Of a stretch of DNA of 64,000 bases, positions 1-64,000 are shown one piece after another. Origin of the DNA: Arthrobacter hankyongi. GTDB taxonomy: Bacteria; Actinomycetota; Actinomycetes; Actinomycetales; Micrococcaceae. The notes beneath the pieces are model-generated. The model was not told the DNA's origin, ran no database searches, and saw only the letters and a program-made list of their open reading frames with translations. The stretch covers positions 620,001-684,000 of the forward strand of contig NZ_JAKLTQ010000001.1 in the NCBI RefSeq assembly GCF_022012395.1, read 5' to 3'. The first letter of the stretch is position 1. Each line of letters starts with the position of its first letter. A program made the position numbers and the translations under genes.

Positions 1-221
1 CATGGGTGATCGCCAAGCTGCTGCTGATCGTGTCCGTGATTGTGGTCGGCGCGACCGTGCTGCGCCCGGTCCTCGCCGGCGGCGCGCAACTCGACGGCGG
101 CACCCTGATCGCCGGGGCGGCGTACGACGTCGTGGCGCTCACCGTGGCGACGGCGCTGGGCGTGTTCAAGCCCGGACGGACGCTGCGCCGACGTCAGCCC
201 GTTCCCACCGCCGCCTCCTGA
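1..221 (+). CDS. Membrane protein, C-terminal fragment (5' end outside window)
   Basis: The reading frame is open from the left edge and stops with TGA at 219-221, so only about 72 C-terminal residues are visible. They contain two hydrophobic stretches (about residues 3-21 and 32-51) that look like membrane helices, followed by a basic tail rich in Arg and Pro. That topology fits the end of a multi-spanning inner-membrane protein with a cytoplasmic tail. Too little is present to assign a family. A GTG at position 6 is in frame, but the frame continues upstream and there is no ribosome-binding site, so it is not treated as the start. Confidence 0.55.
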   Translation, partial: WVIAKLLLIVSVIVVGATVLRPVLAGGAQLDGGTLIAGAAYDVVALTVATALGVFKPGRTLRRRQPVPTAAS

Positions 222-312
222 CCGATGCCGGCGGCGGCTGCATGCTGATCGTGGACGCGTCCAACGCCCAGCGGTACCATCAGCAGAACCGACGGGATTT
301 CCAGAGGTTCCT

Positions 313-2745
313 ATGTCAAGCGTTACTACGTGGGCCCTCTTGCGGCGGGTTGTCTTCCTGCTGGCCGCGGTGGCTCTTGTGCCCGTAACGGCTGCGTTTT
401 CCTTGGGCGCCGCCTCCTCCGCTGTCGCCCGCTCCCCTATCTCCCAAACCGCCGACGGCTGGACTCCGGAACGTTGGCAACCACGCGATGACGGGGTGGA
501 CTGGGACCCAGCCAAGGTGACCCCGTTCACCGCGGCGCAACTGGGGACCTGCGAGGCCGGGGGCCACGCTGAGTGGTCCGCTGCCGACGGTCATCAGGCC
601 GGCCTGTCGTGGGCCCGCTGCCGGGATGCCGCATCGGCGGCGGCGTTCATCCCCAATACGATGCTTGCCTACCTTCGGTTTCCGGACCGGGAGGTGCCAC
701 CCGTCTTCGGCCCGGAGATCGACGTCGCGGCATACACCGACCAAGGCGCATACCTCGAGCGATACTGGAGCCAGGGTCCCGTCTATCTGTCGGTGGCCCG
801 TGAATGCCGCGCCGGGACCGATTGTGCCGCGGCCACGAAGCGCTACGTACGTGAACTGTCGGCCCTCCGCGACGAAGCCGTCAACCGGCTGCCCGTCATC
901 AAAGCGCCGCCGGGTGACCCGCTGTCCCGGTTCCGGCCCGCCGGGGCGCCGGAGGACTGGGTCCTCGTGGAGGCCAAGCCGTTGCAGGGGTCCGACTACG
1001 TGGACACGGAGTGCGAAAACGGCGGCAGCGAATCGTGGGTGGGGCGGAACACTACCCGCACTACCGTGTTCTGGATGCAATGCGCCAACCCGACATTGGC
1101 ATTCCAGGCGTACTCCACAAAATGGGCCGCGGCGAGCGACTTCGCGGCGCGGCCCCAGCTGTCCGGCGCACTCGGCCCAGGTCTCGACCAGGCCGGCGTG
1201 TACGCAGGCGGCCGGGGCATCAGCCGGTCCTGGGTACAGGGCTCCAGCTACATCAACGTGGACCGTTACTGCGCCAACCCGCCGTTCGACGCCTGTACCG
1301 AAGGCTCGCGCCTCGATGCCCAGACCTTGCGCGCACTGCTCCCGGGGTCAGTGCAGCCCGACACCCGGGGCTCCGATCTGGTACGTGATGCGGCACTGTT
1401 CTTCGTGGTGCTTCCCCTGCTCACGCTGCTGTTGCTCTTCCTGCCGCGCTGGTGGTGGAACCGACGGCGCCAGAGCGGCTACGCAACGGGGCCGACGACG
1501 GCGCGTTTCTCCGCCGTCGACCGCCTCGCCGGGCGCGCCCGCCGCGGCCTCCTGGCCAGGCGGGGCGTACTCACCGTTGTCGTCGTGGGCGGTTGGCTAG
1601 GAGGTCTCTTCGCCCTTTCGCCGTATAATAATTACTGGCTACTCGCATGGTTCTTCTGCGGGCCCTTTGTCCTGGCCATCGCGGTCAGTGGCCTGCTATG
1701 GCTGGTCTGGCGCCCTGGGCCGCTGCTGCGAATCGCCTCCGGCCCGGCGGGGCCGCCGACGCCGGCCTCGGTCGCGGGCGCACTACTTCGCGCTCTGGCC
1801 CGTGGTATTGCCGCATTCGCCATCTTCTACTACCTGATCTGCACTCTTATGCTCCTGCTGGTGCGCAGCCGGACCCCGGTGACGAACGAACGAGTGATCC
1901 GGGGTTTGTTCGAAGGCGGACCATTGCAAATAGCGATGGGAGCGACGCAATGGCTTGCGGTTCGCCTGGACGCCAGGGGCGGCTACGGGCTCCTGTTCCT
2001 GGCGGTACTCGTGGCACCGATAACGGCGGCCTACCTACTCGACCGGCTCGGCCGCCGGCTTCGGCGGCGCTCACTCACCGCGGTGTTGGACGCCGACACC
2101 CGCCCCTATTTCCTCTACCTGCGCGGCTTCGACGAAGACAGGCTGCGCGTTTCGTCTTCGCTCACCCGCCGGGGCTTCATCGAATCGTTCACGCCGTTCG
2201 GCCGGCCGCGCTTCGAGGAGGTGCTGGTGCGGTATCTCAGCCGCTTCGGACCGGTAATCGCCATTTCCCCGCGCGACCAACGGGTTCCTGATCTGGGCGC
2301 GGCCAAACTCTCGCTCAGCGGGGATGCCTGGCAGGACCGGGTACGGGAATGGGTCGGCGGCGCCCAGGCCGTTGTCATGGCGGCCACTCCGTCCGAGGTA
2401 CGCCGCGGCTTGGAGTGGGAGATCGACTATCTCGCCGGGGTCGACACCCCGCGCCTGATGCTGGTGGTGGCGCCGTGGCCGCGCGATGAACTCGCTGCCC
2501 GCTGGCGGGGCTTCCTCAAGCACGCCGGCCGCTGGCCCCTATTCGCCCCGCTCCAAACGGAGGAGATGCCCAGCGGCGTGCAGCTCATTACTTGGACCTG
2601 CGAAGAGGGCTGGCATGGCTACGGCGCCCGGCGCCGGTGGGACTGGACCTATGCGGCATCCATTCTGTCGGCGGTGCAGGATGCAGAGCAGTCGTGGACC
2701 GCGGACCGCGAACGCGAAGAAGCCGCCGGCTTGCCGGGAAACTGA
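313..2745 (+). CDS. Multi-spanning membrane protein with C-terminal Rossmann/TIR-like cytoplasmic domain
   Basis: This is an 810-residue protein. An N-terminal hydrophobic segment (about 13-32) is followed by a roughly 320-residue extracytoplasmic region with several Cys residues and repeated W/Y-rich segments (YLERYWSQGPVYLSVAREC, and ISRSWVQGSSYINVDRYC). Membrane helices follow near 357-378, 420-475, 497-517 and 558-580. The C-terminal 200 residues start with YFLYLRGFDEDR, then GPVIAISPRDQ, a W-containing helix (DAWQDRVREWV) and GLEWEIDYLAG. I recall this pattern from bacterial membrane proteins with a TIR- or STALD-like nucleotide-binding tail, but the link is inference. The ATG at 313 has a weak GAGG upstream. 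Function is unknown; sensing outside and signalling or NAD-related chemistry inside is one possibility. Confidence 0.6.
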   Translation: MSSVTTWALLRRVVFLLAAVALVPVTAAFSLGAASSAVARSPISQTADGWTPERWQPRDDGVDWDPAKVTPFTAAQLGTCEAGGHAEWSAADGHQAGLSWARCRDAASAAAFIPNTMLAYLRFPDREVPPVFGPEIDVAAYTDQGAYLERYWSQGPVYLSVARECRAGTDCAAATKRYVRELSALRDEAVNRLPVIKAPPGDPLSRFRPAGAPEDWVLVEAKPLQGSDYVDTECENGGSESWVGRNTTRTTVFWMQCANPTLAFQAYSTKWAAASDFAARPQLSGALGPGLDQAGVYAGGRGISRSWVQGSSYINVDRYCANPPFDACTEGSRLDAQTLRALLPGSVQPDTRGSDLVRDAALFFVVLPLLTLLLLFLPRWWWNRRRQSGYATGPTTARFSAVDRLAGRARRGLLARRGVLTVVVVGGWLGGLFALSPYNNYWLLAWFFCGPFVLAIAVSGLLWLVWRPGPLLRIASGPAGPPTPASVAGALLRALARGIAAFAIFYYLICTLMLLLVRSRTPVTNERVIRGLFEGGPLQIAMGATQWLAVRLDARGGYGLLFLAVLVAPITAAYLLDRLGRRLRRRSLTAVLDADTRPYFLYLRGFDEDRLRVSSSLTRRGFIESFTPFGRPRFEEVLVRYLSRFGPVIAISPRDQRVPDLGAAKLSLSGDAWQDRVREWVGGAQAVVMAATPSEVRRGLEWEIDYLAGVDTPRLMLVVAPWPRDELAARWRGFLKHAGRWPLFAPLQTEEMPSGVQLITWTCEEGWHGYGARRRWDWTYAASILSAVQDAEQSWTADREREEAAGLPGN

Positions 2746-2774
2746 GCAGCGACGCAACTTGGGAAGACCTGGCC

Positions 2775-3608
2775 TTACAGCTTCTGCATCATGACCGGGG
2801 CGGACGTGGGCTGCGGCGAACCGCCGACCGGCTCGATCGTAATGCCCAGGTGGGTGGCGCCGGCCACGTCCGGGAGCATGGTCATGCTGGTCCGGCCGGC
2901 CTTGTCCGGGTGGATGATCCCGGCCGGCTTCGCGCTGCCGTCCGACATCAGCCAGAGTTCGTAGGCCTGGCCCTCGGCCAACGACGGCAGGTTCTGTGTG
3001 ATGACGGCGCCCTTGCCGGCCCGGGCGGACATCGCCACGGTCACCACGGCCCCGTCCGGCATCCGCCCGGGGATGACCTTCGAATCCGGGGCCATCAGCA
3101 GCGCCATCACCTCGGCGTGCTCGGCCGCGAGCGCCTGCATCTGCTGCTCGGTCCGCTGCTGCTCGCCGGCCAGGCTGACCGCCCAGCCGCCCAGCACCCC
3201 GGCGGCCACGAGCAGGACCGCGGCCGCGGCACCCAGCCAGCGCGCCGCCGTCGTGCTCCGGCCCCGGCCCGGCCCGGTACCGGCCCGGTCGGACGGGCCC
3301 CGGCCCGGCCCCGCAGCGGCGCCGCCCCGGCCGGGCGCATTATGCCGGGCGGCCAGGTCCGTCACCACGGCGTCGCCCGGCAGCTGCCGGGTGTTGCGGA
3401 TCGAGGCCATCACCTTGGACTTCAATTCCGGCGGCGGGACGGCCGCGGGCGTGCCGTAGGCCAGCAGCGCCGCGGTTTCGCTCAGCCCGCGGACTTCCTC
3501 GCGGGTATCCTCGGCGGCCAGCGCATGGCGCTCGAAGGCGGCCCGTTCGGACTCGTCGAGGGCATTGAGGGCGTACGCGCCGGTCAACAGGTGCAACTGC
3601 TCGTCCAT
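2775..3608 (-). CDS. rskA: Anti-sigma-K factor RskA
   Basis: This 277-residue protein has the RskA layout. The N-terminal cytoplasmic anti-sigma domain (MDEQLHLLTGAYALNALDE..., about 1-90) should hold SigK inactive. A basic linker leads to a single membrane helix (about 155-175, LGAAAAVLLVAAGVLGGWAV). The extracytoplasmic RskA domain (about 190-277) has the family pattern around LPSLAEGQAYELWLMSDG, AGIIHPD and GITIEPVGGSPQPT. The linker is unusually rich in Gly, Arg and Pro. The ATG at 3608 overlaps the SigK stop as TGATG, so the two are translationally coupled. In mycobacteria, proteolysis of RskA releases SigK, and the same logic is inferred here. Confidence 0.93.
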   Translation of the reverse strand: MDEQLHLLTGAYALNALDESERAAFERHALAAEDTREEVRGLSETAALLAYGTPAAVPPPELKSKVMASIRNTRQLPGDAVVTDLAARHNAPGRGGAAAGPGRGPSDRAGTGPGRGRSTTAARWLGAAAAVLLVAAGVLGGWAVSLAGEQQRTEQQMQALAAEHAEVMALLMAPDSKVIPGRMPDGAVVTVAMSARAGKGAVITQNLPSLAEGQAYELWLMSDGSAKPAGIIHPDKAGRTSMTMLPDVAGATHLGITIEPVGGSPQPTSAPVMMQKL

Positions 3609-4255
3609 CACGCCACTCCCAACTTATCCCGCAGGCGGATCATGCCATCGCGGATCCGCGTCTTCACCGTTCCCACCGGCACGTCCAGCATCGTGGCGAC
3701 CTCCCGGTGGGTGTGGCCGCCGTAGTAGGCCAGCGTGATCGCCTCGCGCTGGGTCTCGGTCAGGCTCTCCAGGGCCTTCGCGACGCGCTCGGACTCCAGC
3801 CGCAGTTCGACCGTTTCGGCCACGTCGTCGTAGCTGTCCCGGTACTCCTTGATGCCCTGGCGCAGGTCCCGGTCCGCGCTGGCCTGGCTGGCCCGGACCC
3901 GGTCCACCGCCCGCCGGTGGGCGATCACCAGGATCCAGGACAGCGCCTTGCCCCGGTCGGCGTCGAACCGGGCGGCCTGCTGCCAGATTTCCACGAACAC
4001 CTCCTGTGTCACTTCCTCGCTCTGCGCCTCATCCCGGACCACCCGGCGCACCAAGCCGAAGATGGTGGGCGCGACCGCGTCGTAGAGCGTCTCGAAGGCA
4101 GCCTCGTCGCCCAGGGCCACGCGCCGGATGAGTTCCTCGGGGGTCGGGTCAGGGGCGGAGTCCACGGACCGCGACCACGGCAATTGCATGGCATCAAGGT
4201 TCTCATGCCCGTCGGCCACGAATGCTCCTCCCTGCTGTGTCGGCGCGCGGTTCAC
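3608..4255 (-). CDS. sigK: ECF RNA polymerase sigma factor SigK
   Basis: Up to 215 residues. Region 2 is at about 43-110 (GDEAAFETLYDAVAPTIFGLVRRVVRD, then VTQEVFVEIWQQAARFD and SWILVIAHRRAVDRVR). Region 4 is at about 150-210 (LTETQREAITLAYYGGHTHREVATMLDVPVGTVKTRIRDGMIRLR), a normal sigma-70 helix-turn-helix. The adjacent rskA and the nearby fasciclin gene identify it as the SigK group. The GTG at 4255 is the longest start; an in-frame GTG about 12 codons downstream is also possible. A perfect 14-bp hairpin separates it from the fasciclin gene, so it probably has its own promoter. The copies of the CCGAAT-type promoter that I found lie upstream of the molybdoenzyme and fasciclin genes, not of sigK. 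Confidence 0.93.
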   Translation of the reverse strand: MNRAPTQQGGAFVADGHENLDAMQLPWSRSVDSAPDPTPEELIRRVALGDEAAFETLYDAVAPTIFGLVRRVVRDEAQSEEVTQEVFVEIWQQAARFDADRGKALSWILVIAHRRAVDRVRASQASADRDLRQGIKEYRDSYDDVAETVELRLESERVAKALESLTETQREAITLAYYGGHTHREVATMLDVPVGTVKTRIRDGMIRLRDKLGVA

Positions 4256-4278
4256 GTTCCGGTGCGGCTGCCGGGGTC

Positions 4279-4317
4279 GGGGACGACGGCGGCGGGCTCC
4301 GGTCCGCCGTCGTCCCC
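4279..4317 (-). terminator. Strong hairpin between fasciclin gene and sigK
   Basis: GGGGACGACGGCGG (4279-4292) and CCGCCGTCGTCCCC (4304-4317) are perfect inverted repeats with an 11-nt loop. The hairpin lies 36 nt beyond the fasciclin stop on the minus strand. It has no U-tract, as is common for terminators in high-GC actinobacteria. It should reduce read-through into sigK, or protect the 3' end of the fasciclin mRNA. Confidence 0.75.
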
Positions 4318-4352
4318 CTCATCGCCGGGCGCGGCCCCGGCGGGCGGCCGGC

Positions 4353-5027
4353 CTACTTGGCCGGGGGCATCAGGACTTCATCGATCAGGTAGACGGTGGC
4401 GTTGGCGGTCTTGACCCCGCCGCAGACCACCTTGGCGCCGTTGACCATCAGGTTGTCCCCGCTGCCGGTCACCTTCACGGCCGTGCCCTCGACCGTCTTG
4501 TGACTGCCGGGCACATCGGCCGGCGCCAACTGGCCCTGCACCACATGGTAGGTCAGCACCTTGTTGAGTGCCGCGTCATCGGCCTTCAGGGTTTTCAGCG
4601 TGGCCGCCGGGACCTGCTCGAAGGCCTGGTCCACTGGGGCGAAGACCGTGTACTGGCCACTGTCCAGCGTGTCCACCAGGTTGACCTTGGGGTTCAGCTT
4701 CCCGGATACCGCCGCGGTGAGCTGGGTCAGCATCGGGTTGTGCGAGGCGGCCACTGCCACCGGGTCCTGCGCCATGCCTTCCATCGAGCCCATTCCGCTC
4801 GGCACGGCCTTGGCGTAGGCAGCGCAGCCCGGGCCCACCATCGCCGCTGCCGCGGCGGAGCCGGTGCCCATGGATCCGGTGCCCATCGGTTCGCTGCCCA
4901 TGGACTGCCCGGGCGCCATCGACCCGGCGGGCGTGCCGGTCCCGGCGCCGCTGCCGCAGGCGGCCAGGCTCAGACCCGCCACTGCGAGGCCCAAAGCCCC
5001 GAAAGTTCTCTTGCTGTACTTCAACAT
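4353..5027 (-). CDS. Fasciclin (FAS1) domain lipoprotein
   Basis: This 224-residue secreted lipoprotein has the signal sequence [24 protein letters not shown] with lipobox LAAC, so Cys24 is the likely lipidated residue. A Gly/Ser/Met-rich linker with repeated GTG, GSM and MGSE motifs follows. The FAS1 domain fills about residues 85-224, with the typical H1 region ([22 protein letters not shown]) and H2 region ([35 protein letters not shown]). It resembles mycobacterial MPT70/MPT83, which belong to the SigK regulon. Here too the gene is beside sigK/rskA and carries a SigK-like promoter 70 bp upstream. The ATG at 5027 is preceded by AAGGGAG. The in-frame extension upstream is not used, because the signal peptide fixes the start. 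Confidence 0.92.
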
Positions 5028-5097
5028 TGCCTTGCTCCCTTGAGATGCGGCGGGAGTTCCCGCCTGCTGTTCCCGGGGCGCCTCCGGGCTGTCATGG

Positions 5098-5144
5098 GGT
5101 ATTCGGAACGGTCCGACGGGTGGATTGGCCGGATTCGGAAATTT
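5098..5144 (-). promoter_or_regulatory. Predicted SigK promoter of the fasciclin gene
   Basis: On the minus strand: AAATTTCCGAATCC, then GGCCAAT (-35), 17 bp, and CCGAATACC (-10). The same elements with the same spacing occur upstream of the molybdoenzyme gene at 6785-6834. From memory, the -10 matches the CCGAAT of mycobacterial SigK promoters. Transcription starting about 6-7 nt downstream would give a leader of roughly 68 nt before the ATG at 5027. Confidence 0.7.
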
Positions 5145-5163
5145 GTTGGCTGCGCAGTCCGGT

Positions 5164-6780
5164 TCAGCCCTGGACCGTGACCTGGACGCTGTGCCAGCCG
5201 GTGGCCCCGTCCGGGATCGGGTCCGCGCGCTGCTCGGTCTGCAGCCCGTTGACCTTGTCCCAGGCGCGCACCCGCAGCGTGTGGGTGCCCGGCTCGGCCT
5301 GCCAGCGGTAGGACCACTGCCGCCAGCTATCCACACTGGCCTCCGCGGCGAGCACCGCGTCCTGCCACGCGCCGTCGTCGACCTGGACCTGGACCCGGTC
5401 GATCCCCCGGTGCTGCGCCCACGCCGTGCCGCCCACCGCCACCATGCCCGGCTGCAGCTGCGCGAACGCCCGCGGCGCCTCGATCCGCGACGCCGTCTTC
5501 ACCGGCCCCTTGGCGGACCAGCCGCGGTCCGTCCAGTACGCCGTCTTGTCCGCGAAGCGGGTGACCTCCAGGTCTGTGACCCACTTCGTTGCCGAGACGA
5601 AGCCGTACAGGCCCGGCACCACCATCCGCACCGGGAAACCGTGCTCCAGCGGCAGCGGTTCGCCGTTCATCCCGATGGCCAGCAGCGCATTCCGGCCGTC
5701 CTGCAGCACCTCAAGCGGCGTGGACGCCGTGAAGCCGTCGCTGCTGGTGGAGAGCACCATGTCTGCCCCCGGCAGCGGCCGGGCCCGGCTGAGGACGTTC
5801 TTCAGCGGGTAGCCAAGCCACTTGGCATTGCCGGCCAGACTCCCGCCCACCACATTGGAAACGCAGGTCAGCGTCGTGTAGGACTCGATGAGCTCTGCGT
5901 CCAGCAGGTCCTGGAAGTTCATGGTGAATTCCCGTTCCACCATGCCGTGCACCCGCAGCTGCCAGGTCTTCGGGTCCAGCATCGGCACCGCCAGCGCCGT
6001 GTCGATCCGGTAGAAGTCCTGGTTCGGCGTGATGTACGGGCCTACTCCCTGTGCCGTTGATTGGACGCCAGCCGGCAGCGGCGGAGCCTTTTTCGCGGCT
6101 GCCGGGAGCCGCATTAGCCGGCGGGCTTCCTCGACCGTGCGGCGCGCACCCGCCAGGGCCGACCCCGCCGCTCCCGCGAGGACGGCCGCGGCCGCCAGCA
6201 GGCCCGCGGTGGCGAAGAAGGAGCGGCGGGACGGGTCCGTTGCGGTGGGTGGCTCTTGGGCCGGGACATTTGGTGGGGCCGCGCCTGCGGGCACCGCAGC
6301 AGTCATGTTCACAGGCACCGCCGCAACGGCGGGTGCCGGAATCCGGTTCACCAGCAGCCGCAGCGAGATCAATCCAGCCAGGACACCCACCGCCGTCGGG
6401 ATCAGGTCCGCCGGCACGGCCCCGGCCCGCGTGATCACCGCCGCCGCCATCACGACCCCCAGCAGCACCACCGCCAACGCGCCCCACACCCAGCGCTTCC
6501 ACGCCAGCACCCCGACCAGGCACGCCAGCACTGCCATCACCACGCCCATGGAAATGAACAGCACCAGCTTGTCCGCCGTGCCGAACGTGTCCACCGCGAA
6601 GTTCTTCAGCCAGACCGGCGTGAAGTCGATGAACGCCGCGCCCAGCGCCACCAGCGGCGACGCCAGCGCGCGGAACCAGGCGCCGACCAACTGGGCTACA
6701 CCCAGCAGTACGCCGGCCGAGACTAGGCCTGCCAGCGCAGCTTCAACGGCGGGCAGCGGGATGCGCTTGAGAGTCTTCAC
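5164..6780 (-). CDS. Membrane-anchored sulfite-oxidase-family molybdopterin oxidoreductase
   Basis: This 538-residue protein has an N-terminal membrane part with about four helices (residues 10-150). A twin-Arg-like segment [20 protein letters not shown] (about 187-206) comes before the periplasmic catalytic part. The oxidoreductase domain (about 245-430) has [11 protein letters not shown] and the Mo-ligating Cys in TLTCVSN, followed by [37 protein letters not shown]-like sequence and the C-terminal dimerisation/Ig-like domain ([23 protein letters not shown]). The family transfers oxygen atoms using Mo-pterin; the substrate is not predictable. It is upstream of the fasciclin gene on the same strand and shares its promoter type. 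The GTG at 6780 lies at the predicted transcription start, so the mRNA may be leaderless. Confidence 0.9.
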
Positions 6781-6784
6781 GTTC

Positions 6785-6834
6785 GGTATTCGGAGCCGAG
6801 GGGTGGAGGTATTGGCCGCGTTTAGGAAATTCGC
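6785..6834 (-). promoter_or_regulatory. Predicted SigK promoter of the molybdoenzyme gene (leaderless)
   Basis: On the minus strand: AATTTCCTAAACGC, GGCCAAT (-35), 17 bp, CCGAATACC (-10). The elements and spacing are the same as in the fasciclin promoter. The -10 ends only 4 nt before the GTG at 6780, so transcription should begin at or next to the start codon. Confidence 0.7.
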
Positions 6835-7078
6835 TTTCCTCAGCTCCGAGACGACTAGCAGCTGGCTGTCGGGTTAGGAGATGGACGTCTCTTTGGGTGA
6901 GCGGTCTCATCCGCCCATAGGGATAGTGCTCGCCTCTAAGGTGACGCCGTTTCCTTCCGCAGTGAGCTCTGGGGTGTCTGCGGTGTCGGATGTACCGACT
7001 ACAGTTCAACTTGAATCCGGCAACACTGCCACGAGATTGGGCGTGCCGGGAGCTGTCGGAAGGTACTGTAGGACGGAA

Positions 7079-8182
7079 ATGAGCGAAACATCCCCTGCCC
7101 CCTTTGCGCGCGACGTCACGGGCAACTCGATCACCATGTTGGACCTATTCGCCGGGGCGGGCGGACTCACAAATGGCTTTTACTCTGCTGACAAACGGTT
7201 CGTTACCAAGCGGGCAGTGGAGTTCGATGCGGCTGCTGCCGCATCATTCGAGGCGACCTTTGGACGCAAAGTGTATGCAGGTCCTATCCAGGACTGGCTG
7301 CAGGAGGAGAAGACTCCCCAAGTCGATGTTGTCATAGGGGGCCCTCCTTGCCAGGGGTTTTCCCTGCTAGGCAAACGCGATGAGAACGACTTGCGAAATC
7401 AACTCTGGCGTCAATACGCCGAGACTCTACGAAAGGCGCAGCCGAAGTACTTCGTCGTAGAGAACGTGGCCACTTTCGTGAAGTCTCCACAACTCGTCGA
7501 TTTCTACGAGGCCACCCGACCGAATGGACTCCTTGCTGATTACGACTTCGACTGGCAAGTACTGAACGCAGCGGACTACGGAGCCCCACAGGCACGCAAG
7601 CGCGCCATCCTCATCGGTTATCGACGTGACATGGACAAGCCTGAGTTCCCTGTGCCCACTCATGCCCGCAAACATGTGACGGTTCGGCAAGCTTTCGACG
7701 GGATCCCACACCGTGCCGATCGGCGGGAACTAGGGGAAGCCCGTACCGAGACGGCTACACGCATCATGCCCGGGCCCTTCAAGACGACAGAACTCCATCT
7801 GGACCGCGAATATCAGACGATCTCGCTGAAGCGGTTTGCTGCGATTCCTCCTGGGGGAAATCGTATGGATCTACCGGAGGATTTGAAGGCTAATTGCTGG
7901 GTGGGCCATACATCCGGATCGGGAGATGTTATGGGACGTCTGCACTGGGACAAGCCCTCTGTGACTATCCGCACCGAATTCTTCAAACCCGAGAAGGGCC
8001 GCTATCTGCATCCTGAGGCCAACCGCGCAATTACACATCTCGAAGCAGCGCGGTTGCAGGGCTTCTATGACGAGCACCGCTGGGTGGGGTCAAAGACAGC
8101 CATTGCGAAGCAAATCGGAAACGCCGTACCTCGTTGGCTGGGACAGGCGATTGCACGAAGCTTGCTCCCCTACGTCGGCTAG
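7079..8182 (+). CDS. DNA (cytosine-5-)-methyltransferase
   Basis: This 367-residue protein carries the ordered C5-methyltransferase motifs. Motif I is LDLFAGAGGLTNGF (about 21-34, SAM binding). Motif IV is GGPPCQGFS (about 87-95) with the catalytic Cys. ENV (about 128) is motif VI and QARKRAILIG (about 171) is motif VIII. Motif IX-like HLEAARLQGF and motif X QIGNAVPRWLGQAIA come near the C terminus. The target-recognition region (about 195-310) decides the sequence that is modified. ATG 7079 has GGACGG just upstream; the frame stays open to ATG 6881, but that stretch lacks family features. It is the first gene of a coupled defence cluster and presumably protects self DNA. GC content is visibly lower than in the flanking SigK locus. 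Confidence 0.95.
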   Translation: MSETSPAPFARDVTGNSITMLDLFAGAGGLTNGFYSADKRFVTKRAVEFDAAAAASFEATFGRKVYAGPIQDWLQEEKTPQVDVVIGGPPCQGFSLLGKRDENDLRNQLWRQYAETLRKAQPKYFVVENVATFVKSPQLVDFYEATRPNGLLADYDFDWQVLNAADYGAPQARKRAILIGYRRDMDKPEFPVPTHARKHVTVRQAFDGIPHRADRRELGEARTETATRIMPGPFKTTELHLDREYQTISLKRFAAIPPGGNRMDLPEDLKANCWVGHTSGSGDVMGRLHWDKPSVTIRTEFFKPEKGRYLHPEANRAITHLEAARLQGFYDEHRWVGSKTAIAKQIGNAVPRWLGQAIARSLLPYVG

Positions 8183-8205
8183 GAACCGCTGCCAACATGG
8201 CTGAG

Positions 8206-8283
8206 AGCCAAAATGTCAGATCTGTCTGATAAGACTGTTCGAAATAAATGTAGTTAAAAGTACAAACTGTCGGGGGGACAATA
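8206..8283 (+). promoter_or_regulatory. AT-rich spacer with inverted repeat upstream of the ATPase genes
   Basis: The roughly 100-bp gap after the methyltransferase is AT-rich and contains TCAGA-TCTG-TCTGA (8216-8229), an inverted repeat of five-base arms. Promoter-like sequence (AAATAAATG, TAGTTAAAAG) and a strong GGGGGGA ribosome-binding site follow before ATG 8284. A separate promoter for the restriction genes, possibly controlled, is inferred. Confidence 0.4.
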
Positions 8284-11200
8284 ATGCTTGAGGCGTGGGC
8301 TGGAGTCGAAGGCGACATCGCAGAGTTCATTCGGGCTGATGCAAGGTCGGCGCTGGAGGCATACCGCGTGCGGCCCGACCTGGTCCGCGAACACAGCAAC
8401 ATCGAGCAGTCGATCTCACAAAGTGGTTACGGGCGCAAGCAGCTCAACGAACTAATCCAGAATGCAGCAGACGCGATGCGCGGTCAGGGTGGACGCATTG
8501 CAGTTGTACTCACAAGTGACGCGTTGTACTGCGCCAATGAGGGAGCGCCGTTTACTAGCAGCGGTTACCAGACACTGATGCTGTCACACTCTTCCGATAA
8601 GCGCGACGACCAGATCGGACGATTTGGGCTCGGCTTCAAATCAGTGCTACAGGTTTCGGATACGCCGCAGATCTTCAGCCGCTCTGGCTCAGTTTCCTGG
8701 AGCAGGGAACGAAGCCAGCAGCTGCTGGAATCGGTTTTGCCAGGGTTGACTAACTACCCCGTCCTGCGGCTCGCCAAGCCGATTGACGCAGACGCCGAAG
8801 CGGAGAAGGACAGCGAGCTTGCTTCCCTCATGTCATGGGCCACGACAGTGGTTCGACTACCCCTTCGAGGCAACGCCTCGTGGCTACACGACGAACTTGC
8901 ATCATTCCCACATCATTTCCTGCTTTTCTCCCCTGACATTCATGAACTGCGGTTCGAGGACCGTGTAAAGCAAACATCAACTGCATGGACCTCCGAACGA
9001 ACCGGCGAGCGAATCACTCTCTCTAGCGAGGGAGCAACCGAGGAATGGCTACTGCTCGAGCACGTCCACAAGGTTTCAGAGGCCGCAGCCGCAGACGCAG
9101 GCAGCATTTTCGCACGTGGTGAAGTTCCGGTGAGCTGGGCTGTACCGCTGGACATCAAATCTAGGCGTCAACTCGGCACTTTCTGGAACTATTTCCCGAC
9201 CCAGCACAGGACTTCGCTTCGCGGCATTATCAATGCAGCCTTCAAAATGAATGAAGACCGGGTCAGCATGCTAGAGACTCTCTACAACCGGGAGATTCTG
9301 ACTCAGGCCGTTCCGCGGATGGTCGCCGGCGCCATGCCCCTACTGGGCACAAGTATCGATCCAGCGGCCCATTTCGATGTTCTTCCGTCGCGCGATCGGG
9401 AAACCCGTAGCTGGGCGGACGGCGTCATTTACGATCCGATAATGACTGTACTGGCTGTCGTTCCGTTCCTGCCGGACCGGTCGGGAACGCTCCAGACGAT
9501 CACCAGCATGCGTATCCAGCCGGAACTGACCGAAGCAACGGCAATCGAGGCTATGTGGGAAGAGTCCGTCGGAGCGGATCGACCCTGGGTTCACCGGAGC
9601 GTTTTTTCCACCAAGGAGCGCAACGGTCTCCTCAATCGCCTCTTGGTCAAGGCAAACAAAAAGCGGGCCTCCATCACTGAGTGGCTCGAAGAAGTAGTTC
9701 AGGAGGGTAGCCTCCAGTCCTACGAGAACGCGCTGCAGATCGCTGCCGAAATTGATCGTCGTCAGCCTGACCATATAGCCGAGATGCGCCGAAGCCGCAT
9801 TGTGCTGATGGCGGATGGAAGAGTCGAAGCACCAATCGCAGGCCGACTTGATCTGCCGACGGACAGCGACGAAGCCGGTGAAACCCTCGTCGCCTACGAG
9901 CTCCTGCATTACGGTCAATGTGCCTCATATCTCCGTACACTTGGGCTGGAAGTACTCGACGGTATAGGTAAAATCAACAAACTTGCCCGGGCAGTCGCCG
10001 ATGACTATTCGGATCCGGAGAAGGCAGAATCGCTTTGGCGTGTTTCGCGCACTTTCAATGCGACGGACGTCATTGACGCCCTGACAAAACACACAGATCC
10101 AGCGAAGATTCTCATCAGGAGACAGAGCGGGTCATGGCAACCGCTCGGCACCGCCTGGCTCTCTGGTCCCTTACTTAGGCATGACCGCCCAGAGGATGCA
10201 GCACTCGTCGTGGATCCACAGTTCCATGGACGGGACCTAGCCCTCCTGCAACGGCTAGGGGTTCGCAAGACTCTTCCGGAACACACATCAGTCAAGAGTG
10301 ATACTTACGAAGCTTGGAAAAACTCCGAGGCCCGGCGTTTATCCCATGAATCGGAACAGAGCCCCGAACCAGTTCCTGCTACTTCAATCAGATTTAACAT
10401 GGTTCCGCACACTGAGCGGTTACACGAACTCAATAACGCGTCGGTTCAGTCCCGGGCTACTATCACGCGAGAACTGCTGTCGCGTGTCCAATATCGTGCG
10501 CGAGCTGAGTTTTCATCGACCTACAAACAGCCTGTGCCCGTTGAAAGCCCGGATCTCTGGTGGGTGAGACACTTCGGAGTATTCAAGACACCGCTAGGCT
10601 GGATTGAAACCAAGTACTGTACCGGTGCCCCTGAAGGTTTTCCGTCATCCTTCCTGCCCTATCCAGGCCCCGAAGAAGCCGCGGCTCTGACCTTGCCAGA
10701 TTCACCGCAAGATATACAGTGGGAATTTGTCCTTCCTCTCGCCGAGAAAACCCTTCAATTGGATGATATTCATATCCTCTACGGGCTTATGGCTGCGTCC
10801 GGAGTGAAGGCCCCGAAAGAGTTGCTCGTGTCTCTAAGAGCAGGGCAAACCACTCGTTACCGTACCAAAGATGTCAACACCGCGTCAGACGCCGCCAGCC
10901 ACAAGTACCTCTCCGAAAGCGGGCGGCATGCCTCCATATACACTAGGCATGCTGAACTAAATTCTGCGCTGACAGAACGGTGGGGGCTCGAACCATTGTC
11001 TGTGACCCTAAAAACTGAGTTGCGGTCCGTTGAGTCCCAGGATCCGAGCAGCCAGCTCGCAGTGGAGCTCTTTCCATACGTTGATCGGGTCAGCAAAATC
11101 AAGCGGTCAACGCTTTGTGTTCCTTGCACCTCTATTCAGCGAATTCAAAGCAACAACGTTGACGACCAAACGGTTGTTGAAAATTTGAAGAGCGTTCGAG

Positions 11201-11637
11201 ACGAGAACAGTGGATACTTCTATTACGATGTGTCCCTAGCACGGAAAGGAATTCTGCAGGGCCTTCTCAGCGCCTTTGGCGAAACACAGCCGCTAGAGGT
11301 AATTGAAAAAAAGCGAAAGACGCTAGTAGCAGCTGCTCACCAGCCGCCAGCGGTCGAGGAACAGCCGGATCCGGGCGAAGGCTCCGCTGAGGATTCAGGC
11401 GGTGAGAGGGAAATCTATGCGACGGTTCACTTTCATCGTCACGGAAACTTGCGGGACCGCGTCGACGAAATTTTCGTCAAGTTTATCCAGCACGTCCTGG
11501 ACGCGGCCCCTGATTCGTTTGACCTCATTCTCACGGTGAACGCGACTAAGGATGGCGGGTACTCTGACTCAGCCATACGCGTCATCAAGGAGAACGCCCG
11601 TCGTCTGGGCATCAACGATTTGGCCATCGACGAGTGA
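8284..11637 (+). CDS. Sacsin-like GHKL (HSP90/MutL-type) ATPase, large defence protein
   Basis: This is a 1117-residue protein. The N-terminal GHKL ATPase fold has an N-box-like QLNELIQNAADAMRG (about 51-65), CANEGAPFTSSGYQTL in place of the usual DxGxG strand (about 79-94), and the lid glycines in IGRFGLGFKSVLQVSD (about 113-128). Further elements such as FWNYFPTQHRTSLRGIINAAFKMNEDR resemble the sacsin/HSP90-like families. The remaining roughly 750 residues have no motif I recognise; the C terminus (about 1035-1117) is a small alpha/beta region after a Pro/Glu-rich linker. GHKL ATPases of this type act in restriction-modification clusters, using ATP-driven clamp closure to control nucleases. 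ATG 8284 has GGGGGGA upstream. The stop overlaps the next gene by four bases (GTGA). Confidence 0.82.
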   Translation: MLEAWAGVEGDIAEFIRADARSALEAYRVRPDLVREHSNIEQSISQSGYGRKQLNELIQNAADAMRGQGGRIAVVLTSDALYCANEGAPFTSSGYQTLMLSHSSDKRDDQIGRFGLGFKSVLQVSDTPQIFSRSGSVSWSRERSQQLLESVLPGLTNYPVLRLAKPIDADAEAEKDSELASLMSWATTVVRLPLRGNASWLHDELASFPHHFLLFSPDIHELRFEDRVKQTSTAWTSERTGERITLSSEGATEEWLLLEHVHKVSEAAAADAGSIFARGEVPVSWAVPLDIKSRRQLGTFWNYFPTQHRTSLRGIINAAFKMNEDRVSMLETLYNREILTQAVPRMVAGAMPLLGTSIDPAAHFDVLPSRDRETRSWADGVIYDPIMTVLAVVPFLPDRSGTLQTITSMRIQPELTEATAIEAMWEESVGADRPWVHRSVFSTKERNGLLNRLLVKANKKRASITEWLEEVVQEGSLQSYENALQIAAEIDRRQPDHIAEMRRSRIVLMADGRVEAPIAGRLDLPTDSDEAGETLVAYELLHYGQCASYLRTLGLEVLDGIGKINKLARAVADDYSDPEKAESLWRVSRTFNATDVIDALTKHTDPAKILIRRQSGSWQPLGTAWLSGPLLRHDRPEDAALVVDPQFHGRDLALLQRLGVRKTLPEHTSVKSDTYEAWKNSEARRLSHESEQSPEPVPATSIRFNMVPHTERLHELNNASVQSRATITRELLSRVQYRARAEFSSTYKQPVPVESPDLWWVRHFGVFKTPLGWIETKYCTGAPEGFPSSFLPYPGPEEAAALTLPDSPQDIQWEFVLPLAEKTLQLDDIHILYGLMAASGVKAPKELLVSLRAGQTTRYRTKDVNTASDAASHKYLSESGRHASIYTRHAELNSALTERWGLEPLSVTLKTELRSVESQDPSSQLAVELFPYVDRVSKIKRSTLCVPCTSIQRIQSNNVDDQTVVENLKSVRDENSGYFYYDVSLARKGILQGLLSAFGETQPLEVIEKKRKTLVAAAHQPPAVEEQPDPGEGSAEDSGGEREIYATVHFHRHGNLRDRVDEIFVKFIQHVLDAAPDSFDLILTVNATKDGGYSDSAIRVIKENARRLGINDLAIDE

Positions 11638-13184
11638 GCATGACCGACTTCCTTTTTACTCCAACCACGAATAACGTCCATGTCGTCATGCCCGACCCTC
11701 GCGTCGCTGGCATGATTGGCCTAAGCCACGATTTAGAAAGTGCGCTTGCGGATATCGTCGACAACGCAGTGGATGCGGGTGCACACAATGTCCTGATTCG
11801 CCACCTATTCGGTCCTGAAGACGTCCAAGGACTGGCCATCGTCGACGACGGCAGAGGGATGTCCGAATGGCAGTTGCTCAGGGCGATGGAGTACGGGCGG
11901 GACCACCAACATGATGCTGGCGACCTGGGACATTTCGGTGTCGGGCTCAAGGCAGCCTCGCTGAGCCAGGCAAAGCGGCTGGATGTGTTCACTCGACGGC
12001 ACAGGTATATGGCAGTCGGTGCCGGCATGACCAGGGAAAGTGTCCGTCGGGGCAGGCCCGAGATTGCTTCCCATAACCCGGAAGCGGCCGAACGGGCTCT
12101 CACTGTCCACGGAAGCCGGTTTCCGGTCTCTCACGGGACGGTCGTCCAGTGGACTGGCCTGTTCAGTCGCCCGCGGAGAAAGTCTGTACGGGAGATCGAG
12201 ACATGGATCGACGCCAGAATGCGCCGCATTTCCCGTTTCCTGGGCACTACCTTTCACCGGCTAATCGAATCCGGCCGGCTCGTAATACAGCTTGACATGC
12301 TCGACACGTCGCTCGGCGAAGCTGGGTCGTCATTTACGGTCGAGCCGCTCGATCCCTTTGCCCTTCTGAGCTCGGTCTCGAGCCCGACTGCATGGCATTT
12401 CACGACCTCTGTGGGCGATATTCGGGTAGTAGCCGAGGGCAAGATCATCGCTTTCTCAGAACGGACCGACCCGCAATTCGTGCTAACGTCGCAGCGCGAC
12501 GCTGCCAAACACCAAGGCATCTACGTATACCGGAACGACAGGCTGCTGCAGGCTGGCGGGTGGAATGGGTTGGCGGACGACGGCGACACACAGCTTGGCT
12601 TCGCCCGAGTGCGCATGGAACTCAGTGAAGAGCTGGAAGGTCACCTCCGCTTCAACCCTGAGAAGGCCGGCGTCGAATTCTCTGAGGAGCTGCTGCATGC
12701 TTTGCTTGAGGCTCACACGGACGACGGCCAGACCTTCGAGGACTTCCTTCGAGCAGCGCGAGACGAGGATGAAAACTCACGCAAGCGGCAGCGACAGAAG
12801 ATCTTTGTCGTCCGGCCCGTAGCTGGCGTACCAGCCTCAGTACGCCAGGAGATGAAGAAGCATTTCGGCTTTGACGAGGATGCAGAGGACGTTACCCTCC
12901 GTTGGCGAATGCTTGCCGATGACGTGTTCTTTGAAGTCGACCGCCGCAAGCGCGTCCTTGTCCTCAACAAGCGGTACTACGAGGCAATTACGGGCTGCAA
13001 GAACCTAACCGATCGTGAGGCACCGTTGGTCACCACTATGATGCACCTGCTTCTGGAAGACGTCTTCCGCGGACAGAAGCTCGGACCACGTCAAAACGCC
13101 CGGCTCGAAGCCATTCAGGCCGTGCTCGTCGCTGCTGCGCATGCGGAACAGGAAGCGGCAGATAAGACAGCTAGGGCACGATGA
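11634..13184 (+). CDS. MORC/MutL-like GHKL ATPase of a restriction cluster
   Basis: This 516-residue protein has a complete GHKL ATPase core: LESALADIVDNAVDAGA (about 33-49, Mg-binding Glu/Asn helix), LAIVDDGRGMSEW (about 64-76, DxGxG motif), and LGHFGVGLKAASLSQA (about 93-108, ATP-lid GxxGxG). HGTVVQWTGLF and the downstream S5-like alpha/beta region (about 160-330, with a KIIAFSERTDPQFVLTSQRDAAKHQGIYVYRNDRLL segment) fit MORC and paraMORC proteins. The C-terminal third is helical and charged. The start is GTG 11634 (four-base overlap with the previous gene) or ATG 11640. Two different GHKL ATPases side by side is unusual. It overlaps the next gene by four bases. Confidence 0.85.
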   Translation: MSMTDFLFTPTTNNVHVVMPDPRVAGMIGLSHDLESALADIVDNAVDAGAHNVLIRHLFGPEDVQGLAIVDDGRGMSEWQLLRAMEYGRDHQHDAGDLGHFGVGLKAASLSQAKRLDVFTRRHRYMAVGAGMTRESVRRGRPEIASHNPEAAERALTVHGSRFPVSHGTVVQWTGLFSRPRRKSVREIETWIDARMRRISRFLGTTFHRLIESGRLVIQLDMLDTSLGEAGSSFTVEPLDPFALLSSVSSPTAWHFTTSVGDIRVVAEGKIIAFSERTDPQFVLTSQRDAAKHQGIYVYRNDRLLQAGGWNGLADDGDTQLGFARVRMELSEELEGHLRFNPEKAGVEFSEELLHALLEAHTDDGQTFEDFLRAARDEDENSRKRQRQKIFVVRPVAGVPASVRQEMKKHFGFDEDAEDVTLRWRMLADDVFFEVDRRKRVLVLNKRYYEAITGCKNLTDREAPLVTTMMHLLLEDVFRGQKLGPRQNARLEAIQAVLVAAAHAEQEAADKTARAR

Positions 13185-14149
13185 CGGCCATGCACGAAGT
13201 TAATAAACGCTTCACTGAAGAAACTCTTAATCACTTCCTATCACTGCCCACCCCGACATTGCATGTTGTCGGCGACTCGCCGCACTGTGAACTGTTGATA
13301 GATCCGCCGGCCCACCAGATGTCACTCCTGATGCCGGACGATCGATCTAGGCCGACCGCGACGCCGCTGCGTCACATCGACGTCACTTTGGAAGAGTCGA
13401 GCAAACCGACACGGCTAATCATCACTGCTGCGTCCAACGTCGCTCCGGGTGCCACCTACGGCCTGCTCCACACCGTCGCGGTTGGCCTTCAGAATGGACT
13501 GAACGTCGCAGACGCCCTAGAGCATGCCGTCAAAGCATTCAAAGAACTGATCCAATCCCACACCAAACTGTCTGTGGACCAACAGGTCGGCCTGGTTGGA
13601 GAACTCTTAGTTCTCGATCGTCTGGTGTCGACGATTGGACCTGATGACGCAGTCGCGGCTTGGCTCGGGCCCCTCACGGAACAGCACGATTTTGCGTTGG
13701 GAGACATCGATGTCGAGGTAAAGACTACGACGTCAGAAAAGCGAAAACACGTCATCTCGGGAATAGGCCAGCTCGCACCGAACCCTGGCCGCGAGCTATG
13801 GCTGGTGTCTCTTCAACTCACGCGCGCCGGGGGCGCGCCAGGTTGGACGCTGCCCGAGACCGTCGAAAGGGTTATGAGGTCTGTCCACGAGCATGCGCAG
13901 GCGGTAAATCAGAAGCTCGAAGGTCTCGGTTGGTACAGGGGTGACTCAGACCTCTACCCAGATCGGTGGATGTGGCGGTCTGATCCGAAAGCCTATGTCG
14001 TCGACGAAAAATTTCCGGCACTAACGACGGCCAGGCTCTCAGCCGCGGTGCCTCGTCTCGAACTGATTTCTGACTTGCATTATCGGATAGACGTCTCAGG
14101 TCTCATTCCCGGTACACCTCACCCTGCCCTAAACGATTGGAAGGTATAG
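13181..14149 (+). CDS. DUF4420-type PD-(D/E)XK motif protein (putative restriction nuclease)
   Basis: This 322-residue protein has a nuclease-fold core at about residues 125-195. It contains VGLVGELLVLDRLV with the conserved helix Glu, then DFALGDIDVEVKTTTSEK, where the Asp and ExK provide the metal-binding PD-(D/E)XK triad. HVISGIGQLAPNPGRELWLVSLQL completes the sheet. The family, known as DUF4420 or PD-(D/E)XK motif proteins, is repeatedly found with Z1 helicase-like and GHKL proteins in restriction-modification loci. The start ATGA overlaps the MORC-like gene, which indicates coupled translation and probably a complex. It is the best candidate for the DNA-cleaving subunit of this system. 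Confidence 0.82.
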   Translation: MTAMHEVNKRFTEETLNHFLSLPTPTLHVVGDSPHCELLIDPPAHQMSLLMPDDRSRPTATPLRHIDVTLEESSKPTRLIITAASNVAPGATYGLLHTVAVGLQNGLNVADALEHAVKAFKELIQSHTKLSVDQQVGLVGELLVLDRLVSTIGPDDAVAAWLGPLTEQHDFALGDIDVEVKTTTSEKRKHVISGIGQLAPNPGRELWLVSLQLTRAGGAPGWTLPETVERVMRSVHEHAQAVNQKLEGLGWYRGDSDLYPDRWMWRSDPKAYVVDEKFPALTTARLSAAVPRLELISDLHYRIDVSGLIPGTPHPALNDWKV

Positions 14150-14151
14150 CT

Positions 14152-17100
14152 TTGGCACCCGAGACTGTACAGATCCTCCAGCAAGCGCTGGCCTCGTTGA
14201 AGAATAATCCTCCCCGAGCGCTCCTCAAACGAACCAACTCCCTTCTCAATGACGACGACCTCCCACTGTTGGATGAATCTGCGCTGGTTAGCGCCCTGCT
14301 CGTCTCGAACCCAAATGACCCTGTACGCATCGCTTTCCACGAGCTGCTTGCACACTGGGATCACATCGACGAGCTGACGCTCAGGGACGGTACTGCGGCA
14401 GCGACTGCCCAGACTGACGAACGACGACGGGATGTGCTAGCCGCCCTCGGTCTCCAGGAACATGAGGACGTGATCGCACAGCTCTTTCCCGTTTACCATG
14501 TCAAGCCCACACTCATCGAAGCAGGCGAATGGCAACCTTGGGACACGACAGCCCGGGGTCGGTTTTACTGGAACTCCTACGAATCCACACTACGTCGCAA
14601 AGGCTTCGCACCGGAGGCCGTCGAGTCAATTGATTCTGCCACCCGACTGATTGTCGAACGGCTGGCGGATCCAACGCGCAAGGAACCCTATCAGTCCAAA
14701 GGCCTGGTAGTCGGCCACGTTCAAAGTGGTAAAACCGCCAATTTCACTGGACTGATCGCGAAAGCCGTAGACGCCGGCTACAAGTTGATCATCGTCCTGA
14801 CCGGTACAATTGAGATGCTCCGCAGCCAAACCCAGAAGCGCATCGACATGGAACTCGTGGGCCAAGAAAACCTTCTCGGCGGCGTCGCAAAGAAAGTTCG
14901 AGCCCTCGAGCTGCAGGCGCTCAGCGACGTTAACGCAGATACAGCCAAGGAAAATATACGCCGGCTGACGGAGTCCATCGACTATATTTCAACAGCTGAC
15001 GAGGACTGGCTCGCGAATCGATTCGTAAGTTTCGGGGGCTACCCTGAAGACCGAGGCGCCCCTCGAATCGTCCGCCTGACAGGATATAACGACGACTATA
15101 AGGCACTGCGAAAAGGGCTCGAGGCCTTAGACTTCCGAACGGATGGCCTGCCCAAGCCAAGCGAACCATTGTGGCAAGCGGAGAACCTAGCACAGGCTGG
15201 TGTGCGTTTGGCCATTGTCAAGAAGAACACGAGTAGCTTGGAAAAGCTCCGCAATGATTTGCAACTTATTAAAGCGGACCTGAACGAAATACCAGCCCTA
15301 ATCATCGATGATGAGGCCGATCAGGCCTCAATTAACACCACGAATCCAAGGAAAAAGCCAACGAAGGAGAAGCAGGAGAGGACGAAGATCAACGAACACA
15401 TTGCCGGAATCCTTAAAGCCATGCCGCGTTGCCAGTACGTCGCGTATACGGCTACGCCCTTCGCCAATGTTTTCGTTGATCCGAACGACTCCCAAGACAT
15501 TTTCCCTAAGGACTTCATTATTGCCTTGGAGCCCTCGCCTGACTACATGGGCGCCCGAGCCTATCACGATCTCGATCCTATTCCAGATGAACCTGATCGC
15601 CGCACATCTAACAAATTGGCCTACTACCGCCCCGTCGACATGTCCGACGGGGAAGTACCGGATGCTTCGTTGACAGAGGCGTTGGACGCGTTTGTGTTGG
15701 CCGGGGCGTTGAAACTTTATCGCCGCCAAACTCTCGGTGATGAGAGCCTGTTCCGGCACCACACGATGCTTATCCACGAGAGCCACTTGACGGGCGCTCA
15801 TCTACTGACCTTGGAGTCCGTTAAGAGTGCGTGGAAAGGAAATGCCTACCGCTCGCCCGCAGCGATGTCTCGACTACGGAATCTCTGGAATTCAGACTTC
15901 TCACTTACCAGCAAGGCTCGTCAGGAACCAGGTTTTCCTTCCCCCGCCAGTTTCGAAGAGCTAAGCTCGTGTATCGCCGATGCCGTTCAATTAATCGAAG
16001 CGGGGCGATCTCCCGTAGTGCTCGTTAACGGAAGCAAGGAATCGGAGTACCAGCAAGCGGACATCAACTTCGGACGCAGGGCCGTTTGGAAAATTCTCGT
16101 AGGTGGCGCGAAGCTTAGCCGCGGCTTCACGGTCGAGGGTCTAACGGTCTCCCTGTATACACGGGTCGCTACGGCGGCCGACACCCTGATGCAGATGGGA
16201 AGGTGGTTCGGATACCGCAGAGGGTACCGGGACCTCGTGCGACTGTATATCGGAACGAGTATCTCAAAGGGACGGCGCGACGTCGACCTTTACGACGCCT
16301 TCGAATCGATCGCTCGAGACGAGGAGGATTTCCGGCAGGAACTCCGTCAGTACTCGGAACTGAACGAGGACGGCGAACCGGCAGTGAAGCCAATCGACGT
16401 GCCGCCATTGGTAGCCCAGCGTCTCCCTTGGCTCAAACCTACAGCAACCAACAAAATGTACAATTCGTGTATTACCGAGAAGGGAGTCGGCGGAAAACTT
16501 CAGGACTATGCACTCCACCCGGTTCGCAGCGACGGCTCGGTGAATGCTCACCATTTCAAAACAGTGGTTCCGGTCCTGCGGAAGCTTTCCGCTGAACATG
16601 GCGCGTTCAAAACCGATGGCACGGGTGTATTCCGCGCCAGGTATGGAATCGTGCCTGCGAAGGACGTTCTGGCCATGATCACTGCGTTCAAGTTCGCTGA
16701 TGATGATACATATGCGCCGGAAAAGTCATTCGTGCGGTCTCTCATTGAGACTGATAAGCTCGTGGATTTCGTCGTCCTCGCTCCGTTCCTAAAGGATACG
16801 GCTACCAACGCATTGCGAAGTATTGTCGGATTCGACGGGGAATCATCGTTTCGAGTGCAAATTGTCAAGCGCAAGCGGCGTGATGAAGACGGAGTCTGGG
16901 CCCGGCCAGGATTTACAGGCAGTTCACCTCGACAGCGCAGCGTCGTTGAACAGATAGCCGGTATCCCAAACCCCACGACCTTCGATTCGATGGCTAATAC
17001 CCTCCACCAGCAGGGAAATGGCCGGCGCGGAGCGCTGTTCTTTACTTTTGCCGCTGACACCGCCGAGGGATTGCTAGCGCCCGACATGGATGACCCCGTT

Positions 17101-17226
17101 CATCCTCGAGACCTAGCCACAATTTTCTCGATGGCTCTTCCATACAGGGCCGCGCCTGATGGCATCATCCGGCACACTGTTCTGCGGACTGACCAGCCGT
17201 GGACACCATTTGTTGACAAGGCGTAG
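14152..17226 (+). CDS. Z1-domain SF2-helicase-fold ATPase of a restriction system
   Basis: This 1024-residue protein has SF2-type ATPase motifs: Walker A GLVVGHVQSGKTANFTGLI (about 185-203), Walker B LIIDDEADQAS (about 384-394), motif III YTATPFANVFVD (about 433-444), and the Z1 signature LVGGAKLSRGFTVEGLTVSLYTR...DTLMQMGRWFGYRRGYRDLVRLY (about 648-700), which supplies the arginine-finger region. Such proteins work with GHKL ATPases and nucleases in ATP-dependent restriction systems, probably as translocase or DNA-remodelling motor. The TTG at 14152 is chosen because GGAAGG lies seven bases upstream; the earlier TTG at 14137 has no site. The gene starts three bases after the nuclease gene stops. 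Confidence 0.88.
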   Translation: MAPETVQILQQALASLKNNPPRALLKRTNSLLNDDDLPLLDESALVSALLVSNPNDPVRIAFHELLAHWDHIDELTLRDGTAAATAQTDERRRDVLAALGLQEHEDVIAQLFPVYHVKPTLIEAGEWQPWDTTARGRFYWNSYESTLRRKGFAPEAVESIDSATRLIVERLADPTRKEPYQSKGLVVGHVQSGKTANFTGLIAKAVDAGYKLIIVLTGTIEMLRSQTQKRIDMELVGQENLLGGVAKKVRALELQALSDVNADTAKENIRRLTESIDYISTADEDWLANRFVSFGGYPEDRGAPRIVRLTGYNDDYKALRKGLEALDFRTDGLPKPSEPLWQAENLAQAGVRLAIVKKNTSSLEKLRNDLQLIKADLNEIPALIIDDEADQASINTTNPRKKPTKEKQERTKINEHIAGILKAMPRCQYVAYTATPFANVFVDPNDSQDIFPKDFIIALEPSPDYMGARAYHDLDPIPDEPDRRTSNKLAYYRPVDMSDGEVPDASLTEALDAFVLAGALKLYRRQTLGDESLFRHHTMLIHESHLTGAHLLTLESVKSAWKGNAYRSPAAMSRLRNLWNSDFSLTSKARQEPGFPSPASFEELSSCIADAVQLIEAGRSPVVLVNGSKESEYQQADINFGRRAVWKILVGGAKLSRGFTVEGLTVSLYTRVATAADTLMQMGRWFGYRRGYRDLVRLYIGTSISKGRRDVDLYDAFESIARDEEDFRQELRQYSELNEDGEPAVKPIDVPPLVAQRLPWLKPTATNKMYNSCITEKGVGGKLQDYALHPVRSDGSVNAHHFKTVVPVLRKLSAEHGAFKTDGTGVFRARYGIVPAKDVLAMITAFKFADDDTYAPEKSFVRSLIETDKLVDFVVLAPFLKDTATNALRSIVGFDGESSFRVQIVKRKRRDEDGVWARPGFTGSSPRQRSVVEQIAGIPNPTTFDSMANTLHQQGNGRRGALFFTFAADTAEGLLAPDMDDPVHPRDLATIFSMALPYRAAPDGIIRHTVLRTDQPWTPFVDKA

Positions 17227-17232
17227 CTCAAG

Positions 17233-17285
17233 CTGGCTGTCCTCAGGCAACAGGCTGCTGAGGCCCGTTTCCTGAGAACAGCCAG
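17233..17285 (+). terminator. Large hairpin with alternative pairing after the Z1 gene
   Basis: CTGGCTGT-C-CTCAGG (17233-17247) pairs with CCTGAG-A-ACAGCCAG (17271-17285): 14 base pairs with one mismatch and a 23-nt loop. Inside it, CCTCAG (17241-17246) can instead pair with CTGAGG (17258-17263), so two structures exclude each other. It begins six bases after the Z1 stop and lies between convergent genes. Terminator is the simplest reading; no U-tract is present. Confidence 0.6.
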
Positions 17286-17496
17286 TGGCGTGCGGCAGGA
17301 AGCTTGTTCCTGGTGAAGGGCGGCTCGCATACCGGGATTCCTAGTAACGTGCCGTGTTTGGTTACGTAAGACGTTCGCCATTCCTCCCATACGTTATGGA
17401 TGAGGAAACTGGCGCCAGTTCAGTTGATTCTTAGTTCGCTCGAGCTGGGTTCCGAGTTCCACATAATGCACGAAGAACCTGTGAGGCCGTCATTCA

Positions 17497-18342
17497 CTAC
17501 GCAATTGACGGCCGCGCCTCGTAAACCGTGGGTGCCAGAGCACAGGACGCATCCAAAACACCGCGAATGGTGTAAAGGCACGGTCGTGGGGTACAAAATT
17601 GGAACACTCTGTAAAGATAAAAACGCTCCGGTTCATCACGCGAAAGTTGGAGTTCATTACGAGTTACTAGGAATGGCCACTCCTTGACGCGCCGCGTCGT
17701 CTTGACCTCGATGAGCCGTTCCTGCCCATCAGTTTCAAAGGACAAAACATCGAAACCTAGGCCATCACCTTGCGTTGCCGATACATGATCGACACGCTCG
17801 GCGAGCCGCTTCTGGCCCAGGTTATGGAGCCTGCGCTGTTCGAATTCAACGACCGCGAGTTCGCCAGCGTGGCCCAGGCCGCGCTTCTCCGCTTCGAGCC
17901 TGACGAAGTCATGTCTGACGACATGGCGGCTGAAGGCGTAGTCATCGACTTCGATGTTTGGTGGAGGAGCCATATCTAGAACCGTGCCCTCAGGTAGTTG
18001 CAAGACAGGTTCGCCGACTACGTTCAACATAAGCTGCTGTAGCGCTGAATCACGGACCCAGTGTTCAACCACAGCCTCCCGGAGAGCTGCCTGGACATTG
18101 GATCGCGGCTTGTAGCCCTCGATGTAGAAGGATTTCAGTCCCTGCAGCACTGCACTGATGTTGCAGTGCTTGAACTCAATGGCGCCTTTGCTGCGCCCGG
18201 TTAGTGCTTGCAGCTGTCGATTCTCTTCAGCTTTGTTGTAGCTCTCGCCAACTAGTTCCCGTCGGAGCATGCCAAAGTAGCTCTCAACTATTGCCGCAAT
18301 CTCGTCATCGGTCCACGCCTGACCTATTTCCCCGCTGTTCAC
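17497..18342 (-). CDS. DUF3883-type protein with PD-(D/E)XK-like C-terminal domain
   Basis: This is a 281-residue protein. The N-terminal part (about 10-85: WTDDEIAAIVESYFGMLRREL...FKHCNISAVLQGL) is a small helical domain often found before DUF3883 or HNH domains. The C-terminal part (about 155-260) has LGHAGELAVVEFEQRRL, then VSATQGDGLGFDVLSFE...ERLIEVKTTR and FLVTRNELQLS, which is the DUF3883 pattern. The Glu helix, GxDxxS-like Asp and EVKT triad suggest a restriction-endonuclease fold. DUF3883 domains occur with sacsin-like ATPases and restriction genes. The gene faces the Z1 gene and sits 94 bp downstream of the unrecognised 665-residue gene on the same strand. The start is GTG 18342. Confidence 0.8.
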   Translation of the reverse strand: MNSGEIGQAWTDDEIAAIVESYFGMLRRELVGESYNKAEENRQLQALTGRSKGAIEFKHCNISAVLQGLKSFYIEGYKPRSNVQAALREAVVEHWVRDSALQQLMLNVVGEPVLQLPEGTVLDMAPPPNIEVDDYAFSRHVVRHDFVRLEAEKRGLGHAGELAVVEFEQRRLHNLGQKRLAERVDHVSATQGDGLGFDVLSFETDGQERLIEVKTTRRVKEWPFLVTRNELQLSRDEPERFYLYRVFQFCTPRPCLYTIRGVLDASCALAPTVYEARPSIA

Positions 18343-18436
18343 AGCACCAGGCTACCTGAGTCACCAGAGCGAAAGACGAATCACGGAAATTGGTCGCCAC
18401 GTATCGGCTAGAACTGTTGCCGTCGTATGGAGAAGA

Positions 18437-20434
18437 TCATTTAAGAATAGTGCCAAAAGCAGCCCCTACGGTGGCAGTAAGGCTCCTGCCGGCCTTAGTG
18501 AAAATGGTCATTAGATCTACAGGTTCCTGATCGTCTACGGTCCAAGCAATACCAGCCTCTGTCACTAGAGCGAGCGGTTTACCGTCACGGAACAACACCC
18601 AGAACGCTCCCCCGTCTGTACCGTTCTCCCATTGCTGCGGCAGGTCATGAGCCCATGTGGTCTGCACTAACTTTCGCGGCCTGCGGTCCTCCAAGTTACC
18701 TGTGGCTGCATGTACTGAGGACTGCACATACCAGTGCTGCTTGGAATACACCTTTTGTCCAAGCACTGCACCTATGGCACGGTAGGCCAAGATGCGCCGG
18801 CTGGTCGGTTTGGAGCGGCTAGGCGTCAGCCCTAGCTTGTCCTCAACAACTCGGATAGTCCGCTCGTATTCAGAACCGACAGCATTCTGATAAGTGACAT
18901 GCTGTCCTTCAGGATTTTTCGCAGGGCGAATAGCACCGTTTGACGTCAGCTCGGGGTGCTCAAACACCATTTCGACGATACCGGTCTTGCGGTGCTGCAA
19001 GTTGAAGCTCTTAACTGGCGACAAACCGTCGTCTGACAGGACACGAAACTCGTTATGACGCCTGCATATCTCGGTAGCAAGGTTCCATGCCAGCGCCTCG
19101 TAAGACTTCGTTTTGATTCGCATCCTGCCACTCTCGTTTCTTGTGGGTGCGGGTGATGATTGACCCACCCGTACTGGTGTCTCATGTCCCAGTCGATGCG
19201 CTTCGTGTGAGCCCGAATACCATCGCCCGGTTTGCCGAGACCGCCTGTACTTGCCTAGGAGTCCAACAGGTGGTGCGATAAGCAAAACTTCAGTGTCTTC
19301 CGGGAGGTCAGAGCCTGCGTCTGCCAACTGGCGATACCACCCCTGAAACTTTTCCAGCACCAGCACCCGCTGATTGTCGATATCCCCCTGCGCAAAGAAC
19401 AAAGACTTTTTCCCCAAGCTGGATGAATTACCAAGAAGCTGGTCTGCCAGGTGATGGACCATGTGCAGCCCGCCACAACCAGCGAACATGTCTGACCAAT
19501 GCGACTGCTCGTACAAACGGGTAGCTAACCGGCCAGTAGTCCGGGCATCTATGTAAGGACCTTCACTCCGTCCGTAGGGAAGCCAATCCATTTGCGGGTG
19601 ACAAAAATACGCTAAGGCCCGAGTCCCCCACTGGCGGCGCAGCAGGGAAAGCTCCGGAGTTCCTGTCGGCATACCGGAGACGATCCACCGCGCGATTCCG
19701 AGTGCCGGATCTGACCATCCGAGCGGGCCAAGGGCTAAGTGGGGAAGCGGTGCCCAGTATCCGGCCCTGTCCTCTACCGGGCCGTCAATTTCTGAACACC
19801 ATTGCGGAAGTGCCCAACTGGAGTCCCAACCGTTCAGTGTCTGGAAGAGGAAACCTGTTCCACGCGCCCACCAGGAATAGTCGCCGAGCAGTTCAGTGTC
19901 GTGTGCATTCCACTTATGATCAATTGGCGGGGACATCGTTGGACCCAGATAACGGTTCTGGGTTTCGGCCAGCCTCTCCGTTATTGCTTCGATTGCCTGC
20001 CACGCCCGGCCAATCGTGTCGTTGCGCAGGAACGATCCATGGAGCTCAGGGCTGGAAGTCATTCCCCACTGATACATATTCAGTAGTGCCATACAGATGT
20101 GAGCAGGAGCATGACCCAGCTCTTCGGAATCGATTATGGCAGCACATTCGGCCAATAGCTGCCCCGGCCGTTGCCAGGAACTGCTACGCAGGTCTGTCGG
20201 TAATCTCAGCCCGGCAGCGTCAATCATGGCATTGACAATGTGTCCAGTCCGTACGATGACGCTCTCGACTTCACTACCGTAGAAGCGTTCAGAGCACTCG
20301 GACCACTCACGGCGAGCCTTCCGGATCACCGATAGGTCCTTGTTCGCGGTCAAGGACAGCATCACGGCCGATTGGAGAACTAACAGGTCGTTATCGATTC
20401 CAGACACTGTCGATTCCCACGTCCCAATATGCAT
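18437..20434 (-). CDS. Unrecognised 665-residue protein of the defence island
   Basis: I do not recognise a family. The protein is soluble, with no signal peptide or membrane helix. The N-terminal half is helical and Trp-rich (SWWARGTGFLF, WDSSWALPQW, LGPLGWSDPALGIARWIVSG). A central alpha/beta segment reads FFAQGDIDNQRVLVLEKFQGWYRQL..DTEVLLIAPPVGLLGKYRR. Basic stretches follow (RMRIKTKSYEALAWNLATEICRRHNEF; SRSKPTSRRILAYRAIG). The C terminus has strand-like repeats (GGAFWVLFRDGKPLALVTEAGIAWTV). The basic, Trp-rich composition would suit a nucleic-acid-binding effector, but that is inference. It shares the strand of the DUF3883 gene and has the same lowered GC as the restriction genes. ATG 20434 has a weak AGGG upstream. 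Confidence 0.65.
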   Translation of the reverse strand: MHIGTWESTVSGIDNDLLVLQSAVMLSLTANKDLSVIRKARREWSECSERFYGSEVESVIVRTGHIVNAMIDAAGLRLPTDLRSSSWQRPGQLLAECAAIIDSEELGHAPAHICMALLNMYQWGMTSSPELHGSFLRNDTIGRAWQAIEAITERLAETQNRYLGPTMSPPIDHKWNAHDTELLGDYSWWARGTGFLFQTLNGWDSSWALPQWCSEIDGPVEDRAGYWAPLPHLALGPLGWSDPALGIARWIVSGMPTGTPELSLLRRQWGTRALAYFCHPQMDWLPYGRSEGPYIDARTTGRLATRLYEQSHWSDMFAGCGGLHMVHHLADQLLGNSSSLGKKSLFFAQGDIDNQRVLVLEKFQGWYRQLADAGSDLPEDTEVLLIAPPVGLLGKYRRSRQTGRWYSGSHEAHRLGHETPVRVGQSSPAPTRNESGRMRIKTKSYEALAWNLATEICRRHNEFRVLSDDGLSPVKSFNLQHRKTGIVEMVFEHPELTSNGAIRPAKNPEGQHVTYQNAVGSEYERTIRVVEDKLGLTPSRSKPTSRRILAYRAIGAVLGQKVYSKQHWYVQSSVHAATGNLEDRRPRKLVQTTWAHDLPQQWENGTDGGAFWVLFRDGKPLALVTEAGIAWTVDDQEPVDLMTIFTKAGRSLTATVGAAFGTILK

Positions 20435-20585
20435 AAGTCGACCCTAGCTACGGTTGGAAGCAATGAAGGGGAATTGTTGTTCATGGCGACCCGGCGTGTC
20501 AGGCTCCAACAGCCAATCAGATCTGACGCTTGAAATATTTGAGGCATTAGATTTACATCCAGCACTTGGTCTACCGCGTTCTGCT

Positions 20586-21242
20586 TCACCGCCGTACCCA
20601 CAACCTCGACGGCCGGCCCCTGCCGCCCCCTGTCATCTCCCCCGTTTCCATGATTTCCCCCGAGGCCACCATCAGGCGGCGGAACGTATCCCGCTGCCGT
20701 GCCTCGCCCTTCACGGCATCGTGCAGCATCCGTAGATCCCGCAGAGTGAACGGCTCCTCCAGCAGCAGGCCAGGGTCGGGCTGATCCTCATATTGATCGC
20801 GCATCCATTGCATCGCGCGCTCCACGATCGCCGTGTGGTCGTACGGCAGCCCAGGAACACCGTCGGACACTGAAAGCAGCTTAACGCCGTCGTTCTCCAA
20901 AGCCCGCTCCAACTCCTTCAATGGCACCATGTCCACGTGGGCAACGGACAGCACCCATCCCCGCGGGTCGCGGGCGGGGTCGTCGAAGACGTACAGCTGC
21001 TGCGGAGTGCGGCCGGTGATGCCGGCCTTGTCTCGCAGCGAACGCAACACTGCGTCAGCCAGTCGCTCCCCCTCGTGCAGGAATGTTCCGGGGAGCGCCC
21101 ACTCGAAGCCAGGCGCTTTGTCGTGCGCAACCACCAGGACGCTCAACTGATCGCCCCGGACCGTTAGTACCGCGGTGTCTACTGCTACTGAGGGGCGGGG
21201 ATAGTCAGTCAATGTCTTGCTGGAGTTATCGCAAATCGTCAC
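20586..21242 (-). CDS. NrtR-like Nudix-domain transcriptional regulator
   Basis: About 218 residues in two domains. The N-terminal Nudix-like domain (about 15-145) starts YPRPSVAVDTAVLTVRGDQLSVLVV and has a degenerate Nudix box, ALPGTFLHEGERLADAVLRSLRDKAGI, typical of NrtR, which binds ADP-ribose rather than hydrolysing it. The C-terminal winged helix (about 160-215) reads FTLRDLRMLHDAVKGEARQRDTFRRLMVASGEIMETGEMTGGGRGRPSRLW. NrtR proteins repress NAD-related genes, and ADP-ribose releases them. It is divergent from the ARPP-1/ADP-ribosylglycohydrolase operon, which fits that role. The start is uncertain: GTG 21242 or TTG 21212; neither has a clear ribosome-binding site. Confidence 0.85.
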   Translation of the reverse strand: MTICDNSSKTLTDYPRPSVAVDTAVLTVRGDQLSVLVVAHDKAPGFEWALPGTFLHEGERLADAVLRSLRDKAGITGRTPQQLYVFDDPARDPRGWVLSVAHVDMVPLKELERALENDGVKLLSVSDGVPGLPYDHTAIVERAMQWMRDQYEDQPDPGLLLEEPFTLRDLRMLHDAVKGEARQRDTFRRLMVASGEIMETGEMTGGGRGRPSRLWVRR

Positions 21243-21376
21243 CCCTATAGTTTGAGCGCGGTTGCGCAAATTAACAAACCGACCTATTCTCGAATTAGCG
21301 CAGTCGCGCTTTAAGTCGGATCCGCTTGGCAAAATCCCGTGAAGACGGGCCTGCCGGCGGAAGATTGGGGGACATC
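21243..21376. promoter_or_regulatory. Divergent control region of the NrtR / ARPP-1 genes
   Basis: This AT-richer gap between divergent genes holds GGTTGCGCAAATTAACAAACC as an imperfect outer repeat (GGTT...AACC, about 21260-21280) that could bind NrtR. ACTATAG near 21246 on the minus strand could be a -10 for the regulator gene. GGGGGA at about 21367-21372 is the ribosome-binding site of the ARPP-1 gene. The operator call is inference. Confidence 0.35.
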
Positions 21377-22264
21377 ATGAAGATTGGACAGCTCCACATC
21401 GGCAGCGGCAAGCAGGTCGGCCCGCTTACGCTCTTCCCGGTTTGGGCCGAGCGCCGCGGCGCGGTCGGACTGGCTACCGGCGCGGCCGCGAACCTGGAAG
21501 TCACCGAACTCACCTCGGGCCCGACGGTCAACAAACTCACCGTGACCAACAAGGACACGAAGCCGGTCCTGTTGCTCGAAGGCGAACTGCTGGAGGGCGG
21601 CCACCAACACCGGGTTTGCGCGCGGGACGTGATCCTGCCCGCGGGCGAGACTCGGGATGTAGACACGTACTGCGTGGAGCAGGGCCGTTGGGGCGGTGCC
21701 TCGTCGCACGGCCGTTCCGCCCGGCGAGCCCCGCTGAACGTGCGGGCCGAGCTGAACCGTCCCGGCCGCGGCGCCGGCACCCAAAGTCGAGTGTGGGAAC
21801 GGGTCAGCCGCTTCGAGGGGCTGAACACCCGCTCGAGCACCGGCTCGCTGGTGGACCACCTCGACGCGGGCACCCGCCCGGGGGTTGGCCTCAAGTCACT
21901 GCCGCGGCCGATCGATGGACAGCGCGGCGTCGTCATCGCCTTCGGTGGCCAGGCACTGATGCTCGAACTCTTCGGCCGCCCGGACCTTTTCGCGGCCCAC
22001 TACCGCTCGCTGGTGGAGGCGGCGTGGCTGGACATCCAGCTCAATGCCGGGAGCATGCGACCAGTGCCGACCAAGGCACAGTCCGCCCGGGACCTGGCCG
22101 TGCGTGTCATGGAGCTTGACCTCCCGCAGCTGACGGAGAACTTCGAGGCGAACCTCGGACCCGTCACCGTCAACGGTGTCTGCGCGTCGCCGAAACTGGG
22201 GATGCTTCCCGGCGTCGCCCATCTGGGCGCCTGGGACACCCGGCACCCGATGATGGCCGGCTGA
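21377..22264 (+). CDS. ARPP-1 family protein (ADP-ribosylglycohydrolase/phosphatase-associated)
   Basis: This 295-residue protein matches what I remember of the ARPP-1 domain, named for its association with ADP-ribosylglycohydrolases and rhodanese/phosphatase-superfamily proteins. It starts MKIGQLHIGSGKQVGPLTLFPVW. The signature LTVTNKDTKPVLLLEGELLEGGHQHRV is at about 55-80, followed by ILPAGETRDVDTYCVEQGRW, VIAFGGQALMLELFGRPDLFAAHYRSLVEAAWLD, and a C-terminal beta hairpin. The enzymatic role of the family is not established; it is predicted to belong to NAD/ADP-ribose metabolism. ATG 21377 has GGGGGA upstream. It lies 73 bp before the ADP-ribosylglycohydrolase gene on the same strand. Confidence 0.85.
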   Translation: MKIGQLHIGSGKQVGPLTLFPVWAERRGAVGLATGAAANLEVTELTSGPTVNKLTVTNKDTKPVLLLEGELLEGGHQHRVCARDVILPAGETRDVDTYCVEQGRWGGASSHGRSARRAPLNVRAELNRPGRGAGTQSRVWERVSRFEGLNTRSSTGSLVDHLDAGTRPGVGLKSLPRPIDGQRGVVIAFGGQALMLELFGRPDLFAAHYRSLVEAAWLDIQLNAGSMRPVPTKAQSARDLAVRVMELDLPQLTENFEANLGPVTVNGVCASPKLGMLPGVAHLGAWDTRHPMMAG

Positions 22265-22337
22265 CGGTTCCGGGCCGCCGGCCCGCCCCTCCACAAGCTC
22301 CACCCCACTTCACCGCATCTTGACCTTTGGAGGACCC

Positions 22338-23813
22338 ATGAACCTGACCAGCCTGCAGTCCGACCGCGCCGCCGGCGTGCTCCTTGCCCTTGCTGCGGGA
22401 GACGCCCTCGGCGCCGGATACGAATTCAACCCGCCGATGCCCGACGACGCCGCGGTCGCCATGATCGGCGGCGGCCCCTTCAACTTCGAGCCGGCCGAGT
22501 GGACGGACGACACATCCATGGCCCTGGCCATCGCCGATGCGCTGCTGAACTCCCCCACGTTCCGCCTAGACGAGCCCGCCAAGGACGCCACCGTCCGTGC
22601 CTGGGTCGGTTGGGCGCAGGACGCCAACGACGTCGGTATGCAGACCCGCTCGGTGTTGGACCGCGCCCGCCGCGATGCGGCCAAGGCAGGCCGTCCGGTC
22701 ACCGCCGCGGACGCGCTCAAAGCTTCCGAGCAGGTGCACCGCACGTCCGGCCGCTCCGCCGGCAATGGCTCGCTGATGCGCACGGCTCCGCTGCCCCTGG
22801 CGTACCTGGGCGCGTCCGCCGCCGAACTGCGCGACGCTGCGATGGAGCTGAGCGCACTCACGCACTTCGACCCGGATGCAGGCGAGGCCTGCGCCCTCTG
22901 GTGCCTGGCCATCCGCCACGCCGTGCTCACGGGCGAACTGGACATCCGCGCCGGCCTCGTATTGTTGCCCGAGGACCGCGCCGCCGTCTGGACCTGCCGG
23001 ATCGAGGAAGCCGAGCGCAGCCGGCCGCGGGACTTCACCAAGAATGGCTGGGTGGTCCAGGCGTTCCAAGGCGCGTGGTCCGCCATCACGACGACGGCGG
23101 GGACCGCTTCCGGCCCGGCCCACCTGCGTGCCGCGCTGGAGGCCGCAGTCCGCGGCGGCAACGACACCGACACCGTCGCCGCCATCGCCGGTGGCCTGCT
23201 CGGCGCTGCCTACGGCTTCACCGCAGTCCCGTACCTGTGGCGCCGCGAACTGCACGGCTGGCCGGGCTACAACGCCCGGGACCTGCAGCGCATCGGCCTG
23301 CAGCTCTCCCGCAGCGAGGGCCGCACTCCGGGCCGCTGGCCCCACGTAGAGAAGTTCGATAATTCGGCGTACATCAGCTCCACCCGGACGGAGACGATCC
23401 CGCACCCGCTGGATTCCGGCGTCGTGCTCGGCGGGGCGCCCGCCCTGGCTGGGAAGGACTACGACGCCGTCGTCTCGCTTTCCCGCGTCGGCACCGCCGA
23501 AACCGAGATCCCCGGCCGCGACCATGCCACCTTCTGGCTGCTGGACGAGGCTTGGCCTGAGGCCAACGCGCACTTGGAGTTCGTACTGCAGGAGGCCGTC
23601 GACGCCGTCAGGCTGTTCCGGTCCGAAGGCAAGCGTGTGCTGCTGCACTGCGTCCGGATGGAAAGCCGCACGCCCACCGTGGCCGCACTGTACGGGGCAG
23701 CGGTGTCCGGCATGACCCCGCTGGAGGCGCTGGAGAAAGTGAAGACTGTGCTGCCTAACGCCAATCCGAACCCGCTGTTCAGGTCCACCCTGCGCCGGCT
23801 CTCGGAAGTCTAA
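22338..23813 (+). CDS. ADP-ribosylglycohydrolase fused to a Cys-dependent phosphatase domain
   Basis: A two-domain protein of 491 residues. The N-terminal ADP-ribosylglycohydrolase (about 5-310) has GVLLALAAGDALGAGYEF, the metal-binding EWTDDTSMALAIADAL, GNGSLMRTAPLPL and the second metal site GGNDTDTVAAIAGGLLGAAYG. The C-terminal domain (about 345-485) is a dual-specificity-phosphatase fold with the signature HCVRMESRTPTVAALYGA, that is HCx5R. The first domain cleaves ADP-ribose from proteins or small molecules; the second probably removes a phosphate, for example from an ADP-ribose-derived product. TTTGGAGG precedes ATG 22338. A hairpin 31 bp after the stop probably ends the operon. Confidence 0.93.
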   Translation: MNLTSLQSDRAAGVLLALAAGDALGAGYEFNPPMPDDAAVAMIGGGPFNFEPAEWTDDTSMALAIADALLNSPTFRLDEPAKDATVRAWVGWAQDANDVGMQTRSVLDRARRDAAKAGRPVTAADALKASEQVHRTSGRSAGNGSLMRTAPLPLAYLGASAAELRDAAMELSALTHFDPDAGEACALWCLAIRHAVLTGELDIRAGLVLLPEDRAAVWTCRIEEAERSRPRDFTKNGWVVQAFQGAWSAITTTAGTASGPAHLRAALEAAVRGGNDTDTVAAIAGGLLGAAYGFTAVPYLWRRELHGWPGYNARDLQRIGLQLSRSEGRTPGRWPHVEKFDNSAYISSTRTETIPHPLDSGVVLGGAPALAGKDYDAVVSLSRVGTAETEIPGRDHATFWLLDEAWPEANAHLEFVLQEAVDAVRLFRSEGKRVLLHCVRMESRTPTVAALYGAAVSGMTPLEALEKVKTVLPNANPNPLFRSTLRRLSEV

Positions 23814-23843
23814 GACTGTCGGACCCGCTTGATATGCCTGATG

Positions 23844-23879
23844 TTGTCCGGGCCGGACGTCCCTTGTCGGCCCGGACAA
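23844..23879 (+). terminator. Hairpin after the ADP-ribosylglycohydrolase gene
   Basis: TTGTCCGGGCCG (23844-23855) and CGGCCCGGACAA (23868-23879) form a perfect 12-bp stem with a 12-nt loop, 31 bp after the stop codon. There is no U-tract, which is normal in this GC range. Confidence 0.75.
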
Positions 23880-23920
23880 CCGGGGACCGTCCCCGGCTCC
23901 AGGCACTGGAGGAGGACGAG

Positions 23921-24061
23921 ATGGGCATCGTGCCGGACCGTAATACGCTGATGGAGCTTCGCCGATTGGGACTGCGGCTGGATGAAATTGCTGAGAAGTA
24001 CGGTGTCACGGAATCGGCTGTCTGGGCCGCACTGTTCCGCGACCCGGCGCAGGCGTCCTAA
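23921..24061 (+). CDS. Small helix-turn-helix protein (46 residues)
   Basis: A short protein starting at ATG 23921 with a very good GGAGGAGG site five bases upstream. MGIVPDRNTLMELRRLGLRLDEIAEKYGVTESAVWAALFRD is a single helix-turn-helix, with LRLDEIAEKYGVTESAVWAAL resembling sigma-like or resolvase-like DNA-recognition helices. It could be a minimal DNA-binding regulator. The frame extends upstream to 23834, but that part overlaps the terminator hairpin and has no start signal. Nothing shows what it regulates. Confidence 0.6.
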   Translation: MGIVPDRNTLMELRRLGLRLDEIAEKYGVTESAVWAALFRDPAQAS

Positions 24062-24185
24062 CTGCTAACGCAGCCCGTAGTTATCCAGCCCAAACTGTCG
24101 GAACCGGGGCCTATCCTATAGAGAACAATGTTCATATAAGGAACCGGCTGGGGCAAGTGCAGCTACGAGGCAATGGGGGTTGCCA
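24062..24185 (+). promoter_or_regulatory. Promoter region of the RNase H-like gene
   Basis: The gap contains CCTATCCTATAGAGAAC (a TATAGA-like -10 near 24115), the small palindrome GAAC-AAT-GTTC (24122-24132) and TATAAGGA. GGGGG precedes the GTG start at 24186. Promoter placement is a guess from AT content. Confidence 0.35.
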
Positions 24186-25112
24186 GTGAGTTTTCCTGTT
24201 CCAGTACCGCCGGTCCGGCGGTTCATCAGCGCCGCCGACGAGGTAGCGGGCCGTAACGGCGTCTCGATCCGCATCGATCACCGGCGCGGACACTACTTCT
24301 GGGCCGTGGCACGGAACCTGGGCCCGGCCGTCGTCGCCCTGCGCAGCGGCTGTCTGGCCGAAGCCGAGGTAACAGCCCGTCCCAATGTCGTCCTCCAGCA
24401 GGTGCAGGCTGCAGTCCTCGAACTCTCCGGGCATGGCGTTATCGAAATCTTCTGCGACGACGAAAACGAAGCCCAAAGGCTCCGCGACTTCGGTTTGGCC
24501 GTCAGCCGGCACTATCCCCCGGCCCCGGCCATCGCCGCCATGGAGGAACTTGTCGCTGCCAGGTTGGAATCCCTGTACACGAACCTGGAAATCGCCACGG
24601 ACGCTTCGCGCGGGAATTTGACTCGCTGGGTGGGGCATGGCTGGGTGCTGGACTTCGGCGGCACAATCGCTCCCGTGCTGGGATGCAAAGCCATCGAGGG
24701 CGGAAGCGTGCTCGAAGGCGAACTCCGCGCCATCCGGCTCGCGCTGGCCGCGGCCCGGGCCACATATGCAGGTGCCTTGGACGGGCGGTCGGCAGTGATC
24801 GTCCGGTCCGACAACCAAGACGCGGTCCGCATGCTGGCCCACCCCGGATTCGAACCGGCCTCCGCCAACCTCCGCTGCATCTCGGAGGCGAAGCGCATCC
24901 TCGACTTCGTCCGGCACGGCCATGTGCAATTCCGCTGGGTCAAGGGTCACGCCGGTGATCCGCTGAACACTGCTGCCGACCGTCTGGCGGTGCTGGCGCG
25001 CAGGACCAAAGATGCCCATTTGCCACCCGAAGTGGCCGCTGCGCTGCGCGAATCGGTGACCGCCGATGCTCGCAACGCCTTGCGCCGCTCCGGCGTCGCC
25101 CTGGCCGCCTGA
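24186..25112 (+). CDS. RNase H-fold protein with an unrecognised N-terminal domain
   Basis: This 308-residue protein has its RNase H domain at about residues 130-275. The catalytic acidic residues are recognisable: ATDAS (strand 1 Asp), EGELRAIRLALAAA (helix Glu), RSDNQDAVRML (strand 4 Asp) and VKGHAGDPLNTAADRLAVLA (His loop and last Asp). That is the full set for cleaving RNA in RNA-DNA hybrids. The N-terminal 125 residues are an unassigned alpha/beta region (VSIRIDHRRGHYFWAVARNLGPAVVALRSG, IEIFCDDENEAQRLRDFG). The start is GTG 24186; TTG 24180 is also in frame. It could be a housekeeping RNase HI paralogue or belong to the accessory region; context does not decide. Confidence 0.83.
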   Translation: MSFPVPVPPVRRFISAADEVAGRNGVSIRIDHRRGHYFWAVARNLGPAVVALRSGCLAEAEVTARPNVVLQQVQAAVLELSGHGVIEIFCDDENEAQRLRDFGLAVSRHYPPAPAIAAMEELVAARLESLYTNLEIATDASRGNLTRWVGHGWVLDFGGTIAPVLGCKAIEGGSVLEGELRAIRLALAAARATYAGALDGRSAVIVRSDNQDAVRMLAHPGFEPASANLRCISEAKRILDFVRHGHVQFRWVKGHAGDPLNTAADRLAVLARRTKDAHLPPEVAAALRESVTADARNALRRSGVALAA

Positions 25113-25177
25113 ACCAGCGCTGACAGTCGTTGAAGACAATTGCCGCCTGCCTGTCGGGACGGCTTGGAAGGAACAGC

Positions 25178-25537
25178 ATGACCGATCTGCGAATGCACCA
25201 CGAATGGCCCCTGCTGGTACAGATGAAGGAAGCAGGCTTTCCCTTGGAACAGGTTGTCGCGTTCTTCGGATTCCGGGAAGAGGATATCCGCAAGGCCTTC
25301 GGCGGCTGGGTAGCGGTGGAGAGTACCCGTCCAAAAGTAGCCCAAGACGGCACCACGGCCTGTCCCCGGTGCAGTCACGAGGCCTGGCCCGTGCAGTTCG
25401 GCATGTGGGCGCACGATCCGGACAACCCCGATCCCAAGGCCTTTATGGCCGGCTGCGTCGTCGGGGGCGATGACCCGGAGTGGCGCTGCACCGGTGAAGA
25501 CTGCGGCTACGAATGGCGCGTATTGCGAAGCGGTTAG
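25178..25537 (+). CDS. Small zinc-ribbon-like protein
   Basis: This 119-residue protein starts at ATG 25178 behind GGAAGGAA. The N-terminal half is helical (HHEWPLLVQMKEAGFPLEQVVAFFGFREEDIRKAFGGWVAVE). The C-terminal half has CPRC (about 70-73) and C-x5-C (CTGEDC, about 107-112), which together could bind one zinc ion, with EWRCTGEDCGYEW as the second knuckle. DNA- or RNA-binding, or a protein adaptor role, is possible. I do not recognise the family. It lies between the RNase H-like gene and another small gene on the same strand. Confidence 0.6.
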   Translation: MTDLRMHHEWPLLVQMKEAGFPLEQVVAFFGFREEDIRKAFGGWVAVESTRPKVAQDGTTACPRCSHEAWPVQFGMWAHDPDNPDPKAFMAGCVVGGDDPEWRCTGEDCGYEWRVLRSG

Positions 25538-25580
25538 GTTCAACAACGCAATTAATGCAGAACTGAGGAAGGGAAATACA

Positions 25581-25853
25581 GTGGACAACACTCTGAATGG
25601 CCCCGGCGACCATCCGTTCTTGTCGCCGGAAGAAGAGACGGAAATCGAAGCCAGGGCTGTCCTGGGACACGCCGAGATAGCAATGGACCAACTCCTCGAA
25701 CATTTCGAGCGGATGGTCGATCTCCAAAACGTTCGACCGCAGGACGTTTCTCCCGAGGCTATCGAGGCGCTCGACGAACAACTACAAGCCCACCTCGACT
25801 GGATGAAGCCGTACGGGATCATCCCCGATGACAAGGCTCCTGGCGGAAGCTGA
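25581..25853 (+). CDS. Small acidic helical protein, unknown function
   Basis: Ninety residues from GTG 25581, which has GAGGAAGGGAAA upstream. The sequence is strongly acidic and helical (SPEEETEIEARAVLGHAEIAMDQLLEHFERMVDLQ, then SPEAIEALDEQLQAHLDWMKPYGIIPDD). It has no membrane segment and no Cys. It follows the zinc-ribbon-like gene by 43 bp and precedes the degenerate NERD copy. No family is recognised. Confidence 0.55.
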   Translation: MDNTLNGPGDHPFLSPEEETEIEARAVLGHAEIAMDQLLEHFERMVDLQNVRPQDVSPEAIEALDEQLQAHLDWMKPYGIIPDDKAPGGS

Positions 25854-25868
25854 CAGCGCCCTCACTCC

Positions 25869-26646
25869 CCGACCGCCACCCATGGAATGCCTGGACCAGG
25901 AACCCCGGACAGGTACGGTGGAAGCACATGTGCCGGGCCGTCCTTCCGGCCGTCAGGATCGGAGGGTCTCAATGCGGCGCATTCCGGAGTAGCCGGAGTT
26001 CGGCGAGGGGGCAGTCGGCGGAAAAGGCCGTCTGGGAGCAGCTGCGCCGCAGCCTGCCCGACGACGTCGTCCTGGCCCACTCGGTGCAGGTCCGGCACGG
26101 CCGGGCCGAGCACGAGATCGACCTGCTGGTGCTCTGGCCCGGCGTCGGGCTGGCCGCGATCGAGGTCAAGGGCGGACGCATCAGCATCGAAAACGGGCAG
26201 TGGCATTCCTCGGGGAAGAGCGGCAAACATCGGATCCAGAGTCCGATCGCCCAGTCGCAGAGTTCGGCCCACGCCTTCAAGGACTGGATCGGCGGCCAGT
26301 TCGGCACTCCCCTGTCCAGCCGTTTCGCCTACATGGTGTGCCTGCCCTACACGCCGGTGCCCGCTGACTGGATCATGGCCGGGTGCCCGCGCTCGCTCGT
26401 CCTGGACGAGCAGGACCTGCAGAATCCTGCCGAACTCATCCGGCGCGCCATCGAAACGGAAGGCAGCGGCGCCAGCCCGCTGGCGCCGTCGTACGCCGGC
26501 CGCATCGCCGCCAAGCTCGCGGGCACGCTGAATCCCGACGACGGCCCACGCCTGGGCAGCCGGGAACAGGAGGACCTCCAGGACCACCTGACCCAGCAGC
26601 AGGCGGTCCTGCTGGCGGCCACCCGGGACATCCGCCGCATCCGGTT
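25869..26646 (+). repeat. Direct repeat, copy A (degenerate NERD gene and its upstream region)
   Basis: This 778-bp block matches 30879-31655 closely over its whole length, including the 103 bp before the gene start. By eye the two copies differ at scattered positions and one single-base insertion. The copies lie in the same orientation, 5.0 kb apart. Confidence 0.9.
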
Positions 26647-26671
26647 GCATTGGAGCAACTGGCAGCCCTGA
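25972..26671 (+). pseudogene. Degenerate, truncated NERD-domain gene
   Basis: This is the duplicate of the NERD-helicase gene at 30982. The equivalent ATG is at 25972, but codon 7 is TAG, where the intact copy has GAG. One extra G in the run at 26006-26011 shifts the frame. Similarity to the intact copy ends at 26646, just before the helicase Walker A, and the frame stops at 26671. The NERD nuclease segment itself is intact (AEHEIDLLVLWPGVGLAAIEVKGG). Because of the inserted G it is now in frame with an ATG at 25928, so a 247-residue NERD-only protein could still be made. I treat it as a pseudogene, with that reservation. Confidence 0.8.
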
Positions 26672-26703
26672 GCGTGCCACCGAGGTGGATCAGGCCGCTG
26701 AAG

Positions 26704-27048
26704 TCACGCGTCAGCCGAGGGCGGCTCGGGGAGCTCCCAAACCCGCTTGAATTCGTCGGCGACCAGGGGCCAGACCAACTGACGGCCCTCCTCAACCGAG
26801 TTGATCCCATCGGCCTCAGGTCCGAAGACGACGAATTCGTGCGGGATGACTCTGCCGGCCCGGTCTTGCCGCTCCCGCGGGTCCGGGAATCGCAGCGCCA
26901 CCTTCCCGCCAACGCGGTGACAGGCTTCACGCCCGTCTGCGACACCCGAGAAGACGTCGTCGTATTCCGGGAGCGGATCTCGAAATCCCCCGTCACGGAG
27001 AAACCGGAAGCCCCAGGTCCGCCCACGAGTGGCCCAGATAAGGTTCAT
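26704..27048 (-). CDS. Small protein coupled to a GTPase-like P-loop gene
   Basis: This 114-residue protein begins MNLIWATRGRTWGFRFLRDGGFRDPLPEYDDVF. A central basic region reads VGGKVALRFPDPRERQDRAGRVIPHEFVVFGPEADGIN, and the C terminus is Trp- and Pro-containing. The ATG overlaps the stop of the upstream GTPase-like gene by four bases (27045-27048), so the pair is almost certainly co-translated. I do not recognise a family. The tight coupling suggests a dedicated partner, such as an effector, inhibitor or adaptor of the P-loop protein. Confidence 0.7.
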   Translation of the reverse strand: MNLIWATRGRTWGFRFLRDGGFRDPLPEYDDVFSGVADGREACHRVGGKVALRFPDPRERQDRAGRVIPHEFVVFGPEADGINSVEEGRQLVWPLVADEFKRVWELPEPPSADA

Positions 27049-28217
27049 TTAATGCTCCGAAGAAGGACCTGTTCCTTTTCGCCCTCTTCCAAGTCCATCC
27101 GGAAGCCGGTCAATGTGGCTGTCAGGTAGTTGTGTTTGGCCAGCGCTTCGGAGTTGATCTCCCTGAGCCTGTCCCCGGCCAGCTTGGCCGCATCTTCGAT
27201 GACTCCCCTCGAGAGAACGGCGCCGACGAGGCCCGAAAAAATACCCAGGGGTCCAGGCAGCCTGACCCTGTTCCCGAGAAGCGCTACGGCCAAGGCGCCG
27301 GCGCCCAAGGCTCCGACACCGGCGTCGAGCAGCTTCTCAGCCACTTTCCCGGGGAGTAGCTTCGCCTGTGCCCATCGCGTGTGCCGCTCGAGCGGGAGCA
27401 TGGCAGCCAGCGGCAGGATCAGCTTCAGACCAACGCGCTTGGTTACCTCGATCTTCTCGACGTCGAACTTCGCTGACGACAGCAGCATGAAGTCCTCACC
27501 CACTGACAGTGCATCGCGGCCTTCCACGAACCCTTCGAGCACCTCGCGTAGCTTGACTATCTCATCCCCGGCCTTTTCTATGAGGAGATCCCTGAACCCG
27601 AACACGTCCAGGTCGGGCAGCAGGTCGGCCTTCGACAGTGCCATCACCCAGATACGCGGAAACTCGACAAGAGGTTTGCTGTCCTCCAACAAGTCGTCCT
27701 TGAGCGACAGCAGTCCGTTGTGGAAATTGGTCAGCAGCGACTTCAGGTACCGTTCCTCCTCGCCGGAGTTGTCCAGCAACCGCTGACCGTCAACCAGAAA
27801 GAGGGCGACATCGGAACCCAGCAAAGACCTGAACGTGTCAACCTTGCGCTGGGCCTCCTCCGGTCCGCTCACGCCCTGCTCGAACCACTCCCCCGGGTAG
27901 TCGTGCCAGACGAGGCGCAGGGCATCGAAAGGCATGGCCTTGGCATCAGCTCCGTCCTTCAGCTTGACGGAGAAGGAGTAGGACGTGGCGGAGAAATGGT
28001 TGGCCGCGGGCAGCCGCGCTGACTCTTTCATGCCTAGGTAGTTCCGGTGCAGTAGAGTGCCCTGGCCCATGTCGTCCGCCACGACATGGAACAGACTCTT
28101 CTGCCGGAGCTGAGGTTCCTGCATGGCTCCATAGAACGAGGAGAGCATAACGGTCTTGCCGCTGCCGCTCTCGCCGAACACTGCAATGCGCTGCTCCAGC
28201 GCTCTGTTCGAAGGCAT
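27045..28217 (-). CDS. TRAFAC/DO-GTPase-like P-loop protein
   Basis: This 390-residue protein has Walker A GESGSGKTVMLSSFY (about 14-28), a switch/Walker B region LRLVWHDYPGEWFEQG (about 97-112, with D-x-P-G in place of DxxG), VALFLVDGQRLL (about 135-146) and the base-recognition motif SKADLL (about 188-193). This matches what I remember of double-GTPase (DO-GTPase) or TRAFAC-clade GTPases from bacterial conflict systems. The C-terminal 120 residues contain a hydrophobic stretch (about 297-330, LLDAGVGALGAGALAVALLG...IFSGLVGAVLS) that could associate with membrane. It overlaps the 114-residue partner gene. A role in NTP-dependent defence is inference. Confidence 0.8.
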   Translation of the reverse strand: MPSNRALEQRIAVFGESGSGKTVMLSSFYGAMQEPQLRQKSLFHVVADDMGQGTLLHRNYLGMKESARLPAANHFSATSYSFSVKLKDGADAKAMPFDALRLVWHDYPGEWFEQGVSGPEEAQRKVDTFRSLLGSDVALFLVDGQRLLDNSGEEERYLKSLLTNFHNGLLSLKDDLLEDSKPLVEFPRIWVMALSKADLLPDLDVFGFRDLLIEKAGDEIVKLREVLEGFVEGRDALSVGEDFMLLSSAKFDVEKIEVTKRVGLKLILPLAAMLPLERHTRWAQAKLLPGKVAEKLLDAGVGALGAGALAVALLGNRVRLPGPLGIFSGLVGAVLSRGVIEDAAKLAGDRLREINSEALAKHNYLTATLTGFRMDLEEGEKEQVLLRSIK

Positions 28218-28490
28218 AGGAGAAGCTTACGCAAGCAGGCATCCCGCAATCCGCAGGCCACCACCGAGCCGCCTGCCGTGTCCGTCATCTTCATGTCTGT
28301 CTCCTCCCTAGAACCAAGAGTGTGCGATAGTGCCCCCGCGCACCAAGACCCGCAGGAAATCAACGATTCACAGCCCAGAACAACCGAAATGGCCCAAGGT
28401 GGCACAAGTCGGGCGATCAAGTGAGTGTGTCAAGATTTCTGGCCCCGTTCGGACGGCCGTATTTGCCCCCCACCCATCGGGAGGCCGGAA

Positions 28491-28631
28491 ATGAAGTCAA
28501 GCCCTGCTGCACGCCCAACGGATGCACGCGGTCCCGGACGACCGCTGCCGCCGGCCCTGAAGCGTGAAATCGTCTCAGGCGGCGGAGAACCAACTGCGAG
28601 GTGTCAGCCCGACGCTCCGGCAACGGCCTGA
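28491..28631 (+). CDS. Possible small ORF of 46 codons
   Basis: In the 570-bp gap between the GTPase gene and the next plus-strand gene, ATG 28491 has GGGAGG eight bases upstream and opens a 46-codon frame rich in Pro, Arg and Ala. Only the ribosome-binding site supports it. The rest of the gap (28218-28490 and 28632-28786) shows no convincing gene or RNA. Confidence 0.25.
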   Translation: MKSSPAARPTDARGPGRPLPPALKREIVSGGGEPTARCQPDAPATA

Positions 28632-28786
28632 TACTCGTCAACCCTGCGGGATCTAAGCGTCGCTGACGCATGCCGGCTTCAGCAGTCGGCGCCAGTAACT
28701 GCCGCGGCATGCCCGGGGGTGACTTGGATAGACTCGCTTGGGACCGGAACAAGCATTGATTCCAACTTTAAGGGGCGGGGAATTCC

Positions 28787-29401
28787 TTGGATCTACTTGG
28801 CGGCGTGGGCCGCGACGAACTCCGCATCTTTTCCTGGGCTGCGGCCGCCGTCTTCGCGCTTGTGGCCGGCGTCTGGCGTCCACGCGGGCTTCATTGGACT
28901 GCGCTCGGTTCCGCCCTGCTCTTCGCGGCCCTGAACGCGGGTGCCGGGATCTACGTCCTGGGCCATTTCGGTGATTCGCGTTGGTCTGCAAGGGGAGAAC
29001 CGCCGCTGAGTGCTCCGTCGTTTTCGGGGACGCCTGTCGTGGGGCAGTTCCTGGGCCCGTTGGACTCCACTCTGGACGGCGTAGTCGGTGGGGTGAACGA
29101 TTTCCTGGCATTCAAGCAGGCACTTCCCGTGGCGCTGGACTTCCTGGCCGCGTCCGGCTGGGCCCTGCTGGTGTCGTTCCCGCTGGCCGTTCTCGCCGCC
29201 GGCATCAGTGCCGGCACGAGGTACGCCGTGGCCAGGCGCCGCACGGCGGACTTCGAAAAATACCGTGCCACCGTTGACCTGCTCAAAGTTGAGCTTGAGC
29301 AGGTCAAGCGGCAGATCTCGTCAGGCAATTCCGTCGACACGGAACTCCCCGCATTGGTAGAGGTCACGGATGTGCGGCCCAGACTGATGCATAGAGGATG
29401 A
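28787..29401 (+). CDS. Membrane protein of unknown function
   Basis: This 204-residue protein has two N-terminal membrane helices (about 14-32 and 36-56), an extracytoplasmic loop (SRWSARGEPPLSAPSFSGTPVVGQFLGP...FKQALPVALDFLAAS) and a third helix (about 125-145). A cytoplasmic tail follows with a short coiled-coil-like segment (ADFEKYRATVDLLKVELEQVKRQIS). The start is TTG 28787, with GGGGCGGGG upstream. No family is recognised. It is divergent from the GTPase-like gene and could belong to that module, but there is no direct sign. Confidence 0.6.
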   Translation: MDLLGGVGRDELRIFSWAAAAVFALVAGVWRPRGLHWTALGSALLFAALNAGAGIYVLGHFGDSRWSARGEPPLSAPSFSGTPVVGQFLGPLDSTLDGVVGGVNDFLAFKQALPVALDFLAASGWALLVSFPLAVLAAGISAGTRYAVARRRTADFEKYRATVDLLKVELEQVKRQISSGNSVDTELPALVEVTDVRPRLMHRG

Positions 29402-29543
29402 CCCAGATGGGTGCTGGTGAACTCTGTCTCTATCGCTGATAAATCCAACGTTGAAGCGGGGCCGTCATAAAGATGCCCGGCGGGCCATGGAGCGGGGCCA
29501 GAAATAGCCATCCTGCCGGGGCCATCCAACCAGCCACAGTCAA

Positions 29544-29693
29544 TCAAGGGCGCCCGAACCCGACCATGTGGAGGTGCTCCTGCTTGCGCTGAGCGATCGA
29601 GGCGCGGGCCTGCGCGATTTCAACCTCGCCGGTGGCGACGTCGACACCGCAGAGAACAAACAGCAGCGCGAAATCAAAAGGCACGGGCCGCAC
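29544..29693 (-). CDS. Possible 49-residue protein or gene remnant
   Basis: A GTG at 29693 opens a 49-codon frame. The product has a hydrophobic start (DFALLFVLCGVDVATGEVEIA) and an amphipathic helix (ARASIAQRKQEHLHMV). The composition looks like real coding sequence, but there is no good ribosome-binding site and a stop lies just upstream. It may be the tail of a decayed gene. Confidence 0.3.
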   Translation of the reverse strand: MRPVPFDFALLFVLCGVDVATGEVEIAQARASIAQRKQEHLHMVGFGRP

Positions 29694-29715
29694 TCAAACA
29701 GTGGTGCACGCACTG

Positions 29716-29744
29716 TTGACCAAGGTATGTGGTAGCCCGCATAA
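29716..29744 (+). promoter_or_regulatory. Predicted promoter of the XRE regulator gene
   Basis: TTGACC (29716-29721), 17 bp, GCATAA (29739-29744). This is a good -35 with an acceptable -10, about 30 bp before ATG 29775. Confidence 0.5.
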
Positions 29745-29774
29745 GGATTTCGTTGCGACACCAATGGGGAGGAC

Positions 29775-30100
29775 ATGGCCACGCACTCATACAGTGACAT
29801 CGCGAAGAAGGCCCGCACCAAGTGGAGCCCGCAGGCCCAGGAGATCTTCGACGTCTGGGGGCCCGACTCGAGGCAGAGACCATCGCGCAGGTTGCCCTGG
29901 GACGGGAGCTCGCTGCGGTGCGCATCGCAGCCCGCCTCACCCGGTCGGAACTGGCCGCGAGGGCAGACATCCAGCAGGCAGAAATCAGCCGGATCGGGCG
30001 CGGACTGGGATCCCCGACTCGGGACACCCTGCTTCGCCTGACCGAAGCATTGGCTGCCCGCCTGATCATTGCGCCGTTCAGCGGCCCCGCGGCCGGTTAA
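29775..30100 (+). pseudogene. XRE-family (HigA-like) antitoxin/regulator with a frameshift in a G-run
   Basis: ATG 29775, with GGGAGG upstream, starts MATHSYSDIAKKARTKWSPQAQEIFDVWG, a typical HigA-like N terminus. The sequence then continues in the next frame as ARLEAETIAQVALGRELAAVRIAARLTRSELAARADIQQAEISRIGRGLGSPTRDTLLRLTEALAARL, a complete XRE helix-turn-helix. The switch is at a run of five G near 29857-29861; six would restore one frame of about 109 codons. No HigB-like toxin is next to it. It may be a pseudogene, a sequencing error or slippage at the G-run. Confidence 0.75.
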
Positions 30101-30190
30101 CCAGCCACTTTGTCCAATGTCACTCTGTGCCGCCCATGCCGGCGACTTCTTCGCGGTTGACGGGAAGTTTTCCCCGCACGGGCGTCTCCG

Positions 30191-30709
30191 TCACGGGCGG
30201 TTCTTTCTGTCCAGCCTTCGCTCTTCCTTGAGTTTGAGCCATTTGTCCGTGATGTCCTCGGTATAGCGGCCGCAGTAGATCCGGTAGCCGAGGGGGTGGT
30301 AGTCCTTCCTAATCGTGTAAACGCAACCGTCCGGGCGCTGGTAGTGGGACACCTTGGCGCGCCTCCTGCCGTCCGGTGACCTGTCGATAATGCTGCTAAC
30401 TTTCCTGTCATGGACGGAGGGCTCGACGTAGTCGGGCCGGTCACTTGGCCGCAGCGCCGACGTGTAATCCTCATCCCATTGCCCGTGTTCGTCGATGCGG
30501 TGCTGTTTCTTGGCTTTCGCTCCGGTCGACGGCGCCGGGGATTTCCTGGCGCGCGATTCTTCGATCCGAAGTTCCTCGATCCGCCGGGGAACCGGCCGGT
30601 CCCTGATCCCGGGCTGGTAGTTGGCAAGGCTCCGCACGCAGTTGAATAGCACGCAGGCCAGCACGAAGCCGAGCCCCATCAGTAAGAAAGCGATTGCCAA
30701 AATTGCCAT
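30191..30709 (-). CDS. Single-pass membrane protein with cytoplasmic tail
   Basis: This 172-residue protein has one membrane helix at the N terminus (MAILAIAFLLMGLGFVLACVLFN). A basic, Ser/Pro-rich linker leads to a C-terminal region of about 70 residues (SHYQRPDGCVYTIRKDYHPLGYRIYCGRYTEDITDKWLKLKEERRLDRK). ATG 30709 is preferred over GTG 30718, because GGGAGG then lies eight bases upstream. The family is not recognised. It sits just before the second copy of the NERD repeat. Confidence 0.6.
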   Translation of the reverse strand: MAILAIAFLLMGLGFVLACVLFNCVRSLANYQPGIRDRPVPRRIEELRIEESRARKSPAPSTGAKAKKQHRIDEHGQWDEDYTSALRPSDRPDYVEPSVHDRKVSSIIDRSPDGRRRAKVSHYQRPDGCVYTIRKDYHPLGYRIYCGRYTEDITDKWLKLKEERRLDRKNRP

Positions 30710-30878
30710 TTCCCACACCTCCCGGTGGTCACGGCCGGTCCGCCCTGCTATCCGGCGGCAGTTCCAGAGGATACGGATATTATCCCCGGAACAGCAGGTC
30801 CCGGGCGATAGCCAGGGACAAGGTTCTGCCTACCCTGCAGAACCCTCCTGCCGGTTACCGCGCGGCAGGAGGCTCGGA

Positions 30879-31655
30879 CCGACCGCCACCCTTGGAATGC
30901 CGGGACCAGGATCCCCGGACAGGTACGGTGGAAGCACATGTGCCGGGCCGTCCTTCCGGCCGTCAGGATCGGGGGGTCTAGATGCGGTGCATTCCGGAGG
31001 AGCCGGAGTTCGGTGAGGGGCAGTCGGCCGAGAAGGCTGTCTGGGAGCAGCTGCGCAGGAGCCTGCCCGACGGCGTCATCCTTGCCCACTCGGTGCAGGT
31101 CCGGCATGGCCGGGCCGAGCATGAGATCGACCTGCTGGTGCTCTGGCCCGGCGTCGGGCTGGCCGCGATCGAGGTCAAGGGCGGACGCGTCAGCATCGAA
31201 AACGGGCAGTGGCATTCCTCGGGGAAGATCGGCAAACATCGGATCCAGAGTCCGATCGCCCAGTCGCAGAGTTCGGCCCACGCCTTCAAGGAGTGGATCG
31301 GAGACCAACTCGGCACCCCCCTGTCCAGCCGTTTCGCCTACATGGTGTGCCTGCCCTACACGCCAGTGCCCGCTGACTGGGTCATGGCCGGGTGCCCGCG
31401 CTCGCTCGTCCTGGACGAGCAGGACCTGCAGCATCCGGCCGAACTCATCCGTCGCGCCATCGAAACGGAAGGCAACGGCGCCAGCCCGCTGGCGACGTCG
31501 TACGCCGGACGCATCGCCGCCAAGCTCGTCGGCACGCTGAATCCCGACGACGGCCCGCGCCTGGGCAGCCGGGAGCAGGAGGACCTCCAGGACCACCTGA
31601 CCCAGCAGCAGGCGGTCCTGCTGGCGGCCACCCGGGACATCCGCCGCATCCGGTT
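30879..31655 (+). repeat. Direct repeat, copy B (intact NERD gene 5' part)
   Basis: This is the intact counterpart of 25869-26646, starting 103 bp before the gene and ending at the junction of the NERD and helicase domains. The same orientation and the preserved upstream region point to segmental duplication of a whole gene, followed by decay of copy A. Confidence 0.9.
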
Positions 31656-32697
31656 CTCCGGCGGGGCGGGCAGCGGCAAGACGTGGCTGGCCGTGGAGAA
31701 GGCCCGCCGGTTGTGCCGACAGGGCAAGCGCGTGGGGCTGTTCTGCTACAACAAGGGCCTGGGCCAGTACCTGCGCAACCAGGTGTCCGGCTGGCGCCAG
31801 GCCAAGCCGGTGTTCATCGGAGAATTCCATGAGTATGTCCGCTCGCTCGGCGTTCCGGATGGCAAAGGCCAGGCGTATTTCGACGAGGAGATGCCCCGCC
31901 TGCTCAAGGAGATGGCCGCGGGACTGCCCGAACAGGACAGGCTCGACGCCGTCGTCGTCGATGAGGCCCAGGACTTCGCGCCGCTGTGGTGGGAGGCGCT
32001 GCTGGCCTGCCTGAAGGACCCGTCGGCCGGCGAGGTCCATGCGTTCATGGACGACCACCAGGACGTCTACCGGCGCTGGGACGAGGCCGCCGTGGGCGCC
32101 GTGGGCGCCGCCCTGGGTGCGGTGGACCTGGTGCCGATCCGGATCGACGAGAACCTGCGCAACACGCGGCGCATTGCCGAAACCTTCGGTGTGTTCGCCG
32201 GCGAGTCCTTCAAAGCGCGGGGAAACACCGGGCTGCCGGTGCGGTTCGTCCGCTGCGCCACTGACGGCGCACTGGAGGTGGCTGGGGACTGCGTGGACGC
32301 GCTGATCGGCGAAGGCTGGGCCAACAACCAGATCGCCCTGCTGACCACCCGCAGCCGGCATCCCGAGCATCAGCGGCATCAGGAGGGCGGGACGATCCCC
32401 GAGTACTGGCGGGAATTCCATGCCAACGAGTCCGAGTTCTACGGGCACGTGCTGGGCTTCAAGGGTCTGGAACGGTCGGTGGTGGTGCTGTGCGTCAACG
32501 GGTTCAAGGAACTCTCCCGCGCGCCGGAGCAGCTGTATGTCGGGCTGTCCCGGGCGCGCAGCCTGCTGGTTGTCGTCGGCGATCCGGAACTGCTGGCGAA
32601 GGCCGGCGGGGCGTGTCTGGCTGCCGAACTGGAACGTGCCGAGGCCTGGGACCCTTATCTGGAACCGAGCCCGGCTGCGGACATGGTGGCCGGGTAA
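30982..32697 (+). CDS. NERD-nuclease / UvrD-like SF1 helicase fusion
   Basis: This 571-residue protein has an N-terminal NERD domain (about 10-190; EHEIDLLVLWPGVGLAAIEVKGG carries the Asp and ExK expected of a nuclease fold). It is followed by an SF1 helicase core: Walker A FSGGAGSGKTWLAVEKARRL (about 225-244), motif II VVVDEAQDFAPLWW (about 326-339), motif III-like HAFMDDHQDVYRRW, motif IV ENLRNTRRIAETF, motif V VLGFKGLERSVVVL and motif VI LYVGLSRARSLLVVV. NERD-helicase proteins occur in plasmids and defence regions and probably process DNA. A truncated duplicate lies 5 kb upstream. ATG 30982 has GGGGGG upstream. Confidence 0.9.
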   Translation: MRCIPEEPEFGEGQSAEKAVWEQLRRSLPDGVILAHSVQVRHGRAEHEIDLLVLWPGVGLAAIEVKGGRVSIENGQWHSSGKIGKHRIQSPIAQSQSSAHAFKEWIGDQLGTPLSSRFAYMVCLPYTPVPADWVMAGCPRSLVLDEQDLQHPAELIRRAIETEGNGASPLATSYAGRIAAKLVGTLNPDDGPRLGSREQEDLQDHLTQQQAVLLAATRDIRRIRFSGGAGSGKTWLAVEKARRLCRQGKRVGLFCYNKGLGQYLRNQVSGWRQAKPVFIGEFHEYVRSLGVPDGKGQAYFDEEMPRLLKEMAAGLPEQDRLDAVVVDEAQDFAPLWWEALLACLKDPSAGEVHAFMDDHQDVYRRWDEAAVGAVGAALGAVDLVPIRIDENLRNTRRIAETFGVFAGESFKARGNTGLPVRFVRCATDGALEVAGDCVDALIGEGWANNQIALLTTRSRHPEHQRHQEGGTIPEYWREFHANESEFYGHVLGFKGLERSVVVLCVNGFKELSRAPEQLYVGLSRARSLLVVVGDPELLAKAGGACLAAELERAEAWDPYLEPSPAADMVAG

Positions 32698-32731
32698 GCA
32701 ACGAGGTTCGTGTCCAGCATGATTTGGAGCC

Positions 32732-32827
32732 TCACAGGTCCTCGCGGAGCTGTTCCTGCGGCTGGTCCCGTTCCTGCATAAAGTCATCGGATACTACGGG
32801 TTCGTCAAACCAGCTGTCCCAGTCCAT
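32732..32827 (-). CDS. Small acidic protein of 31 residues
   Basis: ATG 32827 is preceded by GGAGGCGG at suitable distance and opens a 31-codon frame ending at TGA 32732. The product (MDWDSWFDEPVVSDDFMQER, then DQPQEQLREDL) has 11 acidic and only two basic residues, three aromatics near the start and no Cys. Acidity and size recall DNA-mimic or nuclease-inhibitor proteins, which is speculation. It lies tail to tail with the NERD-helicase gene, and a palindrome (TTGAA-TAT-TTCAA) sits just upstream. Confidence 0.45.
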   Translation of the reverse strand: MDWDSWFDEPVVSDDFMQERDQPQEQLREDL

Positions 32828-32842
32828 GTCCGCCGCCTCCGT

Positions 32843-32855
32843 TTGAATATTTCAA
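32843..32855 (-). promoter_or_regulatory. Palindrome upstream of the 31-codon gene
   Basis: TTGAA-TAT-TTCAA is a perfect AT-rich palindrome 16 bp before the start of the small acidic gene. It could be an operator or include a -10-like element (AATATT). Confidence 0.35.
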
Positions 32856-32900
32856 GGGTAGATCCAAACGGGCACGTGCGGCGAGGCCGCATTACTACTG

Positions 32901-34151
32901 TCAGCCGGTGACGCTGTAGGCGAGCTGGCGGTTAAGGTGGAGCAGGAACTTCGTCCCGGCCGCGGTGGGCACCGACGGCGTGAGCACGGCCAGGTGCTGC
33001 TCGAAGATTCCGAGAGTGGAGAGCTGGTGCCAAAGCTCGTAATAGATGGCACGGCCGTCCGCTTCGGTGACGGGTCCGCCGTCCGCAGGACGCAGGCCGG
33101 ACTGAACCAGAGCCCCGGCCATGGCTTCCCCGACCTGCATGTACGTCGGGACCCGGTCATTCAGCAGCCACCAGACCAGCACGCCCATGCCGACTTCCAG
33201 CGCGAGGTTGCCCGGGCTGGCCAGGCGGGCGGTGAGGTAGTCCCATAAGGCGGAATCGTCGTCGTACGTTTTACGCGCCGCCGGCGCCGGCAGCAGCCTG
33301 CCCTTGTACTTGCGCAGCAGTTTCCATTCCTGCAGCTGCCCGCGCAGCCGGGCCACGTCCGGTGCCTGGCTTTCCCGGTTCATGCTGCCGCACCAGGGCT
33401 CCTCCCAGCCCAAAGCCACGATCGTCTCCTGCACCAAGGCCGGCTTCAGGTAGCCGTCCTTGGTCAGTTCCAGACCGTCGGGCCGGGCGCGCTCCAGCAG
33501 CCAGCGGACCGGACGGACGACGGCGGCGCGTTCCTCGGGGGTTGGTGTGGACTCCGCCAACTGGAGGCTTAGCCGCGCCAGGCTCCGGTTGACCGCCTCG
33601 AGGTCGAACTCCGCGGGGTCGAAGTTCTTGGCCGAAAGGCCGGTGACGTACTCGTACCAGTCTGCGATATCCGCGTAGTCCGGGCCGGTTGGGTCCGCCA
33701 GAATGTCGCGCTTCTCCTCGTAGCCGCCGATCCCGCCGGCATCTTCCAGCGGGCCGCGGTTCGCCCCGTCCAGGCAGCAGATCTGCCCCGCCGGTGCCAG
33801 CGCATGCCCGGCCACCTCAACCAGATGGATCCAGCTGTCCCCGAGGTCGTATTCATACTCCAGCCAGCTTCCTTCGCTGGACAGCAGCTCGGTCATGGCC
33901 ATGCCGACGGCGGATTCCAGGCCCAGTTCGTCCGCGGAATCGCTGTCGCCGGCGATCGTCCGGGCCTGGCCGGAGGCACCTTCGGGATGGAACAGGTGCA
34001 GGTGCCGGTTTTCCCAGCCGAAGGCGCGCTGGATCGCCTCATGCAGGTCGTTCAGACGCGCAGAGGCCGGAACGCGCAACGTCCGCCAGATTTCCGGCGT
34101 CGAGCCTTCCAGGACAACCCGCAGGTCAAGAGCCTTTTCGGTTTCGGGCAT
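32901..34151 (-). CDS. Plasmid pRiA4b ORF-3-like domain protein
   Basis: This 416-residue protein has the pRiA4b ORF-3 domain at about 1-180. Characteristic segments are LRVVLEGSTPEIWRTLRVPASARLNDLHEAIQRAFGWENRHLHLF, WLEYEYDLGDSWIHLVEV, CCLDGANRGPLEDAGGIGGYEEKRDIL and FDLEAVN. The C-terminal half (about 200-416) is a helical region found in longer actinobacterial members, with no catalytic motif. Function is unknown; members are common on plasmids and in accessory DNA. The start ATG 34151 is set by the domain; the longer open frame upstream runs over the divergent UPF0158 gene. It shares a 69-bp intergenic region with that gene. Confidence 0.88.
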   Translation of the reverse strand: MPETEKALDLRVVLEGSTPEIWRTLRVPASARLNDLHEAIQRAFGWENRHLHLFHPEGASGQARTIAGDSDSADELGLESAVGMAMTELLSSEGSWLEYEYDLGDSWIHLVEVAGHALAPAGQICCLDGANRGPLEDAGGIGGYEEKRDILADPTGPDYADIADWYEYVTGLSAKNFDPAEFDLEAVNRSLARLSLQLAESTPTPEERAAVVRPVRWLLERARPDGLELTKDGYLKPALVQETIVALGWEEPWCGSMNRESQAPDVARLRGQLQEWKLLRKYKGRLLPAPAARKTYDDDSALWDYLTARLASPGNLALEVGMGVLVWWLLNDRVPTYMQVGEAMAGALVQSGLRPADGGPVTEADGRAIYYELWHQLSTLGIFEQHLAVLTPSVPTAAGTKFLLHLNRQLAYSVTG

Positions 34152-34220
34152 GAGGTCATTGTTGCAGGCTAGGCTGGTGCCAAAATTACTTGTGGACCAG
34201 CTGCAACCGTTGGGGGCTTT

Positions 34221-34661
34221 ATGCTCAGCCTGAATGAAATCGACATGGACATGCTGACCACCGCCATGGAAAACCACGGCTATGACTTCCGCTGGTGGCT
34301 CGACCCGCAAACCGGTCAGCTGGACATGGCCGGCGACAGCGTCGATGACGCGCTGTCCGAGGAGGAGCTCGAGGAGCGCGGGGCGATCTTCGTGGAGCCT
34401 GTCGAATCGCACGAGGGCTGCGCGGACATGGAAGACTTCATCGACGGCCTCGAGGACCAGCGGGCCCGGGAAGCCCTGCTGGCTGCCATCAACCGCAGCC
34501 GTCCGTTCCGCCACTTCAAGGACACGCTGTACGACTTCCCCGAGCTGCAGGACCAGTGGTATGCCTTCCACGAGGCGCGGATGCGCCGGCGCGCCATCGA
34601 GTGGCTCGTCTATGTCGGCGTTGTCGATGAGCAGGAGGCGCAGCGCGCGCTGGAAGAGTAG
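34221..34661 (+). CDS. UPF0158 family protein
   Basis: This 146-residue acidic protein contains the family pattern: DMDMLTTAMENHGYDFRWWLDPQTGQLDM near the start, FVEPVESHEGCADMEDFIDGLEDQRARE in the middle, and LLAAINRSRPFRHFKDTLYDFPELQDQWYAFHEARMRRRAIEWL at the end. Function is not established. ATG 34221 is about 70 bp from the divergent pRiA4b ORF-3-like gene, and such head-to-head genes may share control. Confidence 0.88.
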   Translation: MLSLNEIDMDMLTTAMENHGYDFRWWLDPQTGQLDMAGDSVDDALSEEELEERGAIFVEPVESHEGCADMEDFIDGLEDQRAREALLAAINRSRPFRHFKDTLYDFPELQDQWYAFHEARMRRRAIEWLVYVGVVDEQEAQRALEE

Positions 34662-34723
34662 AGCGGGCCGCTGCTCCTGCCGGGTTACGGGCGTCCGTCT
34701 GGGTAGCGTCGCCGATCACATGG

Positions 34724-34741
34724 TTGCTACACTTGCTACAC
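34724..34741 (+). promoter_or_regulatory. Tandem 9-bp direct repeat before the toxin-antitoxin pair
   Basis: TTGCTACAC is repeated perfectly and without gap (34724-34732, 34733-34741), ending 16 bp before the antitoxin ATG. TACACT across the junction could serve as a -10. Antitoxin binding here would give autoregulation. Confidence 0.5.
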
Positions 34742-34757
34742 ATCCGAGGAGGCCCCG

Positions 34758-35027
34758 ATGACGACAATCCCGCATCGCCAACTCCGCAACGAGAGCAGCA
34801 AGATTCTGGAGCGCGTCAAGAACGGCGAAATTATCGATGTGACCAACAACGGTGAGATCGCCGCGACCCTGATACCGCCGTCGTCGTCGCCCTTCGAGCG
34901 GCTGCTCCGCTCCGGCGCCGTCCGCCCGTCAACGGCCACCGGGCCCGTCGACTTCACCCTGCTGGACCGCGTTCGCTCCGACATCAGCAGCGAGGATCTA
35001 CTACGGGACCTTCGCGGGGACCGATGA
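34758..35027 (+). CDS. Phd/YefM-family antitoxin
   Basis: This 89-residue protein has the Phd/YefM N-terminal DNA-binding domain (TIPHRQLRNESSKILERVKNGEIIDVTNNGEIAATLIPPSSS, about 3-45). A variable C-terminal tail (about 50-89) would neutralise the toxin. GAGGAGG precedes ATG 34758. The stop overlaps the PIN-domain toxin gene by four bases. It probably represses its own operon through the tandem repeat upstream and is relieved when its toxin is in excess. Confidence 0.9.
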   Translation: MTTIPHRQLRNESSKILERVKNGEIIDVTNNGEIAATLIPPSSSPFERLLRSGAVRPSTATGPVDFTLLDRVRSDISSEDLLRDLRGDR

Positions 35028-35434
35028 TTATCTACCTCGATACCTCCGCGGTCCTGAAACTGGTGATCGACGAGGCCGAATCGGGCGCGCTGGCCCGCCA
35101 AATGACGAAGTTCTCGGCGGCCGGCGACATGCTGGTCGCATCGATGCTCCTTTACACAGAGTTGCATTGCGCCGCCCGTCGCCGGGCCACTCCGCTTCCG
35201 GCCCACCTGATCAATTCGGTCCTCAATTCCGTCAACCTGGTGGATGTCTCCCGGGAAGACCTGTTATTTGCCGCAGCCCTGACCAGCGGGCTCAGGACGG
35301 CTGATGCGATCCATTTGGCGACTGCCATCCGGCTGCATGCAGACGTCCTGGTCGCCTATGATCGTGAATTGCTGGCGGCCGCGGAATCGGCAGGGCTTTC
35401 CACGGCTTCACCCGGACGGTCCCAGGAGTCCTGA
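35024..35434 (+). CDS. VapC-like PIN-domain toxin ribonuclease
   Basis: This 136-residue PIN-domain protein has the acidic active-site residues in MIIYLDTSAVLKLV (first Asp), ESGALARQM, the central Glu (LLYTELHCAA), and SGLRTADAIHLATAIRL (Asp), followed by VLVAYDRELLAAAESAGL (last Asp). PIN toxins cut RNA, often tRNA or rRNA. ATGA overlap with the Phd-type antitoxin gene shows a two-gene toxin-antitoxin operon. Confidence 0.92.
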   Translation: MIIYLDTSAVLKLVIDEAESGALARQMTKFSAAGDMLVASMLLYTELHCAARRRATPLPAHLINSVLNSVNLVDVSREDLLFAAALTSGLRTADAIHLATAIRLHADVLVAYDRELLAAAESAGLSTASPGRSQES

Positions 35435-35708
35435 AGTCAGGCAGGCCGCTGTTTCTTCAGACACAGCACACATATAGGCCACTCCACGGGCATCCGATAC
35501 TGCCTCTATCGATTCGGTACTGAGCATCCAGCGGCGCCAATCTCGCAACAGTCCCAGGGTTCGACGACGCCCCGGGCAGGTGGCAAGTTCGCATATCTCA
35601 CGGCTCTGGAAAGGAAGCGGCCGTTCGGAGGTCTCGGGCCTGCTTGCTCGGGACGGGCCACCGCCTTGGGCCTATTCGCTCCCGAGGCGGACTTCGACGG
35701 CGCGAAGC

Positions 35709-36245
35709 TCAGGTGCCTGAGACAGTGATTGCGGAGACAACAGTGCTGGACTTTGAGCCGGCACCACTGACGCCGCCGGCGCCTGACCATGCCTCGACGA
35801 AAACCCCGACCTTTCCGGTCGTTGGCACCTGACTCGTCCTTGTCAGGCTCACGGAGAGCGGAATCTGCGTGGTCATGTCGCCGGTATTCTTACCGCCAAC
35901 GACAACGGTATACAGGTAATCGAGGCTCCATCGGTCCTCCAGCAAGTCGCTGCCATCATAGAGTCGGAGGATCACCAAGGATTCCGCCGAGGCATATCCT
36001 GCCCACGCCCACACCCAGGCGTACCAATTGACCGACACTGGTGCCACGGCTGACAACGTCGTGCAGTCGGCGGGAACATCGAAGCTGGCGAGAACACCGG
36101 CATAGTTGACCACACTTCCGGCGACTCCCGAGCCGGCAATGGCCACCACAGAGCCGTCCGGAAGGGCTAGGGAGTCTGTGACGGACGCGCCGGTATTTCT
36201 CACGAGGGCCGGCCAGGGCGGGAGAAAAGTTCTCGTGGCAAACAT
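35709..36245 (-). CDS. Unknown beta-rich protein, possibly virion- or surface-like
   Basis: This 178-residue protein has no signal peptide. It is rich in Val, Ser, Gly and Thr, with alternating strand-like patterns (SVVAIAGSGVAGSVVNYAGVLASFDVP, WYAWVWAWAGYASAESLVILRLYDGSDLL, PLSVSLTRTSQVPTTGKVGVFVEAWSG). A jelly-roll-like beta-sandwich would fit, but that is inference. It starts two bases after the stop of the preceding minus-strand gene, so they form an operon. No family is recognised. The 274-bp gap to its left contains no gene I can support. Confidence 0.5.
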   Translation of the reverse strand: MFATRTFLPPWPALVRNTGASVTDSLALPDGSVVAIAGSGVAGSVVNYAGVLASFDVPADCTTLSAVAPVSVNWYAWVWAWAGYASAESLVILRLYDGSDLLEDRWSLDYLYTVVVGGKNTGDMTTQIPLSVSLTRTSQVPTTGKVGVFVEAWSGAGGVSGAGSKSSTVVSAITVSGT

Positions 36246-36247
36246 TT

Positions 36248-36661
36248 CTAGTCGCCCCTCTCGTCGGGACGATCCGTGTCGGGATTTTCACGCAGGCCAA
36301 GACTTCCCGCGAAAAGGATGCCTCTAAAGGCCGACCCCTCGGGCCGTCCAAAGAGCGAGAGCACGTCCCGGGTGACGTCCGCCGTCTCGACACCAGCGTC
36401 CGCCAGCGCCTGGTTGACGGCGCCTTCGTACCGGGCCTCGACCGCTGCCATATTTGGAAGACCAGTGGCGGTCGACGTTACCAACCGCTCGATGCCTGCA
36501 CGGAGGGATACATCTTCGAAGAGTCGGTCCGCAGCTGATGCAAATCGGGCCGAGAAGCGGGATTCCATCTCGGAAAGCTCTGCCCGGCGCCGCCTGACAT
36601 ACGACTCGGAAGCCGATTCGATCAGTTCCTCGAGCCCAGTTTTCTGTTCACCGCTATCCAT
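36248..36661 (-). CDS. Unknown helical protein
   Basis: This 137-residue protein is predicted to be mostly helical (LEELIESASESYVRRRRAELSEMESRFSARFASAADRLFEDV, then MAAVEARYEGAVNQALADAGVETADVTRDVLSLFG). It is charged, with no membrane segment. ATG 36661 has GGAGG upstream; a GTG one codon earlier is possible. It is followed directly by the beta-rich gene. No family is recognised. Both genes lie beside the AT-richer segment at 36.7-37.1 kb. Confidence 0.55.
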   Translation of the reverse strand: MDSGEQKTGLEELIESASESYVRRRRAELSEMESRFSARFASAADRLFEDVSLRAGIERLVTSTATGLPNMAAVEARYEGAVNQALADAGVETADVTRDVLSLFGRPEGSAFRGILFAGSLGLRENPDTDRPDERGD

Positions 36662-37161
36662 CACAGCCTCCGATTCACGATGCCATCCCCCTGACACCCG
36701 TTCGATACTCGTTTGAGTGATTGTAAAGAGCAGGCGTTATAACGGCGTTACAAGAGCATCGGCAAGTAGAACTCCAACGAAAAGGTACTCGGCTCATAAA
36801 TATTTGGAGTCCAGGTCCGAAGTCAAGCCCTTTAGGCGTCGATTATCAACTATCCCTCGTGATCTTCTACCGGTAATTTCGGCCAGTTTATGCTCCAAGG
36901 CTCAAGCGTAGACCCAACCGATTCCGTCAAGGACGAACGAGCCTGCAATTTCCGACGTTAGCGACGCGCAGCTCATAGAAAGTTGACAAGTCGAGCAAAA
37001 CTCAACAGCTTGACACTCCCACCGGCCTCTTCATCGGGACTTGGCGGCGCTGCGGCCGTTGACTAGTGGCGTCAAAGTAACGCTCCCATAACGCTCGCTC
37101 TGTACGGTGATTCCAACGAAAATCGTTAAGTTGAGGTGTGTCCGACATCGAGGAGGCTAGT
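36662..37161. other. AT-richer intergenic region without a supported gene
   Basis: These 500 bp are noticeably richer in A and T than the surroundings. They contain the perfect palindrome CGTTATAACG (36735-36744) and TTGACA at about 37012. The short open frames here have no ribosome-binding site or coding character. Divergent promoters for the flanking genes are likely. Confidence 0.4.
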
Positions 37162-38157
37162 ATGCCCGGGTCTATGCAATACGGTGCCAGCAACAACGCT
37201 GGCACCGACCGGACGACTTTGGAGTCCGCGCCAGCAAACGACGTCACGTTGCTCGTTAGGAACCGCGGGTTTGGCATCGCCATTTCCGGGGAGTCCCCTT
37301 ACAACGGCGTGGGTGGGAGGGCACAAGACTATGGGGTGATGGGCAACGGAGACGGGCCGAACGGAACTGGCGTCTATGGATCAGGTTGGGGCAGAGGCAT
37401 TTGGGGCACGAGTTCGCGCGGGGATGCCGTATATGGAGTAGGCGATTTCGGCAACGGCGTCAAGGGAGTGGTTACTCAAACGAATATAGCCGGCGCGGGG
37501 GTTTATGGAGTTGCCAATGCCCCCGGCGGAAACGGTGTGATCGGTGAGGCGAATAACGGAGATAAAGCCTGGGGCGTGTGGGGAAAGAGCACGAGCGGCC
37601 TTGCTGGCGTCTTCGACGGCACGGTTAGAATTAACGGTTTTCTCACCAAGTCCGGCGGCGGCTTTCGAATTGATCATCCCTTAGATCCCGAGAACAAATA
37701 TCTCACGCACTCATTCGTCGAGTCGCCCGACATGTTAAACATATACAGCGGCAATGTAGCTACCGACGACAATGGCCATGCGGTAGTACAACTACCGGAC
37801 TACTTCGAGGAGCTCAACCGCGACTTTCGATATCAACTCACCGTGATCGGCCAGTTTGCCCAGGCGATCGTGGCCGAGGAAATCAACAGCAACCAATTCG
37901 CCATCAAGACCGACCGCCCAAACATATCCGTCTCGTGGCAGGTTACCGGCGTTCGCAGGGATGCCTTCGCGAAAATGAATCCAGTGCGAGTCGAGGAGGA
38001 CAAACCTACCGACGAACGCGGAACCTATCTTCACCCGAAAGCCCACGGCAGGCCGGAGACGCAGGGAACGGGATACGCCCGGGAGAGGGCCCTCAAGGAA
38101 GCCCAAATCGGAATGCCCGAGGCCCCGAGAATGTCCGATCGAAATTCCGGTGAATAA
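37162..38157 (+). CDS. Gly-rich repeat protein with conserved C-terminal domain
   Basis: This 331-residue protein has two parts. Residues about 45-165 are made of short Gly/Val/Tyr repeats (GVMGNGDG, GVYGSGWGRGIWG, AVYGVGDFGNGVKGV, GVYGVANAPGGNGVIGEAN, GVWGKSTSG), which would form a beta-solenoid or trimeric fibre. Residues about 175-300 are a conserved domain that I recall from environmental bacteria (FRIDHPLDPENKYLTHSFVESPDMLNIYSGNV, PDYFEELNRDFRYQLTVIGQFAQAIVAEEI, VSWQVTGVRRDAF, EDKPTDERGTYLHP). Function is unknown; resemblance to phage tail-fibre ends is inference. ATG 37162 has AGGAGG five bases upstream; GTG 37138 is less likely. The DNA is AT-richer than its neighbours, which suggests transfer. 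Confidence 0.75.
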   Translation: MPGSMQYGASNNAGTDRTTLESAPANDVTLLVRNRGFGIAISGESPYNGVGGRAQDYGVMGNGDGPNGTGVYGSGWGRGIWGTSSRGDAVYGVGDFGNGVKGVVTQTNIAGAGVYGVANAPGGNGVIGEANNGDKAWGVWGKSTSGLAGVFDGTVRINGFLTKSGGGFRIDHPLDPENKYLTHSFVESPDMLNIYSGNVATDDNGHAVVQLPDYFEELNRDFRYQLTVIGQFAQAIVAEEINSNQFAIKTDRPNISVSWQVTGVRRDAFAKMNPVRVEEDKPTDERGTYLHPKAHGRPETQGTGYARERALKEAQIGMPEAPRMSDRNSGE

Positions 38158-38340
38158 CATAAAGGGCTCAGAGGTCCCGCGAATACGTAACGCCACCGCA
38201 GCCCTACGTGTGCTGGGGGCACCTACTTTTAAGAGCCATTGAGGCTTGGCCAGCAGACGACAGCCGAAACATGTTTCTCGTTCAGCACCCACTTACTTCC
38301 TAGCCGCATGCGGGGCGGGCAGGCCGAACTCAGGCGTTCA

Positions 38341-39000
38341 TCATGTCCCGCCGGCCCGCACGAACCGTACGTGCGCCACGGCGTCGGACGGCGTGAACTC
38401 GGCCAGCTGAAGCCCCTCCGGGCCACCGTAGAGGTTTTCGAACAGCCGCTCCCCGCCGCCGAGCAGGATGGGGACGACGGCCAGGTGCAGGTCGTCGACC
38501 AGCTCGGCCCGCAGGTACTGCTGCACGGCTGACGCTCCCCCGCCGAGCCGCACGTCCGCCCCGTCCGCCGCGGCGAAGGCCTGCTCCAGCGCGGCTTCGA
38601 TGCCGTCGGTGACGAAGTTGAAGACCGTCCCGCCCTCCATCATGATTGGCGGCTGCGGATGGTGGGTCAGGACGAACACCGGATGGTGGTATGGCGGATT
38701 ATCGCCCCACCAGCCCTTCCAGTCGCTGCCGTCCCACGGACCGCGGATGGGGCCGAACATGTTGCGTCCCATGATGGTGGCGCCGATCCCCTGCACCCCG
38801 CGCTCGAGAAAGTCATTGTCGACGCCGGTGCTGCCGCCGCCGCCCTCGCCGATCATGTGCCGCCAGAAAGCGGTGCTGAACACCCAGTCGTGCAAGCGCT
38901 CCCCGCCCTCGCCCAAGGGGTTTTCGGTGCTCTGGCGCGGACCGGCCATGTAGCCGTCGACAGAGACGGCGATGTTGTGGACCCGCAGCTTGGGGCTCAT
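38341..39000 (-). CDS. Dihydrofolate reductase-fold (RibD C-terminal-like) protein
   Basis: This 219-residue protein has the RibD/DHFR-like pattern: VHNIAVSVDGYMAGPRQS at the N terminus, GATIMGRNMFGPIRGPWDG near 75-95, HPVFVLTHHPQPPIMMEGGTVFNFV, the NADPH-binding segment DVRLGGGASAVQQYLRAELVDDLHLAVVPILLGGGERLF, and a C-terminal strand. Such proteins are reductases of unknown substrate. It is the last gene of a TetR-hydrolase-reductase run on the minus strand, 24 bp after the hydrolase. Confidence 0.9.
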   Translation of the reverse strand: MSPKLRVHNIAVSVDGYMAGPRQSTENPLGEGGERLHDWVFSTAFWRHMIGEGGGGSTGVDNDFLERGVQGIGATIMGRNMFGPIRGPWDGSDWKGWWGDNPPYHHPVFVLTHHPQPPIMMEGGTVFNFVTDGIEAALEQAFAAADGADVRLGGGASAVQQYLRAELVDDLHLAVVPILLGGGERLFENLYGGPEGLQLAEFTPSDAVAHVRFVRAGGT

Positions 39001-39024
39001 GGCGTTCCTTCCTTCGGAAGCTGG

Positions 39025-39798
39025 CTAGTCGCGGAAGAAGCCGATCAGGAACGGGGCGAGGACCTTGGGGTCCGCCCCATGGCCCTGGCCGGGCACAATG
39101 CCCTGATGCCCGTCCTTGACGGAGGACGCTACGGCAGCCGCGGCGGCGGCTGCCCAGTCCGGGCTGGTACTTCCGTAGAGGGCGAGCACCGGGACCGCAA
39201 TACTGCCGAACCGTTCCTCGGGCACGACGGCGTCCGCCGTGAGGGTGAGGTCGTAGGGCAGTGTCGGGGCCAGGGCCACCGCCGCGGGCCACCACGGGGA
39301 CTGCTTGATGCCCTCGTCGAAGTGCGCGCCGGTGTGCCGGATAAAGGCCTCCACCGCCTGGCTCCAGTGGCCTGCGTCGGCCAGGGCCTGGATCTCATTG
39401 AGAAACACCTGCCATGGCTCGTCCTTGACCCGGTGTGTGAAGTACGGCGGCTCGTAGACGGCGACCTTATCGACCGGCAGCCCTGCGGCGACGGCCTCCA
39501 GGCACAGGATGGCGCCCGAGGAGTGTCCGTATAGCTGCACGGGTCCGCCGGCGGCGCCGGCGAGCGCGCGGAGGTCCTCAATTTCGCGTTCGACGGCGTA
39601 GGGCGGCGTATCGGTGCTGTCGCCGCGTCCGCGGCGGTCATAGCTGATGACGGTGAAGTCCCCGGCCAGCAGCGGCACCAGGGCCGCGGCCCCCTGGCGG
39701 GCGCTCAGGGCCCCGCCCACGAGGATCAGCGGGGGGCCGCTGCCGTCCTGCTCGTAGGCGATGGTGGTGCCATCGGCGGACTGGACGGTCTGGACCAT
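39025..39798 (-). CDS. Alpha/beta hydrolase
   Basis: This 257-residue protein shows the alpha/beta hydrolase signature. VQTVQSADGTTIAYEQDGSGPPLILVGGALS opens the fold, and VISYDRRGRGDS leads to the nucleophile elbow LYGHSSGAIL (Ser near residue 90). VLALYGSTSP and GQGHGADPKVLAPFLIGFF supply the acid and the catalytic His. AGGAGAACGCC precedes ATG 39798. It sits between the TetR gene and the DHFR-like gene on the same strand and is probably co-transcribed with them. The substrate is unknown. Confidence 0.92.
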   Translation of the reverse strand: MVQTVQSADGTTIAYEQDGSGPPLILVGGALSARQGAAALVPLLAGDFTVISYDRRGRGDSTDTPPYAVEREIEDLRALAGAAGGPVQLYGHSSGAILCLEAVAAGLPVDKVAVYEPPYFTHRVKDEPWQVFLNEIQALADAGHWSQAVEAFIRHTGAHFDEGIKQSPWWPAAVALAPTLPYDLTLTADAVVPEERFGSIAVPVLALYGSTSPDWAAAAAAAVASSVKDGHQGIVPGQGHGADPKVLAPFLIGFFRD

Positions 39799-39878
39799 GG
39801 CGTTCTCCTGTCGGGCCGGGAGCCGGATGTTCCCTTCTACCCTGCGGCGGACGGCCCCCGCAAGGGTCCGGGCGGCGC

Positions 39879-40607
39879 TCAGCCGGAGGATTCGGGGATT
39901 CCGGCCTGCTCGGCCAGCCGGCGGATCACGAATTCGAAGAACTGGGCGGAGTCGGTAAACGTGGCCGGCCCGTACTGGCCGAAGACCTCGAAGCTGACGG
40001 CGCCAAAAAGCCCGGACCAGACCATCATCCCGCGGGCGACCAGCTGCGCCGGGGCGGTCAGACCGTACGCGCTGCGGATGGCGTCCAGGTCCGCGGCCAG
40101 CCGCGGCGGCAGCCCCTCCCCTGCGTCGGCTCCGCAGTCCTCCGCGGAGTCCGCACCTTGGACGGCCCAGGCGTCCTGGATGATCCGGGCCAGGCGCATC
40201 ACCACCCGGATCCCCGGAGCGGTGGTCTGCTCGGCCGGGGCCTGGTAGCCGGGGACGGGCGCGCCGAACAGCAGTCCGTAGCGGGCCGGCTCGGCCAGGG
40301 CCCATTCGCGCACGGCGCGGGCGAGCGCGGCGAAGCGTTCGAATGGCACAGCGGGGGCGGCGTCGACGGCGGCATCCACCCGGTCGCCCAGTTCGGTGTA
40401 GGCCTCGACCAGCAGCATGGTCAGCAGTTCGTCGCGGCTGGCGACGTAGCGGTAGACGGCGGAGGAGACGACGCCGAGTTCGCGGGCGACGGCGCGCAGG
40501 GACAGGGCGGCCGCCCCCTCGGTGGCCAGCTGCTCCCGGCCGATGCGCAGGATTTCCGCCATGGTCCGCTGCCGGGCCTGCTGGCGCGGCGTTGCTGTCT
40601 TTGCCAT
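39879..40607 (-). CDS. TetR-family transcriptional regulator
   Basis: This 242-residue protein has an N-terminal TetR helix-turn-helix (about 12-60: RQRTMAEILRIGREQLATEGAAALSLRAVARELGVVSSAVYRYVASRDELLTMLLVEAY). A C-terminal ligand-binding domain of the actinobacterial TetR_C type follows (LARAVREWALAEPARYGLLFGAPVPGY). It is divergent from an epimerase gene across a region with two AGAGCA-type palindromes, which it probably binds to control both directions. ATG 40607 is set by the domain; the frame extends further upstream through the operators. Confidence 0.92.
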   Translation of the reverse strand: MAKTATPRQQARQRTMAEILRIGREQLATEGAAALSLRAVARELGVVSSAVYRYVASRDELLTMLLVEAYTELGDRVDAAVDAAPAVPFERFAALARAVREWALAEPARYGLLFGAPVPGYQAPAEQTTAPGIRVVMRLARIIQDAWAVQGADSAEDCGADAGEGLPPRLAADLDAIRSAYGLTAPAQLVARGMMVWSGLFGAVSFEVFGQYGPATFTDSAQFFEFVIRRLAEQAGIPESSG

Positions 40608-40649
40608 GGGTCCATCAGACAGGACTGAGAGAGCATAGTCAACTTTTGT

Positions 40650-40710
40650 GAGCACCGCTCTTGACACTTGTCGACCGACGGTGCACACTCTTATTCGAGA
40701 GCACTGCTCT
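40650..40710 (+). promoter_or_regulatory. Divergent promoter with two TetR-type operator palindromes
   Basis: GAGCACCGCTC (40650-40660) and AGAGCA-C-TGCTCT (40698-40710) are related palindromes. TTGACA (40661-40666), 17 bp and CACACT (40684-40689) make a good promoter toward the epimerase gene, flanked by both palindromes. Repression by the adjacent TetR protein is inferred. Confidence 0.7.
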
Positions 40711-40758
40711 TGGTTTACGAAAGTCCCGCAAGCACACGAACCCCGCAGGAGAACCCCC

Positions 40759-41700
40759 ATGTCCCAGCACTACCTCGTCACCGGCGCCGGTCCGGTCGGC
40801 TCCACCGTTGCCCGCCAGCTCGCCGACGCCGGACACACCGTCACGCTGGCCACCCGCTCCGGCTCCGGCCCAAACCTCCCGGGCATCCGCCGGATCCGGG
40901 CCGATGTCACGGACGCGGCCCAGCTCGACGCCGCCATGGACGGTGCGGCGGCCGTCTTCCACTGCATCCACACCGTCTACACCGCCAAGGCCTGGCGCGA
41001 ACTCCTACCGCAGGCGAACGAACTCGTCCTGGCTGCGGCCGGACGGCGGGGAATTCCCGTGGTCTTCCCCGAAAGCCTCTACTCCTACTCCGAACCGGGG
41101 CTGACCATGCACGAGGACTCACCGCGCTCTGCGACGGGCGGCAAGCGGGGCGTGCGGACCGCCCTGCTTGAGGCGCGGGCCGCATCGGCCACGGCCACCG
41201 TCAGCGTGGTGGCCTCGGATTTCTACGGGCCGTGGGTGCTTGGCTCCCACGCAGGTGAGCGGATGCTCGCTGCAGTCTTCGGCGGCCGGCGCCTGTCCGC
41301 CGTCGGCAATCCGGACGCACCGCACTCATTTACCTACGTGCCGGACCTGGCGGCCGCGATGATCCGCGCCGCGCAGCGGCCCGAGCTGTGGAACCGGGTG
41401 CTGCACGCCCCGACCGCCCCGGCGGTGACGCAGCGGCAGCTGGCCGAGGCCTACGCCCGCGCCGCCGGCCTGCCCGCCCCCAAGGTATCGGGCATTCCGG
41501 GGTGGGTGCTGCGCGTACTGGGCACCGTGAGCGGGGACATGCGCGAGCTGGCCGAGCTCGCTTACCAGTTCGACAAGCCATTCGTCATGGACTCCACCCG
41601 CAGCGAGGCCGAACTCGGCCTGACCCCGACGCCGCTGGCCGAGGGAGCCGCCGCCACCGTCGCCTGGTGGCGGAACCGCCAGTCCGTCCCGGCCGCCTGA
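40759..41700 (+). CDS. NAD-dependent epimerase/dehydratase-like (SDR) protein
   Basis: This 313-residue extended SDR-like protein has the Rossmann glycine motif YLVTGAGPVGSTVARQLADAGH (about 5-26). Further features are IRADVTDAAQLDAAMDGAAAVFHC, VVFPESLYSYSE at the usual catalytic Tyr region, FYGPWVLGSHAGERML, and a substrate domain with FTYVPDLAAAMIRAAQ. The classical YxxxK motif is not intact, so NAD(P)H-binding rather than epimerase activity is the safer claim. GCAGGAGAA precedes ATG 40759. It is under the divergent TetR-type promoter. Confidence 0.88.
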   Translation: MSQHYLVTGAGPVGSTVARQLADAGHTVTLATRSGSGPNLPGIRRIRADVTDAAQLDAAMDGAAAVFHCIHTVYTAKAWRELLPQANELVLAAAGRRGIPVVFPESLYSYSEPGLTMHEDSPRSATGGKRGVRTALLEARAASATATVSVVASDFYGPWVLGSHAGERMLAAVFGGRRLSAVGNPDAPHSFTYVPDLAAAMIRAAQRPELWNRVLHAPTAPAVTQRQLAEAYARAAGLPAPKVSGIPGWVLRVLGTVSGDMRELAELAYQFDKPFVMDSTRSEAELGLTPTPLAEGAAATVAWWRNRQSVPAA

Positions 41701-41737
41701 GTCCTGCCGCCATCACCGCACCCGAAGGAGAACACCC

Positions 41738-42502
41738 GTGTCCACGCAAGGCACCCTGCTAGCCCCGTCAGCCGCACCCACATCCACCGGGCTGCGCGTC
41801 GCCGGCCTCCTCGGCCTGCGGCTCACCCTCTTCGCGGCATTCCAAGCCCTGATCGCCGCCATACTGGCCGCCGGCGGCTCAGCGGAACCCTGGGCGGACT
41901 CGGCGGCATGGTGGCCGCTGGCCGCAACTGCCGCCAACCTGGTCAATCTGGCCGTCCTAGCCCGCTTCTGCCACGCCAACGGCATCCGGCTGCGCGACTT
42001 CTACCGGTTCCGCCGTACCGGCTGGCGGAAGGACCTCGGGCTGGCGGTGCTCACCACCGCCGCCGCGGCACCGCTGGCCGCGCTGCCCAACCTGGGCCTG
42101 GCCACCGCCCTGCTCGGCAGCCCGCAAGCGGCCCTGGAGATGTTCACCCGGCCGCTGCCGCTCTGGGCCGCGATTGCCGCCGTCGTGCTCTTCCCGGTCA
42201 CCACCGCGCTGGCAGAACTCCCCACCTACTACGGCTACGTCCGGCCGCGCCTCGAAGCGCTCACCGGGTCCGCGGCCGTTGCCGTCGGGCTGGCCGCCCT
42301 GGTGCACTCGCTGCAGCACGTTGCCCTGCCGCTGATCTTCGACGGCGGGTTCATGACCTGGCGGGCGCTGATGTTCCTGCCGTTCGCGCTGCTCCTGGCC
42401 GTGGTGCTGCGCCGGCGGCCGGCGCTGCTGCCGTACCTGCTTGTGGTCCATTTCCTGCTCGACTTCCAGGCCGCCGTCATGGTCCTGCAGGTGTCGCTTT
42501 AG
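41738..42502 (+). CDS. CPBP-like intramembrane protein
   Basis: This 254-residue membrane protein has about seven helices. The C-terminal part carries features of the CPBP (Abi) intramembrane protease family in degenerate form: ALAELPTYYGYVRPRLEAL in place of EExxxR, LVHSLQHVALPL with a conserved-looking His, and LLVVHFLLDFQAAVMV. Loss of the first Glu pair makes protease activity doubtful. The start is GTG 41738 with GAAGGAGAA upstream. It follows the epimerase gene by 37 bp, so it is probably in the TetR-controlled operon. Confidence 0.65.
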   Translation: MSTQGTLLAPSAAPTSTGLRVAGLLGLRLTLFAAFQALIAAILAAGGSAEPWADSAAWWPLAATAANLVNLAVLARFCHANGIRLRDFYRFRRTGWRKDLGLAVLTTAAAAPLAALPNLGLATALLGSPQAALEMFTRPLPLWAAIAAVVLFPVTTALAELPTYYGYVRPRLEALTGSAAVAVGLAALVHSLQHVALPLIFDGGFMTWRALMFLPFALLLAVVLRRRPALLPYLLVVHFLLDFQAAVMVLQVSL

Positions 42503-42580
42503 GTACCGCGACGACCCTTCCAGGGGCAATTGAAGTTCTGCTGCGGCCGGCCAGTGTTCGGGTGCATTAGGCTGAACCCC

Positions 42581-43648
42581 ATGCCCGAAGCGCTCCAGAT
42601 CACGATCACCGGCCACCGCCAGAAGAGCGCTTGGGACGCCTGTGAATTTCCGCCGGTTGAGCAGGTCCGTGACAGCGTCTGGTCAATCCCGGTGCCTTTC
42701 CCGGATAACCCGCTGCGCTACACCATCGCCTATCTGCTCGCCGGCACGGCAGGCGCCGTCGTCGTCGACCCGGGCTGGGACAGCGACGAGGGCTGGGAGG
42801 CGCTGGCCGCCGGCCTGCGCACTGCGGACCTCTCGCCGCGCGAGGTGTCCGGGATCGTCATCACGCACTACCACCCGGACCACCACGGGATGACCGGCCG
42901 GCTGCGCGAGGTGTCCGGTGCGTGGGTGGCTATGGGCGCGGACGAGCGCTGGCGCGACCACGCAGATGATCCGGACATGGCCCTGGCCACAGACAAGGCG
43001 CAGCTCGCCCACTGGGGCGTGCCCGCGGACCGGCTGGAAGAAATGTCCTTCTCCACGAAGGCGGCGACCGTCCCGTCCCTGCTGTTGCCCGACCTCGAGC
43101 TCGACGACGGCGCGCTACTGCCCCTGCCCGGACGGCGTGTGCGCGTCGTCTCGACACCCGGCCATACCCCCGGCCACATCTGCTTGGTGGACGAGGACCA
43201 CGGGCTGCTCTTCAGTGGCGACCACGTGCTGCCGCGGATCTCGCCGCACATTTCATTGGAAGAAGGAGGCTTGGCCAATCCGCTGGACGATTACTTCGAC
43301 TCGCTGGATATCCTGGCCCGGTACGGGAACGAGCTGGAAGTGTGTCCGGCCCACGAATACCGTTTCCGCGGCATCCGGGACCGGGTCGCCTTCCTGGCCG
43401 AGCACAACCGGGCACGCTCGGACGAGGTCCGCCGGGTGCTCGAATCCGGGCAAGCCGGCACCGTCTGGGAAGTGGCTGCCCGGCTGACCTGGTCCCGCGG
43501 CTGGGCGGCGCTGAACGGGCACTCGCTGCGCTTCGCCGTCGCCGAGACCGCCAGCCACGTGGTCTACCTCCGCTCCCTGGGCCTGGAAACCGGGATCGAA
43601 ACGGGCTGGCTGGCTGACGAGGCCGTCCCGAACGGCTTGCCCAGCTAG
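42581..43648 (+). CDS. Metallo-beta-lactamase-fold hydrolase
   Basis: This 355-residue protein has the MBL metal-binding motifs: THYHPDHHG (about 94-102, HxHxDH), HTPGHICLVDEDHGLLFSGDHVLPR (about 190-214, supplying His and Asp ligands) and CPAHEYRFRGIRDR (third His). The C-terminal helical domain (about 270-340) is like that of SoxH/thioesterase-type members. Substrate unknown; hydrolysis of a thioester or lactone is typical. ATG 42581 has no strong ribosome-binding site. A strong hairpin 105 bp downstream ends the unit. Confidence 0.9.
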   Translation: MPEALQITITGHRQKSAWDACEFPPVEQVRDSVWSIPVPFPDNPLRYTIAYLLAGTAGAVVVDPGWDSDEGWEALAAGLRTADLSPREVSGIVITHYHPDHHGMTGRLREVSGAWVAMGADERWRDHADDPDMALATDKAQLAHWGVPADRLEEMSFSTKAATVPSLLLPDLELDDGALLPLPGRRVRVVSTPGHTPGHICLVDEDHGLLFSGDHVLPRISPHISLEEGGLANPLDDYFDSLDILARYGNELEVCPAHEYRFRGIRDRVAFLAEHNRARSDEVRRVLESGQAGTVWEVAARLTWSRGWAALNGHSLRFAVAETASHVVYLRSLGLETGIETGWLADEAVPNGLPS

Positions 43649-43752
43649 TTCGACACGCAGCGATGAGATCGTCGCAGTGGACCTGCCGCTAGTGCGGTGA
43701 CCGTTGAGGTTGACCGGGCTTGGTTTGGCGGCGGCCCGGGCGCCTACTTCGG

Positions 43753-43796
43753 AAAGTTGCGCACGAAACAGCGTTTCGTGCGTAACCTTCTATTTT
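43753..43796 (+). terminator. Long hairpin with U-rich tail
   Basis: AAAGTTGCGCACGAAAC (43753-43769) pairs with GTTTCGTGCGTAACCTT (43773-43789) at 15 of 17 positions around a 3-nt loop and is followed by CTATTTT. This is a classical intrinsic terminator after the MBL gene. The symmetric core could also serve as an operator. Confidence 0.7.
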
Positions 43797-43933
43797 GACG
43801 ACCCTGCCAGGGCAGCGTCACAGTCATCGGCAATCCCCTGACCTGTCACCGGCCCGTGATAGAACCAAACCTGTAGCGCGCCCGGCTCCGCAGTACTGAA
43901 GCACCGCCGGGGACTCATTGATGTGGGGGACGG

Positions 43934-46612
43934 ATGAGGGTTGAATTCGGCTGGTTCCTGGACCGTGCCCCGTGGGCGTTTCGCTCGCCCGGGCTGAACA
44001 CGGTCCGCGTGGGGCGGCAGGGACTGACGCAGCTGCTCCAGACCAGGCTGGGCACCACGCGTCCCGAACAGCCAAACTCCCATATCACCCGCGTGCAGCA
44101 GTACCTGGCGCGGCTGGAGGCGGCGGACCGGCCGGATGCGTGGTTCCACGGCTCGTTCGAGGTGGATCCGTGGTCCACGGCCCAGGAACTGCTGTGGGCC
44201 CGGGACGAACTGGTGGCCAACGGCTGGGACGGCTCCCTGCCGGCGGGCCAGGTCTCCGAACTGGTGCGCTGCCTGGCCGGGCTGGAATCATCGGACCTGC
44301 CGCTGGACCCGGCGCTGGCCGACGACGTGGCGGCACTGCCGGAGGCGCTGGAATCGCCGCTGCCGCTGGGCATCTCCGTGATCGAACTGCAGCATCCGCG
44401 CCCTGCGCTGCCGGGCATCTGGCGGCGGATCCTGGCGAAGCTCGAGTCTCGCGGAGTGCGGATCGTGGAGCCGGAGGACGGGTTCCGGAAAGCCCCGCAG
44501 ATCACGGTGCTGGAGGCCGAGACCGAGTGGGAGGCGGCCGAGCACGCGGCCCGCTGGCTCGCCGCCGGCGTCGAAAGCCCCGGGAACACCGCGAGCACCG
44601 GAGGCACCGCCGTCGTGGCCTCGCAGCCGACCGGCGTGCTGGACCAGTACCTGGCCGGTCGCGGCCTGCCCCGGCTGGGGGTCGGGGGCAAGTCCGCGTG
44701 GCGGGCGCAGGACCAGATCATTCCGCTGTTCCTGGAGGTCATCTGGGGTCCGGTGAATGTGCAGTTACTGGGCGAGTTCCTCTCCCTGCCGGTGTTCCCC
44801 GGCCCGGTCCGGGCCAAGGCGGCGCGGGCGCTGCAGAAGGCGCTGGCCCAGGAACCGGGCACCGGCGGTCCGGCGTGGCAGCAGGCGCTGGCGGAGATCG
44901 CCGCGGACGCCGAGCTCGGGCCGGAGCTGGCCGGGGAGTTGGACGGGCTGTTCTCCACCGGGCTGCTGCTGGAGGACGGCAACGTCTCCGGCGCACACCT
45001 GGCGGACAAGTGCCAGTGGCTGGCCGGCCGGCTAAAGGCCCTGGTCCCGTTCAACGAGGCCCTGTCCGCGACGGCGGAACAGCTGCAGACGCTGCTGGCC
45101 CTGGTCGCCGGCCTGCCCCGGGTCTCGCGGCGGGACCTGCGGCGGATGGTGTCCTCGGTGGTGGCCGGCAGCTCCAGCCCGCTGGCCGCGGCGGAGGCCG
45201 CGCCGTGGCTGCGGCTGAACCACCTGTATGAGCTGATGGACGACGTTTCGGACGTGCTGTGGTGGGGCTTCCAGGCCGGCACCATCTCCCCGGGCCGGCG
45301 CTGGGACGACGGCGACCGGCGGGCCTTGGCGGGTATCGGCGTCGAGCTTCCCCCGGCCGAAGCCCTGGCCGCGCTCACCGTGGCGCAGACGCTGGCCGCC
45401 GCGCGCCGCTGCCGGAACCTGCTGATCGTCCAGGTCCGCCAGCAGGACGGCGAACGTGTGGACGGCAACCCGCTGCTCGAGGCCCTGGTCGCGGACCAGC
45501 CCGAGGGCCCCGGGGACAGCGACAACGACGCGACTCCGCTGCCGATCGCCAAGCGGGTCGAGTCCCGCAAGCGGTGCCCGGAGGACCTGTTCGACGGCGA
45601 TCTCTGGACGCTGGCGGGCCGGCAGGCCCGGCTGGTCCCGGTCCCGGCGCGCGCGGCCGCGGCGCCGCCGTCGTCATTCGAGCTGGGACCGCGCCACGAT
45701 CTGGCCCCCGACACGCTGTCCTTCACCCAGCTGTCCACCCTGGTCGGCTGCGCGCTGGCGTGGGTGCTGGAGAAGAAGGTCAGGCTGCGGGTGGCCGAGG
45801 CGGACGAGGTGCCCACCGGCAACCGGATGATCGGCACCTTCACGCACAAGGTGGTCGAGGAACTGCACCACGACCTCGCCGCAGTGCACCGGGCGGTGCC
45901 GGAGCCCGGAGAAATCGACGCGAAGATCGATGCGCTGCTGCCGCGGATGGCGTCCGAACTGCTGCTGCCCGGTGCGCAGAGCCGGCTCAAGCACCTGCGC
46001 GCCGTGGTACAGGAGACCGTGCTGAAGTTCTTCCGCACGCTCAGCCGGGCCGGCGTGGTGATCCAGGAGATGGAGCAGGACTTCGACAAGCCGCTGGTCC
46101 TGGACATCGACGGCGCCGCAATGACCGTGCCCGTAAACGGCAAGGCCGACGTCGTGGGGATCGACACCGACGGCCGGCGCGTGGTGGTGGACTTAAAGTG
46201 GAGCAACCGGGACAGCTACCGGATCAGGGAAGTGCGCGAAGGCCGGGCGGCGCAGCTGGCGCTGTACCAGTGGGCGCTGGACGACGGCGGCGGACTCGAC
46301 GCGCCGACGGCCTACTACCTGCTCAAGCAGGGCACCTTCGCCTCGACGCATGCGGCGTTCGGCAACCCGCTGGAGGCGGCCCAGACCCCGGACGAGCTGT
46401 GGCAGAAAACCGTGCGGGCGGCGTCGTTCTCGGTGGCCGAGGTGGTCAACGGACGGATTGCTGCCGGCCCCCGGCGCGACGCCGAACTCGAAGCGGCGGG
46501 CCAGCCGTCCGGCGAGCAGCTGGCCGAGCAGGCCGGCCGGTTCCATGCGAAGCCGCCGTGCAATTTTTGTAAGTTCGACACGCTCTGCGGGCTCAAGGGG
46601 GACTTTTCATGA
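43934..46612 (+). CDS. AddB-like PD-(D/E)XK nuclease / inactivated-helicase protein
   Basis: This 892-residue protein resembles the AddB subunit of AddAB recombination nucleases. The N-terminal 550 residues follow a helicase-like fold without a recognisable Walker A, so they look catalytically dead. The C-terminal nuclease (about 590-892) has FTQLSTLVGCALAW with the first Cys, GTFTHKVVEELHHDL, and MTVPVNGKADVVGIDTDGRRVVVDLKWSN, with the Asp and DxK catalytic residues. It ends in PPCNFCKFDTLCGLKG, giving the three remaining Cys of an AddB-type 4Fe-4S cluster. It overlaps the AddA-like gene by four bases (ATGA). GGGGGA precedes ATG 43934. Confidence 0.85.
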   Translation: MRVEFGWFLDRAPWAFRSPGLNTVRVGRQGLTQLLQTRLGTTRPEQPNSHITRVQQYLARLEAADRPDAWFHGSFEVDPWSTAQELLWARDELVANGWDGSLPAGQVSELVRCLAGLESSDLPLDPALADDVAALPEALESPLPLGISVIELQHPRPALPGIWRRILAKLESRGVRIVEPEDGFRKAPQITVLEAETEWEAAEHAARWLAAGVESPGNTASTGGTAVVASQPTGVLDQYLAGRGLPRLGVGGKSAWRAQDQIIPLFLEVIWGPVNVQLLGEFLSLPVFPGPVRAKAARALQKALAQEPGTGGPAWQQALAEIAADAELGPELAGELDGLFSTGLLLEDGNVSGAHLADKCQWLAGRLKALVPFNEALSATAEQLQTLLALVAGLPRVSRRDLRRMVSSVVAGSSSPLAAAEAAPWLRLNHLYELMDDVSDVLWWGFQAGTISPGRRWDDGDRRALAGIGVELPPAEALAALTVAQTLAAARRCRNLLIVQVRQQDGERVDGNPLLEALVADQPEGPGDSDNDATPLPIAKRVESRKRCPEDLFDGDLWTLAGRQARLVPVPARAAAAPPSSFELGPRHDLAPDTLSFTQLSTLVGCALAWVLEKKVRLRVAEADEVPTGNRMIGTFTHKVVEELHHDLAAVHRAVPEPGEIDAKIDALLPRMASELLLPGAQSRLKHLRAVVQETVLKFFRTLSRAGVVIQEMEQDFDKPLVLDIDGAAMTVPVNGKADVVGIDTDGRRVVVDLKWSNRDSYRIREVREGRAAQLALYQWALDDGGGLDAPTAYYLLKQGTFASTHAAFGNPLEAAQTPDELWQKTVRAASFSVAEVVNGRIAAGPRRDAELEAAGQPSGEQLAEQAGRFHAKPPCNFCKFDTLCGLKGDFS

Positions 46613-49600
46613 ACGCGCTGGAGAACATCACCATGGTTTCCGCCAGCGCGGGCACCGGCAAAACCTACCGGCTCACCCAGATCATCGCCGAAAAGATCGC
46701 CGCGGGCGTGCCGGCGTCGGGCATCATGGCCACCACCTTCACCAAGAAGGCCGCCGGCGAACTGCGCGAGCGCATTGCCGCGAAGCTGCTGGATGCTCCG
46801 GACACGGACCAGGACCCGGTCCGGCTGCGCAATGCCGCGCAGCAGCTGTCAGTGAGCCTGATCGGCACGGTCAACGGCGTCTGCGGACGCCTGCTGACCG
46901 AATACGCGATCGACGCCGGCCTCTCCCCCGCGCTGGAGGTGATCGCCGAGGAGGAACAGGGCGCCATGTTCCGGCTGGCCACCGACGGAGTGCTCGCCGA
47001 CTACGCGGACCGCCTGCTGCCGATCGCCCGGCGGCTGGGCCAGCTCGACGACGACGGCGGCTGGGACGCCACCGTGCGCCGGATCTGCGACGCGGCACGG
47101 AACAACCTGCTCTCCCCAGCGGACCTGGCCGGCTGCGCCGAGCGGTCCTGGGCGGGGTTCCGGGAACTGCTGGATGACCGGGCCGCGACGGATGACCGGT
47201 CCCGCTGGCTGCGGCAGTTCCAGGACCTGCTGCCCGAACTGGTCTCGGCGGCCCGGACCGGCGTCGATGCCGACGGCAAGGCGGTCAAGACCACGGCGGC
47301 CAACTTCGCCGGGAAGTGGCCGGGCATCGGCGACCGGATCGCCGCTCTCGGCGCGCCGGAGCACGCCACCTGGGAGCAGTGGCGCGGGATCATCCAGTCG
47401 AGCACCAATGCGTGGATCGTCAAGCATTTCCAAGACGCCACGGATGCGGTCAAGGAAGGCCTGCTGGCCAACCCGGCCTTCCACGACGACGCCGAGGGCT
47501 TCATCCGGCTGGTGTTCGAGTGCGCCGCCGCCTGCCTGGACACCTACGCGGACTTTAAGCGCCGGCATGGGCTGATGGACTTCGTGGACCAGGAAACCCT
47601 GGTGGTCAGCCTGGTCCGGCACAACCAGGCCTTCCGCGACTCCTTCCGACAGCGGGTGAAGTTCCTGGTGGTGGACGAATTCCAGGACACCAGCCCGCTG
47701 CAGCTGGAGCTGTTCCTGCAGCTGAGCCGCCTGGTGGACGAGTGTGTCTGGGTGGGCGATCCGAAGCAGGCGATCTACGAGTTCCGCGGCACCGACCCGG
47801 ACCTGATGCAGGCCGTCGTCGCCAACGTAGCCAAAACCGAACGGCTGCACGAGTCCTGGCGCTCGCAGCAGGCCGTGGTCAACCTGTCCAACGCGGTGTT
47901 CGAGCCGGTCTTCGCGGCCGTCGGGATGGCTCGCGAGTCGGTCCACCTGGACCTGCCCGCCGCGCACGCCGGCTGGCCGCAGGGCACGCTCGAGGCCTGG
48001 ACCAAGGACGTGCCCAAGGGTGCCAGCCCGCATGCCGCCACCGCCGCCGGGGTCGCGGACCTGCTGGCCCGGCTGCCGGAACTGAAGCCTGCCGATGTCG
48101 CCGTCCTGGCGCGATCCAACGACGACGTCGCGTCGCTGGCCGCTGCGCTCGGGGACCTGGGCATCCGCACCAGCCTCAATCCGAACTCGCTCTTCGCCGC
48201 CCGCGAGATCCAGTTGGTCCGCGCCGCCATGGCGTTCGTGGCCGACGCACGGGACACCGTGGCGCTGGCCGAAATCGTGGCCCTGCATCCCGGGCACGGC
48301 GCCCACGCGGATTGGCAGCCTGCGCTGCTGGGATCCGCCGCGCCGGCCGATGTCCTCGAAGCCTGGGCCCTGGACCCGGTCCCTGCCGCGTTGGCCGGGC
48401 TGCGCGAACGCGCCGGCCGGGCCACCCCCACCGAAGTGTTCGAGGAGGCCGTCAGCCTGCTCGGCCTGCCGGAGCTGATCAAGTCCTGGTCCGCGCCGGC
48501 CACCCGGCTGCGGAACCTGGACGCCTTCCGGGCCTGCCTGAACAACTACTACGAAGCCTGCAAGGTGCTCAAGACGCCCGCCACGCTGCGCGGCTTCCTG
48601 CGCTTCCTGGCCGACGAGGAACAGAACGGCGCCGAGAACTCCGGCGACGACGTCGTGCACGTGATGACCTACCACAAGGCCAAGGGGCTGGAATGGCCCG
48701 TGGTGGTGATGGAGAGCCTGGACAAGGGCATCCGTGCCGGTGCGTTTGGCACCGCCGTGGAACAGTCCGCCAGCTTCGACGTCGCCAACCCGCTGGCCGG
48801 GCGCTGGATCCGGTTCTGGCCCAAACCCTTCCCCCACGGTGGCTCGCCGCTGGATGACCGGGCCAAGACCTCGGACGTGCAGGCCCGCGCGGAGGAGCGC
48901 GAGCGCCGCAACCAGTCCCGGCTGATGTACGTGGGTATGACCCGCTCCAAGGAAACCACGGTGCTGGCGGCCAAATCCCCGGCGCCCGCGGCGCTGAACC
49001 TGCTGGGTGTCCCGGACCTTCTTGCCTGGTCCGGCTCCGGTGGCGACGGCGCCATCCATGTGGCCGGCAGCGAGCCGCTGCCTGCGTCGGTCCACTCCTA
49101 CGAGCCCGGCGGGCCGGGCACCCCGGCCGGGGATCCCGCCGTCGTACGCTTCACCGATGCCAGGCCCCGCATGGCGCGCGTGCAGTACCCGGCCGCCCGG
49201 ATCCAGGCCAGCAAGCAGGCCTCCGGCGCCGCGGACGCCACCGTGCTGGAGAAGGCCAGCCTCGGCGAGCGGCTCCTCGAGCACGGTGCCGCCGGCTGGG
49301 ACGCCGTCGGCTCCGCCATCCACGCCTACCTCGGCACCGCCTATGAGACCCTCTCCCCCGACGACCGGCTGGGCCTGGCCAAACAGATCATCGACCGCTG
49401 GCAGGTGGGCGACCACGTCACCGCGGACGTGCTGGTGAGCTCCGGGGAACGGCTGGCCCGGTTCCTCCACACCACGTATCCCGGCGCCGGTGCGCTCCGG
49501 GAAGTACCGATCGGCTGGCGCAACGGGGACAACCAGGTGATGGAAGGCTGGATCGACCTGCTCGTGGAAGCGCCGGCCGGCTACGTGCTGATCGACCACA

Positions 49601-49758
49601 AGAGCTACCCCGGCACCGACCCCGCCGGGCACATCCAGGAGAAGTACCTCGGCCAACTGGAGGCGTACCGGGAAGCCGTCTTGGCGGCAACCGGACGGCC
49701 GGTGCTGGAGACGCTGATCCATTTGCCAGCGCTGGGGAAGGTCTTCGCCGTCGTGTAG
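46609..49758 (+). CDS. AddA-like UvrD-family helicase-exonuclease
   Basis: This 1049-residue protein carries SF1A motifs: Walker A SASAGTGKTYRLTQII (about 11-26), Ia TTFTKKAAGELRERI, motif II FLVVDEFQDTSPLQLELF (about 352-369), III WVGDPKQAIYEFRGTDPDLM, IV ESWRSQQAVVNLSNAVF, V VMTYHKAKGLEWPVVVMES and VI RLMYVGMTRSKET. The C-terminal nuclease (about 890-1049) has the GSAIHAYLG His, then MEGWIDLLVEAPAGYVLIDHKSYPG with Asp and DxK, and QLEAYREAV. With the AddB-like partner it should form a double-strand-end processing helicase-nuclease. Many actinobacteria use RecBCD or AdnAB instead, so this pair may be accessory. Confidence 0.9.
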   Translation: MNALENITMVSASAGTGKTYRLTQIIAEKIAAGVPASGIMATTFTKKAAGELRERIAAKLLDAPDTDQDPVRLRNAAQQLSVSLIGTVNGVCGRLLTEYAIDAGLSPALEVIAEEEQGAMFRLATDGVLADYADRLLPIARRLGQLDDDGGWDATVRRICDAARNNLLSPADLAGCAERSWAGFRELLDDRAATDDRSRWLRQFQDLLPELVSAARTGVDADGKAVKTTAANFAGKWPGIGDRIAALGAPEHATWEQWRGIIQSSTNAWIVKHFQDATDAVKEGLLANPAFHDDAEGFIRLVFECAAACLDTYADFKRRHGLMDFVDQETLVVSLVRHNQAFRDSFRQRVKFLVVDEFQDTSPLQLELFLQLSRLVDECVWVGDPKQAIYEFRGTDPDLMQAVVANVAKTERLHESWRSQQAVVNLSNAVFEPVFAAVGMARESVHLDLPAAHAGWPQGTLEAWTKDVPKGASPHAATAAGVADLLARLPELKPADVAVLARSNDDVASLAAALGDLGIRTSLNPNSLFAAREIQLVRAAMAFVADARDTVALAEIVALHPGHGAHADWQPALLGSAAPADVLEAWALDPVPAALAGLRERAGRATPTEVFEEAVSLLGLPELIKSWSAPATRLRNLDAFRACLNNYYEACKVLKTPATLRGFLRFLADEEQNGAENSGDDVVHVMTYHKAKGLEWPVVVMESLDKGIRAGAFGTAVEQSASFDVANPLAGRWIRFWPKPFPHGGSPLDDRAKTSDVQARAEERERRNQSRLMYVGMTRSKETTVLAAKSPAPAALNLLGVPDLLAWSGSGGDGAIHVAGSEPLPASVHSYEPGGPGTPAGDPAVVRFTDARPRMARVQYPAARIQASKQASGAADATVLEKASLGERLLEHGAAGWDAVGSAIHAYLGTAYETLSPDDRLGLAKQIIDRWQVGDHVTADVLVSSGERLARFLHTTYPGAGALREVPIGWRNGDNQVMEGWIDLLVEAPAGYVLIDHKSYPGTDPAGHIQEKYLGQLEAYREAVLAATGRPVLETLIHLPALGKVFAVV

Positions 49759-49852
49759 TGGTGGGTCACGGGTTTGGTCCAGACGAAGGGCCCGGGTTGT
49801 CGTTCCCGTAGGAGGCCTCGCCGGTGTCCCCCATCGACGGTACTCTGGCGCA

Positions 49853-50398
49853 ATGCGGCCCCTTCGGTATTCCATCAACGTCACCTTGGACGGATGCTGC
49901 GATCATCGTGCAATACCCGCGGACGAAGACCTGCATCGTCACGCGGTCGAGAACCTCAACCAGGCCGATGCCCTTCTCCTTGGCCGGGTGACCTACGAAA
50001 TGATGGAATCAGCGTGGCGGCCGCCGGCGCTGCCTGGAGCGCCTGATTGGACGGACCCCTTCGCCCGGACGATCGATGCGGCCAGGAAGTACGTCGTGTC
50101 GAGCACCCTGGCGCGGGTCGATTGGAATGCGGAACTCGTGCGCGGGGATCTGGACAGGGCCGTCCGGCAGCTCAAGCGGGAGCCGGGCAAGGGACTGCTC
50201 ACCGGAGGCGTGAAGCTCCCGCTGGCGTTGACGGAGCTGGGATTGATCGATGAGTACGAGTTCGTGGTGCATCCCAGGCTTGCGGGGCACGGGCCGACGT
50301 TGTTCGCGGGGATGTCGAAGCATGTCGACTTGAAGCTCGTGGATCGGCTGGAGTTCGGCTCGGGGGCGGTGGCGATGCGGTACGAGCCGAGACGGTAG
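49853..50398 (+). CDS. Dihydrofolate reductase-fold protein (second copy of the fold)
   Basis: This 181-residue RibD/DHFR-like protein starts PLRYSINVTLDGCCDHRAI, then ADALLLGRVTYEMMESAWRP, KYVVSSTLARVDWNAELV, LLTGGVKLPLALTELGLIDEYEFVVHPRLAGHGPTLFAGM and a final strand. It is shorter than the protein at 38341 and not closely similar to it. Predicted cytoplasmic reductase of unknown substrate. No neighbour suggests a pathway. Confidence 0.9.
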   Translation: MRPLRYSINVTLDGCCDHRAIPADEDLHRHAVENLNQADALLLGRVTYEMMESAWRPPALPGAPDWTDPFARTIDAARKYVVSSTLARVDWNAELVRGDLDRAVRQLKREPGKGLLTGGVKLPLALTELGLIDEYEFVVHPRLAGHGPTLFAGMSKHVDLKLVDRLEFGSGAVAMRYEPRR

Positions 50399-50740
50399 CC
50401 ATCGGGCCTGCTATGCCGGGCCGGCTCGGCGTGCGAACGCGCAAGCCCCTGCAGCTCGGCCCGCCACCGCGTCTTCATCCGGAATTTACCCTCCCGGCAT
50501 AACGCGGCCTGTGTTCCTGCCGATAAGGACAGTGGAACCGCCGTTCACCGGCTCCTGCCAGCATGCACTGACGGCGGCCAAAACTTGTCGGTACCTTGCC
50601 CGGAGATCCAAGCCAGGCGGGGAGAACGTAAGTTTCTGCGCCGCCCGCTGTCATTAGATCCGCACCAATATGGGGTGCCTTGAGCCAAGGCACCTGCACT
50701 ATCGACCTGCTCCGAGCCAGAGCAGCAGCAAGGGGAATTC
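50399..50740. other. Intergenic region with a small perfect hairpin
   Basis: No gene is supported in these 342 bp. GGTGCCTT-gagcc-AAGGCACC (50674-50694) is a perfect 8-bp hairpin 47 bp before the next start. It may be part of the leader of the DUF4190-like gene. The rest shows nothing recognisable. Confidence 0.5.
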
Positions 50741-51364
50741 ATGTCCAATAGCACCACCGGGTTCGACACACCGGCGCCGTCCGCACCGCACCAGCCGTTC
50801 CCGCCGGCCCCCGAGGCCAAGCGCGGCAACGGACTCGGCGTCGCGGCCATGGTCGTCGGCATCGTCTCGATTGTCCTGTCCATCATTCCGATCCTGGGCA
50901 TGATGGCCTTCTTCCTGGGCGCCGTCGCCGTGATCCTCGGCGTCATCGGCGTCATCCTGAAGAACCGCAAGAAGGGCATGGCGATCACCGGCATCATCCT
51001 CGGCGTGGTGAGCCTGATCATCGCGGGCATCGTCACGGCGATTGTGGCTGCCGCAGTGCAGGCGGTTGACGACAGCCTGAACGCCGAGCACACCATCGAG
51101 TACGTGGTCAAGAGCAACGGCGCGGCATCGGTCAGCTACTGGTCCGGCGACGGGTCCTCCAATGTCGCAATCACCAAGGACTGGAAGAAGACCGTCCAGA
51201 CCACCGGTTTCGACCTGTCGTCCGTGACCGTCATTGGGGACCTCGAGGGGGCCACCAAGGTCAGCTGCGAGGTCTTCGTTAACGGCGAGAGCGTCTCCAC
51301 GAACAGCGGTTCCGGCGATATCGCCACGGCTTCCTGCTCCGGCACCACCGCCTCGACCAAGTAG
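50741..51364 (+). CDS. DUF4190-like membrane protein with MmpS-like C-terminal domain
   Basis: This 207-residue protein has a Pro-rich cytoplasmic N terminus and two membrane helices separated by a basic turn (about 33-70 and 78-105: NGLGVAAMVVGIVSIVLSIIPILGMMAFFLGAVAVILGVIGVI, then KKGMAITGIILGVVSLIIAGIVTAIVAAAV), the DUF4190 pattern. The extracellular C-terminal part (IEYVVKSNGAASVSYWSGDGSSN...KVSCEVFVNGESVSTNSGSGDIATASC) resembles MmpS-like beta-sandwiches with two Cys. Function unknown. AAGGGGAA precedes ATG 50741. A hairpin terminator follows. Confidence 0.8.
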   Translation: MSNSTTGFDTPAPSAPHQPFPPAPEAKRGNGLGVAAMVVGIVSIVLSIIPILGMMAFFLGAVAVILGVIGVILKNRKKGMAITGIILGVVSLIIAGIVTAIVAAAVQAVDDSLNAEHTIEYVVKSNGAASVSYWSGDGSSNVAITKDWKKTVQTTGFDLSSVTVIGDLEGATKVSCEVFVNGESVSTNSGSGDIATASCSGTTASTK

Positions 51365-51392
51365 CCAGACGGCCCCACCGGGCCCTCGCAAC

Positions 51393-51420
51393 GGCCCCTG
51401 CCCTTCCCTGGGCGGGGGCC
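51393..51420 (+). terminator. GC-rich hairpin terminator
   Basis: GGCCCCTGCCC (51393-51403) pairs with GGGCGGGGGCC (51410-51420) with one G-U pair and a 6-nt loop, 28 bp after the DUF4190-like stop, followed by ATTGCACATTAAT. Confidence 0.75.
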
Positions 51421-51467
51421 ATTGCACATTAATGGTCCGTACGGGTGGTGTCGAACAAGGAGCTGTG

Positions 51468-51818
51468 ATGTCCCCTCGCAAAGACGTCGTCCAGTCCTAT
51501 ATCGATGGTTTCCGGCGGACCGATCACGAATTGATCCTGTCCTGCCTCACCGACGACGTCGTCTGGGTGCTGCACGGCTACAAGACGCTGGCCGGTAAGG
51601 ACGCCTTCGATCAGGAAATCCAGAACGACGCGTTTGTTGGCCGGCCGAAGCTGACCATCGACCGGCTGGTCGAAGAGGGCGATACGGTCGTCGCCCTCGG
51701 CAGCGGGCAGGCAGCCCGGCGCGACGGCGGGACGCTGGATTTCGTCTTCAGCGACGCCTTCACCTTCTCCGGTGACAAGATCAGCCGGTTGGAGACGTAC
51801 CAGGTCAACCTTGGCTGA
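51468..51818 (+). CDS. SnoaL-like / NTF2-fold protein
   Basis: This 116-residue protein has an NTF2-like fold: VVQSYIDGFRRTDHELILSCLTDDVVWVLHGYKTLAGKDAFDQEI, then LTIDRLVEEGDTVVALGSGQAARRDGGTLDFVFSDAFTFSGDKISRLETYQV. These small cone-shaped proteins are isomerases, hydrolases or ligand-binding proteins; the active-site residues do not identify a substrate. CAAGGAG precedes ATG 51468. Confidence 0.88.
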   Translation: MSPRKDVVQSYIDGFRRTDHELILSCLTDDVVWVLHGYKTLAGKDAFDQEIQNDAFVGRPKLTIDRLVEEGDTVVALGSGQAARRDGGTLDFVFSDAFTFSGDKISRLETYQVNLG

Positions 51819-51932
51819 CCTCGACACGTCACCGAATCGCCTGCAGACTTGAAGGACAGGTTCAATCGTGCATTGATACTCGCCGGCCGTATCCGGCGGC
51901 CCATCCCCTCACCCCGAAGAGGTGACAATCCG

Positions 51933-52478
51933 ATGCGACCATCCCCCCTCATCAGCACAGCCCTCGCGATCCTCCGCGTTGTCCTCGGTTTCGTCTTCGT
52001 GATGCACGGCTGGCAGAAGTTCGAGATGGGCCTTCCCGCAACCCAGAGCGGCTTCGGCCAAATGGGCGTTCCAGCGGCGGAAATTGCCGCCGTCGTCGTC
52101 ACTTTCCTGGAACTGATCGGCGGCCTCCTGCTGATCGTTGGTCTCTTCTCCCGTGTGATTGCGGCGCTGCTGGCCGTCGAGATGCTCGGCGCCTGGATCC
52201 TTGTGCATGCGCCAAACGGCTTCTTTGCGGGCGAAGGCGGGTTCGAGCTGGTACTGATCCTGGCTGCCGCCGCGCTAACGATCGTGCTGGCCGGACCCGG
52301 CCGCTTCTCGCTGGACTACGTGCTGTTCGGCCGCAAGCGCGCCAAGCGGAGGATCCAGGCCGAACAGCGCACTGCGCCAGGTGCGGACACTGCGCCCGGC
52401 CCAAGCACCGCTCCGGGGCCGAGCACCGCGCCGGGCCCGGGTGCCGGCGGGCCGTCGCCCAGCAGCCCGCAGGTTTAG
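51933..52478 (+). CDS. DoxX-family membrane protein
   Basis: This 181-residue protein has the four-helix DoxX core (about 8-135). The first helix is LAILRVVLGFVFVMHGWQKFEMG, followed by AAVVVTFLELIGGLLLIVGLFSRVIAALLAVEMLGAWILVHAPNGFF, then VLILAAAALTIVLAGPGRFSLD. The cytoplasmic tail ends in a Pro/Ala/Gly/Ser repeat (four near-copies of APGPST). Members are linked to redox homeostasis and oxidative stress. AAGAGGTGA precedes ATG 51933. A structured region follows the stop. Confidence 0.9.
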   Translation: MRPSPLISTALAILRVVLGFVFVMHGWQKFEMGLPATQSGFGQMGVPAAEIAAVVVTFLELIGGLLLIVGLFSRVIAALLAVEMLGAWILVHAPNGFFAGEGGFELVLILAAAALTIVLAGPGRFSLDYVLFGRKRAKRRIQAEQRTAPGADTAPGPSTAPGPSTAPGPGAGGPSPSSPQV

Positions 52479-52818
52479 GGTCCTTCCCACCGATGCCCGC
52501 TGCGGGCCGTAGCCCTGCGGTGGGGTTCCTTGAAGCAACTGCAGACAGGGACGGGCATCGAAGCCTTCCGGTCCGAGGACGCCGGTGCCTCCGATCTGGC
52601 ATGGGAACGGCCCGGGTCAGAAACTGTCCGATGCCCTTGGTAGGATCCTCATAGCTTCACGAGATGTGGCCTGCCATCGCCAACCGCGGCGGCAATGCTC
52701 CGACACGGCCATACACCAACCCCAGACTCACGGGTGGTTCGGATGACGAAGCGGCCCGCGGCCAGCCGGTCCGGGCAAGAGTGGCCCGCCGCGCCGGGCC
52801 GTGTCGAAGGGAGCTGGC
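52479..52818. other. Intergenic region with nested inverted repeats
   Basis: No gene is supported in these 340 bp. CCCACCG (52486-52492) pairs with CGGTGGG (52518-52524), enclosing GCCCG-CTG-CGGGC, and is followed by GTTCCTT. It looks like a terminator for the DoxX gene. A longer-range pair, CGATGCCCG (52491-52499) with CGGGCATCG (52552-52560), competes with it. Confidence 0.5.
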
Positions 52819-53184
52819 ATGCCCAGCAACGAAGGCCGAGCCATTTATCGCCGTATTCTCCGCGAAGATTCCCTTGGCTGTTCCATTTACCATCCCGGGC
52901 ACCAGACCCACTGGATCCAGGCCCGGAAGGGGCTGCAGGACGAATCCCGCCTGCCGGTCAGCATCCATGTGGAGCCGGAACTGGGGCTGCTTCAGTTCGG
53001 TGTCCGGGGCGAACCGCAGCTGTACTGGCATCACAATACCGCCCGCATCGTGGAGGTTTTCGCCGGGCCGGACGGCGAAGGGATCTGGAGCCCGGAGTTC
53101 CATCTGCTCACGGTACCGAGCAATCACGGCCACATCCTGTTCAACCTCGCCAAACTGGACGACGTCGGCCGCTGCCTTGGCTGA
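52819..53184 (+). CDS. Small protein of unknown function
   Basis: This 121-residue soluble protein starts at ATG 52819 with AAGGGAG upstream. The sequence is alpha/beta (IYRRILREDSLGCSIYHPGHQTHWIQARKG, then LPVSIHVEPELGLLQFGVRGEPQLYWHHNTARIVEVF). It has several His and Trp residues and no membrane segment. It does not match a family I can name. It lies alone between two regions without genes. Confidence 0.6.
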   Translation: MPSNEGRAIYRRILREDSLGCSIYHPGHQTHWIQARKGLQDESRLPVSIHVEPELGLLQFGVRGEPQLYWHHNTARIVEVFAGPDGEGIWSPEFHLLTVPSNHGHILFNLAKLDDVGRCLG

Positions 53185-53368
53185 CCTTCCGATCCGGCAA
53201 GAATCCCCCGGCGTCCGATCGGCTTATCGACGGCGGCCCGCTGCGCACCCGACTGTTAGCAACGGCAGGTTCCCCCGACAACTCTTCCTCCACAAATATC
53301 GAATTTCTCTTCCTACACAACGGCACTTTTCCCATGACACTCGTATAGGTGATCGATAAAATTTCTTC

Positions 53369-54865
53369 ATGGCAGTGGCACTGTACGAACCGACGCAGGA
53401 AGCATCCAGCTTCCTGAATGAGGTGCAATCGGCACTGCAGGACTTTGCGCAGCACTTCCGCGACGGCTGCCAACTGCTGTCCCCTCGGGAACTCGCCGAG
53501 ACGACGACCGCCGTGGAGGAACTGTCCAAGACGGTTGAACAGCTCCAAATTAGCGCAGCCCATGCGCTGGACCAGCAGAAGGTGGCAACAACAGGTGAGA
53601 GCGACCACCGCTTCTCCTGGGCTGACCCGGCGTCACTGGAGCCTGACGGCGTCGAACCGGGCAAGCGCACCGAATTCCGGGACACCGCCGACTACCTTCG
53701 CGAGCGGCTGAAGATCAGCCGCAGCGAGGCACGTCGGCGGCTGCGGCTGGGTGAAAGCACCCAGCCGGCCACACTCATCACCGGCGAGCAGGCACCTCCG
53801 AAACTGCCGATGCTCGGGGCGGCGCTGGCCGGATCCCACATCAGCGGCCGTGCCGCGACCCTCATCCGCGACGCTGTGGAACGGGTCCGGCCGACCGCCC
53901 GGGCCGAAGACCTGCAGGCGATGGAGCAGATGCTCACGCGGCAGGCGGCCGAGGCGGATACGGACATCCTCGTCGAGGTCATCAAATGTTGGGAAGCCGG
54001 GCTGGACCCGGACGGCAGGGAGCCCAGCGACGAATTCCTGCGGGCCCGCCAGGGCGTCTTCATCCGAGGTCGACGAAACGGACTGCACCGGATCGAAATC
54101 GCGGCCACGGACGAGCAGTACGAATACCTGGTCACGGTCATGAACACCAGCACCAACCCGCGTTTGGGCCGGACCTTCGCACCGGAGGACGGAAACGAGG
54201 ACGCGGGCCAGGCCGCTGCCATGGACAGCGACGGCGTGGTGCAGCCTGCCCCGGCCGAACCCACCCGGGCCCAGAAACTGCTCGCCGGCCTCGTCGATGC
54301 CTGCCGGATGGCCTTGGCCGCGGATAAGCTCCCGGCCACCGGAGGCCACCGTCCGCAGGTAATGGTCACCATCGACTACGAAGAGTTGAAAAAGCAGGTC
54401 GGCGGTACCGGCCAGGCTGTCTTCGGCGGGCTGACCAGCGCCGGAACGGTCCGCAGGATCGCGTGCGATGCGGACCTGATCCCCGTGGTCCTCGGCGGCC
54501 GCGGCGAGGTACTCGACGTCGGACGCGCCCAGCGGCTCTTCACTCCGGCTATGCGCCGGGCCTTGGTCGCCCGCGACGGCGGCTGCGCCTTCCCCGGCTG
54601 CACCATCCCGGCACCCTGGACCGAAGCACACCACATCATCTGGTGGGAACACGGCGGCACCACTTCCACGGACAACGGCTGCCTGCTCTGCTCCTTCCAC
54701 CACCACCTCATCCACCAGGGCCACTGGCAGGTCGAATCCCGCGGCGGCATCCCTTGGTTCATCCCTCCGCCCTGGACCGACCCGGAGCGCAAGCCCCTGC
54801 GCAACCGCTACCGCCAAGCCTGCGTGTCCCAGCCAGCCGGGTCTCCGCCTGGAGCTGGCCCGTGA
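53369..54865 (+). CDS. DUF222 / HNH endonuclease domain protein
   Basis: This 498-residue protein has an N-terminal DUF222 domain (about 60-330), typical of the multicopy HNH genes in Arthrobacter and mycobacteria. The C-terminal HNH nuclease (about 395-455) reads RRALVARDGGCAFPGCTIPAPWTEAHHIIWWEHGGTTSTDNGCLLCSFHHHLIHQG. It has the two Cys-containing zinc knuckles (CAFPGC, CLLC) and the AHHI and HHHLIH catalytic motifs. Role unknown; the family is widespread and often considered selfish or phage-related. The preceding AT-rich leader (GATAAAATTTCTTC) probably contains the promoter. Confidence 0.93.
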   Translation: MAVALYEPTQEASSFLNEVQSALQDFAQHFRDGCQLLSPRELAETTTAVEELSKTVEQLQISAAHALDQQKVATTGESDHRFSWADPASLEPDGVEPGKRTEFRDTADYLRERLKISRSEARRRLRLGESTQPATLITGEQAPPKLPMLGAALAGSHISGRAATLIRDAVERVRPTARAEDLQAMEQMLTRQAAEADTDILVEVIKCWEAGLDPDGREPSDEFLRARQGVFIRGRRNGLHRIEIAATDEQYEYLVTVMNTSTNPRLGRTFAPEDGNEDAGQAAAMDSDGVVQPAPAEPTRAQKLLAGLVDACRMALAADKLPATGGHRPQVMVTIDYEELKKQVGGTGQAVFGGLTSAGTVRRIACDADLIPVVLGGRGEVLDVGRAQRLFTPAMRRALVARDGGCAFPGCTIPAPWTEAHHIIWWEHGGTTSTDNGCLLCSFHHHLIHQGHWQVESRGGIPWFIPPPWTDPERKPLRNRYRQACVSQPAGSPPGAGP

Positions 54866-54898
54866 CATGCACCGGCCCCGGTGGGAGCATGAAGAGCT

Positions 54899-56392
54899 AT
54901 GGGCACTCCCTCGGAACCTGTCCCCCCGGCGTCCGTCGGCACAGACAGCAGGAACCCCAGCGGGAAGACTTTCTTCGGCCAGCCGCGGATGCTGGCCAAC
55001 CTGTTCAGTGTCGAATTGTGGGAACGCTTTTCCTTCTACGGCATGCAGGTTGTCGTCCTGCTGTACATGTACTTCGAGGTTTCCGAGGGCGGTCTTGGCC
55101 TCGACCAAGGTGTGTCCGCCGGCATCATCGGCGCCTACGGCGGATCGGTCTACCTCTTCACGATCCTCGGCGCGTGGGTGGCCGACCGGCTGCTCGGCTC
55201 GGAGCGTGTCCTGTTCTACAGCGCCATCATCATCATGCTGGGCCACATCAGCCTGGCCTTGCTGCCTGGATTGGTGGGTTTGGCCGTCGGGTTGATCCTG
55301 GTGGGGCTGGGCAGCGGCGGTCTGAAGGCGAACGCAACAACGCTGGTCGGTTCCCTCTATGCCCCGGACGACGACCGTCGCGACGCGGGCTTCTCGATCT
55401 TCTACATGGGCATCAACATCGGCGCCCTGCTCGGCCCGCTGCTGACCGGCCTGACCCACAACCTACTGGGCTTCCACTTCGCCTTCGGACTGGCCGCCAT
55501 CGGCATGGCCATCGGCCTGACCCAGTATGCGCTGACCCGCAAGAACCTGCCGGAGGATGCCCACGACGTCGCCGATCCGCTGCCTCGGCAGAAATTTCTG
55601 GTGGTCGGCCTTCTGGCGGCCGCTGCCCTGGCGGTCATCATCGCCGCCATACTGTCCGGGCTGATCACGGCGGCCAACCTGGCCACGGTGGTGGCCGTGG
55701 TGGCCATCGCCGCCGCGGTGATCTACTTCATCGTGATCCTCACCAGCAAGCACATCGACCACATCGAGCGGCGAAGGGTGCTGTCCTTCATCCCGATGTT
55801 CATCGCCAGTGCGGCATTCTTCTCTATCTTCCAGCAGCAGTTCACCGTCATCACCCTCTATTCGGACAAGCGGCTGAACCGAAGCCTGTTCGGCTGGGTG
55901 ATGCCGATCGAGTGGGTGCAGTCCATCAACCCGGTCTTCATCATCCTGCTGGCTCCGGTCTTCGCCGCCCTCTGGACCCGGCTGGGCCACCGGCAGCCGA
56001 TCACTCCGGTGAAGTTCGCTCTGGGCTTGGCCGTGATGGGCCTGGCGGTCCTGGCCTTCATTCCGCTGGCGGGCGGAGGTCCGAACAGCAGTCCGTTGCT
56101 GGCCATCGTCGGCATCCTGTTCCTCTTCACCGTGGCCGAACTGCTGATCTCGCCGGTGGGCCTGTCCCTATCCACCAAGCTCGCCCCGCACGCCTTCCAC
56201 GCCCAGATGGTGGCCTTGAACTTCCTCTCGGTGGCACTGGGCACGGCGATGTCGGGGGTGCTTGCAGGCTTCTACAATCCGGCCAATGAGGTGCCGTATT
56301 TCGGGATCATCGGGCTGGTGGCCTTGGTCCTGGCGGCGGCGCTATTCCTGGCTGCCCGGCCAATCAAGAGCCTGATGAGCGGCGTGCGCTGA
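54899..56392 (+). CDS. POT-family proton-dependent oligopeptide transporter
   Basis: This 497-residue MFS protein has 14 predicted helices. The POT signatures are present: FSVELWERFSFYGMQVVVLLYMYF near the start (the ExxERFxYY motif) and GGSVYLFTILGAWVADRLLG. The second signature is DDDRRDAGFSIFYMGINIGALLGPLLTGL. FSIFQQQFTVITLY is the substrate-site helix 7. It imports di- and tripeptides with protons. It starts 33 bp after the HNH gene and faces the M20 amidohydrolase gene, with a bidirectional hairpin between them. Confidence 0.95.
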   Translation: MGTPSEPVPPASVGTDSRNPSGKTFFGQPRMLANLFSVELWERFSFYGMQVVVLLYMYFEVSEGGLGLDQGVSAGIIGAYGGSVYLFTILGAWVADRLLGSERVLFYSAIIIMLGHISLALLPGLVGLAVGLILVGLGSGGLKANATTLVGSLYAPDDDRRDAGFSIFYMGINIGALLGPLLTGLTHNLLGFHFAFGLAAIGMAIGLTQYALTRKNLPEDAHDVADPLPRQKFLVVGLLAAAALAVIIAAILSGLITAANLATVVAVVAIAAAVIYFIVILTSKHIDHIERRRVLSFIPMFIASAAFFSIFQQQFTVITLYSDKRLNRSLFGWVMPIEWVQSINPVFIILLAPVFAALWTRLGHRQPITPVKFALGLAVMGLAVLAFIPLAGGGPNSSPLLAIVGILFLFTVAELLISPVGLSLSTKLAPHAFHAQMVALNFLSVALGTAMSGVLAGFYNPANEVPYFGIIGLVALVLAAALFLAARPIKSLMSGVR

Positions 56393-56445
56393 CAGCTGCC
56401 TGGCGATCGGCCCGCCCGTGTCACGGAAGGGTGGCGTCCTGGTGC

Positions 56446-56484
56446 GCCGGCCGCCCCGGGACAGGGAAGGCCCGGGCGGCCGGC
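56446..56484. terminator. Bidirectional hairpin between convergent genes
   Basis: GCCGGCCGCCCCGGG (56446-56460) pairs with CCCGGGCGGCCGGC (56471-56484), leaving one bulged C and a 10-nt loop. It lies between the POT transporter and the M20 hydrolase genes, which converge. Confidence 0.75.
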
Positions 56485-56499
56485 ACCGGACGGAATGCT

Positions 56500-57759
56500 C
56501 TACCGGCCCAACCGTGCCAGCAGTGCGGCCGCCGCGGCGTTGACACCGGTAGACAGCGTCGGTTCCATCACGGGGGCGAAGTACGGCGAGTGGTTCATCG
56601 GGACCTGTCCGCCGCCCTCGAGCAGTTCCGCGGGGTGGCCGCCAAAGGTCCAGTAGACGGCGGGGACGCCGATGGCCGCGGCGAGGTGGCCGAAATCCTC
56701 GCTGCCCATGAGCGGCGGAGAAATGGTGACCGCGTCTGCGCCCAGGGCGCTGCGCAGGACCTCGGCCACGTCCTCGGCCTCGGCTGGTTCGTTGTAGCAG
56801 GCCGGGAAGGTGTAGAGCTCCTCGATCTCCGGCTCGGGAGCGCCGGAGGCGGCAGCCTCGGCGGCGATGATGCGCCGCACCGCGGCGAGCACGTGGGACC
56901 GCACGCCGTCGTCGAAGGTGCGGATATTGAGGGTGAACTCGGCGGAAGCCGGGATGATGTTCTCCTTCAGCCCGCCGTGGAAGGTGCCGATGGTGACGAC
57001 GGCGGCCTGCCGCGGATCCAGCTCGCGGGAGACGATGGTCTGCAGCCGGACCACCATGTGCGCGCCCAGGACCACGGGGTCGATGGCGTCCTGCGGCTGG
57101 GAGCCGTGGGACTGCCGGCCGTGCACGGTGACCTTGAGCGAGTCGGCCATCGCCATGGCGCTGCCCACGGACAAGGACACTGTGCCGGCCAGGCCCGGCA
57201 TGACGTGCTGGCCGTACACGATTTCCGGCTTCGGAGCGCGGTCCCACAACCCGTCGGCCACCATGGCGGCCGCTCCGGCGGCGGTTTCCTCGCCCGGCTG
57301 GAAGATCAGCACCAGGGTGCCGGCCCAGGCGTCCCGGGCCTGGGCGAACATCCGGGCCACCGTCAGCAGCACGGATGTATGGGTGTCATGCCCGCAGCCG
57401 TGCATGACCGGGACCTCGGTGCCGTCGGGCAGGGTGCCGGTCGCGGTGCTGGCATAGTCCAGGCCGGTGTCCTCGGCGATCGGCAGGCCGTCAGTGTCGG
57501 CGCGGAAGCCGACCACGGGCCCGCTGCCGTTGCGCAGCACCCCCACGACACCGGTTCCGCCGCACCGGAAGTTCTCGATGCCCAGGCCGTCCAGGCGCTG
57601 TTCGATCAGCTCGGCTGTGTGGTGCTCCTGCATGGACAGCTCCGGGTGGCTGTGCAGTTGCTTGTACAGCTCATGCAGGTCGGCACGCAGGTCCTCGGTC
57701 AGGGCCAGGCGGGTTGAAGTGGCGGCCGAATCGGGGTCAATGGGCGTAGTGCTGGTCAT
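56500..57759 (-). CDS. M20D-family amidohydrolase
   Basis: This 419-residue enzyme has the M20D motifs: VVGFRADTDGLPI, VPVMHGCGHDTHTSVLL with the metal-binding Cys and His, LIFQPGEETAAGAAAMVADGLWD with the catalytic Glu, KVTVHGRQSHGSQPQDAIDPV of the dimerisation domain, and SPPLMGSEDFGHLAAAIG. It should hydrolyse N-acyl or other amide-linked amino acids. It is the last gene of an operon with two membrane proteins (58574 and 59377 starts), which suggests that they import its substrate. The start ATG 57759 is set by the family N terminus, with AGGAAC-like sequence upstream. Confidence 0.93.
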   Translation of the reverse strand: MTSTTPIDPDSAATSTRLALTEDLRADLHELYKQLHSHPELSMQEHHTAELIEQRLDGLGIENFRCGGTGVVGVLRNGSGPVVGFRADTDGLPIAEDTGLDYASTATGTLPDGTEVPVMHGCGHDTHTSVLLTVARMFAQARDAWAGTLVLIFQPGEETAAGAAAMVADGLWDRAPKPEIVYGQHVMPGLAGTVSLSVGSAMAMADSLKVTVHGRQSHGSQPQDAIDPVVLGAHMVVRLQTIVSRELDPRQAAVVTIGTFHGGLKENIIPASAEFTLNIRTFDDGVRSHVLAAVRRIIAAEAAASGAPEPEIEELYTFPACYNEPAEAEDVAEVLRSALGADAVTISPPLMGSEDFGHLAAAIGVPAVYWTFGGHPAELLEGGGQVPMNHSPYFAPVMEPTLSTGVNAAAAALLARLGR

Positions 57760-57809
57760 CAAAGTTCCTATCGGTTCCGGACAGTGCGGGTATCGGTTGC
57801 TTGGGGTGC

Positions 57810-58574
57810 TTAGTCCGCAGCGGCGGCCACAGGCTTGCGGTCACGGGCCAGCCAGGAGGCCAGGATCGTCGCGGCCACCGCGATGCCGGTGGTCACGAAG
57901 GCGATGCCGGGGGCCACCGGCAGCACCACGAACTGGATCAGCACGGCCACCGCGGCGGCGATGATCGTGACCCGCGGCTGCTTGATGGTGACAATGGACT
58001 GCACGATGACGGCGCCCATCACGGCCGGGAGGATGTAGAGGCGGGCCACGTCGATGAGTCCGGCCGGAATGATGCTGATCAGCCAAGTACCCAGGAAGCC
58101 GACGAAGATCGCCAGCGAGACCAGGTGCACGGCGGCAGCGCCGCAGATGGCGGCAACGGCGGCGAAGTCACCGCGGCGGGTACCGGGCTTGGCGCCGATC
58201 CGGTTCTGGGCAACCAGCGCCGCGGGCAGCAGCTTGCTGGAGATGTTGCCGATCATAAAGGCCTGGTACATGGCGGCCGGGCCGAGGATCGGGAAGTAGG
58301 TGGCAGGCTCGACGACCCAGATCACCGCGAACACGGCGGCCACGGCGGCGAAGGCGGTCCACAGCTGTCCGGCGCTGATCTCCAGCCCGGTGAAGAAGAC
58401 CAGGTAGATCGGGCCGGCCAGGGAGATCAGCAAGCCGGCGAGCATCGTCAGGCGGCCCCAGCGGGAGGTGGTGCGGTCGAACTCGGCCAGTTCCTGCTCG
58501 GTGCCGGCCGCCGGAGCGGTGGTGGAAGTTCTGGTGGACGCGGTGGCGGAAGTGCTGATGGTGGTTTGCGACAT
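57810..58574 (-). CDS. Membrane protein, partner of a DUF5058-type permease
   Basis: This 254-residue protein has a Thr/Ser-rich N terminus and about seven helices (LTMLAGLLISLAGPIYLVFFTGLEI, LWTAFAAVAAVFAVIWVVE, VHLVSLAIFVGFLGTWLISIIPAGLIDVARLYILPAVMGAVIVQSIV and others). It is the middle gene between the DUF5058-like protein and the M20 amidohydrolase. All three are on the minus strand with short gaps (38 and 50 bp). I recall such pairs of membrane proteins beside amidohydrolases and infer a two-component permease for an amidated amino acid. GAAGGAACGC precedes ATG 58574. Confidence 0.8.
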   Translation of the reverse strand: MSQTTISTSATASTRTSTTAPAAGTEQELAEFDRTTSRWGRLTMLAGLLISLAGPIYLVFFTGLEISAGQLWTAFAAVAAVFAVIWVVEPATYFPILGPAAMYQAFMIGNISSKLLPAALVAQNRIGAKPGTRRGDFAAVAAICGAAAVHLVSLAIFVGFLGTWLISIIPAGLIDVARLYILPAVMGAVIVQSIVTIKQPRVTIIAAAVAVLIQFVVLPVAPGIAFVTTGIAVAATILASWLARDRKPVAAAAD

Positions 58575-58612
58575 GGTGCGTTCCTTCTCGGTGCGTTCCG
58601 GTGGGCGGCGGA

Positions 58613-59377
58613 TCAGGCGGCGGGGGCGCCGGCGGTGTGGGCCATGAAGGCCACTGCCAGGGCCGCAACGATGGCGAACCCGAGGCCCCATTCGCGCAGC
58701 CAGGAGAGCTTCGGGCGCTTGCCGAGGAAGATGCACACGCCCATGACTGCTGCGGACGTGCCCAGTGCGAGGACGTGGATCGAGGACTTGGGCACCTCTG
58801 CGGCGCCGAGGGCCATGAAGGCCCCCAGCAGTGCCGCGCCGGGGACAATCGACATGGCTGCGGGGTTGACCTTGGCCAATTTGGTGCCGCCGCGCTTCAT
58901 CAGCGGGGTCAAGATCAGCGTGGAGAGCATCCACATGGCGCCGCCGATGCTCATGGCAAAGAAGGCGATGGCGAAGATGTTCTGGGTATAGGTGGGTCCG
59001 CCGAGTTCGGCGCCGGAGGTCTTGGCGGCGATGCTGGCCGAGCCTGCGTCGTAGGCCGCGGAGCCGATCAGTCCGATGCGGGAAAGCACGGCGGGGGTCC
59101 CGAAGACGGCCAGCAGCGCGATGGCCACCATCACTACGGCGAGTGACGGGCCGATGGCGGCAACGGCGCCGGAGCGGAAGGAAACCTTCAGTTCCGACGG
59201 TGTCATGCCGGCTGCGGGGGCGGCCTTGCGTGCAGCCTTCATGTAAATCACCGACTGCAGGATGATCACCGCGAAGACGCCCGCCGCGCAGGCCCAGAGC
59301 ACGGGATTGTTCGCGGCGGCGAGGATGTCCGTCGAGCCTCCGCCGGCGGCGACGGCTTGGGAAACGATAGCTGGCAT
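58613..59377 (-). CDS. DUF5058-family membrane protein
   Basis: This 254-residue membrane protein is of the DUF5058 type, with about seven helices. It has an N-terminal periplasmic segment (AIVSQAVAAGGGSTDILAAANNPVLWACAAGVFAVIILQSVIYMKAA). The conserved MTPSELKVSFRSGAVAAIGPSLAVVMVAIALLAVFGTPAVLSRIGLIGSAAYD is followed by FAIAFFAMSIGGAMWMLSTLIL. It is the first gene of the permease/amidohydrolase operon. GGAGGA precedes ATG 59377. A Lrp-type palindrome lies 103-123 bp upstream, so the operon is probably controlled by the adjacent Lrp/AsnC regulator. Confidence 0.85.
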   Translation of the reverse strand: MPAIVSQAVAAGGGSTDILAAANNPVLWACAAGVFAVIILQSVIYMKAARKAAPAAGMTPSELKVSFRSGAVAAIGPSLAVVMVAIALLAVFGTPAVLSRIGLIGSAAYDAGSASIAAKTSGAELGGPTYTQNIFAIAFFAMSIGGAMWMLSTLILTPLMKRGGTKLAKVNPAAMSIVPGAALLGAFMALGAAEVPKSSIHVLALGTSAAVMGVCIFLGKRPKLSWLREWGLGFAIVAALAVAFMAHTAGAPAA

Positions 59378-59479
59378 TCGGTCCTCCGGTGTGGCTGCTC
59401 CGCTCGCGCGGCTGGTGATTAGGAAACACCTTGCGCCTTTCGGCCTAGATCGGGCAATAGATGCCGGAATCAGCCACAA

Positions 59480-59500
59480 TTTTGCCGAATTTCGTCAAAA
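59480..59500 (-). promoter_or_regulatory. Predicted Lrp/AsnC operator
   Basis: TTTTGCCGAA-T-TTCGTCAAAA is a 21-bp palindrome matching at nine of ten arm positions. It lies in an AT-rich patch upstream of the DUF5058 operon and downstream of the Lrp/AsnC gene, and has the look of a Lrp-family site. Confidence 0.65.
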
Positions 59501-59570
59501 CAGGATGTCCACAACCGCCGCCGTGGCCGGAATCGTCGCGCAGGTCACATTCCGTCCGGCCGGCAGTCCC

Positions 59571-59645
59571 CACACGTCCCGCACGCGTCCCCCGCACGTC
59601 CCGGGCACGTCCCGTGCGCTCCCGCATGTCCCGGGCGCGTCGCGC
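59571..59645. repeat. Cluster of short CACGTCCCG-like repeats
   Basis: About six imperfect copies of a 10-11-bp unit around ACGTCCC (CACGTCCCGC, CGCGTCCCCC, CACGTCCCGG, CACGTCCCGT, GCGCTCCCGC, CATGTCCCGG) stand in tandem just after the end of the Lrp/AsnC gene. They may act as a terminator-like or binding-site array; no function is evident. Confidence 0.6.
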
Positions 59646-59647
59646 GC

Positions 59648-60604
59648 TCAGGCTCCGGCGGGCTTGAGCCGGCCGCCGCGCTTGCGGGCGTCCAGCAGTA
59701 GGGAGATGCTCAGCTCGGACACGTCCCCGGTCCAGGAGCTGCTGCTGGTGAAGTCGTACAGCGCGCGGGTGTTGGCCACTGTGACGTCCGCGAGGATCTG
59801 GTAGTCCCCCGCGATCGCCGCCACATAGCGGGTCTGCGGCAGCTGGGCCAGGCGCTGGCCGAGGGCCTCGGTCTTCGCCGGGGCGGTCTTGATCCAGAGC
59901 AGGGCCTCGACCGGCAGTCCCAGCGCTGCCGGTTCGACGACGGCGCGCAGGTGCACGCAGTTGGTCTCCAGCAGCCATTCGGTACGGCGCCGGACGGTGG
60001 CTTCGGAGACCCCCACCCTCCGGGCGATGGCTTCGAACGACATCCGGCCGTCTTCGCAGAGGGCATCCACGATCTGCTCGTCCAGTTTGCTTAGCGCCGG
60101 GTGTTCGCCAAACACGGCGGCATCCACGGGCGGTGCTGGCTGCAGTACAGCCCGCTGTTCCTCCGAGATGGCACCCGGCTGCCAGGCCCGCAGGGTCTTG
60201 AAGTAGCGAAGCACCGGATGGGTGACCACATGCTTCAGGCCGGCGATGCCCGGGAGCTCGTCCGCCAGCACCGAATCCAGCCGCTGCCGGTCGATGACGA
60301 TCTCGGCCAGGCAGTCTCCGGTACCGGTGGTGGTATAGACGAAGGACGTATCCGGGCGCTGGGCCAGGGCGATGGCGGCGACCCGGGCGGTACCAGGGGT
60401 GCAGCGCATTTCCACCAGGACCGGGGCCGGGCGCGGGCGGATGCCGACCACGCCGACGACGCCGGATTCGAGCAGTTCGCTGCCACGGCGGGCGACGGTG
60501 CGCTCAGGTTCGCGGAGCACCGCGGCGATCTTCCGCCAAGAACCGCGCGGATCAACCTGCAGTGCGGCCACGATCTGCTGCTCCAGCGCGGTCAATTCAT
60601 GCAC
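59648..60604 (-). CDS. Double-length Lrp/AsnC-family transcriptional regulator
   Basis: This 318-residue protein contains two Lrp/AsnC units in tandem. The first helix-turn-helix is LTALEQQIVAALQVDPRGSWRKIAAVLREPERTVARRGSELLESG (about 4-48), followed by a RAM-like domain (VEMRCTPGTARVAAIALAQRPDTSFVYTTTGTGDCLAEIVI). The second is LSKLDEQIVDALCEDGRMSFEAIARRVGVSEATVRRRTEWLLETN (about 170-214), with another ligand domain (ALLWIKTAPAKTEALGQRLAQLPQTRYVAAIAGDYQILADVTV). Such fused regulators are common in actinobacteria. It probably senses an amino acid related to the M20 substrate and controls the permease operon just downstream through the palindrome at 59480. Confidence 0.92.
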   Translation of the reverse strand: MHELTALEQQIVAALQVDPRGSWRKIAAVLREPERTVARRGSELLESGVVGVVGIRPRPAPVLVEMRCTPGTARVAAIALAQRPDTSFVYTTTGTGDCLAEIVIDRQRLDSVLADELPGIAGLKHVVTHPVLRYFKTLRAWQPGAISEEQRAVLQPAPPVDAAVFGEHPALSKLDEQIVDALCEDGRMSFEAIARRVGVSEATVRRRTEWLLETNCVHLRAVVEPAALGLPVEALLWIKTAPAKTEALGQRLAQLPQTRYVAAIAGDYQILADVTVANTRALYDFTSSSSWTGDVSELSISLLLDARKRGGRLKPAGA

Positions 60605-60668
60605 GCGGCACCTCGCTACCCTTTCCCTGCCGTCTGCCCTGCCAGCCGCTCGTTGTGGCGCAGCAGGG

Positions 60669-61064
60669 TCAGCCCGCTGCGCTGCAGGTGTCCTGCATCG
60701 ACTTGACGACGCTGCCGGGCACCTTGTCCCCGGCCTGGGCTACTTCCCGCCACTGGGCCACGACGTCGGAGCGGACGCCGGCGGCTTCGGCGCCGGCGAG
60801 CAGTCCGGAGATCAGTTCCTGGTCACTGGCGCTGATGGTGCCGTCCTTGACCGGCCTGCAAGCCTGGCGCATGAGCTCATCCGTGCCCGCCTTGGCGATG
60901 TCCGAAGCGGCCTGGCCTACGGCGTCCTTGCCGGCCTGGGCGATGTCCGAGGCGGCCTTGTTCGCCGCGTCCGAGGCGGCCTGCTCCACCTGGCCGCAGC
61001 CGGAAACCAGCAGCACGGCGGAGACGAGAGGGACAACGGTCAGGGCAGCAAGTCGACGGCGCAT
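60669..61064 (-). CDS. Small secreted lipoprotein
   Basis: This 131-residue protein has a signal peptide with lipobox (RRRLAALTVVPLVSAVLLVSGC, Cys23). It is followed by two or three near-repeats of an Ala-rich helix (QAASDAANKAASDIAQAGKDA, VGQAASDIAKAGTDELMRQAC). The C-terminal region (VKDGTISASDQELISGLLAGAEAAGVRSDVVAQWREVAQAG) is helical, with two Cys that may pair. It is anchored outside the membrane. Function unknown. Confidence 0.8.
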   Translation of the reverse strand: MRRRLAALTVVPLVSAVLLVSGCGQVEQAASDAANKAASDIAQAGKDAVGQAASDIAKAGTDELMRQACRPVKDGTISASDQELISGLLAGAEAAGVRSDVVAQWREVAQAGDKVPGSVVKSMQDTCSAAG

Positions 61065-61219
61065 CCCTCCAGCCTACCGGCAGGCCAGGTCCGTCCGGCG
61101 CCGGCCGCAGGGTTCCTCCGGACGCGTTGCCGGCACCGCAGGCATCGGTCTGATCGTCAACACCATGTGAGCCGAAGGCCGTTCTTCCCGTCCCGGCAGG
61201 CCGGTGCCATGATGAAGCC

Positions 61220-61777
61220 ATGAGCCCGGAATCCCTTGAACACCCGGAGCATTCGGAACAGCCGGCGCCGCAGGCCCAGGTCCTGGTCCTGATGGGCGTG
61301 ACCGGCTGCGGCAAGTCCACCGTCGCCGCGCTGCTGGCCGGAGCCTTGCGCTGGGACTTCGAGGAGGGCGATGCGCTGCATCCGCGGGCCAACGTGGAGA
61401 AGATGGCCTCGGGCCACCCGCTGACGGACGAGGACCGCTGGCCGTGGCTGGAGAAGGTTGCGGCCTGGATCGAGGGCCGGCTGGATGCCGGGAAGAACGG
61501 GGTCATCACCTGCTCGTCGCTCAAGCGCTCCTACCGGGACGTCCTGAACCGCCGCGGCACCGGCGTCGTCTTCGTCTACCTCCAGGGCAGCCAGGAAACC
61601 ATCGCCGCCCGGCTGGCCGTGCGCCGGGGGCATTTCATGCCTCCGGCACTGCTGGCCAGCCAGTTCGAGACGCTGGAAGAGCCGCAGCCGGACGAACCGC
61701 ATCTGACCATCAACGTCGGACCCGCGCCGAAGGAGATCGCACGGGAAATCATCGATGCGCTCAAGCTGAAGGCCTGA
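61220..61777 (+). CDS. gntK: Gluconokinase (GntK type)
   Basis: This 185-residue P-loop kinase has Walker A VLMGVTGCGKSTVAALLAGAL (about 17-37) and the gluconate-binding segment WDFEEGDALHPRANVEKMASGHPLTDEDRWPWLEKVAAWI. ITCSSLKRSYRDVLNRR and VFVYLQGSQETIAARLAVRRGHFMPPALLASQFETLEEP complete the fold; these are typical of GntK. It phosphorylates gluconate to 6-phosphogluconate for the pentose-phosphate pathway. It is 19 bp upstream of a GntP-type permease gene, giving a gluconate uptake and activation operon. No GntR regulator is visible nearby. Confidence 0.95.
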   Translation: MSPESLEHPEHSEQPAPQAQVLVLMGVTGCGKSTVAALLAGALRWDFEEGDALHPRANVEKMASGHPLTDEDRWPWLEKVAAWIEGRLDAGKNGVITCSSLKRSYRDVLNRRGTGVVFVYLQGSQETIAARLAVRRGHFMPPALLASQFETLEEPQPDEPHLTINVGPAPKEIAREIIDALKLKA

Positions 61778-61796
61778 GCCGGACCGGAGGGTACTC

Positions 61797-63413
61797 ATGG
61801 GCACGCTGACGCAACTGGGGACCGGAGCCATGGTCCTCACCGATGCGGTCTCGGACAAAATGCACGAGCCGTGGACTCCGCACGACACGCAGGTGCTGGT
61901 TGTCGCGCTGCTGGGCATCCTCCTGGTGGTGGCGCTGATTGTCTGGGCCAAGATGCACGCGTTCCTCGCCCTGACCATCAGTGCCCTGCTGGTCGGGATT
62001 TTCTCCGGCATCCCGCTGACCGACGTGTCCAAGTCCTTCCAGACCGGGGTGGGCGGGGTGCTCGGCTATGTTGGCGTGCTGATCGCGCTGGGGGCCATGC
62101 TGGGCAAGCTGCTGGCGGACTCGGGCGGTGCCGACAAGATCGTCAATACCTTGCTGCACGGCCGGCCTGCCGTACTGCCCTGGAAGATGGCGCTGATTGC
62201 CGGAATCATCGGCATCCCGATGTTCTTCGAAGTGGGCCTGGTGCTGCTGGTGCCGGTGGTGATGCTGGCCGTCTACCGGATGCGCGGGCCGGCGATGCTG
62301 CTGGGGATTCCGGCCCTGGCCGGGCTGTCCGTGCTGCACGGCTTCGTCCCGCCGCATCCGGGCCCGGTGGCCGCGGTGGGCATCCTCAAGGCCGACATCG
62401 GCATTACGCTGGCGCTGGGCCTGCTGATCGCGATCCCGACGGTGGCCATCGCCGGTCCGCTCTTCGGCCGGCTGGCCGCGCGCTGGGTGCCGATCGGGGT
62501 GGCCGGCGCGGGCCTGGCCTTCGTGGGCGCGGCGGCCCCGGGCACGACGACGTCGGGCGACCGGGCCGGCGGCGCACCGCCGAGCGGCGGGACAGCGGCC
62601 CGTGCCGGCGGGACGGCGATGCCGGGCGGCGGCACGGCGATGCCGGGCGGCGGCACGGCGACGTCGGGCGGCGGTGCCGCCCCGACCGGAGCCACGCCGG
62701 GCAGTGCGCCGGCCGTCAGCGGAGCCCAGGACCCGGACGCCAAGCGCACGCCGTCGTTCGGCATCACGCTGGCCACGGTGCTCTCGCCCGTGATCCTGAT
62801 GCTCCTGCGCGCCGCGGCGGACCTCTGGCTGGCTCCGGACAGCGTCGGCTACCAGATCCTGAACTTTATCGGCGATCCACTGGTGGCGCTGCTGATCGCC
62901 GTGCTGCTGGCCATGGTGACCCTCGGGACGTCGGTGGGTTTCGGCCCCGCCAGGCTGGCCAAGAAGATCGGCGACAGCCTGCTGCCGATCGTGGGCGTGA
63001 TGCTGATCGTCGGTGCCGGCGGCGGCTTCAAACAGGTCCTGGTGGATGGCGGTGCCGCCGTCGCGATCGGCAAGCTGGCGCTCGCGATGAGCCTCAGCGC
63101 CTTGCTGCTGGGCTGGCTGGTGGCGGTCCTGATCCGGCTGGCCACGGGCTCGGCCACGGTGGCCACGGTGACGGCGGCCGGCATCGTGGCCCCGCTGGCT
63201 GCCGGGCTGACGCCGGCCCAGCTGGCGCTGGTGGTGCTGGCGGTGGGGGCGGGTTCGCTGTTCTTCTCGCATGTCAACGACGCCGGGTTCTGGCTGGTGA
63301 AGGAGTACTTCGGGCTGAGTGTCGGGCAAACCATCAAGACCTGGTCCGTGATGGAAACGGTGATCTCGGTGGTGGGGCTGGTCTTCGTGCTGCTGCTCTC
63401 GACGGTCGTGTGA
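61797..63413 (+). CDS. GntP-family gluconate:H+ symporter with an inserted Gly/Thr-rich loop
   Basis: This 538-residue permease has about 12-13 helices. Family features include LTISALLVGIFSGIPLTDVSKSFQTGVGGVLGYVGVLIALGAMLGKLLADSGGADKIV, GIPMFFEVGLVLLVPVV and LHGFVPPHPGPVAAV. The C-terminal FFSHVNDAGFWLVKEYFGLSVGQTIKTWSVMETV is also typical. Between the two halves (about 240-320) sits a long low-complexity loop of Gly, Thr, Ala and Met, absent from usual GntP proteins, encoded by tandem 18-bp repeats. GGAGGGTAC precedes ATG 61797. Confidence 0.93.
   Translation: MGTLTQLGTGAMVLTDAVSDKMHEPWTPHDTQVLVVALLGILLVVALIVWAKMHAFLALTISALLVGIFSGIPLTDVSKSFQTGVGGVLGYVGVLIALGAMLGKLLADSGGADKIVNTLLHGRPAVLPWKMALIAGIIGIPMFFEVGLVLLVPVVMLAVYRMRGPAMLLGIPALAGLSVLHGFVPPHPGPVAAVGILKADIGITLALGLLIAIPTVAIAGPLFGRLAARWVPIGVAGAGLAFVGAAAPGTTTSGDRAGGAPPSGGTAARAGGTAMPGGGTAMPGGGTATSGGGAAPTGATPGSAPAVSGAQDPDAKRTPSFGITLATVLSPVILMLLRAAADLWLAPDSVGYQILNFIGDPLVALLIAVLLAMVTLGTSVGFGPARLAKKIGDSLLPIVGVMLIVGAGGGFKQVLVDGGAAVAIGKLALAMSLSALLLGWLVAVLIRLATGSATVATVTAAGIVAPLAAGLTPAQLALVVLAVGAGSLFFSHVNDAGFWLVKEYFGLSVGQTIKTWSVMETVISVVGLVFVLLLSTVV
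62611..62672 (+). repeat. Tandem 18-bp repeats in the GntP gene
   Basis: Three consecutive units of the type GGCGGCACGGCGATGCCG encode GGTAMP or GGTATS repeats within the central loop. Being a multiple of three, copy number can vary without breaking the frame. Confidence 0.7.
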
Positions 63414-63417
63414 GGCC

Positions 63418-64000
63418 ATGCGCCGGGGGAACAGGCCGCTGGCCGCGTTGCTTGCCGCCTGGTGCCTGGCCCTCGGCCCGGCCGCCGCCGGGCTGCCTGC
63501 CGGCGAGGTGCCGGCGGTAGTCCCGGCCGCGTCGGTGCAGGCGGCAGCGGTGCAGGCAGCAGCGGATCCGGGCGCGCAGTTGGCGAAGCTGACGCTCGAA
63601 CAGCGGGTGGGCCAGGTGCTGATGGCCGGGGTGCCGGCCGCCGGAGCGGACCAGTCGACGCTGGCGACCATCACCAAATACGAGGTCGGCAACATTTTCC
63701 TCAAGGGCCGCAGCAGCAAGGGCACGGCGGCCACCCGCGCGGTGCTGCGCCGGCTGGAGGCTACGGTCAGCGCGACGACCACCGGCGGGATCCGGCGCTT
63801 CACCGCCACCGACCAGGAGGGCGGCTACGTCCAGGTGCTCAGCGGCAAGGGATTCTCCAAGATGCCGACGGCGCTTGCGCAGGGCAGGTGGCCCGCGGCC
63901 ACCATCCGGGCCAAGGCGAAGGCCTGGGCGCGGCAGCTGCGCTCGGCCGGTGTCACCGTCAATCTGGCCCCGGTGGCGGACGTGGTGCCCCAGGCCGGGG
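63418..64000 (+). CDS. Secreted family 3 glycoside hydrolase, N-terminal part (runs off the window)
   Basis: The visible 194 residues start at ATG 63418, two bases after the GntP stop. A signal peptide (RRGNRPLAALLAAWCLALGPAAAGLPA) comes first, then an Ala/Val-rich linker. The GH3 N-terminal domain begins LAKLTLEQRVGQVLMAGVPA, YEVGNIFLKGRSSKG, ATDQEGGYVQVLSGKGFSKMPTALAQG and LRSAGVTVNLAPVADV. This is the NagZ/beta-N-acetylhexosaminidase pattern, so it probably trims cell-wall or chitin-derived sugars. The 3' end lies outside the window. Confidence 0.9.
   Translation, partial: MRRGNRPLAALLAAWCLALGPAAAGLPAGEVPAVVPAASVQAAAVQAAADPGAQLAKLTLEQRVGQVLMAGVPAAGADQSTLATITKYEVGNIFLKGRSSKGTAATRAVLRRLEATVSATTTGGIRRFTATDQEGGYVQVLSGKGFSKMPTALAQGRWPAATIRAKAKAWARQLRSAGVTVNLAPVADVVPQAG

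Follow-up and report, generated by a model that had tools for sequence, protein, structure and literature searches.

A predicted DNA-defence operon with a DISARM-like front end and a MORC–DUF4420–Z1 back end in Arthrobacter hankyongi

Gene content and neighbourhood of the operon

The stretch of DNA analysed here, referred to as the window, comprises 64,000 nucleotides of an Arthrobacter hankyongi contig (NZ_JAKLTQ010000001.1, positions 620,001 to 684,000). An ORF check showed that it carries an operon of five intact genes, encoding a C5 methyltransferase (MTase), a sacsin-like GHKL protein (SACS), a MORC-type ATPase, a DUF4420 protein and a Z1 motor ATPase (Table 1). There are 4-base overlaps between the SACS and MORC genes and between the MORC and DUF4420 genes. 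The Z1 frame is open from a TTG at 14137, and an alternative TTG at 14152 sits 2 bases past the DUF4420 stop; with the latter start, the layout of overlaps and a 2-base gap described in the initial annotation is borne out. The MTase start at 7079 is in frame with an ORF that opens at 6881, and is the better fit to homologues. The five family identities proposed from the letters alone were recovered with Pfam, at E-values from 2.8e-53 (DNA_methylase) to 5.1e-8 (SACS), and PADLOC defence models match each of the five genes.

Table 1. Features of the operon and its downstream neighbour (window coordinates)
Feature	Coordinates	Strand	Evidence
C5-cytosine DNA methyltransferase	7079–8182	+	PF00145 DNA_methylase 2.8e-53; ORF open from 6881
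SACS gene, sacsin-like GHKL protein, 1117 aa	8284–11637	+	
SACS body, GHKL ATPase, residues 1 to ~1029	8284–11370	+	PF25794 5.1e-8; TmtA N-terminal part 6.6e-47
Mosaic junction within SACS gene	11324–11400	+	Nucleotide and protein identity to L120 lost here
SACS C-terminal tail	11389–11634	+	Homologous to C-terminal domain of HmaC (DUF499) ATPases
MORC-type GHKL ATPase, prokaryotic, MzaB-like	11634–13184	+	PF13589 HATPase_c_3 1.7e-22; MzaB 4.6e-24
DUF4420, PD-(D/E)XK-type nuclease, MzaD-like	13181–14149	+	PF14390 4.6e-37; MzaD 5e-15; E-D-ExK residues
Z1 SF2-type motor ATPase, MzaC-like	14152–17226	+	PF10593 8.9e-50; MzaC 5.1e-64
NOV_C (DUF3883) protein, convergent neighbour	17497–18342	-	PF13020 1.6e-19; PDC-S36 1.6e-98

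The catalytic motifs that had been noted in the proteins are indeed present. Chosen motif residues are kept together in all 89 aligned Z1 proteins, in all 34 aligned SACS proteins (ATP-site residues) and in 81 of 85 aligned MORC proteins. In DUF4420, E141, E179 and K181 each occur in 42/42 aligned proteins and D177 in 29/42. For the MTase, the chosen residues are all together in only 37/91 proteins because the alignment mixes several C5 MTase families; direct reading of the window protein shows the PPCQ, ENV and QxRxR motifs. By eye, the MORC S5 motif GhXhhpXXRhl is seen as GIYVYRNDRLL in the window MORC (P0003) and as GFYLYRRNRLI in locus L032, and the window MORC matches human MORC2 at 5.4e-5. 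The Z1 sequence DTLMQMGRWFG, invariant between the window and L032, fits the motif DThhQXuRhFG. Comparison with solved structures gave no match for Z1 and one chance-level match for DUF4420; the structure model of SACS has a pLDDT of 47.7 and is too weak to lend support.

Across the five genes, a comparison of L136 with L117 gave pN values of 0.034–0.049 and pS values of 0.23–0.44; all five are under purifying selection. Synteny with three same-genus genomes stops at 6818, just before the MTase gene, and the operon is patchily present within a variable region. The convergent NOV_C gene downstream is possibly an accessory of the operon, although the link is weak. The NOV_C cluster was found in 2/83 loci and adjoins the MTase in L055.

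Occurrence of the gene order

The initial annotation took a lack of joint conservation of the genes in other genomes as a refutation of its reading. The order SACS–MORC–DUF4420–Z1 does recur, in six loci including the window, one of the other five being on a plasmid. The MTase lies directly upstream in four of the six; in L119 it is downstream on the opposite strand, and in L118 no MTase match was found within the 19 kb examined. The exact five-gene order is present in a public plasmid record, that of p2MP from Arthrobacter sp. 68b, a strain reported to have served for propagating phage ArV2 (PMC4205034). All six unfused SACS genes that we found stand directly before MORC–DUF4420–Z1. Conversely, a scan of genome contigs gave a set of Z1 loci, the best 80 of 562 relatives and no census, in which SACS was directly upstream on the same strand in 0/80. 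The profiles that assigned families in these loci were derived either from the window proteins or from clusters of the loci themselves, so that distant versions may be missed, and the genome searches scored mostly two candidates per genome, so that further copies may be missed.

Mobile elements were also searched. A viral scan with the Z1 pair gave one locus (L113), and phage records gave six Z1 matches, all partial. Seven plasmid records match Z1 at E 1e-40, one of them over 80% of its length, and two match SACS at E 1e-20.

The MTase and the SACS body resemble a DISARM-like operon

A relative of the front of the operon was found in a genome of the same genus (G404; L120/L155), where a SACS–SF2 helicase fusion is encoded with a UvrD-like protein, DrmA (8e-238) and DrmB (8e-78) in a DISARM-like operon. 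SACS residues 1–1029 are 83.6% identical to residues 5–1033 of the L120 fusion, and the two MTases are 82.6% identical. At the nucleotide level the match is 76% over 4218 columns and ends at 11324. The protein identity falls from 66% (residues 951–1000) to 32% and then to 10–29%. Where fused SACS proteins carry the SF2 helicase, unfused SACS proteins carry a tail of ~76 residues.

Both proteins group with the same-genus DISARM-like operon in trees (support 100/100 for SACS and for the MTase), and AU tests reject trees that unite the window with the remaining loci of unfused SACS, at p 1e-33 for SACS and p 1e-76 for the MTase. The back-end trees gave no firm placement of the window MORC, DUF4420 or Z1. 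By sequence the window operon is a mosaic, with an MTase and SACS front end that relatives carry in a DISARM-like operon and a MORC–DUF4420–Z1 back end that occurs in other operons too. The join is inside the SACS gene, with the helicase absent and an HmaC-type tail present.

The joint move of the MTase and SACS in the window prompted us to consider SACS as a sequence-reading partner of the MTase. This was weakened by L121 and L122, whose SACS-helicases are 72–100% identical per 50-residue block and whose MTases are only 18–42% identical per block. Close SACS-helicases thus occur with unrelated MTases, so MTase and SACS are no fixed pair, and it is unlikely that SACS reads the sequence of the MTase.

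The SACS tail is shared with HmaC

A profile built from 19 HmaC tails matches the window SACS at 1.5e-8 (30.6 bits, the best of 1000 shuffles reaching 9.1) as well as the five other unfused SACS proteins, and none of the six fused SACS proteins tested. In the reverse direction, the six SACS tails were made into a profile which, run against all ORFs, matches HmaC in 5/5 HmaC-type loci; among 6166 ORFs at E 0.05 it gave no match beyond HmaC and the SACS of L032 itself. The L036 tail was left out of the 19-tail profile and the tail tree, and the all-ORF search finds the HmaC of L036 with the tail. HmaC is an ATPase unrelated to SACS, and in five other loci (L033–L037) it stands directly upstream of MORC–DUF4420–Z1, preceded by HmaB. 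In a tree, the tails that adjoin MORC–DUF4420–Z1 cluster together and are separated from the 15 remaining HmaC tails (support 96/93).

A phylum search covering 346 genomes placed the tail in 22 positions, one of them the window, spread over 20 genomes. We examined the context of 18 of the other 21 (G131, G181 and G309 were left out). Fifteen of these 18 have it as the end of a full-length HmaC-like protein, and the remaining three (L140, L144 and L151) are fragmentary or different. At E 1e-6, neither MORC nor DUF4420 nor Z1 was matched in the same 15 stretches, an absence that is weak as several of the stretches end at contig ends. We therefore rejected the idea that the tail is exclusive to MORC–Z1 neighbourhoods. 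The structure model of the tail has a pLDDT of 75 and three PDB matches, all with E > 7 and none convincing; the name RRM/ferredoxin-like is taken from the available part of PMC12839542, together with homology and position, rather than from our own model.

Comparison with known systems

The mzaABCDE system was reportedly described by Gao in 2020, later than the 2008 work of Iyer and colleagues. Homologues of MzaB, MzaC and MzaD are found in the window with PADLOC and NCBIfam models, but they score 99.9, 273.8 and 72 bits against NCBIfam cut-offs of 850, 1500 and 420. No AIPR/MzaE match was found with Pfam or PADLOC in the five operon genes or the two genes downstream. The window MORC, Z1 and DUF4420 proteins are distant kin of MzaB, MzaC and MzaD.

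The initial annotation cited Iyer, Abhiman and Aravind (2008; PMC2292703) for loci that combine MORC/paraMORC ATPases with SF2-type helicases. The operon type described there has a Z1-type helicase, an E-D-ExK nuclease and MORC, with or without a cytosine methylase. In the available part of that paper, these type-3 operons share with the window a MORC ATPase, an SF2 helicase with a C-terminal DThhQXuRhFG domain, a separate E-D-ExK nuclease and often DNA methylases, mostly cytosine-specific; in contrast to the window, no sacsin-type gene appears in that text. The separate RE-fold gene in the window is DUF4420, with E141, D177, E179 and K181 as residues and the fold predicted. The candidate system of Miller, Stern and Burstein (2022; PMC9523054), as given in the available sections, has a core of Z1, PD-(D/E)XK (printed there as DUF4220) and cytosine methyltransferase. 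The window operon contains this combination of Z1, DUF4420 and C5 methyltransferase, but type II of that system has AIPR and type I three further genes, and the word ‘sacsin’ is absent from the main text in the part available. According to the accessible text on CglI and NgoAVII (PMC4267653), these systems also have a Z1-domain ATP-driven subunit, a separate nuclease and a C5 MTase, but in three genes, none of them GHKL, and with a PLD nuclease that carries a B3 domain where the window has DUF4420.

Other systems share fewer parts. The window lacks the SF2 fusion, UvrD-like, DrmA and DrmB proteins of the G404 operon; specifically, neither DrmA nor DrmB was matched in the window operon, whereas both are present in G404. 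TmtA, as its layout is read from model matches, joins a SACS N-terminus and a NOV_C C-terminus in one protein, whereas in the window the matches to TmtA models are confined to the N-terminal ~520 residues of SACS and NOV_C is a separate gene downstream. The Hma system (BREX-related type 1, HmaABC) has only the HmaC C-terminal domain in common with the window, as the SACS tail; the DUF499 ATPase, DUF1156 adenine MTase and SNF2 helicase are absent, and PADLOC gave no match to HmaA, HmaB or HmaC in the window operon. The combination of MORC–DUF4420–Z1 with a C5 methyltransferase is thus of a kind already known; SACS is the new part and the variant is rare.

Interpretation

We consider the locus to be, with a probability of about 70%, a DNA-defence operon of the restriction type built of exchangeable parts, a DISARM-like front end and a MORC–DUF4420–Z1 back end. 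The MTase would mark self DNA, and SACS would be an ATP-driven, Hsp90-like switch that senses or loads on unmarked DNA. The tail would hand SACS over to the back end, coupling sensing to MORC, Z1 and DUF4420. Z1 may be the DNA motor, a counterpart of the helicase that fused SACS proteins carry in cis; the Z1-domain protein of CglI is a fast ATPase required for cleavage (PMC4267653, available part). MORC may act as an ATP-gated clamp or looper, MORC-driven DNA looping having been proposed in the portion of PMC2292703 available, and DUF4420 would be the nuclease that cuts unmarked DNA. The ATP-dependent, methylation-gated system of the initial annotation remains the best reading by homology and gene order; what it missed is the mosaic front, the HmaC-type tail and the plasmid precedent.

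An ordinary, divergent MZA- or Miller-type system, with SACS as a passenger or in a regulatory role and no part for it in restriction itself, seems improbable. The matches of three operon genes to MzaB, MzaC and MzaD models and the absence of SACS directly upstream in the best 80 of 562 Z1 relatives speak for it, but all six unfused SACS genes are found directly before this back end, the SACS ATP-site residues are conserved in 34/34 proteins, SACS is under purifying selection, and in the tail tree the SACS tail tracks the back end. Even less likely is an abortive or DNA-repair system in which the GHKL proteins and Z1 act, in the manner of MutL, on intermediates of replication or on mismatch intermediates. 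MORC and MutL are kin, Vsr-type genes occur in 55/80 Z1 loci (again the best 80 of 562 relatives), and repair uses are raised by Iyer and colleagues in the available text (PMC2292703); against this stand the patchy presence of the operon, the same gene order on a plasmid, the defence-model matches for all five genes and the DISARM-like relative of the front end.

Within the preferred reading, a defence operon of exchangeable parts, we see even odds for a single fusion ancestral to all unfused-SACS operons, with the MTase and SACS body of the window later overwritten from a DISARM-like operon, and for the alternative of two independent fusions. A clade of the window and the five other loci is rejected by none of the AU tests on the back end and the tail (p 0.203 for Z1, 0.143 for DUF4420, 0.321 for MORC, 0.368 for the joined back end and 0.378 for the tail). 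Yet by BLAST identity the window Z1 is nearer to HmaC-type loci (44–46%) than to other SACS loci (~41%), and the tail tree equally allows the window to group with HmaC-type loci (p 0.38). The Z1 identity had at first favoured an independent fusion in the window, which we do not claim because the AU tests do not decide.

More tentatively, and at somewhat less than even odds, the HmaC-type tail could be a portable coupling domain through which unrelated sensor ATPases (sacsin-type GHKL and HEPN-DUF499 AAA+) are plugged into one MORC–Z1–DUF4420 motor-nuclease. Recombination at the border of body and tail would then be a way in which bacteria rebuild defence systems, and the window would show one such event, in which the tail has taken the place of a fused helicase.

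The operon links the DISARM-like, Hma/BREX-related and MZA/MORC–Z1 families, usually treated apart, through shared and exchanged parts. It also provides what appears to be a natural swap experiment, in which much the same methyltransferase and SACS body occur once with each of two motor-nuclease sets. Should the tail turn out to serve for coupling, a division into front and back ends would offer a way to interpret defence operons and to test them.

Gene content and known relatives

The initial annotation proposed an operon encoding a C5-cytosine methyltransferase (MTase), a 1117-residue sacsin-like GHKL protein (SACS), a small GHKL ATPase (MORC), a DUF4420-family nuclease and a Z1 motor ATPase. 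All five genes were found where it placed them, each full-length with a clear family match, and the catalytic residues it reported were intact, those of the MTase being read directly. For the MTase gene, the later of two candidate starts is preferred because homologue matches begin at about that position. The 2-base gap claimed before Z1 is obtained with the second of its two possible TTG starts.

Coordinates of features in the window and in related loci
Feature	Position	Detail
MTase start, preferred	7079
MTase start, open frame	6881
Z1 start, first TTG	14137
Z1 start, second TTG	14152
DNA alignment to G404	7127–11324	single alignment, 76%, stopping there
Left-flank match ends	6818	G400, G403, G397
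Left-flank match ends	6798	G399
Left-flank match ends	6738	G404
Matches resume	near 34221	G400, G397
Genes beside operon	18437–23813	TY-Chap2 protein, NrtR-type NUDIX protein, ARPP-1 protein, ADP-ribosylglycohydrolase/phosphatase fusion
Second Z1 locus, same genome	L005 2715–10025	contig C65 182714–190024
G598 head-to-head locus	L125 395–18999

The third type of MORC operon defined by Iyer, Abhiman and Aravind combines an SF2 helicase carrying a C-terminal DThhQXuRhFG domain with an E-D-ExK nuclease gene, and cytosine methylases and Vsr are frequent in its neighbourhoods (PMC2292703). Its motifs are all matched in the window: DTLMQMGRWFG in Z1, E-D-ExK in DUF4420 and, in the small GHKL protein, GIYVYRNDRLL, which fits the MORC-specific pattern GhXhhpXXRhl. 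The defence system put forward by Miller et al. has at its core Z1, PD-(D/E)XK and a cytosine methyltransferase, and its type II resembles mzaABCDE at about 20% identity (PMC9523054). The MzaB, MzaC and MzaD models (PADLOC, NCBIfam) match window proteins at scores far under the NCBIfam cut-offs; a profile search gave no AIPR/MzaE match in or beside the operon. Because both published cores and the Mza models fit the window proteins, the back end (MORC-DUF4420-Z1) with a methyltransferase is, by sequence, of an already known kind and a candidate defence system. We recognised no description of the five-gene composition or of the tail common to SACS and HmaC in the literature searched, most subscription papers lying outside its reach.

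Distribution of the gene order

Z1 loci were surveyed by a contig scan with the Z1 pair, taking the best 80 of 562 relatives. MORC was present in 78 of these 80 loci, a C5 MTase in 58, a Vsr-type gene in 55, DUF4420 in 42, AIPR and SACS in 9 each, and HmaB and HmaC in 5; SACS lay directly upstream on the same strand in 0/80. Although MORC is so frequent, DUF4420 was not found in 38 of the 80 loci (among L038–L112); Vsr-type genes, which are common, might provide a nuclease. Seven Streptomycetaceae loci and one from Rhodococcus (L047, L049, L057, L065, L081, L088, L104 and L045) encode a SACS protein no more than about 10 kb from Z1, in each case cut off at the locus end, which points to repeated co-location of both systems. 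L090 and L094 each contain a closely spaced pair of Z1 genes, of which the second matches the window Z1 profile less well.

Of 396 phylum genomes searched, 10 gave a Z1 match and 25 a SACS match; the two were side by side only in the window, among the matches listed, and about 23 kb apart in G278. A search of 395 genomes of the family gave SACS matches at E 1e-40 in 21. Of these, five are 1112–1156 aa long (the window, L032, L117, L118 and L119) and 16 are 1554–1615 aa. Pfam confirmed an SF2 helicase in the long SACS of L120, a DISARM-like operon of the same genus, and likewise in L026, outside the family. All but one of the 16 long proteins (L134 is the exception) carry TGAGKT or TGSGKT at a position from 1175 to 1237. 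The motif is absent from all six unfused SACS, the sixth of which is encoded by p2MP (NZ_KJ410765.1), a mobilizable plasmid of Arthrobacter sp. 68b.

The initial annotation had set co-occurrence in other genomes as a test, and the order SACS-MORC-DUF4420-Z1 was found in 6/6 unfused loci, window included. The p2MP record has five genes identical in kind and order to the window operon. The MTase is directly upstream of SACS in four of the six; in L119 it is downstream on the opposite strand, and no MTase match was found within the 19 kb fetched around L118. The second Z1 locus of the window's own genome has the order C5 MTase, 631-aa protein (DUF262/ParB-like by eye only), Z1 and DUF4420, and neither MORC nor SACS matched in that stretch.

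Genomic setting and mosaic origin

Because matches to the left flank stop before the operon in the five same-genus genomes compared, and resume beyond it in two, the operon sits, on these alignments, in a variable region. A downstream NOV_C gene may be part of the system. NOV_C (DUF3883) is described as a novel REase domain (PMC3710099); it also aligns with TmtA models over their C-terminal part, and a member of the gene's cluster adjoins the MTase of L055, but the cluster occurs in just 2/83 loci. The other genes beside the operon may form a further set concerned with conflict or ADP-ribose.

The G404 genome carries the DISARM-like operon of L120 on contig C1 and its copy of the left flank on contig C13. 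The operon consists of MTase, a SACS-SF2 helicase fusion (ResIII 2e-22, Helicase_C 4.4e-17), a UvrD-like gene, DrmA (8e-238) and DrmB (8e-78). Against this operon, the window MTase shows 82.6% identity and SACS residues 1–1029 show 83.6%. The five other unfused SACS have just 44–48% identity to the window protein, yet align to its end, including the tail. Identity to the G404 SACS is uneven (93% for residues 1–600, 72% for 600–1000), so more than one exchange is possible. Synonymous change is also uneven along SACS, and identity steps near residue 600.

The SACS tree pairs the window protein with that of G404 (100/100) and gathers the remaining five unfused proteins into a separate clade (100/100). 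Both groups are nested in the fused family, and a single group of all six unfused proteins is rejected (AU test, p 1e-33). The MTase tree likewise places the window with G404 (100/100) and rejects its grouping with L032, L117 and L136 (p 1e-76). Grouping the window with the five other unfused loci is not rejected for Z1 (p 0.20), DUF4420 (0.14), MORC (0.32) or the three joined (0.37). Since only the front-end (MTase and SACS) trees reject this grouping, the front of the operon has, by these trees, a history separate from the other unfused loci, and the back end is compatible with a shared or a separate history. The fusion may have arisen once, with later overwriting, or twice. In G598, Z1-DUF4420-MORC on one strand stands head to head with MTase-SACS/helicase and onward on the other.

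A SACS tail shared with HmaC

The unfused SACS end in ~76 residues for which the fused SACS examined show no counterpart. Against picked genes, a profile of the six tails matched, besides SACS, only HmaC in L033, L034, L035 and L037 (E 5e-13 to 5e-9). Against 6166 ORFs (80 loci with L113 and L032) it matched HmaC in 5/5 HmaC loci, L036 included, and at E 0.05 otherwise only the SACS of L032. HmaC is a HEPN-DUF499 ATPase with domains unlike SACS (in L033, Swt1 HEPN 5.6e-25, DUF499 1.7e-22, PADLOC HmaC 2.2e-230), and in the five loci it lies directly upstream of MORC-DUF4420-Z1. As a control in the other direction, a profile built from 19 HmaC tails matched the window SACS at 30.6 bits (1.5e-8), the five other unfused SACS at 16.9–28.7 bits and 0/6 fused SACS; 1000 shuffles of the window tail reached 9.1 bits at best. 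Seen from the window tail, the resemblance to its five SACS counterparts is itself weak, at 14.8 bits, with 8.3 bits the highest score among 2000 shuffles.

The tail was present in 20/346 phylum genomes. In 15 of 18 fetched stretches, several ending at contig ends, an HmaC-like tail gene occurred without a MORC, DUF4420 or Z1 match; HmaA lies upstream in one such stretch, L137 (5.3e-107), and the upstream gene in L141 has no HmaA match. The tail tree (79 columns) joins the tails that precede MORC-DUF4420-Z1 (window, five SACS, four HmaC) in one group (96/93), with 15 other HmaC tails outside. Because the back-end-associated tails group together, it is suggestive, though with 79 columns not firm, that the tail tracks the back end and not the protein carrying it.

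Proposed mechanism

Self DNA would be marked by C5 methylation, and SACS would act as an ATP-driven switch on meeting unmarked DNA. The tail would link SACS to MORC, Z1 and DUF4420, which would clamp, move and cut the DNA. By homology and position, we infer that the tail corresponds to the C-terminal RRM/ferredoxin-like domain of DUF499 ATPases, for which a non-enzymatic role in molecular interactions and recognition of invading nucleic acids has been suggested (PMC12839542); our structure models do not prove its fold. From that reading of the DUF499 domain it follows that the tail may be a nucleic-acid sensor instead of a coupling domain.

A sequence-reading role for SACS is opposed by L121 and L122, which have close SACS-helicases and DrmA yet unrelated MTases. 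The DISARM-like operons L121, L122 and L123 have alike SACS-helicase and DrmA genes, and the C5 MTase of L121 is unrelated to those of L122 and L123, which amounts to a naturally occurring exchange of the MTase. For comparison, a trigger loop keeps the DrmAB of DISARM autoinhibited, and DNA with a 5′ overhang dislodges it (PMC9142583).

Z1 would be the motor, a role supported by CglI. The N-protein of CglI, which dimerises through Z1 in the authors' model, turns over about 176 ATP per second for each monomer of the complex, and cleavage requires it (PMC4267653). Comparison with the fused relatives suggests that a motor is needed by SACS: theirs is the SF2 helicase in cis on SACS, whereas that of the window operon is probably Z1 in trans.
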